A stretch of DNA of 64,000 bases from the NCBI RefSeq assembly GCF_026151205.1, contig NC_087084.1:16218227-16282226 (forward strand), read 5' to 3'. The stretch's first letter is position 1; every line of letters begins with the position of its first letter. Under the pieces are notes generated by a model that searched no databases, had not been told where the DNA came from, and saw only the letters and a list, made by a program, of their open reading frames with translations. The stretch is from Bolinopsis microptera (taxonomy: Eukaryota > Ctenophora > Tentaculata > Lobata > Bolinopsidae). Below are positions 1-64,000 of this stretch, piece by piece. The position numbers were made by a program, and so were the translations under genes.

Positions 1-2535
1 AAGTTCAGCAAGTTTTGTCTTGCCAGCTCTACAATAGATCGTGTCTAAATAATCGAATTGTGGCAACATGAGTGCATTGGCAAACATTTTCCTATATTTA
101 ATGGGTAGCAGTGCTTTACTTCTATACATGGCACCAATTCTCTTCATGACCTTCCTAATAATATAATCTACATGGCTTTTGAAGTTTAATTTACTATCTA
201 GAATGAGGCCAAGATATTTTGTCTCTTTGCACTCCTTGATTGTGAGAGTTACCTCATTACAATCAATGGTTATTTCATCATGTTGGTCAACAGAATCAAA
301 CAATAGGAATTCAGTCTTCTTTTCATTGAGTGATAATTTATTAACACTGAGCCATTTAAAGATTGTCATAAGTTCTATTTTCATGTTTATAAATGTGCTT
401 CTGCAGGTTTGATCAAAGAATAGTGCACCATCATCTGCAAATAGAAAGGGCTTAGATAGGTTACAGGCATAAATGATGTCATTTATGAAGATACTAAATA
501 ATATAGGCCCAATGATGCTTCCTTGTGGTACACCACTCAGAACTTCTAAAAATGAGCTTAGATTGCCATTGATCCTAGTGCATTGATATCTACAAGATAA
601 GAAGTTCTTAAACCAGGTTAAAGCAATGCCACCAATTCCATAATATGCCAATTTTTGAAGCAATATTTCATGATTCACTGTGTCAAAGGCCTTCTTAAGA
701 TCAAGAAAGATGATTCCTGGTTTATAAGACTTAGATTTACTCATATATATTTCGTCCATCAGATCGTACATCAGATAAGTTGTGGAGTGATTTTTCCGAA
801 AGCCATATTGATGCCGGATGAAAAGTTTGTTCTCTTCCATGTAATCAGTGAGTTGCTTGCCGACAAAGTATTCTATAAGTTTTCCTACAAGTGGAAGGAT
901 GGATATTGGCCTGTAATTATTAGGATCATCTTTCATTCCTGCCTTATGGATGGGAGTTACTCTAGCTTTTTTACAAAGGGTTGGTACAACACCTGTATTA
1001 AGGCTCAGATTGACAATGTGGGTCAGTGGCTCAACTATGTGTGGTACAGCTTGCTTAAGTAAAAATAGAGGCACATTGTCATATGAGGCCTTGTCATTCT
1101 TGAGCGTTTCGACATACATTAGGATATCAGTTTCATTTATTTCTTGGAATCTATCAAATGAGATATTAGAAGTTCTAGGAGGTAAAAAATCAGTAAAACT
1201 AACTCTTTCAATACTGGGGGCCTGATTTTGTAATCTTGATCCAACATTTGCAAAATGTAAGTTAAATAGCTCAGGATCATTCTCATTGATAGTTTGACAA
1301 TTAGTTGTACCAGGGGTCGTATTTGATGCCAGTTTGATAGTTTTCCATATCCCTTTAAGATCATTCTTGGCACTTTTAACTTGTAGATCATCGATTACAT
1401 TAGCCTTTTTGCAGGTTTTAGCTAATTTATTTCTAATATTTCTCTGAATCTTGTAGCAATCCCAGGCCTCATTACACTTTATACATTTGCTACATGTACC
1501 ACATTTATTGCAATTTCCATTGTCTCTCTTATCCTTCTTTTTACGGAATTTCTTTAGAAGAAAATGTGTATGATTAATGGCATTTAAAAGTTCAGTAGAA
1601 GGTTTATGTATGAACTTTTCATGCCTTTCTATGGTCTTGCAAGGGAAGAAGGTTGCATATGCCTGTTCAATATGATGACAAAGGCCAGCAGTGATAGCTT
1701 CAACATCTGTACTTTCCAATAGTGGACTGTAATCAGAACAGGTATCTAGATAGTCTAAGAATTGTTTAACATTACGTTTACAATGATTTCTAATTTCAAC
1801 CTTCTCAAATTTAGGAGCTATAGGTACTTTACAATCTATCTCACACATAATAGCTTGATGATCTCCAATACGTTCATCAAGAACAGAAGATTGGACAAAA
1901 TCTGCATAACAGTTAGTGAATATTACATCAATAGTAGTCTGGGTAAAATTGTCTCCACGTTTAGCAACTCTAGTTATCCCTTGAATGGTTTGAACTAGAT
2001 TGTAACATCTCAAGGTCATATCTAATTTTTTGTACTGGGTGGATGAGATATTATTCTGGTCAATGTTTATATCCCCAATCCAGATAACCTTTTTCCCATT
2101 CAATTTTTTCATGCAAAAATGAATGTATTCAATAAAGTTATCAACACTGCAATAATTTCCAGAGCGATAGAAGCAGCAAACATTGATCTTGCTATTCTTA
2201 AGCTTCACCCATAATGCTTCAATGTTATCAAGCTTACTATCCATAACTAATTCTGTGTAAGCTAGTTTTTTGTTTATCATTAAGCCACAACCACCCCTAG
2301 AACTGTTTGGCCTGTCGCATCGCATAAGGTTGAAGGAGGAAGGAATATTTATGGTGTCTGTGTCAATAGTATCATTAAGATTCATCTCATTTAGGGAAAG
2401 TATGTCTAATTTATGATCTCTAATAAGTTGGGAAAGTTCATTACTTTTAGCTAAATTGAGAAGCCCTCCTTGAATGTTACAATGACCAATGCAGAGGTTG
2501 TGAAACCTATCAGCTGCATTATTAAAATTTGTCAT
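1..2535 (-). CDS. LINE ORF2 (CR1/L2-like): endonuclease + reverse transcriptase, open at left edge
   Basis: One uninterrupted minus-strand frame of 845 codons from the ATG at 2535 to base 1. The N-terminal part is an exonuclease-endonuclease-phosphatase (EEP) domain: HCNIQGG near residue 20, LSLNEM, WIGDINID, then GDHQAI. A Cys-rich linker (1456–1512) follows. The RT domain shows the FLDLKKAFDTVNHE, SGVPQGSIIGPILF and FADDGALF motifs. By family knowledge it nicks target DNA and copies LINE RNA by target-primed reverse transcription. ORF1 lies 155 bp upstream on the same strand. No stop or frameshift was found in the part seen, so the copy may be young. The C-terminus and 3'UTR are off-window. 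Clade is inferred from motif style; an SGNH-bearing ORF1 is known in CR1/L2-type LINEs. Confidence 0.9.
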   Translation of the reverse strand, partial: MTNFNNAADRFHNLCIGHCNIQGGLLNLAKSNELSQLIRDHKLDILSLNEMNLNDTIDTDTINIPSSFNLMRCDRPNSSRGGCGLMINKKLAYTELVMDSKLDNIEALWVKLKNSKINVCCFYRSGNYCSVDNFIEYIHFCMKKLNGKKVIWIGDINIDQNNISSTQYKKLDMTLRCYNLVQTIQGITRVAKRGDNFTQTTIDVIFTNCYADFVQSSVLDERIGDHQAIMCEIDCKVPIAPKFEKVEIRNHCKRNVKQFLDYLDTCSDYSPLLESTDVEAITAGLCHHIEQAYATFFPCKTIERHEKFIHKPSTELLNAINHTHFLLKKFRKKKDKRDNGNCNKCGTCSKCIKCNEAWDCYKIQRNIRNKLAKTCKKANVIDDLQVKSAKNDLKGIWKTIKLASNTTPGTTNCQTINENDPELFNLHFANVGSRLQNQAPSIERVSFTDFLPPRTSNISFDRFQEINETDILMYVETLKNDKASYDNVPLFLLKQAVPHIVEPLTHIVNLSLNTGVVPTLCKKARVTPIHKAGMKDDPNNYRPISILPLVGKLIEYFVGKQLTDYMEENKLFIRHQYGFRKNHSTTYLMYDLMDEIYMSKSKSYKPGIIFLDLKKAFDTVNHEILLQKLAYYGIGGIALTWFKNFLSCRYQCTRINGNLSSFLEVLSGVPQGSIIGPILFSIFINDIIYACNLSKPFLFADDGALFFDQTCRSTFINMKIELMTIFKWLSVNKLSLNEKKTEFLLFDSVDQHDEITIDCNEVTLTIKECKETKYLGLILDSKLNFKSHVDYIIRKVMKRIGAMYRSKALLPIKYRKMFANALMLPQFDYLDTIYCRAGKTKLAEL

Positions 2536-2690
2536 CTTGTGAATCTTATTAATTCACAATGGAATGAATAAAAGTTGTAAAGTTGTGTTTAAACTAAAAA
2601 ACAGAATAAAAGCAGGTTGTATTTGTCTGGATGTCGTACTGTAAAAATAAAACTGATGGTAGGAGTGTTATGTCAGTATTCAGCAGTATT

Positions 2691-4343
2691 CTAATGGTGT
2701 GCATGATACTTCAAGTGCCTTGCTAATTTAACTATGCCATAATCATTGAGATGGACATTATCCTTTCCATAACTACTAAAAAATGACGATTTTCTAAAGC
2801 CTTTCTTATCACTAAACAAGAAACGATTTGTCTCGGTTGAGAGCAGTTTTACATAGGTGTATTTTCTTTGCAGATTTGATATACACTCATTGATATCTGT
2901 TATAACCTTGTTTCTGGAGAAACTCTCCCGAGGTAATAAGTTAACAATTTTAATATCAGCTCCAGGTGCCCACTTGTGAAGGAAAAGTACAAGTTTTTCA
3001 ATACAATTGTTTGTAAAGTCAAGAGCTCTAGCATCACCAGAAAAACTATCAGGGCACAGAAGTTTAGTCCTCATGTTGCGAGGGCTGTTCAGGATAGAGT
3101 CCACGTCATTTGTACCACACATAAGTACAATGCTTTTCACATTATTGGTATTAAGAGTGTCTTTTCTTACATCTGATTGAAACCGTTCATTGATTGCATT
3201 GGCTGTGGCACCAGGGTAGCTGAAAACATGTGCCTCATGATGTTTGGACGATAGCTTTTCTCCCTCTAATTTGGAGAACATACTAGAGCTAATGTAGACA
3301 CACGAAGATTTACCAGAATGTTCTATTGATCTAGTCTTAGGGGCCGAGGGTTCAGTGTTCTTAACTTGACTGGAAACATCAGACAGAGTAGATAAGGTTG
3401 CGCTGCCATCAATTAGGCGCAGAGTAATGCTTATTCTCATGGTTTCAGACTTGTCCTGGATGAGGCTGTGTTCAAAGCTGGTCTGGGATTGTCTGGTCAT
3501 ATTCATTATGTCACCATGGGAGAGGGTGAGGTCAGCAATATGAGCTCTAAGTTTGGATCTGAAGCTTAGGACTCTAGTAGCCCCTAAAGAGATGGTGGAG
3601 ATCATGGAGCCTGGTGAAATTGACCTCTCGTCATCCGAGTGAAAGGGAATTCCTTGCTGACCATTTCTATACTTGGTAATCATAGCACTATTGAATTTCA
3701 ACTTTGGGAACTGTGAGCGTAAGTGTTCTAAAATAGACTTTAGGTATGGATTGTCTGCTACTGGCCTTGTGTTATGAAAGCCTCCATTGTAAGCGTAGGG
3801 AAAGTCCCCGTAATATGCAACTGCCCTATTCTCAAACTTATGAGTATAGTGGGTTTCTATATCTAACTTGGCAGTGTCAACAAACTGAAAAACTCCTCGA
3901 CTCAAATCTTGGTATGGATTGATAGAGTTGGTCACATCATTGTCACCATTTACAGAGTGTTTGGGATTTTCCAAATTGATAATTTCTGCTGAATGTTCAC
4001 TGTCTTCTGCTAATTTGGATAGCTCTTGGGTTAACTCAGAAACAAGATGCGAGGATGACCTATTACTGAGGGGAACATTGATAGAATGTTCACAGTGATC
4101 AGGTACCTGGGGCAACACAGGGATAAGTGAACCATCGCTGAGGGGAACTTTGAGTGCACTGTCACTTTCTGATAATTGTTTATAGAGAAAAGAAATTTGC
4201 CGACGAAGACTATCATTCTCTCTTAATAGAGTTAAACAATTTGAACATTTATCAGTAGGACAAGAGCCGTTGCTGGGGAATTTAACAGAATTCCCTCGAT
4301 ATCTCAGATTGTAATGTCTTGAGCCAACTGGTATTCTAGACAT
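2691..4343 (-). CDS. LINE ORF1: AlkB-type dioxygenase fused to SGNH esterase
   Basis: 550 residues, ATG start, intact. Residues ~1–150 are low complexity with scattered Cys/His. Residues ~165–312 match the AlkB-type 2-oxoglutarate/Fe(II) fold: iron ligands H235-x-D237 (PFHSDDE) and H292 (FEHS), SLGATRVLSF (252–261), LSHGDIMNM, and 2OG-binding R303 with R309 in RISITLR. Residues ~345–545 match SGNH/GDSL hydrolase: SSSM (likely nucleophile S354, replacing the usual GDS), YPGAT (G378), CGTNDV (N412) and DNVHLNDYG (D528/H531). Known AlkB proteins remove alkyl groups from nucleic acids; SGNH domains occur in some LINE ORF1 proteins. Acting on LINE RNA or cDNA is inference. I do not recall a described LINE ORF1 with both enzymes. 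Confidence 0.9.
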   Translation of the reverse strand: MSRIPVGSRHYNLRYRGNSVKFPSNGSCPTDKCSNCLTLLRENDSLRRQISFLYKQLSESDSALKVPLSDGSLIPVLPQVPDHCEHSINVPLSNRSSSHLVSELTQELSKLAEDSEHSAEIINLENPKHSVNGDNDVTNSINPYQDLSRGVFQFVDTAKLDIETHYTHKFENRAVAYYGDFPYAYNGGFHNTRPVADNPYLKSILEHLRSQFPKLKFNSAMITKYRNGQQGIPFHSDDERSISPGSMISTISLGATRVLSFRSKLRAHIADLTLSHGDIMNMTRQSQTSFEHSLIQDKSETMRISITLRLIDGSATLSTLSDVSSQVKNTEPSAPKTRSIEHSGKSSCVYISSSMFSKLEGEKLSSKHHEAHVFSYPGATANAINERFQSDVRKDTLNTNNVKSIVLMCGTNDVDSILNSPRNMRTKLLCPDSFSGDARALDFTNNCIEKLVLFLHKWAPGADIKIVNLLPRESFSRNKVITDINECISNLQRKYTYVKLLSTETNRFLFSDKKGFRKSSFFSSYGKDNVHLNDYGIVKLARHLKYHAHH

Positions 4344-4733
4344 AGTTTATCACAAAAAGATGCTACTGTTCGAAATTCAGTTGATGATTACAGTACCTTT
4401 GTAGCACTCCGGAGGATAAGGATAAGTGATGTCTGATAATCTTTAGGTGATAGATGGGAGTAAACTGCTTTAAAAACCGATGTCTGATAGTCCTTAGGAT
4501 GTCTTTAAGATAACTTTATCGTGCAACAACCATTTACATTGACATACAACCTGTAATGGTCGTTACATTTACCGAGGCATTAGTTCCCACTGGGGGTCCT
4601 CAAATTATTTGTTATATAGTAGTGTTGAAAGTATTAAAACTCGTGTAATTAAAACACGTGTAACCATAATACATACTAAACAATGTAACATTATTTATAA
4701 AACATGTCCTAGCTATGATATTTCTCAACTCAC
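4344..4733. other. LINE 5' region and ABCB intron sequence
   Basis: Non-coding stretch between the start of LINE ORF1 (4343) and the last visible ABCB exon (4734). It should hold the 5'UTR/promoter of the minus-strand LINE and its junction with the host intron. No target-site duplication could be placed because the 3' end is off-window. Confidence 0.5.
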
Positions 4734-7700
4734 CCTGTCAATAGTTTTGAACACAGTAAAAGCTGCACCTCGACCCTCGGCCATGGTTTGGAAGTGAGGG
4801 GCTGCGTGGCCCATTGCAAAGGAACCAATCAGGATGTTGAAGAAAGCAATGAGAATATCACCAGGAAGAGCTTTACCTTCACCGCATAACTTAGCGCCAT
4901 ACCTGCCAATTATAGTCGGATATTAATACTGTTACACTGTTACACTGTTACACTGGTACACTGGTACACTGGTACACTGTTACACTGTTACGATGGTACA
5001 CTGTTACGATGGTACACTGTTACACTGGTGCACTGTTACAATGGTACACTGGTACACTAATATATTGCTACACTATACCTGTTATACTGTTACACTGTTA
5101 CACTATGGTATAAATAGGAAATTTGACAGGATTATACCTCGTTAGAAATCGATAAAATCTGAAAATAATATCAACAATCCAAAATCTCACCAGAAAGCCA
5201 GTGCGTATGTCAAGAACATGATCAACATAGTCATACCGATGGAAATTCCTGAAAACAGCCCGTTCTTTACTCCGTTCGCCTCTGAAGATTCTAACTTCTT
5301 GTTGTAACGTTTTGACTCGTGATTTTCTGCCCCAAATGATACCACTGTCCTCATTGCACCTATAACTTCTTCTGCGATACCCCCCGCATCTGCGTACGCA
5401 CTCTGCTCTTTTTCGGAAAATTCCGCCATGAACTGCAAAAATATGTGATAAGTGATCATTATAACAATCAAAATATGCAGTCGAGTCAGAAGACTCTTCA
5501 AACATCAAATGACCTTAAATTCGTTTGAATCAATTCAAAATAACATTTTGATTTTACTAACTCTATTGGAGGGTTCCAACCTCATTCTGCCTCATCCCAA
5601 TTTTGCCTTTTTTAGCTGCCCGAATGAGGCAGAATGAGGTTGGAACCCCCCTCTATTATTATTGATTATCATGGCTATAACTTTCTATACTTTCAATAAC
5701 AACTCTCAGTAATTAAATAAATCGGTGGTATCTTTAAGAATAGAGTTTAAGATATTAAAATTTTCAGACTAAAATTAAATACTCATCATAATATATCATT
5801 AACTTGAGGACTAACCTTACTAAGGAAATATCCAGAAATAGCTAGAAGGGGTGAAGTAGACAAGATGACGAGAGATAATCTCCACTCGTAAAAGAAGGCA
5901 ATGATAAAGCCGGCCACGAAGGCTGTCATCCACTGGACTGCCATAGATACTTTGTCCGACATACCATCTTTCAGCTTGTTGATATCACTGAAATATGTTC
6001 ACTGTTATGTTGCTTCGTGTCAAGACATAATATTGCTTAATTTTACTGGATAGAGTGCTTATCTTAAGTTAAATGTTTTTACAGGCTCTAATGATGTAGT
6101 TTTACGAAGATTTCAAGCCTTACGTTGTGTGTTTCCCTTCGTGTCCAAAAGCATTATAATATTAATTACATATTTTAGCCTCCATTTTGATGCTGAGGAA
6201 TTTACATTCAAGACCTAGTTAACTGAGATACTGCGCAACAGAACTTGTTTAACAACATTTTTGGTAATTTGATTTTGTCCTATTTTGTAATAAAACTCAA
6301 TAACTCTGATTTAGACATATCACTTTATTTTTGCTTGACTATTCTATAAAGTGTAGGCAAGAGTAAAGTCATTGTATGAGACAAGGTAAATGACACAGTT
6401 AGAAATTACAGAGAAATAATACTCCTGTTAGATAATGCTGGTGGCCAGAAGTTTACTCGGTTTTTAACTGTTCTCTAAAAATTAGTATTTTATTTTTCTG
6501 GGCACATAAAGTTACACGACTTAGACGATTTAAGGTTAAAAGCACATATTATTGTGAGGTTGACGTAATGTAACTAATTGTGAGGTTCAACTACTATTTG
6601 AGAATTTACAATCTCAAACCCTCCTAATAAGATTAAAATTATGAATATTTAACCTAGTCAGCCTAGTTGTGAGTTCTCCACTGGAAGTTTCGTCAAACCA
6701 TCCTATTTCCTGCCTCATGATAGCCCTGAAGTACTCGTTCCTTGCCTTGCTGGACTGTCGTTCCGCTGACAGGAGCATGAACGTGGTCGAGAGGTATCCA
6801 GCTAATATGTTCACTGTAATGTATTATACACAGTCGAGTCAGACCTTACATCGAAAATAAATGTGTGAATAACAAGAGAAGAGGTGGCTAAGTATTTATG
6901 ATGGTCACTGGATAACCGATGTTGGATGCCCTTGCGAGCTGATTGGTTAATTTGAAGTAATTAAGTCTAATTGTCAGGACTGAAAATACTCCTGATCTGA
7001 GTTGAAAGTGGCAGATTTCTTAAAACAGGTATATGAAAAATTATTCATATCTTTTTACTTACAAAAGCCCATTCCAATGTAAATGTAAGCAAACAAAGCC
7101 ATTTGCGATCCACGAACCGTTCCTCCATCTATCACAACTAGATCATCTATCATTTTTCCTGGAGCATGAAATATTTTTTCAATGATATTAAAGAGATTAG
7201 GTTTTGGGACTTTTTTAAGAAAATAGTTATATCACCAGAATTTTACTCATTCAAATTTTAATGAACTTACCAAACACGACCATGATAGAAGGCCAAGCTA
7301 ACCCTTTTATAGCAGAAAAGAATATGGCAACTGTTATAAAGAGCCCGTCTAACTTAGTGGCATATCGATACTGAAAAATATTGAATTCTATTAATTTGTG
7401 ATAATAAAGCATCATAAGTAAGGGACTCAGCAGGACCTGCACTCTGCAGGAATGTAATGATTAATGATGATTCATTTGACTCACATATTGGCCGAATGAA
7501 ACCATCTCTGGCTCTTTTTCTTCTTCATCTTTTCCTTTTTCTTTCTTCCCCTTCTTACCTTTCTTATCACCATCATCACTGAAAAACACATTTAAAATTT
7601 ATTGTAACATTATTTCAACAGTCAGTTGATAACGACATAGGACATAGCTTAGGTGTAGTTTCACAGAAAGTAAAATGTGAGGTAACTTTACTCACCCTTT

Positions 7701-7848
7701 TAATATAATAGAACTCCTGAGGAAATTATTTAATTATTATTATTTAATTATTTAATTACCTCAAGTCAATGGCTGCATCCTTGCTGACACCATTTTCAAT
7801 TACATTTCCATTCTTTTCCAGGTCTGGAGCAACCTTTGTTGATGGCAT
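4734..7848 (-). CDS. ABCB1: ABCB transporter (P-glycoprotein/MDR-like), N-terminal eight exons
   Basis: Minus-strand exons 7848–7760, 7578–7485, 7370–7271, 7158–7063, 6813–6654, 5987–5816, 5432–5191 and 4902–4734 have AG/GT borders and join in one frame (1,122 nt, 374 codons). The product is the N-terminus and first transmembrane domain of an ABCB exporter, an ATP-driven pump for lipophilic compounds. After a Lys/Glu-rich cytosolic tail come TM1 (LDGLFITVAIFF), TM2 (ALFAYIYIGMGF), the hallmark IMRQEIGWFD and GELTTRLT, TM3–4, AEEVIGAMRTVVSFGAE, TM5 ending YALAFWYG, TM6 and AEGRGAAFTVFKTIDR. The extracellular loop 1 is shorter than in vertebrate P-glycoprotein. The Walker/ABC domains and second half must lie left of base 1, beyond the LINE-filled intron. 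Which ABCB paralogue it is cannot be settled; the symbol is by family. Confidence 0.88.
4925..5105. repeat. 8-bp minisatellite in ABCB intron
   Basis: Tandem copies of an 8-bp unit, CTGTTACA with CTGGTACA and ATGGTACA variants, about 20 units, in the intron between the exons at 5191 and 4902. Confidence 0.9.
5571..5648. repeat. Perfect 25-bp hairpin in ABCB intron
   Basis: Arm 5571–5595 is the reverse complement of 5624–5648 with a 28-base loop; the arms contain CAACCTCATTCTGCCTCAT. It could be a tiny foldback MITE or a pre-miRNA-like stem; nothing decides between them. Confidence 0.85.
5988..6653. other. ABCB intron, no other feature
   Basis: 666-bp AT-rich intron between the exons at 6654–6813 and 5816–5987. 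No coding or repeat signal was recognised. Confidence 0.6.
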
Positions 7849-7957
7849 CTTTGTCTATTTATTTACATACATGCATGACAACCTAATGGGGGTTATTCAA
7901 TTCAATTATAAAATTTGGCAACACAAATGAATATTCAATAATTTGGGTATAATAATA

Positions 7958-7985
7958 CAGGGTGGCCCAGAAGTAAAAGCCCAAC
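7958..7985. repeat. Mariner-type terminal inverted repeat (solo end)
   Basis: CAGGGTGGCCCAGAAGTAA directly after TA. The first ~19 bp match the terminal repeat of the MITEs ending at 14519 and spanning 38996–39623, but the internal sequence differs. It is either the end of a related family or the left end of an element broken by the neighbouring LINE. Confidence 0.6.
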
Positions 7986-8023
7986 ACAATTAAGTGAAGA
8001 TATCACTGATTAAGTGCTGGATC

Positions 8024-8059
8024 AGTAAAACAAAATTTTTTTAGTAAAACAAAATTTTT
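8024..8059 (-). repeat. LINE 3'-terminal tandem tail
   Basis: Two copies of AGTAAAACAAAATTTTT (on the minus strand AAAAATTTTGTTTTACT) end the 3'UTR of the minus-strand LINE whose ORF2 stops at 8205. Short tandem repeats instead of poly(A) at the 3' end are typical of RTE-like LINEs. Confidence 0.7.
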
Positions 8060-8204
8060 ATTTACCACAAAACAATCAATACATATTTAATATTATTATA
8101 CATTTACAAATTATTATCAAACATGTCAATCTTACAAATGTCAACAATCCTAAAATAATTTAGAACCGAAACGTGATCCTTTGTAAAATTATATGTCCCA
8201 ATAG

Positions 8205-11200
8205 TCAAATTGACTTGTACTCAAGTATAAAGTTAAACAATTTACTCCAATAACCACGGTCACTAGCAAGTTCTCTCAAATGGAGAATATCATCATACGA
8301 CTCCAGCAAGATGAAACGCTTCCAGAGGTCAACCTTCAGGTGGTGTAGGAGGTTACGTCTGTGAGCCCCGAGTCTACCAACTTCACTACACATCTCGACA
8401 GCAAAACACAGCGCAGCTTGAGCTGGTGATCTTTCATCGCTCCTCAGTATGTGTCCTAGCATCTTCCACCTAGATAACTCAGCACGCTCAGACATAGGGG
8501 TAGAGTTACTCTGTTTGTAGAGGGTATCTTTGGACATCATACTGCGTGGCCAGCTGACATTCATGATCTTTCTGAGGTGGTTACGGTGACATGCATCTAG
8601 TTTGTCCCAGTACGATTTAGGCATTCCCCAGCAACTAGAGTTATACATGAGGATAGATACTACTTGGGCCTCATAGACCTTCAGCTTCTTCTGTAGGGGG
8701 ATCTTACTCTGGCACCAGACCTTCTTGAAGTTCTGGAATGCTACATTGGCTAACATGATTCTTCTGGTGACATCTTTCCTACTTTCTAGCAGAGAACCCA
8801 ACAACTTGCTACTGCACCATTCTTCATTCATTCTAAGGGGTTTACCATCATCCATGACCTCATCTTTCCCAGCTATGTAGACGTGTACAAACTCTGTCTT
8901 TGATTCATTAATATTCAGATTCCACTCTTTGAACACCTTAGTAGCGATAGGGAGGAGGGCTTCTAGAGCATCTTTCTCTTCACCAAGATAGTCGATGTCA
9001 TCAGAGTAGGCATCTTCTTCAGGCATGCCGCTAGGGCTTATAGGGGGGGTTGGTCGCAGCGTCACGGCACGCAGGTGGTAGCAGGCACCAGCTAGAGTGA
9101 TTGTGAAACAGAGGCCTGAAACACTATCACCTTGGGGTCCTCCATTGGTGCTGATGAATACAAGGGAGGTAGCGTCGTTGACTCGCACCTTGATCTTGGT
9201 GTTGCTCAGGAGGAATCTCACTAGTCTGATCTCATCTCTTGTGCACCCTGCGTCGTCTAGGAGGTTGAGCACAGTCTGCCTACTGATAGTATCGAAGGCA
9301 CTGGACATGTCTAGGCCCATCTTGTGGAAAGACCACTCTCTTTCTTTTACAATGCTGATCAACATACGGTGACACCATACCAGGTCTCCACAGCTTCTCT
9401 TCTGCTTGTAGGCAGCTTGCCATGGACCTGTGTAAGCGTCTACCTTTGCTTCAATTCTCCTGAGTGTAATGAGGGATAGCAGCTTACGAGCACAGTTACA
9501 TAATGTCAGGGGTCTGAGGCTTTTCAGTTCACCAGGAGTCTTGCCAGGCTTTTGAAGAGGGGTGATGAAACATTCTCCGACAGCGTCAAGGAACAGGTTC
9601 TCTTCAAAGCAGGTGTTAATGATTTTGGCGTAATGGACACATAGCGCACTCCCACCATACTTGAGGAGCTCATTGGGGGTATTGTCAGGTCCATTGGCTT
9701 TGCCGTTCTTGAGGCGTTTAGCAGCGGTTTTTACCTCATATTCTGTGATAGGGCAGTCGAGGGGAGAAGGGGGACCGTCAAACGGATCAAGGGCAGGTTC
9801 ATCTCCAGTCAGCTGTTCTTCATACCAATCACGGAGTACTTCAGCTTTAGCGAGGTCTGTACCAATGGGGTACCCATCCTTATTGTGGACAACTATAGGC
9901 TTTGTCTCTTTGGTCTTAGCTAAGGATCTCACAGCTTCGAACATTTGACGCGTGTCGTCAGTTGATGAAATTTCTTCAGCTAACTGGTCAGCCTTAGCAC
10001 ACTCTAGCTCTTTCAGTCTCTTTTTGATGTCTTTACCGAGCTTATTTCTCCGTCCTCGCAGTACAGAGCTATCACAGGGCTTGTTGGTGCTTGCCAGGGC
10101 AAGGCGTATATCGTGTCGTTCTGCGACTAGGGCAACAACAGTAGGGTCATTAGAGAAGAAGCACTTATTCTTAGCCTTCCTGTAGCCTAGGGTCTCAGCA
10201 GCTGACTTATGAACTTCACCCAGTACTACTGCAAAGTCCTTGTTGGGATCACCTGAGGGTATTACAGTAGAAAGTCTACTAGCAATGTCATGTTCATACG
10301 CTCGTTTACAATCGGGGTCTGATGTGAGCCTGCGAGTGTCAAACATTTTAGGACGTTTAGGAGCTTTAGCGTAGAACAGGGGGCGTTTAGACAATTCAAT
10401 CGTACATATTACAAGCCTATGGTCAGAACTAAACACCATACCGTTGTGCGACCTAGCATCTCTGAGCAGACATTTACTTCTTCTTTTACAAAGAATATAA
10501 TCTATCTGAGTAAACACTTTACGCTTTTTACCAGACTGACCTTTGACATTAACCAAACCCTCGTAAGTGGTCCGATGACTCGCACGGTGAAGGAAGGCAG
10601 TATTAGCAGCAAACAAGTCGTTTCTACACATGAAGTTGAGAAGGTAGTGACCATTATGATTCCTTTTACCCATACCGTGCCTGCCGACATAATCTGACAC
10701 ACCATTTACATAGTCTGAGTCATCAAGCTTACCCAGCTTACCGTTGAAATCTCCCATCACAAACAACTCGTATCTTGAAGGAACGACAATAGCTGAACTG
10801 ACTTGCTTGTACACTTTCCTAACAATTTCTGGTCTGAGTTCTGATTTGGTGTTGGTAGGGCAGTACACATTGACGGCTCTAAACATGACGGGTTCACCGT
10901 GCTTTACAGGCAATCTGAAATCTATCCACGCAACACGGTCACTGACACGATGATATTGAACAATGTACGGTACTAGCCGCTTTGATACCACAAACCCCAG
11001 TCCTGCATACCAGGCATCCTTTTGTTCAATGATAATCAACTTATTGCCACAGGGTAACATTGCTTCAGATGGCTGAGTGATCTTAGTTTCTTGAAGGGCT
11101 ATAACGTCTAATTTATATTGAGTACAGTCACGTCCTAATATATGTTGGTCTACTTCTTTACTCAGCCCACGAACATTAAATGTTACAAGGGCTAGAATGA

Positions 11201-11564
11201 GTGAGAGAGGGAGCAACTTAGGGACGATGAGTAGAGGGTTAGATGCTGCAGCAGGAGTAATCTGTGTCTCCCTGCTTCTGCTGATGTTCCTGTCGTCATC
11301 ACTGGTCATTCCACCTAATAAATCACGAAACGAAACGAAACGAAACACAATATTTACTACCGGCCACACCATCTCCTGGAACAACATCGAAGTCCTCAAA
11401 TCCCTCACCTCACGCTCCCAACTTGACCTCACAGAACACGCAGCTATACAAATACGACAACCAGCTATGAACAGAACAGACCGCGCACCCAAATGTAGTT
11501 CCCTCTGGGACCCCATTCTTCCTAAAATTGCCAAATCCTTAAAGTCCAGACCATCTGGATTCAA
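8205..11564 (-). CDS. LINE ORF2 with YSDD reverse transcriptase
   Basis: 1,119-codon open frame on the minus strand. Residues ~125–395 are an EEP endonuclease: FNVRGLS (N130), IALQETK (E159), MGDFNGKLG (D272/N274), SSDHRLV (D381/H382). Residues ~600–900 are reverse transcriptase: KMGLDMSSAFDTISR (D752), NGGPQGDSVSG (810–817), AYSDDIDYL (853–860). The C-terminal part ends in the LINE thumb-like region (ILMYNSSCWG, RWKMLGHILR). The first ~120 residues do not resemble the domain, so the true start is probably an internal Met. It is full length and intact. It is related to the partial element at 62834–64000. The catalytic box is YSDD instead of the usual YADD. Confidence 0.9.
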   Translation of the reverse strand: MNPDGLDFKDLAILGRMGSQRELHLGARSVLFIAGCRICIAACSVRSSWEREVRDLRTSMLFQEMVWPVVNIVFRFVSFRDLLGGMTSDDDRNISRSRETQITPAAASNPLLIVPKLLPLSLILALVTFNVRGLSKEVDQHILGRDCTQYKLDVIALQETKITQPSEAMLPCGNKLIIIEQKDAWYAGLGFVVSKRLVPYIVQYHRVSDRVAWIDFRLPVKHGEPVMFRAVNVYCPTNTKSELRPEIVRKVYKQVSSAIVVPSRYELFVMGDFNGKLGKLDDSDYVNGVSDYVGRHGMGKRNHNGHYLLNFMCRNDLFAANTAFLHRASHRTTYEGLVNVKGQSGKKRKVFTQIDYILCKRRSKCLLRDARSHNGMVFSSDHRLVICTIELSKRPLFYAKAPKRPKMFDTRRLTSDPDCKRAYEHDIASRLSTVIPSGDPNKDFAVVLGEVHKSAAETLGYRKAKNKCFFSNDPTVVALVAERHDIRLALASTNKPCDSSVLRGRRNKLGKDIKKRLKELECAKADQLAEEISSTDDTRQMFEAVRSLAKTKETKPIVVHNKDGYPIGTDLAKAEVLRDWYEEQLTGDEPALDPFDGPPSPLDCPITEYEVKTAAKRLKNGKANGPDNTPNELLKYGGSALCVHYAKIINTCFEENLFLDAVGECFITPLQKPGKTPGELKSLRPLTLCNCARKLLSLITLRRIEAKVDAYTGPWQAAYKQKRSCGDLVWCHRMLISIVKEREWSFHKMGLDMSSAFDTISRQTVLNLLDDAGCTRDEIRLVRFLLSNTKIKVRVNDATSLVFISTNGGPQGDSVSGLCFTITLAGACYHLRAVTLRPTPPISPSGMPEEDAYSDDIDYLGEEKDALEALLPIATKVFKEWNLNINESKTEFVHVYIAGKDEVMDDGKPLRMNEEWCSSKLLGSLLESRKDVTRRIMLANVAFQNFKKVWCQSKIPLQKKLKVYEAQVVSILMYNSSCWGMPKSYWDKLDACHRNHLRKIMNVSWPRSMMSKDTLYKQSNSTPMSERAELSRWKMLGHILRSDERSPAQAALCFAVEMCSEVGRLGAHRRNLLHHLKVDLWKRFILLESYDDILHLRELASDRGYWSKLFNFILEYKSI
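11326..11346. repeat. (CGAAA)n microsatellite
   Basis: Four copies of a CGAAA-type pentamer at the 5' end of the LINE ORF2 region, followed by AATATTTACTACC. A similar arrangement occurs near 20003–20035, suggesting a shared repeat segment. Confidence 0.6.
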
Positions 11565-11599
11565 TGATTTATTAGTTTCATTGAATCACATATAAGCAT

Positions 11600-12054
11600 T
11601 GTCCACCACATCACATTCAGCTGACGACGATTAACACATGTTTATTGAAAGCTTCTACAAGTTAAATCATCGTATCTCTTATATGTTTTTAACCCAACTC
11701 CACTCAGTAATATTTACTACCCCGCTCTTATGCGACAAAGATATTGCATAAAAATACCTAAATAATTTACACAATACGGTGCCCATGTCTGAGCGGCTCT
11801 CCACAAAAACTTTCTCTCTTCCTCAGAGCAGAAAGTTTTTTTTTAAAATATATAAAACAGGGTCTCATAAAAATTGAAGAACCAGTGTACTTTATTTCAC
11901 ACAAAAAATGAAGAATATGTCACATATATAAAGGTTTAAAAACTACCAAGACACGCGCCAAGTTGGACTCGTCGGCGGTCTTAAATATTTAGATAATTTT
12001 ACGAGTATCACCCGTTTAGTCACAAATAAGAAACACTTCATAAATATGCACCGT
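11600..12054 (-). other. Inter-ORF region of the YSDD LINE with a dispersed repeat
   Basis: No ORF. The stretch 11710–11800 (TGCGACAAAGATATTG, then ACAATACGGTGCCCATG) recurs at 20069–20140, so part of this spacer belongs to a repeat family also found outside the LINE. Confidence 0.55.
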
Positions 12055-12927
12055 TCACTTTGATATCTTGTCCTCACAACAAATAATACCCCTTCTGATA
12101 TAATATCGTCTTTTCAAATCCTTCTTTGCCTTCTCTTTCATCTCCAAAACGAGCAGATGATGTCTGGCTTGCTCTTCAGGTGACCGATCTGGTGAAATGA
12201 ACACAGTTTTGTGGTGCTCACTTAGTTTCAGGTTTTTCGATTTTAATAAAATCTGATGTACAGTATTCGAATTTGATAGCAAAATTTTGACAGGTCTGGT
12301 CTTGTCAGCTGATTTCCTTCCAATCCTTACAGCTTTAAAGTGGGGTTTCACTTCAATCTGTTGAAAAAGTTCGTCTACTTTGTTTGATAGTTTCTCTTCA
12401 TCTGTCTCCTTTAAACCAAAAATGAGAACATTCCTGCTGCGATCGTCTTCTGACACAGCCTTCTGCACAACTTTTTTCAGGCTCTCCTCCGTTATTGTAG
12501 TGTTCGGCGAGGCTTTTAACACAGCTTGACTGTATGACTTGATCTCAGCTTGAACAGTGTCCTGAACAGCAGATTTTACTGCGGTCTGAACGGATTCCAA
12601 CTGATTGGCTTTGGCTTCAAGAAGTTCCCTCTGCAGTTTGATAACCGACTCTTGTGATCGGATGAGAAAACTCTTCAATTCCTCAACATCTTTCATTGCA
12701 GTCAAAGTTTCTCCGACGATAGAATTCAACTGATTGTACATATTATACATCAAATTTGATAAAACCTTCTTGACTGGCTTTTCAAACTTTTCAACTGAAA
12801 ACACTATTCTACTTTCACAGTTCGTGGCTTTTGCCACATTCGAAATTAAAGCGTTGAAATCCTCATGCGCTTCGTTGAAAAATGTAGAGTGTCCTGATAA
12901 ACGCTGCAGTAAATCTGTGTCCTCCAT
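12055..12927 (-). CDS. LINE ORF1-like protein: coiled coil plus RRM-like core
   Basis: 290-residue ORF upstream of the YSDD ORF2 on the same strand. Residues ~85–130 are heptad-rich (LQRELLEAKANQLESVQTAV), a likely coiled coil for trimerisation. RNVLIFGLKE (165–174) begins an RRM-like nucleic-acid-binding core, and the region up to ~270 (AVRIGRKS, FISPDRSPEEQARHHLL) matches the arrangement of L1-type ORF1 proteins. Family knowledge: such proteins bind LINE RNA and act as chaperones in the RNP. The spacer of ~490 bp to ORF2 is long, so belonging to the same element is likely but not proved. Confidence 0.7.
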   Translation of the reverse strand: MEDTDLLQRLSGHSTFFNEAHEDFNALISNVAKATNCESRIVFSVEKFEKPVKKVLSNLMYNMYNQLNSIVGETLTAMKDVEELKSFLIRSQESVIKLQRELLEAKANQLESVQTAVKSAVQDTVQAEIKSYSQAVLKASPNTTITEESLKKVVQKAVSEDDRSRNVLIFGLKETDEEKLSNKVDELFQQIEVKPHFKAVRIGRKSADKTRPVKILLSNSNTVHQILLKSKNLKLSEHHKTVFISPDRSPEEQARHHLLVLEMKEKAKKDLKRRYYIRRGIICCEDKISK

Positions 12928-14199
12928 TATAATGTACTTAACTTGTATTACAAGGCTACACAGTGGTCGCAGTGCAATTAAACGATTTTACTGATAAGAG
13001 AGCAACTGTTATCAACACACAAGCTAAAACACATTAACGATACAAATCTAAATTTAAATTCAGCTATATACACAATACACAGCCCGCCTCGCAGACAGCC
13101 ACACATTGCTGAGAGATTCTCAGGTGCAGATGTAAGCGCCGCGCGCGCGAGGTTTGTTATGCTAATAATAACGGAAAATTCTGAGGCACGAGTTTCATTC
13201 AGCTGCCCAATTTATATGTGACATGTATTTGTATTAAATTCAGATAAATGTTAGTAATAATCGACGCTAACATTGTGCAACTGTAAACTGCAAAATGTTA
13301 ACGTCGATTACCACTAAATCACATCTAGCAAGTTACTAATTCTTTGCACTATATATGTTACGTCACTATAGAATATAAAATTTGTTTCACTATAGCATAT
13401 GTCATTCATATTGTACGTTATATAAGATAAAAATAAACATTTTATAATTGTTTCAATGTTCAACACTGCTAAAAAACAAATACCTACTTGCCCATCGATT
13501 AAGCAGTCGCCAAAACAAGGCTCAAAGTTAATTTACCTTCACACCTCGTTTTGGAGACTGAAGGATGTCAATAAATAAATAATGGATAATATTAATACTG
13601 AATATGATGGATAATCAGTAATATCAATAAAATCCACAATCACTAATCATGTTTTCGATGGGCAAGCACCCGCAACTGGATGCTGAAACAAACGGCGCAA
13701 GTCTTGCACCGTTCATGCAGCATACGTCGCGAGATATCATGAGCTCCGCTAACTCTGCGATTCTAACGGATGAATTAGGCTCCCCCGACAGAAACACAGG
13801 TAATAGGGGGTTGTGGAAGGACACGAACACTGTTCGTTAACTCGTACCCCCTATATAGATCTATGTCCCGCCGGAGAGAGCCCACCACCAGTCATATCGA
13901 AAGCAGCTTTTAATTCTGCATTATAAATATCGCTTCGCCATAATAAATAATATACATTACCACTACACACTTGTCACTACACACTTTTATGCACAGTACA
14001 ACTAAAATATTAACAAGAGACAGAAGAGTTTTACATCGGCTCAGCACCGCAAGGACGTTGGCTATACGCGTGGTTCATAAATTAGTTTGATTTGGGTACG
14101 GTTCGACGGGGAAAGTGGTCGGGATTAGTTCTCATAATGAGTGATCACTGTCGTCAGAAATATTAGAGCGGGAACTTCCCCAGGTTCTGGACGAAACGC
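12928..14199. other. Probable LINE 5'UTR and unannotated DNA
   Basis: Upstream of the ORF1 at 12927. Includes a GC-rich patch with CGCGCGCGCG at ~13139–13149 and, at 13649–13803 plus strand, a 52-codon open stretch starting with ATG and ending in a possible donor (ACAG/GTAATA). The latter could be a small exon but has no recognisable domain. Confidence 0.3.
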
Positions 14200-14519
14200 G
14201 CACGATTTTAAAAGGGTCATAACTCGGTTAAATTGTGAACAACCAACTTTAAATTTTAAGAAAGCACTTTAATTATCAAACCAAATGTGTCTAGAAACTT
14301 TTAAGTTCCTAGCTGAAAGCGTTCTCACCTCATGGTGACAATAGCGAAAAAGAGGGAGTGGTGTGCCACACCCACTGTAATTGATTAAATTTGACGAAAC
14401 TTTCAGGAAATCTAAGTTTGACCCATATCTATAATCTCTGAAATTTCTGTGCAATTCTAAGAAGACTTACGTGAGTTATTAAAGGGTTGCGTGTGGGCAG
14501 TTACTTCTGGGCCACCCTG
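14200..14519. mobile_element. Mariner-type MITE, right half
   Basis: The right end (GTTACTTCTGGGCCACCCTG next to TA) and ~300 bp of internal sequence match the complete MITE at 38996–39623, including GAGGGAGTGGTGTGCCACAC. No matching left end lies next to it; the only candidate in the same orientation is the solo end at 7958, across the LINE. Confidence 0.75.
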
Positions 14520-14522
14520 TAT

Positions 14523-15460
14523 ATAAAATGGCGTGTCTTATGTGTTGCAGGATGCTTCATGTAAGAATCCTACTCTTTTGGTGAGGAAACCTAATTCAAG
14601 CCAAAGTTATATTATGATTATATTGAGAAGTTGGTGCCATCTTAGGGGGGCGCCAAATCGTCGTTTGAATGTGGGACAATTTTGAAAAAACTTAACTTAA
14701 GTACTAACAAAACTGGGCATTTTGATCTAGAAACACACTTTTTTACCGGCATATCCTCTAAAATCACCTTAATATGTCCAATTTTACGTTTTTACTTTGA
14801 AAAAGGGGAAGATGGCACTGACAGGGGGAGTGGGAATACAACGTTATGCCACTGGGGTCAGGGGTTTTCATGAAAATTTACTCCAAAAAAACTAAGTGAG
14901 AAGTGACATTGGGCATTGAAGTAAACACCAATCCTTTATCAATGACATAGGAAAAGTGAAATGATGACAAATCATTATCATAAATCAATAAAAACATAAT
15001 TATACGTAAAATCATCGAGAATGTTCATAAAAATATTTTAATTATTTTAATTATAACTTCATAAACAATAAAGTTAATTTTAATAAGTTAGACATTCCAA
15101 AAACTGTTACTGGGCAGTGCTTAGCCTGTCATTCCGCCATATCTCTATTATGTTTATGGACAAAATACCCTGGGGTCCCAAAAAAACTGAAGAAACAAGT
15201 CAGAGCGGTAAAAATACGGGTACTTGAAGCTGTTAATACGAACACAACGAAATAAACTAAGTGAGAGAAGTGACGTTATATGGTTTGATTGACGATGTCA
15301 ATCCGTCGAGATCGTTGCTCTGCTAGTTCGCGCGGCGCGTCGAAGCGGCGAAGTCTGTTAGAATCTTAATTCTATTTGTAGCTTGTTTTTGTACTTCATA
15401 TTACTAACCCTGTATCTCACTTTAGCAAAGGTTTAGTTCCAGTGATTGTATATACAGTGT
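14523..15460. other. Repeat-derived stretch
   Basis: No gene. 15107–15160 is a minus-strand copy of a dispersed repeat (…GCGGAATGACAGGCT…) also at 19586–19617 and 37460–37508. 15287–15350 carries one arm of the palindrome found complete at 19339–19546. Confidence 0.5.
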
Positions 15461-15471
15461 TGGGGTAAAGG

Positions 15472-15645
15472 GACTCCAGAAGGCAGACAAGGCTCGACTC
15501 CAGACTCTAGTTGAAGTAACAGAAGAGAGAGGAGTGTCCAGTGTTTAGTTGACTCCAGACTCTAGCGAAGCAGAAGGGAGAGGAGTGACGTTGTCGACTC
15601 CAGACTCTAGCGTAGCAGAAGGGAGAGGAGTGACGTTGTTTTAGT
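15472..15645. repeat. Three ~55-bp tandem repeats
   Basis: Three successive copies sharing CGACTCCAGACTCTAG and AGAGAGGAGTG, followed by a stretch rich in TTTAGT. It resembles repeats in retroelement terminal or 5'UTR regions, but no matching second LTR was found. Confidence 0.6.
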
Positions 15646-16327
15646 GATCCCACAGATTCCAGTCGACAGATACTATCTGTGTTCTGTGACGTGGAAAGAG
15701 TGGTAAGTAGTTTATAGTTATAGTTTAGTAGTTTAGTCTAGGAGTTCCCGCTTCCTCTTTCACTTTCATTATAGTTTCACGTGGTTTACATTTCACTTTA
15801 CTCACGGTAGTTTTCCCCCAGGGTTTTTTATTATAGTTATCAGTTCCAGTTTAGTTGAAGTCCTCATCATTCAGAAGTACCTCATATAGTAAGAAGAACA
15901 TCATCATCAGGAGTAGTAGTTTTAATTTAATAGTAGTTTAATCTAATAGTAAAAAGACATTATTTAGTTTAGTATTGATTTGTGTATTAGTTATAGCAGT
16001 GTGAGTAGCTGAGTCACACCAATCACCTTTTAATCACTCATTCACTATTTGAGAGTGAGTACATAGAGTAACAAGGTTACATTTGACACACCATTTATTT
16101 GTATAACCTCTTTATTCATCTAATTTGTATTTATAATAATTGAGTATTATTTGTTATTTAATTAACCCAAGAACCTAAGAAAGTGTCAAACAGTATATAT
16201 ATACATTCAATCAAATCAAGTGATGCAATTGGCAGAGCACAATCAAAATTTTAAGTGTTGCAATTGGCAGAGCACAATTCATTGCTACCAATAATTTTTT
16301 CAAAAACATTTTAACAAAACACATAAT
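15646..16327. other. No recognised feature
   Basis: AT-rich, low-complexity DNA with many TAGTTTA-type words. A short direct repeat (GTGTTGCAATTGGCAGAGCA-like) occurs at ~16220–16280. Confidence 0.5.
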
Positions 16328-16597
16328 CTACTCCATTATAGGGGCAGGGATGAGGTTGTATGAAACTTCTGATAGCTGAATCTCACGTTTGGTGTCCACC
16401 TTCTTTCCTCGGTACCCTCGTAGAGCAATAAGAGTTGTTCTCAACATTGCAAATCTTATCCTAGTTCTCACGTGTCTTACTACATCGCAGTACCTTTCCT
16501 TCCTTTTTCTTGCAATGAGGTCTGCTACTCTGTTGACGAACTGCTTACACTCTTTAGACATTCCTCCAGATGTAACCCAAGAACAGGGTTCCAACAA
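16328..16597 (-). pseudogene. C-terminal fragment of a retroelement protein
   Basis: An 89-codon minus-strand fragment with TSGGMSKECKQFVNRVADLI, YCDVVRHVRTRIRFAMLRTT and ALRGYRGK. I recognise this as the conserved tail found on many cnidarian and fish retroelement proteins (TSGGM … KR … RxRFxLLR … IRGxRG). No upstream RT is present, so it is a 5'-truncated copy. The exact clade is uncertain. Confidence 0.5.
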
Positions 16598-16605
16598 AGT
16601 CCTCC

Positions 16606-16640
16606 AAGTAAAACAAAATTTTTAAGTAAAACAAAATTTA
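16606..16640 (-). repeat. LINE-type tandem 3' tail
   Basis: Two copies of AAGTAAAACAAAATTT(TT), the same terminal duplication as at 8024–8059. It marks the 3' end of a minus-strand insertion extending right from here; that insertion shares ATAAGTAGACATCCGATAAT with 34799 onward. Confidence 0.6.
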
Positions 16641-18621
16641 AATTTTATTGCCATTACAATGAATAATGATATCATAATAAATATAAGTAGACATCCGATA
16701 ATAAACTTGTTACATCCAGTACAACCCAAGATGTCAGCCGACGCGACTTACAAAAATAAAGAAAGCTAGCATGTTATGTTCATTGTTCATAGTTTTTCTA
16801 ACGAGCATGCTTAGCACTTAGGCTGTACGGAAATAGCTTTAATTCTACGTCATATTAAAAACTTTACATCATTTTTGAGATACAAAAACAAATTTTAAAA
16901 TAAATAACTCTTTTGCTGCTTAGGCGCGGCACCGCGCTTGACCCACATGCTATACAGTGCACAGTGTGTAGCAACACATCGCTGAAAACAAAAGCTGAAT
17001 GAGCTATAACATATAAGCGGTGCGCCGCGCCTAAACCTAAAACCATAAACTTTAAATATTGTCAAGATATTAAACGAGTTTTGCAAAATAATATAGCATG
17101 CTGACTTCGTAGGATATTACAAATATACCAGTGCCAGTTCCAAATGTGAGTCAGCGCTTAAACCAAAAGCAGTTGGCAAAAGGAGCCAGTTGCCTGCAAG
17201 AGCTTTACTAGCACCCGATTTACCACTTTTGGAGCACAAACTCAAACCTAAAACCGGCCAAGCACAAAAATATGTTATCGCCACGATTGGGTGGATTGAT
17301 TCCCAGAATATTTATCAGCACGCGGCACTAATAATATATGAAGTTCATTATCGAATTTTAGATATGCCCTGGATCGTTTAACACATATATAAAAGGTTAT
17401 TAAAGAATAATTAATGTTTGGTTCGTATAAATCGATATTAATCAATTATTTAAAATAGTATTTGCGTTTGTTATTATTAACTATTGAGTTGCGTTCGATT
17501 TAAATATTAAAACACTACTACAATACATTTCACAAAACAAAACGACGGGGACACTGCTGCTGTTGACGAGTATCTGGTTATATTAATTATGGGTCTTTTG
17601 TTCATTAGGGGGTGCACGATAAAAATAAACTTGCTCGGATTTTAAATATTTTTGTACCACTGTTTTCTAGAGACTGTGAGAATTTTCACAATACCAAATT
17701 TTTCATACCTTTTTGGAAAGATTAGTGAGTTTCGCCTAGGTGCCATATTTGATGGTGCGCGGCTTTTGGAGCAAAAGTAGCTGTAAAAGTCGCGTAATTT
17801 GATCAAATTCGTCCAAATTTGACCATTTTTGTCGTATTATTCGGATTTATCTTCAGTTTCTGAAATGAGATCATTCTGGAAATTGGCGACGACCTTCCAA
17901 TAGGGCTTTCACAACTGTCAGAAAAATTTGGTGGATATCGGAGTTGATATAGTGATCAAAATGGGGCAAAATACGCTGCTTTTAGCTGTAACATAATGTC
18001 TGATGGTTGGATATGCTTTAAATTTTTCGGACACTTGCCTTGTAAGTCTATGAGTAAGCTTACCAATTTTTGTTGCAATTGCAGGTCGGGAAGGATACTC
18101 AATATCTATTTGTTTGAAGAAAATTGTGCTGGCCGAAATTAGCGCTAAAAAACCATCCTACAGTCGGCACGCGCGGCTCACTGTCGATGGCGCACTACCT
18201 ATGTTCATTAAAATAAGTGTGATCATACTTCTAGAGTATATTGGGCTGACACAGTTGCTGCAAGGTTAACATTGGGGTCCAAAACCGAGAGTGTGATACA
18301 ACTTAATTTCGCGTTACGTAGTAAGAGATACAAAATATAAAATATAAGATATAAGTCACTGCAAGTTCACGGATATAGCGCGGCGTCATTCCATTATTCT
18401 GGCGCGGTAAATCACGCTGGGTAATGAAATGATAGAGTTATACAATATTTAAGTTTCGCGCGCTACGTTTACACAATATATTTGTGAGTCCGTCCCACGT
18501 TCCAGACGCCGCTCCAGACAAGTCCAGACACCAGTGTAAAAGCGGATGAGCTGATCAGTGTTCTGTGTTATATGCGTGAATATATAGTTTCTATGTTTGA
18601 CTGTGGTGTGTATTGTGTGTG
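16641..18621. other. Intergenic/repeat DNA without clear genes
   Basis: 16720–16810 (CAACCCAAGATGTC, AAATAAAGAAAGCTAGCATG) recurs at 36550–36620. The rest, including an open stretch at 17190–17381, shows no recognisable domain or splice-supported exon. Confidence 0.5.
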
Positions 18622-18894
18622 TTATTTTGTGTGTGTAGTATGAAATCTATATGGACTAGTTTGTGTGTTCTTATTATAGGCACATGTCATTTCCATCAAA
18701 GTTGAGTTCTGACCATTCATCAGTGTTTCCAGCTTTTTGAGCATTGAGTAGCATAGTTTTAATGCGACCTTTAACAAGTGCAATTGGGGACGAGAAGTCA
18801 ATCTTACTAGAAGGTTTAAGGAATTTATTCCACATATTCGAGGTTTTATATACAAACAAATTGGTTGCAGCGGGGTTAATAAAGTAGTTATCAC
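18622..18894 (-). pseudogene. CR1/L2-like LINE ORF2 C-terminal fragment
   Basis: Minus-strand remnant reading VYKTSNMWNKF, then SELNFDGNDM near its end. It matches the C-terminus of the fragment at 34838–35376 (YQSTKMWNDC … CELNFDSNEL). Frames are shifted between 18674–18859 and the overlapping frame, so it is a dead 5'-truncated copy. Confidence 0.6.
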
Positions 18895-19156
18895 GTCGGG
18901 GTGACTTTACAATTGTATGGTAAAAGTACTTAACATGGTTCTTTGTTCTTGATTTCCATTCGGCATCTAAAATAGGCTGAGTATGTCACTATCATGGGAT
19001 AATAAGTACATTTAATGCAAACATATCAGGGTTGTGGCGGCCAGTTATTGATTTATACATAAAATTGAACTTTAAATAGAAATGTGGATATATTGAAATT
19101 TAAAACTTTTAAAACGGATCGCTTTGCTCTAACCAGAGCCCTCTCGCTTGCAGTAG

Positions 19157-19670
19157 CTTGTGAAACAAGCGCGTCACGCAGTACGCGTAGACACATGGCT
19201 ATGTGGACGGATCGCTTATAAATATTATTATATTATGATTGTAAAATAAAGAATAAAATTTTAAATTTGTTTCACTAAAATTTGTTTCACTGTTGCAAGA
19301 TTAAAAGTGTTAATTCACAACGTAAAGGTTATGTGATTGGAGGACTTCGCCGCTTCGACGCGCCGCGCGAACTAGCATTCTTGCTTCGCAGAGCAACGAT
19401 CTCGACGGATTGACATCGTCAATCAAGTTATGTGATGGCTATTTTTTGAGGTTTTTCTTGATTGACGATGTCAATCCGTCGAGATCGTTGCTCTGCGAAG
19501 CAGAGCAACGATCGATGCTAGTTTGCGCGGCGCGTCGAAGTCCTCCTTACCTGAGGACCCCAGGCTTTAATGTTGGTAAACAACCGAATAGAGATTAGGC
19601 GGAATGACAGGCTGAGCGTCCACATAGCCATGTGTCTACGCGTACTGCGTGACGCGCTTGTTTCACAAGT
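19157..19670. repeat. Nested palindromes
   Basis: The outer arms 19157–19208 and 19620–19670 are reverse complements (~51 bp, containing CGTCACGCAGTACGCGTAGA). Between them lies an inner palindrome, 19339–19427 with 19457–19546 (ATTGACATCGTCAATC, GGAGGACTTC at the tips). A related inner arm occurs at 15287–15350. 19263–19291 holds a LINE-type tandem tail (AAATTTGTTTCACT twice). Confidence 0.75.
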
Positions 19671-20330
19671 AGATAGGCACATACAGATCAGCACACATAA
19701 GATGGTACGTGTGGGCGCGCGCAGTGCTGACAATAGCGTCGTATTTAACCCCGGGTGCACGTACATCGTGTGCGATGATTTATACTTATCGAAGGCTATA
19801 AATGCCTCTTGTTTATTTTAATTTGGTATTGTTCACTTTTAGACGATAAAATACAGGAATTGCGGTATAATAATACGAATAATTAATATTGTACGATCAA
19901 AATACATCACGAAACAGTATTAACTACCTCGCTACTTATCAACTTATACTATGTACTATGCGACAAAGATACACAATGCAATATTTATATACTTATAGAA
20001 TAAACGAAACACAGTATTCAGTATTTACTAGTACTACCCCGCTACTAGTAGTAGTACTACAACTTAATGCGACAAAGGTCAAAGATATTGTATAAAATAT
20101 AACTAAATAAACAATACGGTGCCCATGCCTGAGCTTTATAAAACTGGAAACACTTCTCAGATTAATTATTTTGCTTCTCAAAAACAATTACAAACTAACA
20201 ATTTTCGACGTTAAACAGCTACATTAAACATTAACATTACACTTCACAATCCGAAAGAAAGGGGCTCGTCGCTGCAGGCCTGACTTTGACTTGATCCTGA
20301 AAAAGTACATGTCATTTAGGTACCGCGACA
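19671..20330. other. Dispersed-repeat DNA
   Basis: 19905–20140 contains segments also seen at 11335–11355 and 11710–11800 (AATACGGTGCCCATG). No coding region is supported. Confidence 0.45.
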
Positions 20331-20655
20331 ATTGTGAATTGACCCCCCGACAATTGACCCCCTATGTAATTACACTGGGGTCAATTGTCGCGAAATCTAG
20401 GGTTTAGTACGACAATTGACCCCCATGTAATTACACTGGGTCAATTGATCGGGTTAAGGTCAGGCAGGGTCAGGGTCAGAGTCAGTGGTCAGGGTTAGGC
20501 CTAGGGTTAGGGTTAGGGTCCTGGGTCAGGGTCAGGGTCAGGGTCAGGGTCAGGGTCAGGGTCAGGGTCAGGGTCAGGGTCAGGGTCAGGGTTAATTGTA
20601 TTAAATTATATTGTCGGGGGGTTAATTGTCGGGGGGTAAATTGTCGCCCACCCGT
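20331..20655. repeat. (GGGTCA)n array between inverted GACAATTGACCCCC repeats
   Basis: 20331–20460 carries GACAATTGACCCCC copies, 20505–20592 is a run of GGGTCA hexamers with GGGTTAGGGTTAGGG at its start, and 20600–20650 carries the inverse (AATTGTCGGGGGG). The TTAGGG-like start may be a degenerate interstitial telomeric motif. Confidence 0.75.
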
Positions 20656-21009
20656 CATTTAATATGTAATTACATAATACAATATAATACATAATACAAT
20701 GTAAATGTTGCTGTTACAAAATGTATAGCTAACATAAGCGAGCGTTCATGGATGACGTCAGCAGCCGAGGGAAAAGGGTATTTGGAAATGCTGACGGTTG
20801 CTGACAGGAGGGGGAGGTATGAGCCTTGTTAACGTCAACAAAAATACGTGAATTCATATCAATTTTATTAGCAATAAAACGTCACTAATTTCCTTAAAAT
20901 TAGTACCCGAACTGAACTCTGGTGACCAACTGCTTAAATCAGTCACACACTAATTTTCCCTGCCTCATGCCTACTACTGGAAACTGTATCTCCAGACAAG
21001 TGTCAGACG
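20656..21009. other. No recognised feature
   Basis: AT-rich spacer before the Penelope-like remnant; no ORF, RNA or repeat was recognised. Confidence 0.5.
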
Positions 21010-21845
21010 TTACTATGCAATAGTATGCATTGGTTGCTCTTCAAAAAGGTTAGCAAAAAGATAAAGAGTGCGACCCTGATAAACTTTTGGGAGAGATTCA
21101 TCGACGACATATTTGGAGTGTGGATGGGGACAGCGGGACAATTTACAATGTTTGTCGAATTGTTGAACAAACTGGCTAAATCAAACTGGCAGAACCATAT
21201 AGAATCAAGGTTAACTTTTTAGACCTTACCTTGAGCTTGGACTCAGAAAATCAGATCTGGTACAAGCTATTTAGAAAGGAAACAGATGCTAGGAACTACT
21301 TGAGATCAGATACATATGTAGTTTCCAACCCCACCATGTGTAGAGGACCTGGGCGAACTAAAGGAGGATCTTGCCAGATGCGGACACAACAACAACGGTG
21401 ACAAACTAGAAGAAATCGAGCCGAAAGCAATACAGAGGTCTATTGAGAACCCAGGAAATCCAACCAGAGACACTGAGGATAAGACACAACAGAGCCTCGT
21501 ATTTTCCGTACAACACTCTTGATAACATTAGTCATACAAAGTTGGTTAAGAACTTAATCTGGTCATTAAGCTACTAGGTTAATGTTATGTGGGGATGTAC
21601 GGATAGTATTTGCCACTAAGAAACACCCTTCAATCGGTAATACACTAGAAAAGAATCGACAACTGGGACAACTGGAAACCCTTAATGTAGGACAATTACA
21701 GAGGTGTAATGGACCTAGCTGCAAAATTTGCCCCGTCCTCTTTGACAAGGACTCAAAAGATCATGGTCAACCACATAGAACTGGTGCTAGACGGAACTCT
21801 AAAATGCAAGGACAAGCATGTTATCTACCTTATTGGTCATAATTA
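21010..21845 (+). pseudogene. Penelope-like element remnant
   Basis: Broken plus-strand coding pieces in order: FWERFIDDIFGVWMGT (RT box with IDDIF), LDLTLSLDSENQIWYKLFRK, HNRASYFPYNTLDNISHTKL, then ATKKHPSIGNTLEKNRQLGQ and a Cys motif CNGPSCKICPVLFDKD. This order (RT, linker, CxxC-type finger before GIY-YIG) is typical of Penelope-like retroelements. The GIY-YIG domain itself is missing after ~21840, and several frameshifts separate the pieces. Confidence 0.65.
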
Positions 21846-22470
21846 TCACGGACATTACTTTCACACTGAAGACCAGCGTGAATAATTATGTCCGTGAAAA
21901 TAATGTCTGTGGTATTAAGGTCCGTGAATAATAAAGTCCGATAATTATTTCCATTAATTTTAGTGTGCGTCCCCACATAGGCGTAGATATGTGTGTAGCC
22001 GATTACTATATTAGCTAATTAGTATACTAGGACAAATATAATCACTCCTCAGTCACATTCTAGAGTTCAGAAAAAGAGTAAAAAACTGAATATTAAAAAC
22101 TGGAGTTATTTCAATTTTAAAGAAGTCATTTTGGCTAGTATAGTATCCCGAACCGAGATATTATATGTGCAATTTTTTTCATGGAAGCCTTTTTACTTAG
22201 TATCCACTACAGGCACGTAGCCAGGATTTTTCTTTGGGGGGCCCTTGGCGAGCGGAGCGAGCCGACCCGTTCAATCCAGCTGCACAACAAAATTTGTTGT
22301 TTTCTTGATTTTTTATTTATGGTGTAAAACAGTGTAGAGAAGTGTACGATCGAAGAATATTTCCAGATTTAAACATGTAACAATTGTTGTTATGCTACCT
22401 GAAGCTGTTCAAATGAAATTGAACTGGGAGAATCGAGAAGATTACAAGTCACAGCTACGTACAACAATCA
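21846..22470. other. Short tandem GTCCGTGAATAAT-like repeats and spacer
   Basis: 21848–21950 has several variant copies of GTCCGTGAATAATTA. The rest shows nothing recognisable. Confidence 0.5.
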
Positions 22471-22479
22471 GGGTCAGGA

Positions 22480-23600
22480 ATGAAAAGGGATACGTAGATA
22501 GAGTTCCTTATAATCCCTGACTACGACAGGGAGCTGAAGGCAGATCTGGGAGGGTCTGGGCACAATATCATATTGCTATTATATTATCATCTGCACACTT
22601 ATACTTTAACTTAGTTTTAAACTAATAACAACACTACAAATCCATTACATTTATTGAGGATATGAGTATGACGTAGTTATGTCGATACGTTATTCAACTA
22701 TTTATTTCTATTAGAATCTGTCTTCACTAAGTCTATTTAGAGACAATCAGAAATTTAAATCATTTATCAAGACATTATACTTATACATCACAAAACCTCC
22801 GACTTGATTTACAACTTAACTTCACCTTCACAAACACTAATCATATAATACAAACTTACTCTGTCGGTTATCATACTCTAATTCTAGGCAACATTAGCGT
22901 CCGTGAATTGATCTCTGGGAGCCCTCCCTTACTAAAACTTGTGTCTTCATCTGCCGTATTACTTGGGAATATCGCCGGTCTCAGCTTCAAACATAAAGGT
23001 ATGATATTCAATAGACGCCGCTCTGCAAACGTCACCTGAAAAGGGATAAGTAGATAGAGCTCCTTATAATCCCTGACTACGACAGGGAGCTGAAGGCAGA
23101 TCTGGGAGGGTCTGGGAGGGTCTGGGCACAATATTATATTGCTATATTATCATCTGCACACTTATTCTTAGTTTTAAACTAATTACAACACTACAAATCC
23201 ATCCCATTTATTGAGGATATGAGTATGACGTAGTTATGTCGATACGTTTTTCAACTATTTATTTCTATTAGAATCTGTCTTCACTAAGTCTATTTAGAGA
23301 CAATCAGAAATTTGAATCATTTATCAAGACATACTTATTACTTATACATCACAAAACCTCCGACTTGATTTACAACTTAACTTCACAAACACTAATCATA
23401 TAATACACACTTACTCTGTCGGTTATCATACTCTAATTCAAGGCAACATTAGCGTCCGTGAATTGATCTCTGCAGGAGCCCTCCCTTACTAAAACTTGTG
23501 TCTTCATCTGCCGTATTACTTGGGAATATCGCTGGTCTCAGCTTCAAACATAAAGGTATGATATTTAATAGACGCCGCTCTGCAAACGTCACCTTATCAC
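22480..23600. repeat. Tandem duplication of a ~560-bp unit
   Basis: 22480–23036 and 23037–23597 are near-identical in direct orientation (e.g. CCTGACTACGACAGGGAGCT in both, and ACGCCGCTCTGCAAACGTCA at both ends). Each unit carries one copy of a possible minus-strand exon. Confidence 0.85.
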
Positions 23601-24606
23601 CTACCTGAAACAGATTTTAAGATAAGCAACTAAATAAAGATTCGTTGAGATTCTGAGTTTCTGCCCTGACGGCTAACCAAATAAAATTTGGTCGGACAGA
23701 CTCATCTTGCATATTAGGAAAAGCAGCTGAGGTTTAAGATATTTACCTTCTTTCAGATTTCGTTTTTAGACTGAACTAAAGTTTAAACGATAGCCTCTGA
23801 ATGATCTGAACAACTAACTTTAAGGACATCGATCCTAAGAAATGGCCGTTTTGAAAAGCTTTAAAAAATTTCAAAGGGTCTGCACAATGTCAATAACGCG
23901 CGGCCGGCTGGCGCTAGATATTGTAAAAGGCTTACGATTTTTTCCTTTATTCATCAGAAAGTCAATGTGGCAGACATAAAGAGCTAAAACTCTGTCAAAG
24001 CTTCTAGATCAATCTTTCGATACTGTTTAGGCGGGAACTACGGAATTTGCAACGATTCAGTCAATTCTAACGATACTATTACACGATACAACGATATGCA
24101 TTACTAATGTGTAATCACAAATCGCGCGTTATCGCACTTTGGTATGAGAAATCAATAATAGTGTTAATTCTTCGGGATGGTACACTTTATTCCATCTTCT
24201 AAAGTTTTCAATTCTAGTGCAATGGTCATGGTTCTCGACAATAAATTAGAAGTCAGTTAAATATTGAATCTTTAATCTAAATATAATTCTAACCAGAGTA
24301 TAGGAGGTGCTATTTTCAGGTCCGTCTAGATCTCTGATAGGAAAAGTTAGTGGATCACTGGATCCGTCCCTGAAGTGAAACAAATGTTACTATCTTGCAA
24401 ATGTTAACCATTTTATTTCGATTAGAATCGAATTTAACATACTTAAACTTGATATGATGTAATAATGAGGTACGTGTAAAAATCAAGGGTATCCCTCGAG
24501 CCAGTTCAGCTTGTGTAATATAACAAAATAAATAGGGAAAAATAAGGGAGAGTACCTGGTGCCATGCTGTGTCAACAGAAGCGCTGAGGATAAATTCAGC
24601 GAGCAT
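23449..24606 (-). CDS. Possible two-exon small gene, unknown function
   Basis: Exon 24606–24556 starts with ATG (MLAEFILSASVDTAWHQ) and ends in a GT donor. Exon 23604–23449 follows a CAG acceptor, continues in phase 0 (VGDKVTFAERRLLN … TADEDTSFSKGGLLQRSIHG) and stops with TAA: 68 residues in all. The second exon is duplicated at ~22890–23034 with a different C-terminus after a small indel. No domain is recognised. Support is only splice sites, phase and protein-like composition, so this may be chance or a decayed gene. Confidence 0.25.
23611..24550. other. No recognised feature
   Basis: AT-rich spacer, possibly the intron of the tentative small gene above. No repeat or other coding signal was recognised. 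Confidence 0.4.
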
Positions 24607-24883
24607 TAGTTGGAGAGGAGTGTGAGTTACTGTGTGAGTTAGTGTTGTGGTGGACGAAAGGATAAGCCGCTGATCAGGGATATAGGCCCCTCCTCACGAA
24701 CTATCTGCTGTGTTGGCGCAACGAGTGAGACTTTGGGGTGGTCAAAAGATGTGATGGTCCCGTCAAGTCTTGGCGAAACTCAACATAGGTCAGATAGGTA
24801 AAAAACAATGCCATTGGAAAACTCTATCCAATAGTCACATTATAGTCATTTCTAGAAAAAAAAATAAACCTGGTTAATGTTGT

Positions 24884-25138
24884 TTAATGTGAGAGAATAA
24901 GATAAAAGAGGCGACCAATTTTTGTCAGCGTAAATATTGTCAAACAGCGGGCTTCAAAATCGTCTAGGGGGAAAGAGCCCTGAATATCTGCTATCTGCCT
25001 TAGTACCTTGGCTCTAAAGTCTAAATTATGCAGCGATGACGACATAAAAAGTCGCTGTATCATGGCAAATCTTGCTTTGTCAGAACTAAAAGAAGGTTTA
25101 GGAGCAAAGTAAATATCAGACTTAAGATATGAAAGCAC
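24884..25138 (-). other. Open frame of unknown nature
   Basis: 84-codon minus-strand frame with ordinary protein-like composition (SSDKARFAMIQRLFMSSSLH, GSFPLDDFEARCL). No domain or splice context was established. It may be an exon or chance. Confidence 0.2.
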
Positions 25139-25204
25139 AGAAAGACTGAGTCAAATGTACAATTGTAGCTGCTGTCAGCTATTCTGCATCAAATAAAATA
25201 TTAA

Positions 25205-25756
25205 GGGGCCATCTACTTAGGACGTCCAGCAAAAAGGGAGGGGGAGGTGGTTTTGGAATTTCGGACAAATCCGGACAGGGATAGGGAGTGGTTTCTGAAA
25301 ATCCGGACGTCCGGAAATTTTGGCAGAATTAACGAAAAAGTCGCATTTATTTCAACTCTTTGACACTAATTACTCAGTAAGTTTAGATCCCTGTATTTTG
25401 AACGAGAAGTCGTTTCCCAGAGCAGCTCATGAGAGCCGAGACACAACTCGCATATTCTGCTACTGCCTTAAAACTTATTCCATTGGATGGCTTATACCTA
25501 CTTAAGTACCTTAATGTAACTGTGCTAAACTTGTTCGACACTAAATGTATTATTGTCTATTCTAAGTGACTACACATTTTATTAACAATGAATTTGAGTT
25601 GGTTTTATTTGTACTCTTTAAAGTAGCTGGAAATCCGGACGTCCGGGGGAGGGGTGGTTTTGAAAATTCGGACACACCCGGACAGGGGGAGGGGGTGCTC
25701 CCCGGGGGTGGTCTGAAAATCTGCAATTTTGACGGACGTCCTAAGTAGATGGCCCC
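25205..25756. mobile_element. MITE with TAA target duplication (PIF/Harbinger-like)
   Basis: 552 bp. The terminal inverted repeats GGGGCCATCTACTTAGGACG and their reverse complement lie at 25205 and 25756, flanked by TAA on both sides. Subterminal CCGGACGTCCGG motifs repeat on both arms. A 3-bp TWA target site is typical of PIF/Harbinger elements. There is no transposase. Confidence 0.85.
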
Positions 25757-25759
25757 TAA

Positions 25760-26040
25760 AGTCTAAACAAAAGTTCTCAAAACGTACACAACAAGAGAGT
25801 GTCGACCTACATGTCAATGACACAGACTGTTTCATTGTTTGAGACAACACGTGTGTTTGCGCGCAATTCTGGAATAATCCGAGAGATGAACTGTAGCGAG
25901 TGTAACTTTAGTGTGCAGATGAGTGTGTACTTCGATGTATACTATTTCTGCACGTACAGGATCCTTTGTAAGGGGTCATTCACATATTTAGTTATCACTC
26001 GCTAAGGAAAAGGGGGTGGGGGAATAGGACATGGTTTATA
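25760..26040. other. Spacer, nothing recognised
   Basis: No ORF or repeat supported between the MITE and the satellite. Confidence 0.4.
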
Positions 26041-27885
26041 ATACACGCTTAACATGTTACTGTTTGCTAACCAATACAGCAATACTGGGGTAGGTTCACT
26101 GATAGTGTTTCTCAGAGATATAGATGGCTGTAAATTATGCTAATAAATATATAAAAATAAATATGGTCAAATGTTAAACAATGAGATGATTTAAGAGAAG
26201 CAAATATTAGTCGACTGAAATTATGATCTGATAAAGTGCACTGTGAACTCAAATGTATAAAACAAACTCATAACGGATCGAACAGTTTAAAATGGAACAC
26301 AATAAGACAGAATAATTGATCAAATTTTAAACAATAAGCTTCACTTATAGTGTTTCTCAGAGATGGCTGTAAATTATGCTAATAAATGTCCACTTTTTGG
26401 ACTGGAAACATGAATGTAGGGAATAAATCAATAATACTGTTTGCTAACCAATATTGGGGTATGTTCACTGCACTTATAGTGTTTCTCAGAGATGGCTGTA
26501 AATTATGCTAATAAATGTCCACTTTTTGGACTGGAAACATGAATGTAGGGAATAAATCAATAATACTGTTTGCTAACCAATATTGGGGTATGTTCACTTA
26601 TAGTGTTTCTCAGAGATAGATGGCTGTAAATTATGCTAATAAATGTCCACTTTTTGGACTGGAAACATGAATGTAGGGAATAAATCAATAATACTGTTTG
26701 CTAACCAATATTGGGGTATGTTCACTTATAGTCTTTCTCCGAGATGGATTTAAATTATGCTTATTTAGGGAATTAATCAGTTGAACTGTTTGCTAGCCAA
26801 TACTGGGATAGGGTCACTTATAGTGTTTCTCAGAGATAGATGGCTGTAAATTATGCTAATAAATGTCCACTTTTTGGACTGGAAACATGAATGTAGGGAA
26901 TAAATCAATAATACTGTTTGCTAACCAATATTGGGGTATGTTCACTGCACTTATAGTGTTTCTCAGAGATGGCTGTAAATTATGCTAATAAATGTCCACT
27001 TTTTGGACTGGAAACATGAATGTAGGGAATAAATCAATAATACTGTTTGCTAACCAATATTGGGGTATGTTCACTTATAGTGTTTCTCAGAGATGGCTGT
27101 AAATTATGCTAATAAATGTCCACTATTTGGACTGGAAACATTTTAGGGAAAATTTAATCAATAAAATACTGTTTGCTAGCCAATATTGGGGTAGGTTCAC
27201 TTATAGTGTTTCTCAGAGATATATGGCTGTAAATTATGCTAATAAATGTCCACTTTTTGGACTGGAAACATGATTGTAGGGAATGAATCAATAATACTGT
27301 TTGCTAACCAATATTGGGGTATGTTCACTTATAGTGTTTCTCAGAGATGGCTGTAAATTATGCTAATAAATGTCCACTATTTGGACTGGAAACATTTTAG
27401 GGAAAATTTAATCAATAAAATACTGTTTGCTAACCAATATTGGGGTAGGTTCACTTATAGTGTTTCTCAGAGATATATGGCTGTAAATTATGCTAATAAA
27501 TGTCCACTTTTTGGACTGGAAACATGATTGTAGGGAATGAATCAATAATACTGTTTGCTAACCAATATTGGGGTATGTTCACTTATAGTGTTTCTCAGAG
27601 ATGGCTGTAAATTATGTTAATAAATGTCCACTATTTGGACTGGAAACATGATTGTAGGGAATAAATCAATAATACTGTTTGCTAACCAATATTGGGGTAT
27701 GTTCACTAATTATAGTGTTTCTCAGAGATAGATGGCTGTAAATTATGCTAATAAATGTCCACTTTTTGGACTGGAAACATGATTGTAGGGAATAAATCAA
27801 TAATACTATTTGCTAACCAATATTGGGGTATGTTCACTAATTATAGTGTTTCTCAGAGATGGCTGTAAATTATGCTAATAAATGT
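26041..27885. repeat. ~127-bp satellite array, left part
   Basis: About 13 tandem units, regular from 26338. Each has TATAGTGTTTCTCAGAGATG, GGCTGTAAATTATGCTAATA, TCCACTTTTTGGACTGGAAA and GTTTGCTAACCAATATTGGG. Some units are shortened (e.g. 26723–26816). The array resumes after the LINE at 32410. Confidence 0.95.
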
Positions 27886-28005
27886 ATCTGACCCATAAGT
27901 CAGAACTCTTCCGGTGGGTTGTCTTTATTGTTTTCTGTTGGAGTCTCGACTGTCTTACAAGTTTACAATCCTTACACAGCAACCCCTGACCTACTAAACT
28001 TAGCT

Positions 28006-29334
28006 ATGCCTGATTCTCCTAAATCATCTATAACTTTCTCTCCCCAGAACACAGAGGGTACAAGGACCTACATAGCTGCTCCCAACATCATACAAAATGA
28101 TTGTTGTAACCACTGTCAGGAGGGAGTTAATCCTGACTACAGAGTTCAGTGTTATGACTGTAAAAACTATTTCCATGCGGTAGGCTGCACAGATGATTCC
28201 TATTGTGTTAGTGCCCCATCTAGCTTCACTTCCCATTTGGGACCAGCTGTTTCTAACACCAAGTCCTATGAGAAAAGATTTGGCAGATTCTTGTTCTTTT
28301 GTAACCATTGTATTACAGTTAAAGAGGAGATGACAGAGCAAAGCACAGGGGGAGCTGCTAATGTTTACGTTGACAGAAAGATTGAGGAGTTAAAGCAGAA
28401 TTTTGCTGAAGAACTGTCCGGTGTAAAAGAGATGCTTAAGGAAATCTTGCCAAGTAAGCAAAACAATGCTCTAGCAAAACCTCCAATGACTCCCTGCAAC
28501 CCATGGGATGATTCTCAGAGGACTGAGAAACTTCGCAGCATGATTGTAATTAAGAATGATCAGAGTGGCAAACCAATTGATAAAAGTATGTTGGAAGAAA
28601 GCTGCATCAAGAATAAGATTAGTATTGTTAACACAATGAAGCTCAAATCTAATGATACTGCCGTTATTCTTAACTCTAGGTCTGAGGCAGAAACATTGCG
28701 TGAGAAGCTTAGCAAAGCTTCCCCCCAACATAGTACATCAACCGTAGCCACAAAGTTACCAAGAATAACAGTTGTTGGTCTTGAGCGTGATTACTTGAAG
28801 GGGGAAATAAAGGAAATGATAGTTAGTCAAAACCATGGAATAGATCTGCTCATCAATGATCCAGGTACCAGTATAGAAGACAAGAAAATTGATGTAGTAG
28901 CTATAGTACCCCTAAAGAATGACCAGAACTCCTTCAAAGCCATTGTTCGTGTCAGTAATCTTGTACGATCTGCAATTGCTAAACAAGGTGATAAGCTCTT
29001 TATTGGAACTCAGAGAGTTTGCAAAGTCTATGATAGCTTCTTTGTCCTCAGATGTTTTAACTGTCAATCATTTGGTCACCATAGCAAAAGTCACCAAGGT
29101 CATTGCAAAAGTGAACATGTCTGTGGCTTTTGTGCAGGAGCACATGAAACACGGACATGTGATCGCTCCGCTCCATTGTGTTGTTCAAACTGCAAGAAAG
29201 CTGGTAAGCATGGCAATGAGCTTCTACATGCAGCCTATGATCCTGTTTTGTGCCCCATATTCAAAGATTTGCAGGAGAAAGTTAAAAAGACCACCCCTTT
29301 TTACCAAAGCCACAACACAGACAGAAATCACTGA
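28006..29334 (+). CDS. LINE ORF1: PHD-like finger and zinc knuckles
   Basis: 442 codons from the ATG at 28006; the frame is open a little upstream from TTG. A PHD/treble-clef-like finger (28099–28316: CCNHCQEG, CYDCKNYFHAVGC, FFCNHC) is followed by a coiled-coil-prone stretch (VDRKIEELKQNFAEEL) and C-terminal gag-like knuckles (29051–29270: CFNCQSFGHH, CGFCAGAHETRTC, CCSNCKKAGKHG). Family role: RNA-binding LINE ORF1 of the CR1/L2 group, forming the retrotransposition RNP. No break was seen. Confidence 0.85.
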   Translation: MPDSPKSSITFSPQNTEGTRTYIAAPNIIQNDCCNHCQEGVNPDYRVQCYDCKNYFHAVGCTDDSYCVSAPSSFTSHLGPAVSNTKSYEKRFGRFLFFCNHCITVKEEMTEQSTGGAANVYVDRKIEELKQNFAEELSGVKEMLKEILPSKQNNALAKPPMTPCNPWDDSQRTEKLRSMIVIKNDQSGKPIDKSMLEESCIKNKISIVNTMKLKSNDTAVILNSRSEAETLREKLSKASPQHSTSTVATKLPRITVVGLERDYLKGEIKEMIVSQNHGIDLLINDPGTSIEDKKIDVVAIVPLKNDQNSFKAIVRVSNLVRSAIAKQGDKLFIGTQRVCKVYDSFFVLRCFNCQSFGHHSKSHQGHCKSEHVCGFCAGAHETRTCDRSAPLCCSNCKKAGKHGNELLHAAYDPVLCPIFKDLQEKVKKTTPFYQSHNTDRNH

Positions 29335-29393
29335 GCTGTCTGAAATTCTTCCTTTTCAATCCATGGTCACTTGTTAACAAAGTAAACGATATT

Positions 29394-32207
29394 ATGTGCA
29401 ACTTATCAGACAAAAGCATTGATATTGCTGCATTCTGTGAAACTTGGCTAACAGATGTTAACTGCCCCACCACTGCAATTATTAAGTCTTACGGTTACAG
29501 AATCATACATAATTTCAGGAAAGACAAAAAAGGTGGTGGAACTGCTTTGTTGTTTAGGGGAGAATACTCAATGTCTCAGTTCCAATGCTCTGCTACTTTC
29601 TCTACATTTGAGTACACAGCTGCATCAATCAAAACAGCAACAGGCACTAAGGTCATGTTTGTCTCTTTGTATCGACCTGGTTATCTCTCCTCTATCTTTC
29701 ATCAGGAACTTGATTTACTTCTGTCAGCCATCACCATGAAGTGTGATTGTCTCGTCATTGCTGGGGACTTGAACATTCATTTTGAGAATAAGAATGACAA
29801 GCTTGTTAGGAAGACGCTTGACTTATTTCTGTCTTACGGATTTAATCATCATGTTAATGAACCAACCCATGTTGCTGGTGGATCACTAGACCAAATCTTC
29901 TGCTTCTCTATCAAGAATCAGCTTCAATGCAAGGTTTTGGTTGATAGTGTGAATAGGCATGGATCAGATCATTTTCCAGTCTATTGTGACTTCTCTTTGG
30001 AATTCGAAAAGAAATATTTTAAAGATATCACTTACAGAAATTTGAAGACTGTGGATGATGACCAATTTACCAGTGATCTCTTCGATATAGTAAACTTGAT
30101 TGATCTTGGGAAAATTGGAACTACTGATATGAGTGCATCTGTTGCCAACTTGAACGACTTGTGTGCTGAACTCCTAGATGAGCATGCTCCAATAGTCTCC
30201 AAGAAGGTATCTGTTATTGATTCTGCACCTTGGTTTGATAATGAATACAGGGACTACAGAAAGCTGAGAAGAAAAGCCGAGGCAAAAACTCGTAAACCAA
30301 CAGCAACGCTTGAAGATAAAATCATGTTTAGAGACATCAGCTCAGAATGTTCTAAAATGGCTGATCTGAAGAAGAAGGAGTACTTTAAGAATATGGTAGA
30401 AAACTCTAAAGGCAACCCAAGAACTTTGTGGCAGCTGGTCAATAGAAATTTAGACCGTAAACAATCTAATCCTCTGCCAGATTACACAGATGATCTTCCA
30501 AAGCTAGCAGCAGACTTTAACGCCTACTTTACATCTAAGATTGATAACATTAGGAAAGATATGGATCATGATCGGTTTACTCTTCCATCAGACTCTTCTG
30601 CTGAAGCTCCCGAATCCTACCACTGGTCTACCTTTGAACCTGTCACATTAGATGAGCTAAAGGAAATCATTGACGAGTTTGGTATCAAATGTTCACCTTC
30701 TGACATCTTACCTACTACACTGCTTAAAGAGAACATCAGCATTCTGCTACCATTACTTCTACAGATTGTTAATGCATCCTTATCTCAAGGTTCAATGGAC
30801 GGAGTCAAACTTGCTGATATTGTTCCCCTCCTGAAAAGTAACTCTCTTGATCCTAATGTCTTGAAAAACTTTCGCCCTGTCTCAAACCTCACTTTCCTTG
30901 GGAAGCTAATCGAGAGAGTGGTGTTAAAGCGCCTAAACGATCACTTAGATAAGCATAATCTCCACTGCCCAGAACAGTCTGCATACAAGAAGACCTTCAG
31001 CACAGAAACATTATTGATCAGAATATGGAATGATCTTCTAGTTGCATCAGATGAAAAGAGTGCTACAGTTGTCATGATGCTTGACCTATCGGCGGCGTTT
31101 GATACTGTAGACCATGATGTCTTACTGAACATTCTCATGAAGGAGATAGGACTAAGGGGCACTGTGTTAAAATGGTTTACTAGCTTTCTAAAAGGTCGTG
31201 CTCAGAGAATTCGACTTGGTTCTACTCTCTCTGAAGAAATAGTTATTAAGTTTGGTGTTCCTCAGGGCTCAGTTCTGGGACCTGTTCTGTTTAACCTTTA
31301 TATCAGATCCATCTATAGATTTGTACAAGGAATGGACTTCACAATTTATGGGTATGCAGATGACCACCAGATCTTAAAGAGATTTAAACCCATCAACCAG
31401 TGCGAAACGTTACTCTCTAAGCTCAGGGGATGCTTTGCATCTATTAGAGCTTGGATGAAAAAATACTTTCTAGCAATGAATGACAGTAAAACACAGATAA
31501 TGGTTTTTGGTCCTATGTCCGTCCTACGAGAGATCAATATAAAGGGAGTGAATTTTGGGAGTGACACAACTATTCGATTTGTGAGCACAGTTAAGAATCT
31601 TGGGATACATATGGACTCTGGGCTTACTATGAGCAACCATGTTGTTGAGTTGAAGAAGAAATGTTTCCTAACACTACGCAACCTCACTAAGATAAGGTTT
31701 CTGCTGACTACAAAACAGCTTAAGACAATTGTTAATAGCCTCGTTGTTTCTTGTTTGGACTACTGTAACGCCATGTTTTACGGCATCTCCAAGTACCTCA
31801 TACATCAACTACAGCTTATTCAAAATGCCTGTGCAAAAGCAGTAACTGGAAAATATAAATTTGATCACCTAGGCGACGATCTTGATAAATTGCACTGGCT
31901 TAATATACCTAAAAGAGTGATTTTTAAAATATGTCTCCTATCTTTTAAGGCTATTAATGGAATAGCGCCACTGTACCTTCAAGATATGTTTAAGTATGCT
32001 CACCATGGACACACTGTTAGGCTCATAGTCCCTTATCGTTCAACCAAGGGTTTTGGTGATCGTAGTTTTAGTGTGGTTGGTCCACGAGTTTTTAATACAC
32101 TACCAGACTCAGTTAAACAATGTTATTCTGTTGAGGCGTTTAAGTCCGCACTGAAGACTTATTTGTTTACTTTATCTGACACTGAGGTAGCAAAAATGTT
32201 TTATTAA
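29394..32207 (+). CDS. LINE ORF2: EEP endonuclease + reverse transcriptase
   Basis: 937 codons. Endonuclease: FCETWL, VIAGDLNIHF, GSDHFPV. Reverse transcriptase: NFRPVSNLTFLGKLIERVV, MMLDLSAAFDTVDHDVL, FGVPQGSVLGPVLFNLYI, IYGYADDHQILK. The C-terminal tail (GDRSFSVVGPRVFNTLPDSV, then FKSALKTYLF) is typical of the CR1/Rex1/L2 group. The first endonuclease strand (FNPWSLVNKVNDI) lies upstream of the ATG at 29394 in the same open frame, which overlaps the end of ORF1, so the real start is probably upstream or reached by frameshifting or reinitiation. The copy looks intact. Confidence 0.92.
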   Translation: MCNLSDKSIDIAAFCETWLTDVNCPTTAIIKSYGYRIIHNFRKDKKGGGTALLFRGEYSMSQFQCSATFSTFEYTAASIKTATGTKVMFVSLYRPGYLSSIFHQELDLLLSAITMKCDCLVIAGDLNIHFENKNDKLVRKTLDLFLSYGFNHHVNEPTHVAGGSLDQIFCFSIKNQLQCKVLVDSVNRHGSDHFPVYCDFSLEFEKKYFKDITYRNLKTVDDDQFTSDLFDIVNLIDLGKIGTTDMSASVANLNDLCAELLDEHAPIVSKKVSVIDSAPWFDNEYRDYRKLRRKAEAKTRKPTATLEDKIMFRDISSECSKMADLKKKEYFKNMVENSKGNPRTLWQLVNRNLDRKQSNPLPDYTDDLPKLAADFNAYFTSKIDNIRKDMDHDRFTLPSDSSAEAPESYHWSTFEPVTLDELKEIIDEFGIKCSPSDILPTTLLKENISILLPLLLQIVNASLSQGSMDGVKLADIVPLLKSNSLDPNVLKNFRPVSNLTFLGKLIERVVLKRLNDHLDKHNLHCPEQSAYKKTFSTETLLIRIWNDLLVASDEKSATVVMMLDLSAAFDTVDHDVLLNILMKEIGLRGTVLKWFTSFLKGRAQRIRLGSTLSEEIVIKFGVPQGSVLGPVLFNLYIRSIYRFVQGMDFTIYGYADDHQILKRFKPINQCETLLSKLRGCFASIRAWMKKYFLAMNDSKTQIMVFGPMSVLREINIKGVNFGSDTTIRFVSTVKNLGIHMDSGLTMSNHVVELKKKCFLTLRNLTKIRFLLTTKQLKTIVNSLVVSCLDYCNAMFYGISKYLIHQLQLIQNACAKAVTGKYKFDHLGDDLDKLHWLNIPKRVIFKICLLSFKAINGIAPLYLQDMFKYAHHGHTVRLIVPYRSTKGFGDRSFSVVGPRVFNTLPDSVKQCYSVEAFKSALKTYLFTLSDTEVAKMFY

Positions 32208-32410
32208 TAATTTTAACCCTCTCTTTGACATATCTAAATTATATTAGCTTTTTGGAAGTTTTATGAACGAATTTATACATAGAACTTTATTTTGCTTTTG
32301 ATATATAGTTTTAAAAGTATTTTTGTAAACTAGTTGTAGTGACACTGCTGAGTAAAAGTGTACGCTTAATAGTGGTGTTTTTAAATTTCAATTTTAATTA
32401 ATTAATTAAT

Positions 32411-33072
32411 GTCCACTATTTGGACTGGAAACATTTTAGGGAAAATTTAATCAATAAAATACTGTTTGCTAATTGCTAGCCAATATTGGGATTTGGGGTA
32501 GGTTCACTTATAGTGTTTCTCAGAGATAGATGGCTGTAAATTATGCTAATAAATGTCCACTTTTTGGACTGGAAACATGATTGTAGGGGATAAATCAATA
32601 ATACTGTTTGCTAACCAATATTGGGGTGTGTTCACTTATAGTGTTTCTCAGAGATGGCTGTAAATTATGCTAATAAATGTCCACTATTTGGACTGGAAAC
32701 ATTTTAGGGAAAATTTAATCAATAAAATACTGTTTGCTAACCAATATTGGGGTAGGTTCACTTATAGTGTTTCTCAGAGATGGATTTAAATTATGCTAAT
32801 TTAGGGAATTAATCAGTTGAACTGTTTGCTAGCCAATACTGGAATAGGGTCACTTATAGTGTTTCTCAGAGATATAAGATGGCTGTAAATTATGCTAATA
32901 AATGTCCACTTTTTGGACTGGAAACATGAATGTAGGGAATAAATCAATAATACTGTTTGCTAACCAATATTGGGGTATGTTCACTTATAGTGTTCCTCAG
33001 AGATGGCTGTAAATTATGCTAATAAATATCCACTATTTGAACTGGAAATAATTTAGGGAGTTAATCAATAGA
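32411..33072. repeat. ~127-bp satellite array, right part
   Basis: Five or more further units, starting mid-unit exactly where the left array was cut by the LINE. The array is interrupted again at ~33073 and resumes at ~33625–33690 with a degenerate unit. Confidence 0.92.
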
Positions 33073-33624
33073 TAGATCATAGATCTATGCTGAAATGGAA
33101 TATTCTACCAGTATGTATACGGCAGTCAGAGCGGATTTCTACTTTTAAGGCCAAACTGATCAAGTACCTCTGGGCTGCCGATACAGTCTGGCCAGATTAG
33201 CTCATCAGTCTTATGAGTCTCAGAAATTTGTTTTTGTTGGTTACAATTCTGTCCGTCCAATTTCCTATCTGCTTTTCCTTTTCTTTTTCTTTATCAGTTG
33301 TGACGGAATTGTAATGAACAAAATCCTTATAATTATTTATGATATGTTTGATTTCTTGTTAATGTTTGTCATTCAAATTTGGTAGACGGCCCCAACGTTA
33401 ATGTGGCTCTTGCTATGTGTTGGTTCAGCCGAATTAATTATTATATAATCAAGTTTATTTTTCTCATTAGTTGTCATCCGGCCAAACATTAAGCAACTTA
33501 TATTGCAGCACCATTTACCATTTAGTATATCAAAATATGTCATTGTAATTTTGCATGGCTGAAATGTAACGCTTGATTTATATATATAATGATTAATTGA
33601 ATTTTCAAATAAAAAAAAAAAATA
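33073..33624 (+). mobile_element. 5'-truncated LINE inserted in the satellite
   Basis: Begins with a C-terminal coding remnant at ~33088–33201 (WNILPVCIRQSERISTF, then KAKLIKYLWAADTVWPD and a stop), continues with ~400 bp of 3'UTR and ends in A(11)TAAAATAAAAT at 33610–33630. The satellite is split around it at ..AATCAATA/AAATACTG... Confidence 0.75.
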
Positions 33625-33690
33625 AAATAAAATACTGTTTGCTAATCAATATCAGAGTAGGTTCGCTTATATAAGTGTTTCTCAACAAAA

Positions 33691-34640
33691 CTCTTGTCCA
33701 AAATACAATTAAAATTAGAGAAAATTTACACATTGACAACATTTAACAAATGTACTATTGCAAATGACAAAAGCGTAGTAAGGTAACTGGTAACAAGTCT
33801 GCTGGTTATTGAGAATTTAACATTAAAATATCTCCCGGCCCTTTGAATCATCCGCCTAATGATCAACCGAATGATTGCAACAAACAAAGGAACAAGCAAA
33901 ATTTGTTAAATGGAGTGCATGATCAAAGAAGGTATATTAGCTCTCTACAAAAATCAAATCCAATGAGAAAATATTGTTTACCGATATTACAATCACAATG
34001 CACGGACCTAACTAAATATGACTGACACGTCCCGCGCGGCATCAGAAATATGGGAGGAAATCTGGCACCACGATTTGTGGTGCCAGTTTGTGGCTGTCTA
34101 TAGAGCCCTCTTTTGCCGCCTTCGGCGGTCGCGCGCTACTGCAAGCGAGAGGGCTCTGGTCAGAGCAAGGCTGAGCGCGGCCCAGTAAAGTCCTCCAAGG
34201 TTTTTCAAACGTTTCGATAGGTTAATTCAATGGAAAATCTTAGATATTTTGGTTTCTGATACATTTTGATACGCCGCACCAGCTTATACAAATATAATAA
34301 GCACATCTAAGAGTTAACCCGGGCAAAATTTAAAAAACCTCCCAAAAAAATGTTTTTTTGCGCGCTAAATTGTTTTGGCACTTTATACATCCACAATGAA
34401 ATATTTTGGCCCAAAAAGTGTTTAAATACTGTTCAATAATACTATTTGATAGTTTATCAGCGTCAAAAATGTTTTGAAAGCGGAAGAAAAAAAATTGTTT
34501 TTTCGCAGTGCTGAGAACTTTGAAAATTTCTGAGAAAAATCGAGCGCTACCGTAAAATTTCAGTCACACTTCCCTGCAACTCATTAAAGTTTTTGTATGG
34601 TTGTTGTATTGTCCTTTTCAGAAGTTCATGCCTTCTCTGG
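33691..34640. other. Repeat-derived spacer
   Basis: 34098–34190 holds an inverted repeat (AGAGCCCTCT / AGAGGGCTCT) and GGCTGAGCGCGGCCCAGTAA, shared with 37493–37508. The region of 19125–19155 has the same AGAGCCCTCTCGCTTGCAGT segment. No gene. Confidence 0.5.
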
Positions 34641-34752
34641 CTTAATTTCATTTAATATTGTTTAACACAGTGCAATACATTGTTGTTCAATATGTATTGA
34701 TTCTTCTGTGGAAAATAAAAATTGTATTTTACTTAAAATTGTATTTTACTTA
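34641..34752 (+). mobile_element. 3' tail of the YSDD-type LINE
   Basis: AATATGTATTGATT…GTGG.AAATAAAAATT is followed by a tandem AAATTGTATTTTACTT pair. It matches the 3'UTR end of the minus-strand LINE at 8024–8140, so this is a short, 5'-truncated copy in plus orientation. Confidence 0.65.
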
Positions 34753-34837
34753 TTATAGTATAGTGCCATTTCTATTGCATATTGCTTCAATGTTATATAA
34801 GTAGACATCCGATAATAAACTTGTTAGGTCCAGTACA

Positions 34838-35376
34838 TATCAGTATGGGGTGGCCTTAGTAACAACAGGCTTGAACCAATATTTATCACTCAGAAGAAAT
34901 GTGTTAGAATACTATTTGGTAACCGAGAGGCGTACTTAGAAAAGTTTAGAACTTGTGCTAGAACACGAAGTAAAGACAAGCAAAAATTAGGAAGCGACTT
35001 CTATGAAAAACAGCACACAAAACCGCTATTCAAGAAAAATGGTTTACTAACCATACACAGTTTGTTCAAACACACATGTTTATTGGAAATGTTCAAAATC
35101 AATAAATTAGAATCCCCAGTCCCACTCCTAAATCTATTTAACAGATCATCAAGACGTGCTGATCGATTCATCACTCCAACCCCATCCACCTCCTTCATAT
35201 ATCAATCGACAAAAATGTGGAACGATTGTAGAAACACTGCTAGCAATATCAACTTCTCTACATCAACGAACCTTGTGAAATCCACAATAAAAAAGGAGTT
35301 ACTCGGCATGCAGTCCAGGTACGACGAAATAGATTGGTGTGAACTGAACTTCGATTCCAACGAACTGAAATTCTAA
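34838..35376 (+). pseudogene. CR1/L2-like LINE ORF2, C-terminal fragment
   Basis: The open frame reads SVWGGLSNNRLEPIFITQKK, LFGNREAYLEKF, LLTIHSLFKHTCLLEMFKIN and ends CELNFDSNELKF with a TAA stop. This is the post-RT C-terminal region of a CR1/L2-type LINE, 5' truncated (no RT motif). It is related to the fragment at 18622–18894 and probably to the AlkB-bearing LINE at 1–4343, whose own C-terminus is off-window. Confidence 0.7.
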
Positions 35377-37430
35377 TGTCTACTCAATGAAGATATGCTG
35401 AGCGCTAAAGCCGATTGAAATGTTAATGTCTAAAGTATAAAATTTCGGCGGTCACGCCGCGCATTTTGCGCGCTGTGCCGCTATTTTTGGCCCATCTTAT
35501 CAGATATTATTTACAATGTACTCGCACAGTACATGCAGGGCATGCCTCAAGATCATATTAGTGTAGGAATCATTATGTTTTCAACAATTCATTATATGTC
35601 GAATTCAGCAGTGGGTCCTCTCTTCGTCCGGTTTGTGTGTTTGTCGCCTGTCTGGACTCTCGTAGTCATGTAATTTTTAATTTTTAATTTCTAATTTGTT
35701 ATTTTAATTTTAATTTTAATTTTTCAATTTTCTAAATGTGTGTTCTGCTCCGGGACTCGATTACCGTATCGGCTTTCTTGAGACTGTAAATTTGGAAAGC
35801 CAACTATGCGGGGCGCCTGCCCACCGGCACTGAAGAGTGATCAAAGAATTAACTAAAATTTCCTAATATAACGATTGAATATAGAGTTGTTTAACCGGCG
35901 CGGCCATGGGTGTGTGGCCTAGCTTTGGCTGCACACCTATGACTGCGCTGTTGCTGGTGGACAGGCGCAGTTTTTGTTGTGCAGTAGTGTTGCAAGAGAA
36001 TAAAACCAACTTATTATGTACTAAATGGAATCAAGAATATTATTGACTATATTTGATAACGATGAATTGTAAATTTCGATCAATTTATATTTTTCGGTCT
36101 CCAATTATTGAACTGCGGAAGCTGGTTGCCTCAACAATGTTGACTATGCATGGTATGACTGAATTGTAAAAACGTGATAATTGAACGAAAAATAAATGAT
36201 GAACATGATTCAAAAACTGTAAACCACCAAATGAATTATCGCTTAAATTTAAATAAGTATTTAAACAAAAACCACCATGTGCCGTTAAGCAGCAGGGCGC
36301 GGCTCATCTGGGCCACAGCAAATCGGCGAAAATGGGTTCGAAAAAGCCACTATTGGCACTCGAGTCCTTGATCTTTCCGATGGTTCACTGGGGCTTTTGA
36401 GCTGCCGTCCTTCAGCTTCTGTAAACTGAAATTACTACCAATCCAAGTTGAAGCAATCAGCCGACGCGCGGCTTTTATGGTTATATATGATATGTTTAAT
36501 CTGTAATAAAGATCAAAATTCAAATTTGTTTCTCTAAAAATTTGTTTCTCTACAACCCAAGATGTCGGCCGACTAACAAAATAAAGAAAGCTAGCATGGT
36601 CATAGTTTCTCAAACGAGCATACTTACCCATCGTAAGTTACTGGCTAGTGGTGGTACTAGAGTTCAGAGTTGGTTTAATTTAAACAGACGGCTTGACCTC
36701 GTGTGTGACATTAATCATGATTTGCACGCGTGGCGCATTCCAATGTTCAAGCAGCTAGCACGTGACACAATTCAGCCAATCAGGGTAAAGGAATCCGCAA
36801 AGTTAAAGTTGCAAACTTTTGATCGGCCCAAAATGGGACTTTTCTGGAGATTTTGAGATAACTCAACAACTACGTTGTTTTAAATTTTCCTCCTGGGGAG
36901 GTAACGTTACTTTTACAAGACGAACATGTTACAAAAAACCGGAAGTCTCTAACTCTTTTATACTTTCAAAGTTAGGCCCCATCCAGTAAGGGTTTCTGGA
37001 CTCTAGTACCACCGCCAGCCAGTAACTTTTGCTGGGTGTTTAAGTTGACAATTTTACCTAACAAGTAACTATGTGTCTTTGTGCGTGCGCGCGTACCGAG
37101 TTGTTTCAAATATCAGATATAAAAATATCAAGGCGGCCGCGCGGCCGTCGACGTCTGACGATCAGTCCAACTCGGCGCGCGTCTTGGTAGGTTATAAATG
37201 ATAAACCTATTTTATAATATATACTGGGCAGTACTCAGTTGACATAGGTTACATGCCACTTTTCGGAAGGCGGAAAAAGTAAAAATAGCATAATATCTCT
37301 GATGTTTGTGATACGCAACATGTATCAATTAGTGCAGTGCTCAGCCTGTCCATGTCATGCACCGAGCCGGGCCGGGATTAATGATTATATTAAAAAGTAG
37401 AAAATTGCAATCATATGCTGCTCAATTTCT
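35377..37430. other. LINE 3'UTR and dispersed repeats
   Basis: 35377–36010 is probably the 3'UTR of the preceding LINE fragment. 36522–36552 has a LINE-type tandem tail (AAATTTGTTTCTCT twice) followed by sequence shared with 16720–16810. No gene recognised. Confidence 0.45.
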
Positions 37431-37510
37431 TACCTGGGGACCTCAGGCTATCATGTTCATAAAACAACGAATAGAGATTAGGCGGAATGACAGGCTGAGC
37501 GCGGCCGGGC
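37431..37510 (+). repeat. Dispersed repeat copy
   Basis: AATAGAGATTAGGCGGAATG followed by ACAGGCTGAGCGCGG matches 19586–19617 and, inverted, 15107–15160. Confidence 0.65.
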
Positions 37511-37714
37511 CCAGTAACTCAATTCCATGTATGAGCGTATTTAATTTTAATTATGTGTATGCCGGGAGGCCTTATTTTGAATTGAGTTTATTCTCTATTT
37601 ATAAAATTTATAAACATTATTAGTGTAACACGGGGCTTTTACTAATTTGCTCGCCCAAAAATTTCACGTGACTTTGGTTTTTATGGTTTTGCAGCCGTAT
37701 AAAACGGTTTTACA

Positions 37715-37800
37715 TAAACCCTAATCCCAACCCTAACCCTAACCATAACCCCATAGTTATCCATAACCCTTTCACAACCCTAACCCTAACCTGAGTCTTA
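37715..37800. repeat. Telomere-like CCCTAA tract
   Basis: Degenerate CCCTAA copies (AACCCTAACCCTAACC) within ~85 bp. This is an interstitial telomere-like motif, too short and impure to be a telomere. Confidence 0.7.
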
Positions 37801-37869
37801 AACAATCGGATTCATGTTTTACTAGTATGTTTTACAAGAATTTTCTTAAAATTTGGGCGAGCGATTTAG

Positions 37870-38000
37870 TAGGAGCAGTAACACGGCCTTTGGCCGGGAT
37901 TTCACTGCGGCAGTTATAAAAAAGGTAGGAGAATTTACCCGCTGAGTCAAAACCCGCATTAGGTGAGCAATTCTATTCGGAGTGCCCTCACGTATCCAAT
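37870..38000 (+). repeat. Dispersed repeat shared with 43296–43470
   Basis: The block starting GTAACACGG..GGCCGGGATTTCACT and ending GAGTGCCCTCACGTATC is paralleled at 43296–43470 (CGGCCGGGACTTCACT … GAGTGCCCCTCGGCCCTCA). The two copies sit near the two granulin gene starts. Confidence 0.55.
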
Positions 38001-38221
38001 ATTATCTTAAACAATAATCTCATAATCAGTTCTTTCTCGTGGATAATTAAGTCATTATTAGGCACCACATTCCTTGATCATAATTCTGATCGTGTCAGAA
38101 AATTATACATAAATTTCAGCGATTATAGGTATAGGTCAAACTTATATTCCCTGTCAGTTTTGAAAAAATTTCACCGACTACAGTGAAAGCAGCATCCCAT
38201 TGTATGACATGATATTATGTT

Positions 38222-38325
38222 AGTTGTCTTAAAATGTTAAATTGTCTCAAAATGTTAAGTTGTCTTAAATGTTAAGTTGTCTTAAATTTTAAGTTGTCTT
38301 AAATGTTAAGTTGACTTAAATGTTT
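38222..38325. repeat. 17-bp tandem repeats
   Basis: Five to six imperfect copies of TTAAGTTGTCTTAAATG, about 100 bp upstream of the mini-granulin start. Confidence 0.85.
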
Positions 38326-38427
38326 AAAGTCGGATGTGACTCAAATTTATCATACAATAATGTTATTAAATCCACTAATTCATTTCTTACTTCTTAGGTA
38401 ATACGATTTATCTCTGTTTAGCTGAGT

Positions 38428-40025
38428 ATGTCATGTCTTAATTCTGCTTTTTTAATGGGCTGCCTCATTTTATTCGCCTTTGGAACAACTAACAAAGAAC
38501 CGAATGCAAGATGGCCGGAGGTATCCAAAATATCATCTTTCTGTCCTGGAATGAGTCAATGGTGTCGAGAGATGTGCTGTAAATGCGTAAGTAAATGTAT
38601 CTACATAATTTTAAACCACATAAAGCAACTTCAAACTTTTCTTTTCATCATCTGCATTCTGCTTTCATAGTTTCAACAATATTGAGTTCTAAATATAATG
38701 AATGAAATACCTGACATCCGCACTCCTATAACTCAAAAGCATAAGTAACTTGTAATTTAGTATGATATATGATTCTTAAAAACTTCAAATTAAATTTGGC
38801 GCTCCCACGTCCTCGTGATCATGTGATCACCGTGTGAGGTTTTGTAAATGTGCGGCGCACCTTCAAAGCTTCAAGCTTAAATTATTCACCTTACTGAGGC
38901 AGCCAACCAACACACGGCTTTATTTCTATGATATGTTTTGATTGTTATTAATAAATACCAAAATTTAAAACTTGTTTTTCTTTTTCAAATAAGTACAGGG
39001 TGGCCCAAAAGTAACTACCCACACGCAACCCTTTAATAACTCACGTAATTGGTATAAGTTTTGAGTTAGGAATTCCAAAATTTCCAGACATGTTGTAAAC
39101 CGGTCTTAGTAAACTAACTAGTATAACTATACGTGGTCTACATGGCGAGATAGTGGGCGTTCCTAACTATGTCAATCTACACTCACTAGTATCAAACGAT
39201 CGGGAAGTATGTCCCGATATCAAGAACAGAAAAGGAGAGAAGTGTGTCTCTACAATTTGGTTGTATCAGAAGCGTGTATGATACAACAGTAAGGAGTGTG
39301 CCTTACTAAACTTCAACAACAAATACGTTTACATAACTCGGCTTAGACTTAGTTGTAAACAACCAACTTGAAATTTTGGGAAAGCACTTCAGTTGTCAAA
39401 CCACGTGTGTCTGGAAATTTTGGAGTTCCTAACTCAAAACTTTCTCACTTTATGGTGAAAAAAGAGAAAAAGAGGGAGTGGTGTGCCACACCCTCTGTAA
39501 TTGATGAAATTTTACGAAAATTTCAGGAAATATAAGTTTGACCCATATCTATAATATTCTCTGAATATTATAGATATTCTGAATTAAGGGTTGCGTGTGG
39601 GTAGTTACTTTTGGGTCACCCTGTATATAAATTATATGAATATTTTACTTGTTATAATCGATCACTCTCAATTTAAATTTCAGGATGCTTATGGTGGATA
39701 CATGTGCTGTCCTTACAAAGATGGAACTTGCTGTGATGGCTCACGCCATTGCTGCGCAAAACATGAGACGTGCACTAAATTGGGGGTAGGAATAAATATT
39801 GAGTTATATTTTTTCCTTAAACAATAATACCAATATCTTGTACCGTTTTCTTATTTATTTGAGATCAAACTGTTAAATGTTACATAAGACATCAAATTAA
39901 GATCTCTAGCAAGTTTATTTAAAAATATTCACATTCTGTTAACACTATTATCAAATATTTTGCAGTGTCATCATGAAGAAACTGGCCACACATTAAGCAA
40001 ACCGCTGTCTCATCCACTTCTATGA
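38428..40025 (+). CDS. Mini-granulin gene, single granulin-like domain, secreted
   Basis: Three exons joined in phase 0 with GT–AG borders: 38428–38586, 39684–39785 and 39966–40025 (106 codons). A hydrophobic signal peptide (SAFLMGCLILFAFG) is followed by one granulin-like Cys pattern: CPGMSQWCREMCCKC, then YMCCPYKDGTCCDG, HCCAKHETC, then CHHEETGH. It is clearly a paralogue of the first three exons of the neighbouring progranulin gene (42603–43247). Where that gene continues, this one stops (TGA 40023). Intron 1 carries a mariner-type MITE. A small secreted growth-factor-like or antimicrobial-like peptide is inferred from the granulin family only. It could also be a truncated, decaying duplicate. 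Confidence 0.7.
38996..39623. mobile_element. Complete mariner-type MITE, 628 bp
   Basis: Terminal inverted repeats CAGGGTGGCCCAAAAGTAAC and GTTACTTTTGGGTCACCCTG (one mismatch), extended inward over ~45 bp, flanked by TA on both sides. It matches the right-half copy at 14200–14519. There is no transposase. TA duplication and this end sequence are typical of Tc1/mariner elements. Confidence 0.88.
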
Positions 40026-40520
40026 TAGATTATGGGTTTTATCTGAATATTTAAAACCTGTGTACTGTGTAGTTAATCCTCCTTGAAAATATAGATATGA
40101 TATTGCATATTATAGTTGGGTGAACCTTCAGAATTTCATGCATGATACCAATAGTGGTAAAGAATGTATTATTTAGAATTGGTAGCAAAATTAAGATACC
40201 TATTATGCATGTTAAATTTAAGATTATATTAAAATGTCATGGTGACATAATGATGCTGAGAGGTTGGTATTTAATGTAGATTTTTATCAGATGGAAATAC
40301 CTAGAACTTCTCCAGATTTATGGTGATACTTTTATTAAGTTTTTTTTTTCAGAATTTTAATGCCAGCCTAGGGCTTATATAACGAAACTCATAATACATT
40401 TTTTGTACTTTTTACAGATTTTTAATAAGAATTTATAAATTTTTTTGTATATTTTTGTTCATATGTTGTGTGATTGTTTACATTGTACAATATAATGTTG
40501 AAGTCTGAACAGGAATTTTA
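40026..40520. other. Possible 3'UTR/intergenic DNA after the mini-granulin
   Basis: AT-rich; contains ATTTTTAATAAGAATTT-type A/T runs but no definite polyadenylation site. No ORF. Confidence 0.4.
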
Positions 40521-40656
40521 AATTTTATTCATTCACCATGATTTTGGTTTAATAATGGGATTAACTTAATAAAGGTCCAGTTACTATGGTAACTAATTAA
40601 TTGAGTTATCAAATGATGGAGTAGTTCGCTGTTTATTAGTCTCATGATTGAAATAC

Positions 40657-40723
40657 TGATAGTTGGATAATATCCGGTTGAGAGACAAGTTGATCCCATC
40701 AACCGGATATTATCCAACTATCA
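40657..40723. repeat. Perfect 24-bp hairpin flanked by direct repeats
   Basis: Arms TGATAGTTGGATAATATCCG(GTTG) at 40657–40680 and its reverse complement at 40700–40723, loop 19. The flanks at 40555–40600 and 40724–40770 share ATGGGATTAACTTAATAAAG and TTACTATGGTAACTAATTAA. Confidence 0.85.
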
Positions 40724-40828
40724 ATGGGATTAACTTAATAAAGGTGGTTACTATGGTAACTAATTAATAGAGTTGTTAAACGCTTAGAATTGTAGTCACG
40801 TGATACTACTTTACAGGATTTAATTTAA

Positions 40829-42120
40829 GGGGGGGGGGGGGGGGTTCACCCTGATTTTTTTGTGAAACTTGGTTTCGAGATAGCAGTTGACCAACAAACT
40901 AGGACCGGTGACCAAACTTTTTAGGGGGTCCCGGACCCCAACCGCCAAACGGTGCCCGCGGGGCAGCCACGCCCATATTTGGTCCAAATTAGGCCCAATT
41001 TAGCCAAATACCCTCAACATGCCCAAAACCCAGATTTTAGGTGCTTTACTTGTAGCTAGTGCTCCCCTGAACTCGTATATGAATTTTCATCAAGATTGGA
41101 CAAAAAATGACTGAGTAATGAGCCAAAAACCATATGCCCATATTGGGTATACGCACCAAATTTGGTCGATTTCGGCCCATAAATTGGTCAAATATCAATA
41201 TTTTTGAATAAAACCAACTTTATATGGAAGGTAAGCCTATACTACACATTATCTATGATTATCAGCTCAGTATCTACCTAACTGTGGATTCTGTGTTCAA
41301 TTAATTAATTTGCCGGGCATTTTTCAGAATTTGGCCGCCAAATTTTAAAAAAAGGCCTAACTCAAAATTCCATATTAAAACTTAAGGTCGAAATGCGATT
41401 CTACGTTGATTCTGAAAATTTCATGTAAAAATATTGAAACCCTATTGAGTTCTATTGTTTTGAACGAAATCCGTTTCGCAAATATCGCGAACTGAGATAT
41501 GGGCGATATTGTTCATTTTTTGCGATTAATTGAACACAGAATCCACAGTTAGGTAGATACTGAGCTGATAATCATAGATAATGTGTAGTATAGGCTTACC
41601 TTCCATATAAAGTTGGTTTTATTCAAAAATATTGATATTTGACCAATTTATGGGCCGAAATCGACCAAATTTGGTGCGTATACCCAAATATGGGCATATG
41701 GTTTTTGGCTCATAACTCAGTCATTTTTTGTCCAATCTTGATGAAAATTCATATACGAGTTCAGGGGACCACTAGCTACAAGTAAAGCACCTAAAATCTG
41801 GGTTTTGGGCATGTTGAGGGTATTTGGCTAAATTAGTTCGATGACATGTAATTTGCGTGCCCTTCGGGGATTAATATTGATTATTACAATTATTATATAT
41901 TTTGAGTAAACATTGACTGGTGTAAAAGCCAGCCCCAAACAACAATTGGGCCTAATTTGGACCAAATATGGGCGTGGCTGCCCCGCGGGCACCGTTTGGC
42001 GGTTGGGGTCCGGGACCCCCTCAAAAGTTTGGTCACCGGTCCTAGTTTGTTGGTCAACTGCTATCTCGAAACCAAGTTTCACAAAAAAATCAGGGTGAAC
42101 CCCCCCCCCCCCCCCCCCCC
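40829..42120. mobile_element. Large foldback MITE with TTAA target duplication
   Basis: 1,292 bp flanked by TTAA (40825–40828, 42121–42124). It is almost entirely an inverted repeat: poly-G then TTCACCCTGATTTTTTTGTG on the left, the complement ending in poly-C on the right, with arms of ~560–640 bp and a centre near 41330–41525. The right arm carries an extra ~110 bp at ~41836–41945. TTAA target use recalls piggyBac-type elements. There is no transposase. Its transcript would form a long hairpin. Confidence 0.88.
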
Positions 42121-42222
42121 TTAAGTTGCTTGTTTTATTTCGGCCCTGAATGAATCTGTTAATTTAGAATTTTAAGGGACTACTAGTATTTTATATATTG
42201 TATTTGTATCACTTCTGCACAT

Positions 42223-42326
42223 TTAGGCAGTTGCTCTTGACTCTTGTGACCCGAGTTTTAGATATTATATATTCGGCAGTTGCTCTTGACTTTTGTGACC
42301 CGAGTTTTAGATATTATATATTCGGC
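42223..42326. repeat. 51-bp tandem duplication
   Basis: Two copies of GGCAGTTGCTCTTGACT..TTGTGACCCGAGTTTTAGAT..ATATTC, just upstream of the progranulin gene. Confidence 0.85.
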
Positions 42327-42602
42327 CCTATTATTATAGTCAGTGACTAGAGGCCATTACTGAAATGATGTATAAATTTTAAAAATATATATTTTATAAC
42401 CTACACAAATATGTTCGACAATGGTTATTTATGGTTTTTAAAGTTGACACCCTTATATTATTAATAACTAAATTTATGGTTAATTTTCAATATTAAGAAT
42501 AAAAATGTCAACTAAAAATAAAGATCCCTCAATTGTCTGAATACAAACCACAATTAATATTATAGGAAGAGTAGCAAGCTATATACAAAGGTTTCGCTGA
42601 TC

Positions 42603-42767
42603 ATGACAGGTCTGAACCCTGCCCTGCTCATGGGTTGCCTCATTGTGTACTCTTTTGGAACACCTATCAAAGTGTCGAATGAAAGGTCAGAGGTATCCAA
42701 CGTATCATCAATCTGTCCTGGCATGCAAGTAATGTGTCATCATGACCAAAAGTGCTGTCGTCAAAGA
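42603..42767 (+). CDS. GRN: Progranulin exon B1 (signal peptide)
   Basis: 55 codons, ATG at 42603, ends at AGA|GTAAGT in phase 0. Signal peptide LLMGCLIVYSFG, then the first granulin Cys (ICPGMQVMCHHDQKCCRQR). Paralogue of 38428–38586. Confidence 0.85.
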
Positions 42768-45700
42768 GTAAGTTAATTATTTGGTATTATTCTTTTGGGG
42801 AATTTCTTCTTTTGCTGTCAGATGAGAATACAAGTACAGTGAAACCTCTATAATATGATACCTTAAATAATGAAATATTGACACAGGACTCCTACGGTGG
42901 ATACGCATGTTGCCCTCATGTAAATGGAGTTTGCTGTGGTGACTACTCAAAACACTGCTGCCCGCATGATCACACATGCACTCAATACGGGGTTAGGATT
43001 ACAACTATCATAGCTTTACCATTATCATATTCAACTGGAGAATTAAATCATGATTTGAGACATACAATTTTAATATTTTTCCGACCTAGATTATATACCT
43101 TTTATTTTGCTTAGACTATAATACATTTTTGAATTTTCACCCCCAAATATTTTGCAGTGTCATCATGAAGAAAATGGTAACACCTTAAGTAATCCCCTGT
43201 CTCATCCATTTGTACAGCAGATTATGAATTTAGTTCCTGCTGAACCGGTAAGACTTCTTCAACAATTTAAATATATTTCTATAAATGTTATATTACTAGT
43301 GTAACCGGTGCCCACGGCCGGGACTTCACTATCGCAAATGCAAAAGTATAAACCCCCTATTATAATATTCGGAAACACGCATTACATTTTCGTAGTTAAA
43401 ACGGTGAGAAAGTATGAACTCGCCAAACAGCCCGCAATTTAATTCTGAGTGCCCCTCGGCCCTCATGTATCTAATAGTAAGATAGTAATATTTGATAGGC
43501 AATCTTGAGGTACACTGCCAAATTACCTAATTATATAGCAAATCTGTTGTGTGGGGGAGAGAGAGCGAGAGTGGGAGAGAACGTGAGACACTGTAGTATC
43601 ACATTTGGGTCACAAAGTGATCAATTAAACCGCTTACCACCGACCGATTTAAAAAACCTTGATCATTTGGTTTCGTCAGAGTTTTGTCGGCACTATACAA
43701 GTCCCATATCTCTTACCGTTTTCTTGGTTAAACCGTTCGTAAATTACAAACAGACGCACATACACATTACACACAGACACACACATTTATTGGGATTATT
43801 AGCATAGATATACTGTTAGTTGGCTCAGAAATACATGCTTAAAATTGAATATTGATAAGAACCTCTAGATTGCATATTATGCAGGCTGTCTATTTAGGGT
43901 ATTTTAATTCATGTCGAGATGTTGGTCGTGATAAGATAATTAACAGTACAAGCACGTTATTTGATACCAATTTATAAATTAAATCAATTAATTAATAGTA
44001 ATGATTAAATCAATTATAAATTACACCGAAGTGTACCATTGTACTTTCGATGTGTATGTTTGGATTGTTAATAACGTTTAATTCTTTGCAGGATAGGCCA
44101 ATAATTATTGCTGCACCACAGCAAAAGAAATTAGATCTCATTAAGAAGCTATCTGAAGATCATCCTATTAAGGGGTGGAGCATTATGCACTGGCAACAAG
44201 CCTTGTCCAATTATTGACAATGATGGTGAGATTTCACTTTAAAATTATAACTCTAATATCGTAGATTCAGTAATAATAATAAAGTAATGAACGTACGTAT
44301 AAGTCTTCATGAGATTGATAATTTTTGATCAAAAAAATGAGTGATATTAAGTTCATTACATGATTTGCTATAATATATTAGATATTAAGCAAGCAAATCA
44401 ATTTTCCAGGCAATACAGTTGCGTATACGTGTTGTCCATACTCCGAAAAGGGCAACATGTTGTGAATCTTGGTGTTGTGACGAAGGATTCCAATGTGGAC
44501 CTCCCCAAAATCAGACGTGCATCCCTGTCAAAGAAGGAGCCGCAGCAATATCTGCTGCAGCGCCCCAGAAAGAAACACCACCACATTACAGTGCTACACT
44601 GTACACATGCCCTCCTGGATTAAACAATACTTGTACTGACGATCAGACCTGTTGTGTGACACCCGAAAAGCATTTCAGTTGTGCTCCTTTTGCTAATGCC
44701 ACATGCTGTCTTGATGGTGTCCATTCTTGCCCTCAGGGATACAAATGTGATAAAGATACTAACGTTTGTAGTCCTGACAATTCAACGGTGCATGGCCTGG
44801 AAAGTAAAAACGATGGGAATTTAATTGACTGTGACTCAATGATGCAATGCTCTGACAACCAAACATGCTGCAGTTTGACTGATGGCACTTTTGGCTGTTG
44901 TCCGTTTAAAAATGCCACTTGTTGTTCGGATCACATTCATTGCTGCCCAGGAAATTTAGAATGTGATCACAAATCACACACCTGTAAAAGTCCTAAAAGT
45001 GACAGCAGCAACATTTCCTTTGAAAAAATTTCCACAGTAAGCCCTGCTGACGTGGAGTGTAAAGACGGATCTAAATGTCCAGATGGTATGACTTGTTGCT
45101 CGATAGGCAAAGAACAGTTTGGATGCTGTCCTTTTCAAGAGGCCACCTGCTGCAGTGACATGGTGCATTGTTGCCCTAAAAGTACTGTTTGTAACACGGA
45201 AAGAGGAACATGTGATCCCTCTGGAGTAGAACAAATTATCAGCAAAACTGAGAAGCTGCAGGCTTCAACAGACCGGCTTGATATTGCAAACATAGTGTGT
45301 GACGGAGAGATGGAATGCAGTAATAACCAAACTTGCTGCAGGCTAACTGATGGCTCGTTCGGCTGCTGTCCGTTTCCAATAGCTGTTTGTTGCTCCGATC
45401 ATGTGCACTGCTGTCCTCACGAAATGTGGTGTGATCACAAGACTAAAAGATGCAAAAACCCTGGGAACTCTATTCCAATGGGAAAGAAACTACCAGCATA
45501 TCCAAAGACTTCTCAGCCAGCCAGTTCAGTGCCTCTTGGATTGAAAGTACCAGCCACGAAACCAAGTTCATTTATCGACACAATCCTGAAACCAAGTTCA
45601 TTTATCGACACAATCCTGAAACCAAAGTCTATACCGCTTGGTGTAAAGTTCCCTGCTACTAAGAAAGCTGCTGGTGCAACGAACTCCATACCCTTAGCAG

Positions 45701-48700
45701 TGAAGATTCCTGCCAAGATGACTTCTTTAGTAAAAGTTAGCGATTTAAGTGAAGTTTTGAAACCTGCCAAAACATCACACATACCATCAAGAAGTGTTAA
45801 ATGTGATGATGGTTCATCGTGTCCTACTGGTACAACGTGTTGTAAGCTATCTTCTGGAGACTGGGGTTGTTGTCCTTATCCTAAAGCTGTGTGTTGTGAC
45901 GATGGAGAGCACTGCTGTCCTCAAGGTTTGAACAATGAATTTTGTATTAACCATTCTGAAGAAACTGAGATGAATTAAGGAAACTTACAGTAAATATAAC
46001 AACAGTTTCAATCTCGAATTACTTTAATACTTTATGTTAATTTTCCTTTTCACAGGTTACACATGTGACGTGAGTGGAGGAACATGTGACAGAGGTAACA
46101 CACAATCTGAACTAACTGAACTAACTGAACCAACAATTAGGTGTGATGATGGTTCCATTTGTCCTAGTGGTAGCACATGCTGTAAGAAGCATCTGGAGGT
46201 TGGGCTTGTTGTCCTCTACCCATGCTGTCTGCTGTACTGATATGGTTCACTGCTGTCCTAATGGTTTGTTTACATTATGTTATTTTAGCTCATAAAATAT
46301 CATGATTCTACTCGGATATATAGGGTATAAAGTATTTGAAGTTTCTATAAAACCAACTTTCCTCACTCTTTTACTGCTATCAAAGCATGACAATATGCAT
46401 TTTTCAAAATGTTTAAAGTTTGATTGAATAGTATGTACTGAACCAGATGAATTTCAATCTATTTCAGTCGCTTGTTCATTTATTAAGGCCATTTTGATCG
46501 TAATATCCCCAGTCCCAATTACAATGAAACTTCTAAAAAATTCAAAATCAAAAAACTTAAACCAAGATTAAAAAACGTTTTTTCAGGATACATTTGTGAT
46601 TTGACTATTGGAAGTTGTAACAAAGCCAGAGGAATTGAGAATCTACTAACTGAGATGTCAGTTGGAAGTGTTAGTTGTGATGATGGTTCATCGTGTCCTA
46701 CTGGTACAACGTGTTGTAAGCTATCTTCTGGAGACTGGGGTTGTTGTCCTTATCCTAAAGCTGTGTGTTGTGACGATGGAGAGCACTGCTGTCCTCAAGG
46801 TTTGTCTCTTTACAAAAATTTAAAATGATGATCCTTCGAAAAATGTCTTACGAAATTGTGGTTAATGGAATGGGTCGAAGAATGAAGCATTTTGAATTCC
46901 GACTTAAAATTAAGAGGCAGGATATTATTTTCATTATTTTTAATTTCATTTTGTCTCTTTTTAATAGTAGATTCTTTCTTACAGGTTACACATGTGACGT
47001 AAGTGCAGGAACATGTGACAGAGGTAACACACAATCTGAACTAACTGAGTTGTCAGTTGGAAGTGTTAGTTGTGATGATGGTTCATCGTGTCCTACTGGT
47101 ACAACGTGTTGTAAGCTATCTTCTGGAGACTGGGGTTGTTGTCCTTATCCTAAAGCTGTGTGTTGTGACGATGGAGAGCACTGCTGTCCTCAAGGTTTGT
47201 CTCCAATTAAAAGAATTTTAAACGATGATCCTTCGGAAAAGTTTTACTAAACGCAATGAATAGGTTATGAGTTGAAGCATTTAAATTCCGACTTAAGATT
47301 AAGAGGCAGGAAATTATTATTATTGTTTAATTGTCTCTTTTTAATTTTAGTTTCTCTCTCCCAGGTTACACATGTGACGTGAGTGCAGGAACATGTGACA
47401 GAGGTAACACACAATCTGAACTAACTGAGTTGTCAGTTGGAAGTGTTAGTTGTGATGATGGTACATCGTGTCTACTGGTACAAACGTGTTGTAAGCTTTC
47501 TTCTGGAGACTGGGGTTGTTGTTCCTTATCCTGAAGCTGGTGTGTCTGTGACGATGGAGAGCACTGCTGTCCTCAAGGTTCTGCCTCTTTAAAAAGAACT
47601 TAAAATCGGTGGTTGCAAAGTGGCGTCCAATCAGAACTTCTGATGAAACAAATAAGCAAGTGATCTAAATCCTTCGAAAATGTTTTACAAAATTAATTGG
47701 AAGATGGGTCAAGAATCGAAGCATTTTGAATCCCAACTTAAGATAAAGAGGCAGGACATTGAAATGAATAAATAATAAATGGTGGGGGGGGGGGGGGGGG
47801 GGGGGAGGGTTGTCACGTCGTCTATGTCCGCTTGTCTCATAGAATCCAAAAAGGACAGGACATAGGGGACATAGGGGGACATAGGCGGGGAATTTGACGG
47901 ACATAGGCGGGGCAAGGCGACCTTTGACCCCCCGGGAAAAGGGGAATAGGCGGACATTGGCGGGGGAAATTTAAGGGGCACCTTAAAATTCTAAAAAAAA
48001 AGTTCAATTTTGTGTTTAGGGGGGGGAATTGTTTTTTTGTCCCTTTCCCGGGACCCTATTTTTCAAAAGGACAAAAAAAAAGAGCAGACAAAAAGGACAA
48101 AAAACGACGAAAAAAGGAAAAAAAATGGGGAAAAAAAATTAGATGCTTCCCCCTCCTACCTTCTCCCCCCCCTGGGTTTTTTCTTTTTCCCCGGGTCCCC
48201 TTTTCCCCCCCTCCCCCGTCCCTCCCACCCCCTCCTCTTCCCCGTCCCCCTCATCGTCCTCAACAGTCCTCCCCCTCCCCAGTCCTCCTCCTTTCCCCCT
48301 GGGGCCTCCCCCTCTTCATCCCCCTTTCCCCTTTTTCCTCAGTCCCAGTCCCCCTAGTTCCTCCTCATCCTTTTCCTCAGCCCCCCATCCTCCTCTCAGT
48401 TCCCCCCCAGGGGCCCCTCCTCCTCCTCCATTCAGTCCCCCTCCTTTCAGTCCTCCCCGTTTTCCTCCTCCTTTCCCGAGGTTTCCTCCTCCTCCTCCTC
48501 CTTTTCCCTTTAGTCATTCCCCCTCAGCCATCTCCTCAGTCCTCTAAATCCTTTCCCCAGTCCCAATTTACTCCCCGTCCTCCCCCAGTCCTATCCTCAG
48601 GCCACTCCTCCCGGGTCCCCCTCCTTTTTCATCCTTCCCTCCTTTTTTTCCCTCGGTCCCCGTCCTCCCCCTCCTGGGTCTCCTCCCCCCTTTCATTTAG

Positions 48701-49945
48701 TCCCCCTCCTCCCCGTCCTCTCCAGTCCCCCTCCTTCTCCTCCCCCTTTTTCCGTCCTCCCCCTCCCCCCTCCTTTTCAGTTTCCCCCAGTCCTCCTTCT
48801 CTTTCTCCTAAGTCCTCCTCCTGAACCCCCCCCCCGGGTGGGTCCTCCTCTTTTTCCCTTTTGAGTCCTCCTCCTGGGTTCCCCCTCCTTTAAGTCCTCC
48901 CCCTGAGTCCTCCCTCTTTCTAAATCCTCTCCCGAGTCCTCCTCCTGAGTTCCCCCTCCCGAGGCCCCTTTCCTCCCCCCGTCATCCTCCTCATTTATCC
49001 CCCTCAAACCCTTCCCCCAAAAATTTCCCCCTCCCGCCATCCCCCTCAGTACTCCTCAGTCCTCCCCCTCAGTCCCCCTCAGTTCTCCTCCCCCTGGGTC
49101 CTTCCTCCTCCTCCCCCTTGGGTCCCAGGGGGTTTTGATCCTCCCAGTCCCCTTCCTCCCCCCTCCTCAGTCCTCCTCCTATCCTCCTCCTCGTCCTAGT
49201 CTCCTTTATCGCCCCAAAAAGTTTCCTCCTCCCGGGCCCTCCCTTTTCCTTTTGGGGGGCCTTTTTTCCCGGGTTTCCCCCTCTGGGCCCCCCCTCCGGG
49301 GGGCCTCCCTTTCCTTTGGGTCCTCCTTCTCCCCCCTCAGTCCTTCTCCTCCTCCCCCTCAGTCCCCTTTCCCCTCTTCCTCCTCCCCTCCCTCTCCCGT
49401 CATCCTCCCCAACCTTTCCCCCAGCCATCCCCCTCGTCTCCCCCTTCTCAGTCCTCCTCAGTTCTCCTCCCCGGTTCAAACCCCCGAGTCAAACCTCCTA
49501 AATTTCTCCCCTCCCTTCCCCTTGGTCCTCCTCCTCCTCCTCCCTTTGGGGCTTCCCGTCCTTCTCCCCCCTCAGTATTTCCCCCCGTCATTCCCCCTCA
49601 TTCCTCCTCCCCCAGCCCTTTCAGCCTCCTTTCCCCGCCATCCTTTCAGCCCCTCCTCCCCGAAATTTCTACTTCCGAATCTTCAGTCCTCCAAAAAGTT
49701 TGTTTGCTAAAGTTCCAAAAAAGGCCCTATTTTTCCCCCCCAATTTTCCCCTTCCCCCCAATCCGGGGTTTCCCCAAAGTCCGTCGAGTCCGCCAAAGCG
49801 TCCCAGTTCCCCCAAAGTCCTTTTCCCGGGCCCCCAAAATGGGGCCCGTCCGTGTTTTCCCCCAAATTCCCAAAAAACCCGTCCGTTTCCCCCCAAGGGA
49901 ACCAAAAAAAAGGGCCCGGGGCATAGTCGGGCATAGACGGACATG

Positions 49946-49982
<37 letters not shown>

Positions 49983-52900
49983 ATTTTTGTAAAACCGGGT
50001 AATTAAAATTTTTAATTCAAATTTTGTTTGGGGAACCCCCTTTCAATTTAAAATTTTTTCCACAGGTTTTCAATTTTTTGGTTTAGTGCCCCCCCCCACT
50101 TTTGGGGCCACGGTAACAACACCCCAAATTTAAATTTAAATGAGGTTTTTTTGGTTTGGAAAGTTTGTTTTGATGATGGGTTTATCGTGTCCCCCTTTCC
50201 TGGTCCCAAACCTTTGTAAGCTTAATTTCTTTGGGGACTGGGGGTTTTTGTTCCCCTTTTCCCAAAACGGGGTGTTGTGGACGTTTGGGGAGCCTGCTGT
50301 CCTCAAGGTTTGTCTCTTCAAAATGAACTTAAAATGACGATCCTTCGAAAAATGTCTTACGAAATGAATTGGGTAATGGAATGGGTCGAAGATTGTAGCA
50401 TTTTGAATTCCGACTTAACAGTAAGAGGCAGGATATTATTATTTCAAAAAATTTCATTTTGTGTCTTTTAAATTTTAGTTTCTCTCTCCCAGGTTACACA
50501 TGTGACGTGAGTGCAGGAACATGTGACAGAGGTAACACACAATCTGAACTAACTGAGTTGTCAGTTGGAAGTGTTAGTTGTGATGATGGTTCATCGTGTC
50601 CTACTGGTACAACGTGTTGTAAGCTATCTTCTGGAGACTGGGGTTGTTGTCCTTATCCTAAAGCTGTGTGTTGTGACGATGGAGAGCACTGCTGTCCTCA
50701 AGGTTTGTCTCTTTCAATTGAACTTAAATGATGATCCTTCGAAAAATGTCTTACGAAATGAATTGGGTAATGGAATGGGTCGAAGATTGTAGCATTTTGA
50801 ATTCCGACTTAAAATTAAGAGGCAGGAAATTATTATTTTAACTCCACTTTTGACCTATTTGGAGGCCATTTATTAATTCCATAATTGCACCGGTTTTTGT
50901 TCCAGGGGGTGCGATTACAAAACTAATTGCACTGTTTTGAGAGTGACCGAAATCTTATTAGGTACGATTACTAAACTAATTGCACTGATTCCCTGAAAGA
51001 TGCTGCAAATCATGGCTCAGGCAGATAATTAGAGTTAGAGAGAGCACCTCGTAAAATGAGGACCTAATTAAAACCGAGTATTTTACTACTGTGAGGTGCT
51101 GATTTAAGTATTGACTTAAATCAACTACCTGAGGTAGTTTGGCGACCGTTAGTGGCAATGGTCGCACGAAACAAACTTGTGGGCATAAATTTAAATTTAT
51201 AGTTTAGGACAACATCTTTCCTTGTGTTTGGAATAAGTCAATCCTTACATTGCATTAACACAACACAGTATGAGGCTGAGATCTCACTAATTATTTGTAA
51301 AACAAAAAGTGGCATAACTTATGTTCTGATAAATATTTTTGCTTCTAAATTTCACAGAATGTTAATAACAAGTATCTAAACCTTTGTGGCAAGTTTTGTG
51401 TGATTGCGAACTTCACTGAGCTTATTTGACCAATTTAGCCCCTGAGCGAGCTAGCTTGAATTTCTCACCCAGAACTGTTTACATTGGTTAATAGAAACCA
51501 CCAAAAAAATCCTGGGTAACAAAATAAAAAAACCAGCGATTTATTCACGTTTTACCAATTCTATTCACATGGATCCATCGCACATTCAATTCTCTTTATA
51601 TTTTAACTGATAAGGACTATCACAAATGATCCTTCCTGCTTGTTTATATCGTTCTTCTTACATGGAATGTGCGATGTATCATGGTGAATAGAATTGGTAA
51701 AACATAAATAAATCGGTGGTTTTTTAATTTTTTTACCCAGGATTTTTTTTTGGTGGTTTCTATTAACCAATGTAAACAGTTCTGGGTGAGAAATTAAAGC
51801 TAGCACACTCAGGAGCTAACTTTGTCAGAGAAGCTCAGACTCACACAAAACTTAGCACGAAGTTGTGTCTAATTATGATTGACATTCTCTATAAATTTGA
51901 ATCAAAAATATTAATCAGAACGTAAGTTATGGCGCTTTTCCATTCTGAAATAAAATAATTAGTGAGATCTCAGCGAGCTGTTACAATTTTAAGAGATAAG
52001 GATGGGTAGACTTTTGAGGCCCACCCTGTATAACAACAAAGTCGGTGCGATTATAAACTAATTACACTGGTTATAACATCAGAGGCGTGGAGTTATACGT
52101 GAATCTAACTGCATGTATAATACGATTACACCAGTTATTGCACTCGGCTGCGCCTCGTGAAATAACTGCAATAATCGAACTCGGCTTTTATTATTCGTGC
52201 GATTATTGTATCAATTTCCACTCGGCTGCGCCTCGTGCAATTAATAGTGTACCTTAGTGCAAGAAATATAGGCGGCAAGAATATAAGGCGCTAGAAATTA
52301 AGGCGGCAAGAAATTAAGGCGATATTTTTTTCGGAAAAAATACGATTTTTGATCGCAAATTTGGTTATAGTTTTGGTCGAAATAGTGTCAATTTTATTCT
52401 TTTATCAGTCTATAAAGCATAGAAATCTGTTTAAAAATACGATATATTGGACATTGGTCACATAAAAACTAAATGGTGCATGCACATTATATTTATAGTG
52501 ATTGCTGTTCTGTCGTCTAAGTTTATAATTTTAAATTAGGTAGACATCCACTACATCAGCAAACTGCAAGTCAATTGGTATATTCATTGCATTTGACAAA
52601 ATGATAGTGCACATTCTATACGCGGCAAGGAATTTTTATGTATGTATACTACATATCATCATTAAAATTAAAAATTATTTCTTTTTAAAATTAAAACTCG
52701 ATTTAAAGCTTAAAAATGAAATGTAAAATTGTACGAACATTCGAATTTGAACTGACATTAATAACACATGTACTGCAGTTTAAATCTCAATAGAATATAG
52801 TCCGAGAAGCCGAGATAAAAAACATGAAGTTAGATCCTGAGCGCTGCAAATGGATCAATCAGCGAAATAAATAACAAATAACGAAATCGACATGTAAATT

Positions 52901-55900
52901 TAAAATAATAAAATCACACGAAAATTTCTTATGAAAAAATCGCAAGAAAAAAAATTAAGGCGGTTAGAAATTACGGTGGTCAGATATTAAGGCGGCAAGA
53001 AATTAAGGCGATTTTGTCAGAATCGCCTTAATTTCTTGCCGCCTATATTTCTTGCACTAAGGTAATCGCATTATACGCAGTTAGATTAGCGTATATAATT
53101 TAATTTTGTCTCTTTTAAATTTAAGTTTCTTTGTCCCAGGTTACACATGTGACGTGAGTGCAGGAACATGTGACAGAGGTAACACACAATCTGAACTAAT
53201 TAAGTTGTCAGTTGGAAGTGTTAGTTGTGATGATGGTTCATCGTGTCCTACTGGTACAACGGGTTGTAAGCTATCTTCTGGAGACTGGGGTTGTTGTCCT
53301 TATCCTGAAGCTGTGTGTTGTGACGATGGAGAGCACTGCTGTCCTCAAGGTTTGTCTCTTTCAAAAGAACTTAAAATGATGATCCTTCGAAAAATGTCTT
53401 ACGAAATGAATTGGTTAATGGAATGGGTCGAAGATTGTTCAAGTATTTTGAATTCCGACTTAAAATTAAGAGGCAGGATATTATTTTTATTATCTTTAAT
53501 TTCATTTTGCCTCTTTTAAGCTTAATTTTCTCTCTCTTAGGCTACACATGTGATGTAAGTGCAGGAACATGTGACAGAGGTAACACACAATCTGAACTAA
53601 TTAAGTTGTCAGTTGGAAGTGTTAGTTGTGATGATGGTTCATATTGTCCTACTGGTACAACGTGTTGTAAGCTTTCTTCTGGAGACTGGGGTTGTTGTCC
53701 TTATCCTGAAGCTGTGTGTTGTGACGATGGAGAGCACTGCTGTCCTCAAGGTTTGTCTCTTTAAAAAGAACTTAAAATCGGTGGTTGCAAAGTGGCGTCC
53801 AATCAGAACTTCTGATGAAACAAATAAGCAAGTGATTTAAATCCTTCGAAAATGTTTTACAAAATTAATTGGAAGATGGGTCAAGAATCGAAGCATTTTG
53901 AATCCCAACTTAAGATAAAGAGGCAGGACATTGAAATGAATAAATAATAAATTGCTTGTATACCGCCCATTATTATTATTCATTTATTTAGTTTTGTTTC
54001 TTGGTTAAGGGGTTTTCCAAACTCCAGGGGCTCGTGAAGTGTCTTACACAACCTCTCCGAGCCCAAGATCCGTAGTGCGTGGTGAAGAGCCACACCCTTC
54101 TCGAGGTGCCACTGTTAAGCTTAGTAGCCTGTTCTGGGTGATTCCAGTTAAAACAGGTGAACGGTAACAGAACACTGCGGCTCTAGACCAGTACAAGTCG
54201 AAAAATATAACCGGGACATCTGTCTCGTTAGGACTGCATGCAGTTCATCGGGTGCGAAGGGCCAGCATCCCTTCCACCCCAAATAACAACGCTACTGAAA
54301 CAACACACACATCAAATGGACGGAGTGCTACTTCCGATTCAAGGACGGATGGTTCCAGCATGACGGAGGCTGGGCAAAGCCTACGGGACCCCAGTCGCCT
54401 GATGAGAAGAGGGGGTACTCGTCATCCGACCAGATTTATTAGTCAACAGATCATCCATGTTGACCCTGCTTCCAACAAATCCAATCCAGTAAATTATTGC
54501 AAACAGTTTTTACGTTTTGGAACATGGAACGTTCTATCTCTTGTCAGCTCATCTACACAGCTCTACCAACTTAGTAAAAACATTGATCAGTACAGATTGG
54601 ATCTTTTGGGGATCACCGAGACTCACATGCCTGGATCTGGCACCACTCTACTGGACAATGGCAGTCTACTCATCCATTCCGGTAGAGTCGACGGGATCAA
54701 GAGACAGGGAGTAGGTCTCAGTCTTTCAAAACGAATCAGAAACTCCCTGATATCGTTCACTCCCACATCGGAGCGGGTTTTAACTGCTAGGCTGCATAGT
54801 AAGCAAATCAACATCTCTGTTGTTGTGGCCTATGCTCCAACTGAGGGTGCAGAGGAGAGTGAGAAAGATAAGTTTTATAGGACACTCACAGATACATTTG
54901 ATGGGCTACCTCGTCACGATATCAAGTTACTGCTCGGCGATTTTAATGCAAAAGTAACATCAGGCAGATATGGAAGTGAAGCGGTCATCGGTGGGGAATC
55001 ACTCCATAGCTCATCAAATGACAACGGGACAAGACTTGTGGATTTCTGTGCGACGAACCAGCTTGTCATCGGGGGAACTCTCTTCGAGCACAAGAACATT
55101 CACAAGGGAACATGGCGGTCCCCCAACGGGCTCACCGTCAATCAGATAGATCATATCTGCATTGGAAAGCGGTTTCGTCAGCGGTCAGTCACTTTTTGAT
55201 GTTAGGGTATGTCGCGGGGCAGACATCGGCTCCGATCATTATCTGGTTCTAGGACTGCTGAAAATCAAACTTCAGTCAGTGACAAAGATCAACGCCAACA
55301 GGCCCAATGTGCCTGCCATTGAGCGCCTGAGGGATAGTACTACGGTTTTAGAGTACAATGTGGCTCTTCAAAACCGATTTGCAAGTCTGGATAGTGAGGT
55401 CGACCTCGAGGATATGTGGCGTAATCTCAGTCAGACCGTCACTGATGTCTCACTGGAGGTACTAGGCAAAAGACCCCGGAAGGCAAAGGAGCAACACCTG
55501 TCACGGAAGACCAAGGATTTATTGACTCAGCGGGCACAGTTTAAGCGCAAAGACCCAAACTCGGACACTAACAGGTCAGAGTATTCTAAACTTAATAAGT
55601 TAGTCAAGAAAAGCAGCAAGCTAGATGACAATAACTGGGCAGTTAGAGTAGCTACTGATCTTGAGGAAGCAGCGAGCAAAGGTCAGCAGCGTGAGGTATG
55701 GGCAAAGATCAAGAAGATCTCTGGTAAGAACAAGAAGCCTCAAGCATCTTGTGTCCGGGACAAGGACGGTAGGAAGATCACGGATCCCCAACAGCAGAGG
55801 GATAGGTGGAAGGAGCACTTTACTGAACTTCTGAACCCCCCATCATCAAGTGTCAACCTTGCCGACCTTGATACAGTACCACCCCAACCCCACTTTAACT

Positions 55901-58900
55901 CTCTCTCTTGTTCGGATGGACCACCCACCAGAGACGAGATTAGTTATTCCCTGACAAAGCTTAAGAACAACAAAAGCCCAGGAGTGGACGGGATAACTAA
56001 CGAGCAACTGAAGTATGGTGCGAGTGCTCTAGTTGATCAACTAGAGTGTCTATTCAAGAAAGTGTGGGAAGAAGAGACTGTTCCTGAAGATTGGTTAAAG
56101 GGTGTGATCATTGTTATTGGGAAGAAAGGAGACACTTCAGTCTGCGGGAACAACAGAGGGATCACCTTAAGGTCTACAGCATCCAAGCTTTTTCAGATGA
56201 TTCTTCTTAAGCGGTTACATGCTGGTATGGAGTGTCTCCTCAGGGAGAATCAGTGCGGATTTAGACAGAACCGCTCATGTATTGATCAGATTTATTCTCT
56301 CCGAACTATTATTCATAACTGTCTTGAGTTTAACATTCCTCTTTACATTAATTTTGTGGATTTCAAGGCAGCGTTCGATTCTATCAGAAGGGACTTTATT
56401 TGGTGCAGTATGAGACACTATGGGCTGCCTGAAAAATATGTCAGAATATTTCAGTCATTTTTTGGGGGTACCATGAGTGCCGTGAGGGTTAATGGGGAGC
56501 TGACAGACTGGTTTGATGTTAACTCAGGCACAGGTCAGGGTGACATTCAAGCACCTCCTGTCTTTAATTTCTGCCTAAACTTTTCTGCATTTCTGGCTGA
56601 GACCAACAAGATCATCAGTCAAGGCGCAGTGCTGCAGAAAGAGATGAAGACGGTCGAGGAAAAGGTCATTCTGGACACCGATTATGCTGATGACATGGCT
56701 ATTATGGACAACTCAGGGGAAGGCCTACAGGAATCAACTGATCTATTAGTTCATTACAGCTCCTACGCTGGGCTCAGAATAAATGCAAAGAAGACCCAAT
56801 GCATGGCTGTAAGCAAGTGCGCCTCCCAGCGACCTTTCATCAAGGATGATTGTATTGAGCTGTCGGTTGAGGGTGAACCCGTCGAGCAGGTTAGCAACTT
56901 TGTCTACCTGGGTGCAACTATTAGTGGGGATGGGACAATCAACAGAGACCTGGATGTCCGTATCCAGAAGGCTAATGGCGCCTTTCATCAGCTCTGGAAC
57001 ATTTGGAATAGCAGAACTATAAAGACTCCAACCAAGATCAGGATCTATAGGGCTGCTGTCCTCACTATCTTGTTGTATGGAGCTGAAGTCTGGAACACCA
57101 CCAAAAAGCAGATGAAACGTTTCGAGGTTTTCCATCAAACCTCCTTGAGAAGGATCCTTAGGATTAAATGGTTCTTTCGTGTAACCAACGACGAAGTTCT
57201 TAGGAGGGCTGGCATCAAGTCAGTTGAGACTTTCATCAGTGCTGCCAGGCTACGTTGGTATGGACATGTAGTTAGAATGCCAGACTCTAGACTACCGAGG
57301 TTTCCGTTGAACTGGAAGCCAAACTATGGAAAGAGGTCAAGGGGCAGACCCCGTAAGAACTGGAAGTCCTGCGTACTCGAAGATGCTGCTAAGTTTACAG
57401 GTGTTGAAAACATCGACAACGACACAACAGAAGCTTTGGCTACCAACCGAGTACAGTGGAGACATATGTTACGCCGCCAACGCGATGTGTGTGATGCAGG
57501 CCACTCCAACGACTAGGAGGAGACCTTACCATGTAACATGTATGTATGTTTCTTTTCAATTTTAGTTTTTTCTCACAGGTTACACATGTGATGTGAGTGC
57601 AGGAACATGTGACAGAGGTAACACACAATCTGAACTAACTGAGTTGTCAGTTGGAAGTGTTAGTTGTGATGATGGTTCATCGTGTCCTACTGGTACAACG
57701 TGTTGTAAGCTATCTTCTGGAGACTGGGGTTGTTGTCCTTATCCTAAAGCTGTGTGTTGTGACGATGGAGAGCACTGCTGTCCTCAAGGTTTGTCTCTTC
57801 AAAATGAACTTAAAATGACGATCCTTCGAAAAATGTCTTACGAAATGAATTGGGTAATGGAATGGGTCGAAGATTGTAGCATTTTGAATTCCGACTTAAC
57901 AGTAAGAGGCAGGATATTATTATTTCAAAAAATTTCATTTTGTGTCTTTTAAATTTTAGTTTCTCTCTCCCAGGTTACACATGTGACGTGAGTGCAGGAA
58001 CATGTGACAGAGGTAACACACAATCTGAACTAACTGAGTTGTCAGTTGGAAGTGTTAGTTGTGATGATGGTTCATCGTGTCCTACTGGTACAACGTGTTG
58101 TAAGCTATCTTCTGGAGACTGGGGTTGTTGTCCTTATCCTAAAGCTGTGTGTTGTGACGATGGAGAGCACTGCTGTCCTCAAGGTTTGTCTCTTCAAAAT
58201 GAACTTAAAATGACGATCCTTCGAAAAATGTCTTACGAAATGAATTGGGTAATGGAATGGGTCGAAGATTGTAGCATTTTGAATTCCGACTTAACAGTAA
58301 GAGGCAGGATATTATTATTTCAAAAAATTTCATTTTGTGTCTTTTAAATTTTAGTTTCTCTCTCCCAGGTTACACATGTGACGTGAGTGCAGGAACATGT
58401 GACAGAGGTAACACACAATCTGAACTAACTGAGTTGTCAGTTGGAAGTGTTAGTTGTGATGATGGTTCATCGTGTCCTACTGGTACAACGTGTTGTAAGC
58501 TATCTTCTGGAGACTGGGGTTGTTGTCCTTATCCTAAAGCTGTGTGTTGTGACGATGGAGAGCACTGCTGTCCTCAAGGTTTGTCTCTTTCAATTGAACT
58601 TAAATGATGATCCTTCGAAAAATGTCTTACGAAATGAATTGGGTAATGGAATGGGTCGAAGATTGTAGCATTTTGAATTCCGACTTAAAATTAAGAGGCA
58701 GGAAATTATTATTTTAACTCCACTTTTGACCTATTTGGAGGCCATTTATTAATTCCATAATTGCACCGGTTTTTGTTCCAGGGGGTGCGATTACAAAACT
58801 AATTGCACTGTTTTGAGAGTGACCGAAATCTTATTAGGTACGATTACTAAACTAATTGCACTGATTCCCTGAAAGATGCTGCAAATCATGGCTCAGGCAG

Positions 58901-61900
58901 ATAATTAGAGTTAGAGAGAGCACCTCGTAAAATGAGGACCTAATTAAAACCGAGTATTTTACTACTGTGAGGTGCTGATTTAAGTATTGACTTAAATCAA
59001 CTACCTGAGGTAGTTTGGCGACCGTTAGTGCAATGGTCGCACGAAACAAACTTGTGGGCATAAATTTAAATTTATAGTTTAGGACAACATCTTTCCTTGT
59101 GTTTGGAATAAGTCAATCCTTACATTGCATTAACACAACACAGTATGAGGCTGAGATCTCACTAATTATTTGTAAAACAAAAAGTGGCATAACTTATGTT
59201 CTGATAAATATTTTTGCTTCTAAATTTCACAGAATGTTAATAACAAGTATCTAAACCTTTGTGGCAAGTTTTGTGTGATTGCGAACTTCACTGAGCTTAT
59301 TTGACCAATTTAGCCCCTGAGCGAGCTAGCTTGAATTTCTCACCCAGAACTGTTTACATTGGTTAATAGAAACCACCAAAAAAAATCCTGGGTAACAAAA
59401 TAAAAAAACCAGCGATTTATTCACGTTTTACCAATTCTATTCACATGGATCCATCGCACATTCAATTCTCTTTATATTTTAACTGATAAGGACTATCACA
59501 AATGATCCTTCCTGCTTGTTTATATCGTTCTTCTTACATGGAATGTGCGATGTATCATGGTGAATAGAATTGGTAAAACATAAATAAATCGGTGGTTTTT
59601 TAATTTTTTTACCCAGGATTTTTTTTGGTGGTTTCTATTAACCAATGTAAACAGTTCTGGGTGAGAAATTAAAGCTAGCACACTCAGGAGCTAACTTTGT
59701 CAGACAAGCTCAGACTCACACAAAACTTAGCACGAAGTTGTGTCTAATTATGATTGACATTCTCTAAAAATTTGAATCAAAAATATTAATCAGAACGTAA
59801 GTTATGGCGCTTTTCCATTCTGAAATAAAATAATTAGTGAGATCTCAGCGAGCTGTTACAATTTTAAGAGATAAGGATGGGTAGACTTTTGAGGCCCACC
59901 CTGTATAACAACAAAGTCGGTGCGATTATAAACTAATTACACTGGTTATAACATCAGAGGCGTGGAGTTATACGTGAATCTAACTGCATGTATAATACGA
60001 TTACACCAGTTATTGCACTCGGCTGCGCCTCGTGAAATAACTGCAATAATCGAACTCGGCTTTTATTATTCGTGCGATTATTGTATCAATTTCCACTCGG
60101 CTGCGCCTCGTGCAATTAATAGTGTAATCGCATTATACGCAGTTAGATTAGCGTATATAATTTAATTTTGTCTCTTTTAAATTTAAGTTTCTTTGTCCCA
60201 GGTTACACATGTGACGTGAGTGCAGGAACATGTGACAGAGGTAACACACAATCTGAACTAACTGAGTTGTCAGTTGGAAGTGTTAGTTGTGATGATGGTT
60301 CATCGTGTCCTACTGGTACAACGTGTTGTAAGCTAGATTCTGGAGACTGGGGTTGTTGTCCTTATCCTAAAGCTGTGTGTTGTGACGATGGAGAGCACTG
60401 CTGTCCTCAAGGTTTGTCTCTTTCAAAAGAACTTAAAATGATGATCCTTCGAAAAATGTCTTACGAAATGAATTGGTTAATTGAATGGGTCGAAGATTGT
60501 TCAAGTATTTTGAATTCCGACTTAAAATTAAGAGGCAGGATATTATTTTTATTATCTTTAATTTCATTTTGCCTCTTTTAAGCTTAATTTTCTCTCTCTT
60601 AGGCTACACATGTGATGTAAGTGCAGGAACATGTGACAGAGGTAACACACAATCTGAACTAACTGAGTTGTCAGTTGGAATTGTTAGTTGTGATGATGGT
60701 TCATATTGTCCTACTGGTACAACGTGTTGTAAGCTATCTTCTGGAGACTGGGGTTGTTGTCCTTATCCTAAAGCTGTGTGTTGTGACGATGGAAAGCACT
60801 GCTGTCCTCAAGGTTTGTCTCTTTAAAAATGACTTAAAATGATGATCCTTCGAAAATATTATACGAAATGAATAGGTTATGAGTCAAGGATTGAAGCATT
60901 TTGAATCCTGACTGAAGATAAAAAGGCAGGATATTGTTTTTATCATTTTTTACTTTCTTTTCTCTTTATTTAATTTTAGTTTCTTTGTCCCAGGCTACAC
61001 ATGCGACTTGAGTGCAGGAACATGTGACAGAGGTAACACACAATCTGAACTAACTGAGTTGTCAGTTGGAAGTGTTAAATGTGATGATGGTTCATCGTGT
61101 CCTACTGGTACAACGTGTTGTAAGCTATCTTCTGGAGACTGGGGTTGTTGTCCTTATCCTAAAGCTGTGTGTTGTGACGATGGAGAGCACTGCTGTCCTC
61201 AAGGTTTGTCTCTTTCAAAAAAACTTAAAATGATGATCCTTTGAAAATGTCTTACGAAATGCAATGAATAGGTTATGGGTTGAAACATTTAGAGTCCCGA
61301 CTTAAGATTAAGAGGCAGGAAATTTGTATTATTGTTTAATTTTTTCTCTTTTAAATTTAAGTTTCTTTGTCCCAGGTTACACATGTGACGTGAGTGCAGG
61401 AACATGTGACAGAGGTAACACACAATCTGAACTAACTGAGTTGTCAGTTGGAAGTGTTAGTTGTGATGATGGTTCATATTGTCCTACTGGTACAACGTGT
61501 TGTAAGCTATCTTCTGGAGACTGGGGTTGTTGTCCTTATCCTAAAGCTGTGTGTTGTGACGATGGAGAGCACTGCTGTCCTCAAGGTTTGTCTCTTTAAA
61601 AAAGAACTTAAAATAAATGGTTGCAAAGTGGTGTCCAATCAGAACTTCTGATGAAACAAATAAACAATTAATTTGAATCCTTCGAAAATGTTTTACAAAA
61701 TTAATTGGTAAATGGGTCAAGAATCGGAGTATTTTGAATTCCAAGTTAAGATAAAGAGGCAGGACATTGAAATGAATAAATTGCTCGTATACCGCCCATT
61801 GCATTATTATTATTTATTTATTTAATTTTGTTTCTTTTTCGTTTTAGTTTCTCTCTCCCAGGTTACACATGTGACGTGAGTGCAGGAACATGTGACAGAG

Positions 61901-62550
61901 GTAACACACAATCTGAACTAACTGAGTTGTCAGTTGGAAGTGTTAGTTGTGATGATGGTTCATCGTGTCCTACTGGTACAACGTGTTGTAAGCTATCTTC
62001 TGGAGACTGGGGTTGTTGTCCTTATCCTAAAGCTGTGTGTTGTGACGATGGAGAGCACTGCTGTCCTCAAGGTTTGTCTCTTTAAAAAAGAACTTAAAAT
62101 AAATGGTTGCAAAGTGGTGTCCAATCAGAACTTCTGATGAAACAAATAAACAATTAATTTGAATCCTTCGAAAATGTTTTACAAAATTAATTGGTAAATG
62201 GGTCAAGAATCGGAGTATTTTGAATTCCAAGTTAAGATAAAGAGGCAGGACATTGAAATGAATAAATTGCTCGTATACCGCCCATTGCATTATTATTATT
62301 TTTTATTTTATTTTGTCTCTTTTTAATTTAAGTTTCTTTGTCCCAGGTTACACATGTGACGTGAGTGCAGGAACATGTGACAGAGCCAGTACAAACACAG
62401 AGCTCACATCCGGGTGGGATGAAGATTGCGGCGACGGTACAGCTTGTCCAGGTGGTACATCATGCTGCAAGATGACGGCCGGTTATTACGGTTGCTGTCC
62501 TTACCCTAACGCTGTTTGTTGTCAAGATCAAAAACATTGCTGTCCTAATG
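42603..62550 (+). CDS. GRN: Progranulin with a tandemly expanded granulin-exon array
   Basis: Exons B1–B5 (42603–45925) encode a signal peptide, a half granulin, a linker and about five granulins. From 46056 to 62550 there follow 16 recognisable granulin exons, most 210 bp, all starting and ending in phase 1, each holding the last two Cys of one granulin and the first ten of the next. Progranulin is a secreted and lysosomal glycoprotein, processed into Cys-rich granulins with growth-factor and lysosomal roles. The array is near-identical unit to unit, pointing to recent duplication. Breaks: +1 G at 44172–44175, +1 G at 44450–44452, two −1 indels in the exon at 46056, several in the exon at 47365, and a corrupted copy at ~50100–50307. 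All well-resolved breaks lie in short homopolymers. The last exon and stop are not in the window. Whether it is one very long gene or several is unproved; no new signal-peptide exon is seen inside the array. Confidence 0.85.
42887..42991 (+). CDS. GRN: Progranulin exon B2
   Basis: 35 codons, phase 0–0, ACAG acceptor and GTTAGG donor. It encodes YACCPHVNGVCCGD and KHCCPHDHTC, the core of an N-terminal granulin. Confidence 0.85.
43158..43247 (+). CDS. GRN: Progranulin exon B3
   Basis: 30 codons, phase 0–0, TTTGCAG acceptor and GTAAGA donor. It begins CHHEENGNTLSNPLSHPF, matching the last exon of the mini-granulin, but reads through to a linker (MNLVPAEP) instead of stopping. Confidence 0.8.
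43248..44091. other. Progranulin intron 3 with a dispersed repeat
   Basis: 43296–43470 is a copy of the repeat at 37870–38000. The rest of the intron is AT-rich with CACA and GAGA simple runs (43555–43580, 43750–43790). Confidence 0.5.
44092..44225 (+). CDS. GRN: Progranulin exon B4, with a 1-base frameshift
   Basis: 134 nt, bounded by TTTGCAG and GTGAG. Reads DRPIIIAAPQQKKLDL, then loses the frame at a GGGG run (44172–44175). One base fewer gives GALCTGNKPCPIIDND and the phase needed to join exon B5. Homopolymer error or real lesion. Confidence 0.75.
44410..45925 (+). CDS. GRN: Progranulin exon B5, multi-granulin exon
   Basis: 1,516 nt in one exon, unlike the split array that follows. It begins VAYTCCPYSEK, shifts frame by one base at GGG 44450–44452, then runs open. 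Granulin modules include TCCSLTDGTFGCCPFKNATC, TCCSIGKEQFGCCPFQEATC and TCCRLTDGSFGCCPFPIAVC, each with the CC–CC–CC–CC ladder. The first module (TCCVTPEKHFSCAPFANATC) has C→A/S changes in two pairs. A Pro/Lys-rich linker follows (45460–45790) with a perfect 30-bp duplication at ~45562–45621. The exon ends with the first array-type unit (CKLSSGDWGCCPYPKAVCC), phase 1. Confidence 0.88.
46056..46263 (+). CDS. GRN: Granulin array exon 1 (divergent, frameshifted)
   Basis: 208 nt instead of 210. Starts GYTCDVSGGTCDRG, contains CDDGSICPSGSTCCKK. Two single-base losses (in AAGAAGC ~46184 and ACCCATG ~46219) break the frame; the other frame reads AVCCTDMVHCCPN. Both sit in homopolymers. Confidence 0.75.
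46264..46586. other. Intron between array exons 1 and 2
   Basis: 323 bp, AT-rich, unlike the introns between later units. No feature. Confidence 0.5.
46587..46799 (+). CDS. GRN: Granulin array exon 2
   Basis: 213 nt, phase 1-1. Divergent start (GYICDLTIGSCNKARG), standard second half ending HCCPQG. Confidence 0.85.
46985..47194 (+). CDS. GRN: Granulin array exon 3
   Basis: 210 nt, the standard unit: GYTCDVSAGTCDRGNTQSEL … CCKLSSGDWGCCPYPKAVCC … HCCPQG, 12 Cys, phase 1-1. Confidence 0.9.
47365..47577 (+). pseudogene. GRN: Granulin array exon 4, multiply frameshifted
   Basis: 213 nt. Relative to the standard unit it has at least four small indels (e.g. CGTGTCTACTGG, GTACAAACG, TTGTTGTTCC, GCTGGTGTGTCTG), so the frame is broken. 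It lies just left of the suspect low-complexity block, so consensus error is likely. Confidence 0.75.
47782..50307. other. Low-complexity block, probable corrupted assembly
   Basis: Poly-G at 47785–47805, then GACATAGGCGG-like text, ~1.8 kb almost purely C/T with CCTCC words, poly-C at 49950–49980, and finally (50100–50307) a garbled granulin exon in which short homopolymers are stretched (CTTTGGGGACTGGGGGTTTT where other units have CTGGAGACTGGGGTTGTT). Long open frames here come from base composition. The two ends are roughly inverted (TCTATGTCCGC / GACGGACATGAA), so a poly-G/C-ended foldback element may underlie it. Confidence 0.7.
50493..50702 (+). CDS. GRN: Granulin array exon 5
   Basis: 210 nt standard unit, phase 1-1. 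First clean exon after the corrupted block; counterpart of 58369–58578 in the segmental duplication. Confidence 0.9.
51270..51985. repeat. Long foldback in granulin intron, copy 1
   Basis: Arms ~51270–51600 and ~51655–51985 are reverse complements (e.g. ACTGTTTACATTGGTTAATA at both tips inverted). It sits inside a 2.4-kb intron that also carries GCGATTAYNAAACTAATTRC direct repeats (50908, 50962, 52036). The right flank has GGCCCACCCTGTATA, resembling a mariner-type end. Confidence 0.8.
52252..53062. mobile_element. 811-bp MITE with TA duplication and an empty site in the paralogous copy
   Basis: Terminal inverted repeats CCTTAGTGCAAGAAATATAG and complement, flanked by TA (52250–52251, 53063–53064). 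The duplicated segment at ~60125 reads AATAGTGTAATCGCATTATA without the insert and with a single TA. Both subterminal regions contain GGCGGCAAGAAATTAAGGCG. There is no transposase. Confidence 0.93.
53140..53349 (+). CDS. GRN: Granulin array exon 6, one Cys lost
   Basis: 210 nt, phase 1-1. Standard unit except LIKLSVG, GTTGCKLSS (one Cys of the third pair replaced by Gly) and PYPEAVCC. Confidence 0.9.
53541..53750 (+). CDS. GRN: Granulin array exon 7
   Basis: 210 nt, phase 1-1. LIKLSVG, CDDGSYCPTG and PYPEAVCC variants. The intron that follows received the RTE-like LINE. Confidence 0.9.
54252..55199 (+). pseudogene. RTE-like LINE ORF, endonuclease part, frameshifted at its end
   Basis: EEP endonuclease: RFGTWNVLSL, LLGITETHMPG, LLLGDFNAKV, NQIDHICIGKRFRQ. 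The frame breaks at ~55165–55195; the rest of the protein continues in another frame from 55162. It is therefore a full-length but broken copy, unless the break is a consensus error. Confidence 0.85.
55162..57516 (+). CDS. RTE-like LINE ORF, end of endonuclease plus reverse transcriptase
   Basis: Continues the endonuclease (LFDVRVCRGADIGSDHYLV) and carries the RT: NRGITLRSTASKLFQMILL, NFVDFKAAFDSIRRDFI, SGTGQGDIQAPPVFNF, DTDYADDMAIMD, and the conserved C-terminal RLRWYGHVVRMPDSRLPR with RSRGRPRKNWKSC. The family is the one often annotated as craniofacial-development-protein-2-like or endonuclease-reverse transcriptase. Intact apart from the upstream frameshift. Confidence 0.9.
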   Translation: MESGFVSGQSLFDVRVCRGADIGSDHYLVLGLLKIKLQSVTKINANRPNVPAIERLRDSTTVLEYNVALQNRFASLDSEVDLEDMWRNLSQTVTDVSLEVLGKRPRKAKEQHLSRKTKDLLTQRAQFKRKDPNSDTNRSEYSKLNKLVKKSSKLDDNNWAVRVATDLEEAASKGQQREVWAKIKKISGKNKKPQASCVRDKDGRKITDPQQQRDRWKEHFTELLNPPSSSVNLADLDTVPPQPHFNSLSCSDGPPTRDEISYSLTKLKNNKSPGVDGITNEQLKYGASALVDQLECLFKKVWEEETVPEDWLKGVIIVIGKKGDTSVCGNNRGITLRSTASKLFQMILLKRLHAGMECLLRENQCGFRQNRSCIDQIYSLRTIIHNCLEFNIPLYINFVDFKAAFDSIRRDFIWCSMRHYGLPEKYVRIFQSFFGGTMSAVRVNGELTDWFDVNSGTGQGDIQAPPVFNFCLNFSAFLAETNKIISQGAVLQKEMKTVEEKVILDTDYADDMAIMDNSGEGLQESTDLLVHYSSYAGLRINAKKTQCMAVSKCASQRPFIKDDCIELSVEGEPVEQVSNFVYLGATISGDGTINRDLDVRIQKANGAFHQLWNIWNSRTIKTPTKIRIYRAAVLTILLYGAEVWNTTKKQMKRFEVFHQTSLRRILRIKWFFRVTNDEVLRRAGIKSVETFISAARLRWYGHVVRMPDSRLPRFPLNWKPNYGKRSRGRPRKNWKSCVLEDAAKFTGVENIDNDTTEALATNRVQWRHMLRRQRDVCDAGHSND
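57579..57788 (+). CDS. GRN: Granulin array exon 8
   Basis: 210 nt standard unit, phase 1-1. The acceptor (CTCACAG) follows the LINE insertion directly. Confidence 0.9.
57974..58183 (+). CDS. GRN: Granulin array exon 9
   Basis: 210 nt standard unit, phase 1-1. The introns on both sides (185 bp) are nearly identical, showing very recent tandem duplication. Confidence 0.92.
58369..58578 (+). CDS. GRN: Granulin array exon 10
   Basis: 210 nt standard unit, phase 1-1. Counterpart of 50493–50702. Confidence 0.92.
59145..59860. repeat. Long foldback in granulin intron, copy 2
   Basis: Same structure as 51270–51985, within the duplicated intron. Confidence 0.8.
60202..60411 (+). CDS. GRN: Granulin array exon 11
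   Basis: 210 nt, phase 1-1. KLDSGDW variant; all 12 Cys kept, unlike its counterpart at 53140. Confidence 0.92.
60603..60812 (+). CDS. GRN: Granulin array exon 12
   Basis: 210 nt, phase 1-1. GIVSCDDGSYC and DDGKHCC variants; GGCTACACATGTGATG start as in its counterpart at 53541. Confidence 0.92.
60994..61203 (+). CDS. GRN: Granulin array exon 13
   Basis: 210 nt, phase 1-1. Starts GYTCDLSAGTC and has GSVKCDDGSSC, like the array-type unit at the end of exon B5. Confidence 0.92.
61376..61585 (+). CDS. GRN: Granulin array exon 14
   Basis: 210 nt, phase 1-1, CDDGSYCPTG variant. The following intron (~276 bp) is nearly identical to the one after exon 15. Confidence 0.92.
61862..62071 (+). CDS. 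GRN: Granulin array exon 15
   Basis: 210 nt standard unit, phase 1-1. Confidence 0.92.
62347..62550 (+). CDS. GRN: Granulin array exon 16 (divergent, array end)
   Basis: 204 nt, phase 1-1. The first 18 residues are standard, then it diverges: ELTSGWDEDCGDGTACPGGT, CCKMTAGYYGCCPYPNAVCC, QDQKHCCPNG. All 12 Cys are kept. It is probably an old, non-homogenised unit near the gene's 3' end; the terminal exon is not seen before 62833. Confidence 0.9.
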
Positions 62551-62833
62551 GTTTGTTTATTATGATTTTAATTGTTTCTGATCATTTTATTTTGAACTGT
62601 AAACCGTTCAGTCGCTTTAAATCGTCATTTAATGTAAATAAATTCATATTAACCTAATTTATGTGAGAGTTGGTTGAAAATGATTAAAGATTCTCGTTAT
62701 GTTCTCTGTGTCTGTTGTCCAGTATTATGTTATCAATTATAGTAGTAAATCTTTCAAAGTACGAAATATCTCTTTAAAAGAGCATCCTAGGCACCTTATA
62801 GATATCAAAACGCATAAAAAAGAAAACAAAACA
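62551..62833. other. Granulin intron or 3' flank, then LINE 3'UTR
   Basis: Begins with a GTTTGT donor. No terminal granulin exon is recognised. From ~62760 the AT-rich sequence is probably the 3'UTR of the minus-strand LINE that follows. Confidence 0.5.
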
Positions 62834-64000
62834 TCAACCATCTTCTAACTTCTTCCACTCCTCCCTATCTAAAGCTAAAAATCTAAGGTCTTCGAAATCA
62901 GTCAAATTCTTAAGTCTAATATCAAGATTTCTACTAGTCAAGTCTTTTCTAATAACATCTAATACGTTTAAACATGGTCTACCCCGTCTCCCTTCCATAA
63001 AAATATCAGAATTTATAGCAAATAACATAGAGGTGTATGCTGGTGAGTCTTCCTGTCCTCTTAAGATATGTCCTAACATTCTCCATCGAAACTTAGAGAC
63101 TCTCACAGACAAGGGAGTGACATAACAACGAGCATAGAGTGCCTCATTAGAAATAACCCCAGTAGGCCATCTGATGTTGAGGATTCTTCGGAGGTGTTTG
63201 CGATGAGCAATATCAAGTTCATTCAACGAAGCTAGTGGTGCAGCCCAGGAGTTGCAGTTGTAGAGTAGAATAGAGACTACTTGTGCCTCGTAGATTTTGA
63301 TCTTCCTTTGGACTGAAATCTTGCTCTTCATCCAAACTTTCTGAAATTTACTAAAGGCAACATTACCAAGGAATATTCGATTCTTGATATCCTTAACAGT
63401 GCACATCAACGATCCTAAAGTTTTGTTAGAGCGCCACTCTTCATCACCTCTATACACTTTTCCAACAATCACCTTGCGTTTAACAGTGGGTTTAGGATCT
63501 GCTAAATAAAAATGGACAAATTCAGTCTTGGAAGAATTGATATGAAGGTCCCACTGCTGGAATATATCTTTAGCGATAGGAAGCATTTCTTTGAGTGGAG
63601 CAAGTTCAGTGTTATTAAAGTCAATATCATCAGAGTATCCTGTTTCGAGTGGCATGAATTCTTCTGAGATAGGAGGATTAGGGATTGGATGATTCACTGG
63701 GTAAGGTGTTGATGATACTTGGGAGAGTACAGATCTGAGGTGAATAAGTGCAGCGGCTTCAACAACAGTAAATAGATTACCTGATAGTGCATCTCCTTGA
63801 AATGCTCCAGTTGTGCTTTGGAACTCAATTGATACAGTATTATTGACTTTTACTTTCAACACTGTGTTTGATAATAGGAGCCGTACCATCCTAATTTCAT
63901 CACTAGTACAGCCAGCATCTTCAAGAACATTGAGTACTATTTCTCTGCTGATGGTGTCAAAGGCACTTGACATGTCTATACTCATTCTGTGGTAGCTCCA
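62834..64000 (-). CDS. YSDD LINE ORF2, C-terminal part, open at right edge
   Basis: 389 codons on the minus strand, continuing beyond base 64000 (WSYHR precedes MSIDMSSAFD in frame). RT motifs SIDMSSAFDTISRE, TGAFQGDALSGNLF and TGYSDDIDF; C-terminal FRWRMLGHILRGQ and EGRRGRPCLN. Homologous along its length to the ORF2 at 8205–11564 but clearly diverged, so a second family or subfamily. Open, no break seen. Confidence 0.9.
   Translation of the reverse strand, partial: WSYHRMSIDMSSAFDTISREIVLNVLEDAGCTSDEIRMVRLLLSNTVLKVKVNNTVSIEFQSTTGAFQGDALSGNLFTVVEAAALIHLRSVLSQVSSTPYPVNHPIPNPPISEEFMPLETGYSDDIDFNNTELAPLKEMLPIAKDIFQQWDLHINSSKTEFVHFYLADPKPTVKRKVIVGKVYRGDEEWRSNKTLGSLMCTVKDIKNRIFLGNVAFSKFQKVWMKSKISVQRKIKIYEAQVVSILLYNCNSWAAPLASLNELDIAHRKHLRRILNIRWPTGVISNEALYARCYVTPLSVRVSKFRWRMLGHILRGQEDSPAYTSMLFAINSDIFMEGRRGRPCLNVLDVIRKDLTSRNLDIRLKNLTDFEDLRFLALDREEWKKLEDG

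Follow-up and report, generated by a model that had tools for sequence, protein, structure and literature searches.

An esterase-type LINE ORF1 with a predicted ALKBH2/3-like dioxygenase domain

An open reading frame on the minus strand of a 64-kb stretch of DNA (the window) raises the question of whether a LINE can carry an AlkB-type dioxygenase and an SGNH hydrolase (esterase) fused in its ORF1 protein and, if so, what such a dioxygenase would do for the element. The original prediction, which gave no strand, had read the frame as a fusion of this kind. The features of the element, all on the minus strand, are as follows.

2691..4343, minus strand: ORF1 of the LINE, 550 aa, with a probable coiled coil, an AlkB dioxygenase and an SGNH hydrolase (ORF scan, Pfam, alignment, AlphaFold)
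4161..4244, minus strand: predicted long helix, residues 34-61, a probable coiled coil (DSSP of the AlphaFold model, pLDDT about 73-80)
3405..3929, minus strand: AlkB (Fe(II)/2OG dioxygenase) domain, residues 139-313 (Pfam, PDB sequence matches, predicted fold)
3633..3641, minus strand: HxD iron-binding motif, residues 235-237, H-S-D followed by D-E (from the alignment)
2694..3317, minus strand: SGNH hydrolase domain, residues 343-550, with S354, G378, N412, D528 and H531 (Pfam, alignment, predicted fold)
2539..2690, minus strand: spacer of 152 bp from the ORF1 stop to the ORF2 start (ORF coordinates)
1..2538, minus strand: ORF2, endonuclease (EN) and reverse transcriptase (RT), 846 codons within the window, with no stop before its edge (ORF scan, comparison with P0120)
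1915..2481, minus strand: endonuclease domain Exo_endo_phos, ORF2 residues 20-208 (Pfam, E 1.6e-7)
202..945, minus strand: reverse transcriptase domain RVT_1 with FADD, ORF2 residues 532-779 (Pfam, E 5.8e-36)

ORF1 runs from 4343 to 2691 through 550 codons without interruption, confirming that it is a single unbroken frame. It had also been placed directly upstream of an intact EN-RT ORF; the two are indeed on the same strand and separated by the short spacer, and the intactness of ORF2 holds for the 846 codons visible from its ATG at 2538. Since the nearest ORF2 relative, P0120, has 991 residues (97% identity to the window ORF2), about 145 terminal residues of ORF2, along with the element's 3' end, lie beyond the window. 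P0120 may be a copy from the window's own genome, and its best solved relatives are the proteins of R2 (E 3.8e-12) and LINE-1 ORF2 (E 6.7e-11). Judged by its sequence, with an endonuclease followed by a reverse transcriptase and ORF1 upstream on the same strand, the element is a non-LTR retrotransposon (LINE, APE-type). The nearest database clusters hold 71 members for ORF2 and 9 for ORF1, numbers that are only suggestive as to a high copy number.

The AlkB assignment of ORF1 was supported by sequence and by predicted structure. The key residues H235, D237, H292, R303 and R309 were found by translation and alignment at the positions originally given. The Pfam family 2OG-FeII_Oxy_2 matched residues 192-309 with E 7.3e-19, exceeding the cut-off, and a single-sequence search against solved structures retrieved human ALKBH2 (E 9.6e-14). 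The structural match that the prediction called for was seen in the AlphaFold model, which contains the AlkB double-stranded beta-helix fold and has ALKBH2 as its top fold match; identity to ALKBH2 and ALKBH3 in structural alignments was 23-31%, and viral replicase and polyprotein AlkBs were also among the structural matches. Chance resemblance is excluded by E values of 1e-13 for the single sequence and 9e-27 for the family profile, together with 119 relatives at E <=4.4e-5 in a search of about 5.8 billion proteins.

The SGNH catalytic blocks that had been claimed are present; block I reads S-S-S, not G-D-S. The Pfam match to Lipase_GDSL_2 (residues 366-536, E 2.2e-4) scored 22.2 bits against a curated cut-off of 32.9, although the SGNH fold is clear in the AlphaFold model. 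In the same model a CxxC motif (C33, C36) holds the start of helix 34-61. Pfam found no RRM, CCHC or PHD finger in the window ORF1.

Esterase ORF1s are known in the LINE clades CR1, L2 and RTEX. With helix 34-61, an SGNH domain and neither RRM nor CCHC, the window ORF1 appears, from its sequence and model, to be a type IV (esterase) ORF1, the extra AlkB domain lying outside the published type. The remark in the original prediction that SGNH domains occur in some LINE ORF1 proteins is correct, since an esterase type of ORF1 protein has been published (PMC3905857), as has a type with a PHD (PMC3905857, PMC4120745; here and below, papers are cited for the portions of their text that were available). 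The zebrafish ZfL2-1 protein (a type IV CR1/L2 ORF1p; PDB 4c1a, 4c1b; PMC3905857) likewise has its SGNH domain C-terminal to a coiled coil, is encoded before EN-RT and has no RRM; the differences are the AlkB domain, which in the ORF1 described here separates coiled coil from esterase by about 175 residues, and block I, which is GDS in ZfL2-1 and S-S-S in the window lineage. Compared with family profiles, 4c1b matched that of the window lineage weakly (E 0.79) and that of a second lineage, described below, with E 3.9e-4, the match spanning residues 7-164 of its 171-residue chain. It was absent among the 50 structure matches listed (VIA-align), which has no bearing on membership of the type.

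A fusion might be mimicked if an AlkB gene of the host, or a nested element, adjoined EN-RT by chance. Against this reading, AlkB and SGNH share one frame in the window and, apart from shortened rows, in 103 aligned relatives. In two predicted proteins of Mnemiopsis leidyi, P0314 and P0315, AlkB, EN and RT follow one another in LINE order, and the SGNH part can be read in the sequence between AlkB and EN. On the other hand, EN or RT fragments precede the ORF1 part in P0281 and P0282, the other two of the four Mnemiopsis models with both, an arrangement that nesting or poor gene models would give, and the Mnemiopsis gene model P0093 has the window-type N-terminal part and the SGNH domain without AlkB, owing to a missed exon or to real loss. 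The contig sizes of the matches also speak for linkage: exact sizes of 834,619 and 203,281 bases each occur in both the ORF1 and the ORF2 match lists, with no such coincidence at 400 shifted lengths. Altogether five contig sizes were equal between the 119 ORF1 matches and the 120 listed of 168 ORF2 matches, against a shifted mean of 0.71, where equality means the same contig size for an ORF1 and an ORF2 match, not adjacency; the linkage is drawn from the two long contigs, since chance may account for a match among the three short ones. The nested-gene reading was rejected on the single ORF in the window and its relatives and on the linkage, P0281, P0282 and P0093 notwithstanding, and we regard an artefact as extremely unlikely; the expectation that AlkB belongs to ORF1 and not to a separate gene was thus upheld.

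Conservation of ORF1 was determined in an alignment of 104 rows, the window protein and 103 of the 119 relatives, which left out the near-identical partial copies P0001 and P0002, ten near-duplicates (P0035-P0040 and P0042-P0045), the chimeric gene model P0051, the fragments P0084 and P0089, and P0093. The AlkB Pfam mark is present on 118 of the 119 relatives, P0093 being the exception. H235, D237, H292, R303 and R309 are found in 104/104 rows, as are E239, M282 and Q287. Of the SGNH residues, the serine S354 is likewise invariant, G378 is retained in 102 rows and N412 in 103; D528 and H531 are kept in 97 each, the seven exceptions being six gaps and one row (P0114) with other residues. Block I is S-S-S in most rows (S352 in 96/104, S353 in 95/104) around the invariant catalytic serine. 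The mean majority share was 0.54 for both AlkB and SGNH, compared with 0.34 and 0.25 for the linkers, 0.42 for the N-terminus and 0.43 for the helix. Identities of the two domains covary (r 0.79; 97 rows, 4656 pairs), a correlation that common descent by itself would produce as well. Both active sites are kept family-wide, which looks like the pattern of a working two-enzyme protein. Every protein in such a database is necessarily an open frame, and the conservation is therefore no substitute for dN/dS.

All named ORF1 relatives are from Mnemiopsis leidyi, 4 of the 119 in the window lineage and 12 among the 120 matches listed in a second search. Scans of IMG/VR and of bacterial and archaeal genomes, outside the protein database, gave pattern matches and no confirmed relatives. 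The only bacterial name among the ORF2 matches listed is that of P0187, filed under a Tenacibaculum MAG, the simplest explanation being that eukaryotic DNA was binned with a bacterium.

The family has two lineages, which makes the finding larger than first stated. The second, which is not represented in the window, comprises P0119 and its relatives, including P0314 and P0315, and its ORF1 has a PHD-like finger, a long helix, AlkB and a GDS-type SGNH domain. A profile comparison joined the two lineages with probability 100 over 353 columns at 24% identity, which favours a common AlkB-SGNH ancestor. Their EN-RT proteins are only about 28% identical. An RT tree grouped the window ORF2 with its relatives and left the second lineage outside, but long branches meet there; its 22 rows (16 chosen among the 120 listed of 168 ORF2 matches, two second-lineage models and four window RTs) represent the family itself, its second lineage and, from the window, three other LINEs, and not named LINE clades.

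The conserved AlkB residues bear on whether the dioxygenase fold is used for catalysis at all. ORF1 proteins need nucleic-acid binding, and the esterase type is described without a structured RNA-binding domain (PMC3905857), so that the AlkB fold could have been taken up as an RNA-binding or assembly module alone. The five residues present in every row of the window lineage are, however, matched in 64/64 rows of the second-lineage alignment, and invariant iron and 2-oxoglutarate (2OG) residues in both lineages are hard to explain without that chemistry. A purely binding or assembly role is therefore quite improbable.

ALKBH2 is a duplex DNA repair enzyme and ALKBH3 prefers single strands; N1-methyladenine and N3-methylcytosine block reverse transcriptase. 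When the family profile was compared with solved AlkB proteins, ALKBH3 (E 9e-27) and ALKBH2 (E 4e-25) came first, far ahead of E. coli AlkB (5e-6), ALKBH8 (7.5e-6), ALKBH5 (1e-3) and NMAD-1 (0.049), and this ranking strongly favours a family AlkB closer to ALKBH2/3 than to the other homologues. In the printed alignment the stretch ahead of the AlkB core reads like that of ALKBH3 (YG..PY.YS), and the iron motif of the family is mostly HSD[DN]E, compared with HSDDE in ALKBH3 and HRDDE in ALKBH2. The two human enzymes share the fold and the iron/2OG residues with the ORF1 domain and are its best sequence and structure matches, but they are cellular repair enzymes outside mobile elements and have no hydrolase fusion. 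The substrates of ALKBH3 are N1-methyladenine and N3-methylcytosine (PMC10816986).

The ranking also bears on two other substrates. An eraser of regulatory m6A on the element RNA would let the LINE escape RNA-modification-based control, as proposed for an AlkB protein of orchid Ty3/Gypsy elements. ALKBH5 is far behind ALKBH2/3 in the profile comparison, however, placing m6A below m1A and m3C as a candidate substrate, and for L1 m6A aids retrotransposition and ALKBH5 suppresses it (PMC7873242), so that an m6A eraser would be expected to hurt an L1-like element; we consider this role rather unlikely. The AlkB part might instead act at the target site, on chromatin or on host DNA that is, for instance, alkylated or N6-methylated; it would then make target-primed reverse transcription easier or keep the new copy from being silenced. 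This would suit the duplex DNA repair enzyme ALKBH2 as top fold match and the PHD-like finger of the second lineage, a chromatin-reader type of module. In mouse ES cells that lack the host Alkbh1, young L1s gain N6-methyladenine and, with it, repressive marks (PMC4982230; similarly PMC8535693), and a LINE-borne demethylase could therefore protect its own copies. The window lineage, however, has no PHD finger by Pfam, and the DNA N6-methyladenine demethylase NMAD-1 reached only its marginal E value against the family profile, leaving an action on target DNA unlikely.

A single ORF with two domains, located ahead of EN-RT, with both folds predicted and both active sites conserved throughout the family, supports the interpretation given originally, that of an AlkB-SGNH fusion serving as LINE ORF1. 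The reading that we somewhat favour overall is a LINE with an esterase-type ORF1p in which a built-in ALKBH2/3-like dioxygenase, between coiled coil and esterase, cleans the element's RNA or cDNA. As has been proposed for other ORF1ps, the coiled coil would serve to pack the element RNA, and the SGNH part would provide the lipid or membrane function proposed for the ZfL2-1 esterase. The AlkB part, tethered to the RNP, would use Fe(II), O2 and 2-oxoglutarate to strip Watson-Crick-face methyls (N1-methyladenine, N3-methylcytosine) from the element RNA or from new single-stranded cDNA, so that the RT would be unblocked and the copy not lost. A wider and more tentative proposal, which we stop just short of favouring, covers both lineages, which differ in their N-terminal modules (short zinc/coiled coil and PHD/coiled coil): they would form an old animal LINE superfamily, as the divergence of its EN-RT proteins suggests, with its own base-demethylation enzyme in ORF1 keeping RNA and cDNA readable, and in the animals concerned, probably ctenophores, base methylation would thus genuinely hinder retrotransposition.

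Several known replicons and retroelements share parts of this arrangement. Orchid (Phalaenopsis) Ty3/Gypsy elements likewise captured an AlkB dioxygenase, for which RNA binding and demethylase activity in vitro are reported (PMC9289625). That enzyme is ALKBH5-like and encoded by a separate extra ORF of a plant LTR element (PMC9289625), an architecture different from the EN-RT ORF2 of a LINE with an ALKBH2/3-like AlkB fused to an esterase in ORF1. AlkB domains in plant RNA viruses, mentioned in the original prediction, are established, mainly in Flexiviridae (PMC544882); these too are RNA replicons with an AlkB thought to protect their RNA, but there the domain is embedded in a replicase polyprotein and there is no reverse transcription. 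SGNH hydrolases were captured by LTR and Athena retroelements of bdelloid rotifers (PMC5408684), the LTR elements having the GDSL/SGNH domain in a separate ORF3 without AlkB. Dinoflagellate and charophyte retrotransposons with captured cytosine methyltransferases likewise gained a nucleic-acid-modifying enzyme, in this case a writer, not an eraser, and in other hosts (PMC5890265).

An AlkB in a LINE ORF1 was not found in titles or abstract starts of the open-licence PMC literature among the matches listed, in line with the original prediction, which knew of no described LINE ORF1 with both domains; a prior description elsewhere is possible, for example in Repbase reports. The words AlkB and dioxygenase are absent from the available text of PMC4120745 (LINE ORF1 types) and PMC5408684 (rotifer SGNH ORFs), and the word dioxygenase from that of PMC12221973 (ctenophore chromatin). 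The LINE reviews containing the word AlkB (PMC4982230, PMC8535693) treat the host enzyme ALKBH1. Within the open-licence PMC literature covered, AlkB is an enzyme unreported for an esterase-type LINE ORF1.

Little is understood of LINE ORF1 proteins; for the esterase type, a role involving lipids or membranes has been proposed (PMC3905857). A demethylase conserved in ORF1p suggests that methylated bases, as damage or as marks, curb retrotransposition enough to select a self-encoded remedy in an animal lineage. Whether mobility is restricted when the RNA or cDNA of a retroelement is alkylated or carries m1A/m3C becomes a question testable by one point mutation. The ORF1p AlkB may also supply a new ssRNA/ssDNA demethylase for sequencing protocols in which the RT must read through m1A and m3C.

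At 4728-7850 on the minus strand, pieces resembling exons of a transporter gene of the ABCB/P-glycoprotein type were recognized by eye; they give the window an animal-like appearance and, being on this strand, suggest that the AlkB LINE, which lies downstream of them, occupies an intron of that gene in sense orientation. A second EN-RT ORF of LINE type, 1119 codons long, is present at 8205-11564 (minus strand), preceded upstream by a 310-codon ORF at 12055-12987 (minus strand) that could be its ORF1, and an RT piece related to it is found at 62834-64000. A further LINE at 27892-32207 (plus strand), with a zinc-finger/CCHC-looking ORF1 and an EN-RT ORF2 in slight overlap, lies between two blocks of similar tandem repeats (26340-27885 and 32403-33023) with periods of about 124 bp and its multiples. 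The stretch 47928-49946 is strongly C-rich (2-kb GC 0.59, GC skew -0.60), its long open frames being low-complexity proline/serine/leucine, and could be either an unusual satellite or an artefact of assembly. At 57547-62385, related units of about 391-486 bp are arrayed in tandem and may be duplicated exons together with introns, and a 529-codon open frame at 44389-45978 (plus strand) shows, by eye, repeated granulin-like cysteine motifs (CCSDxxHCCP).
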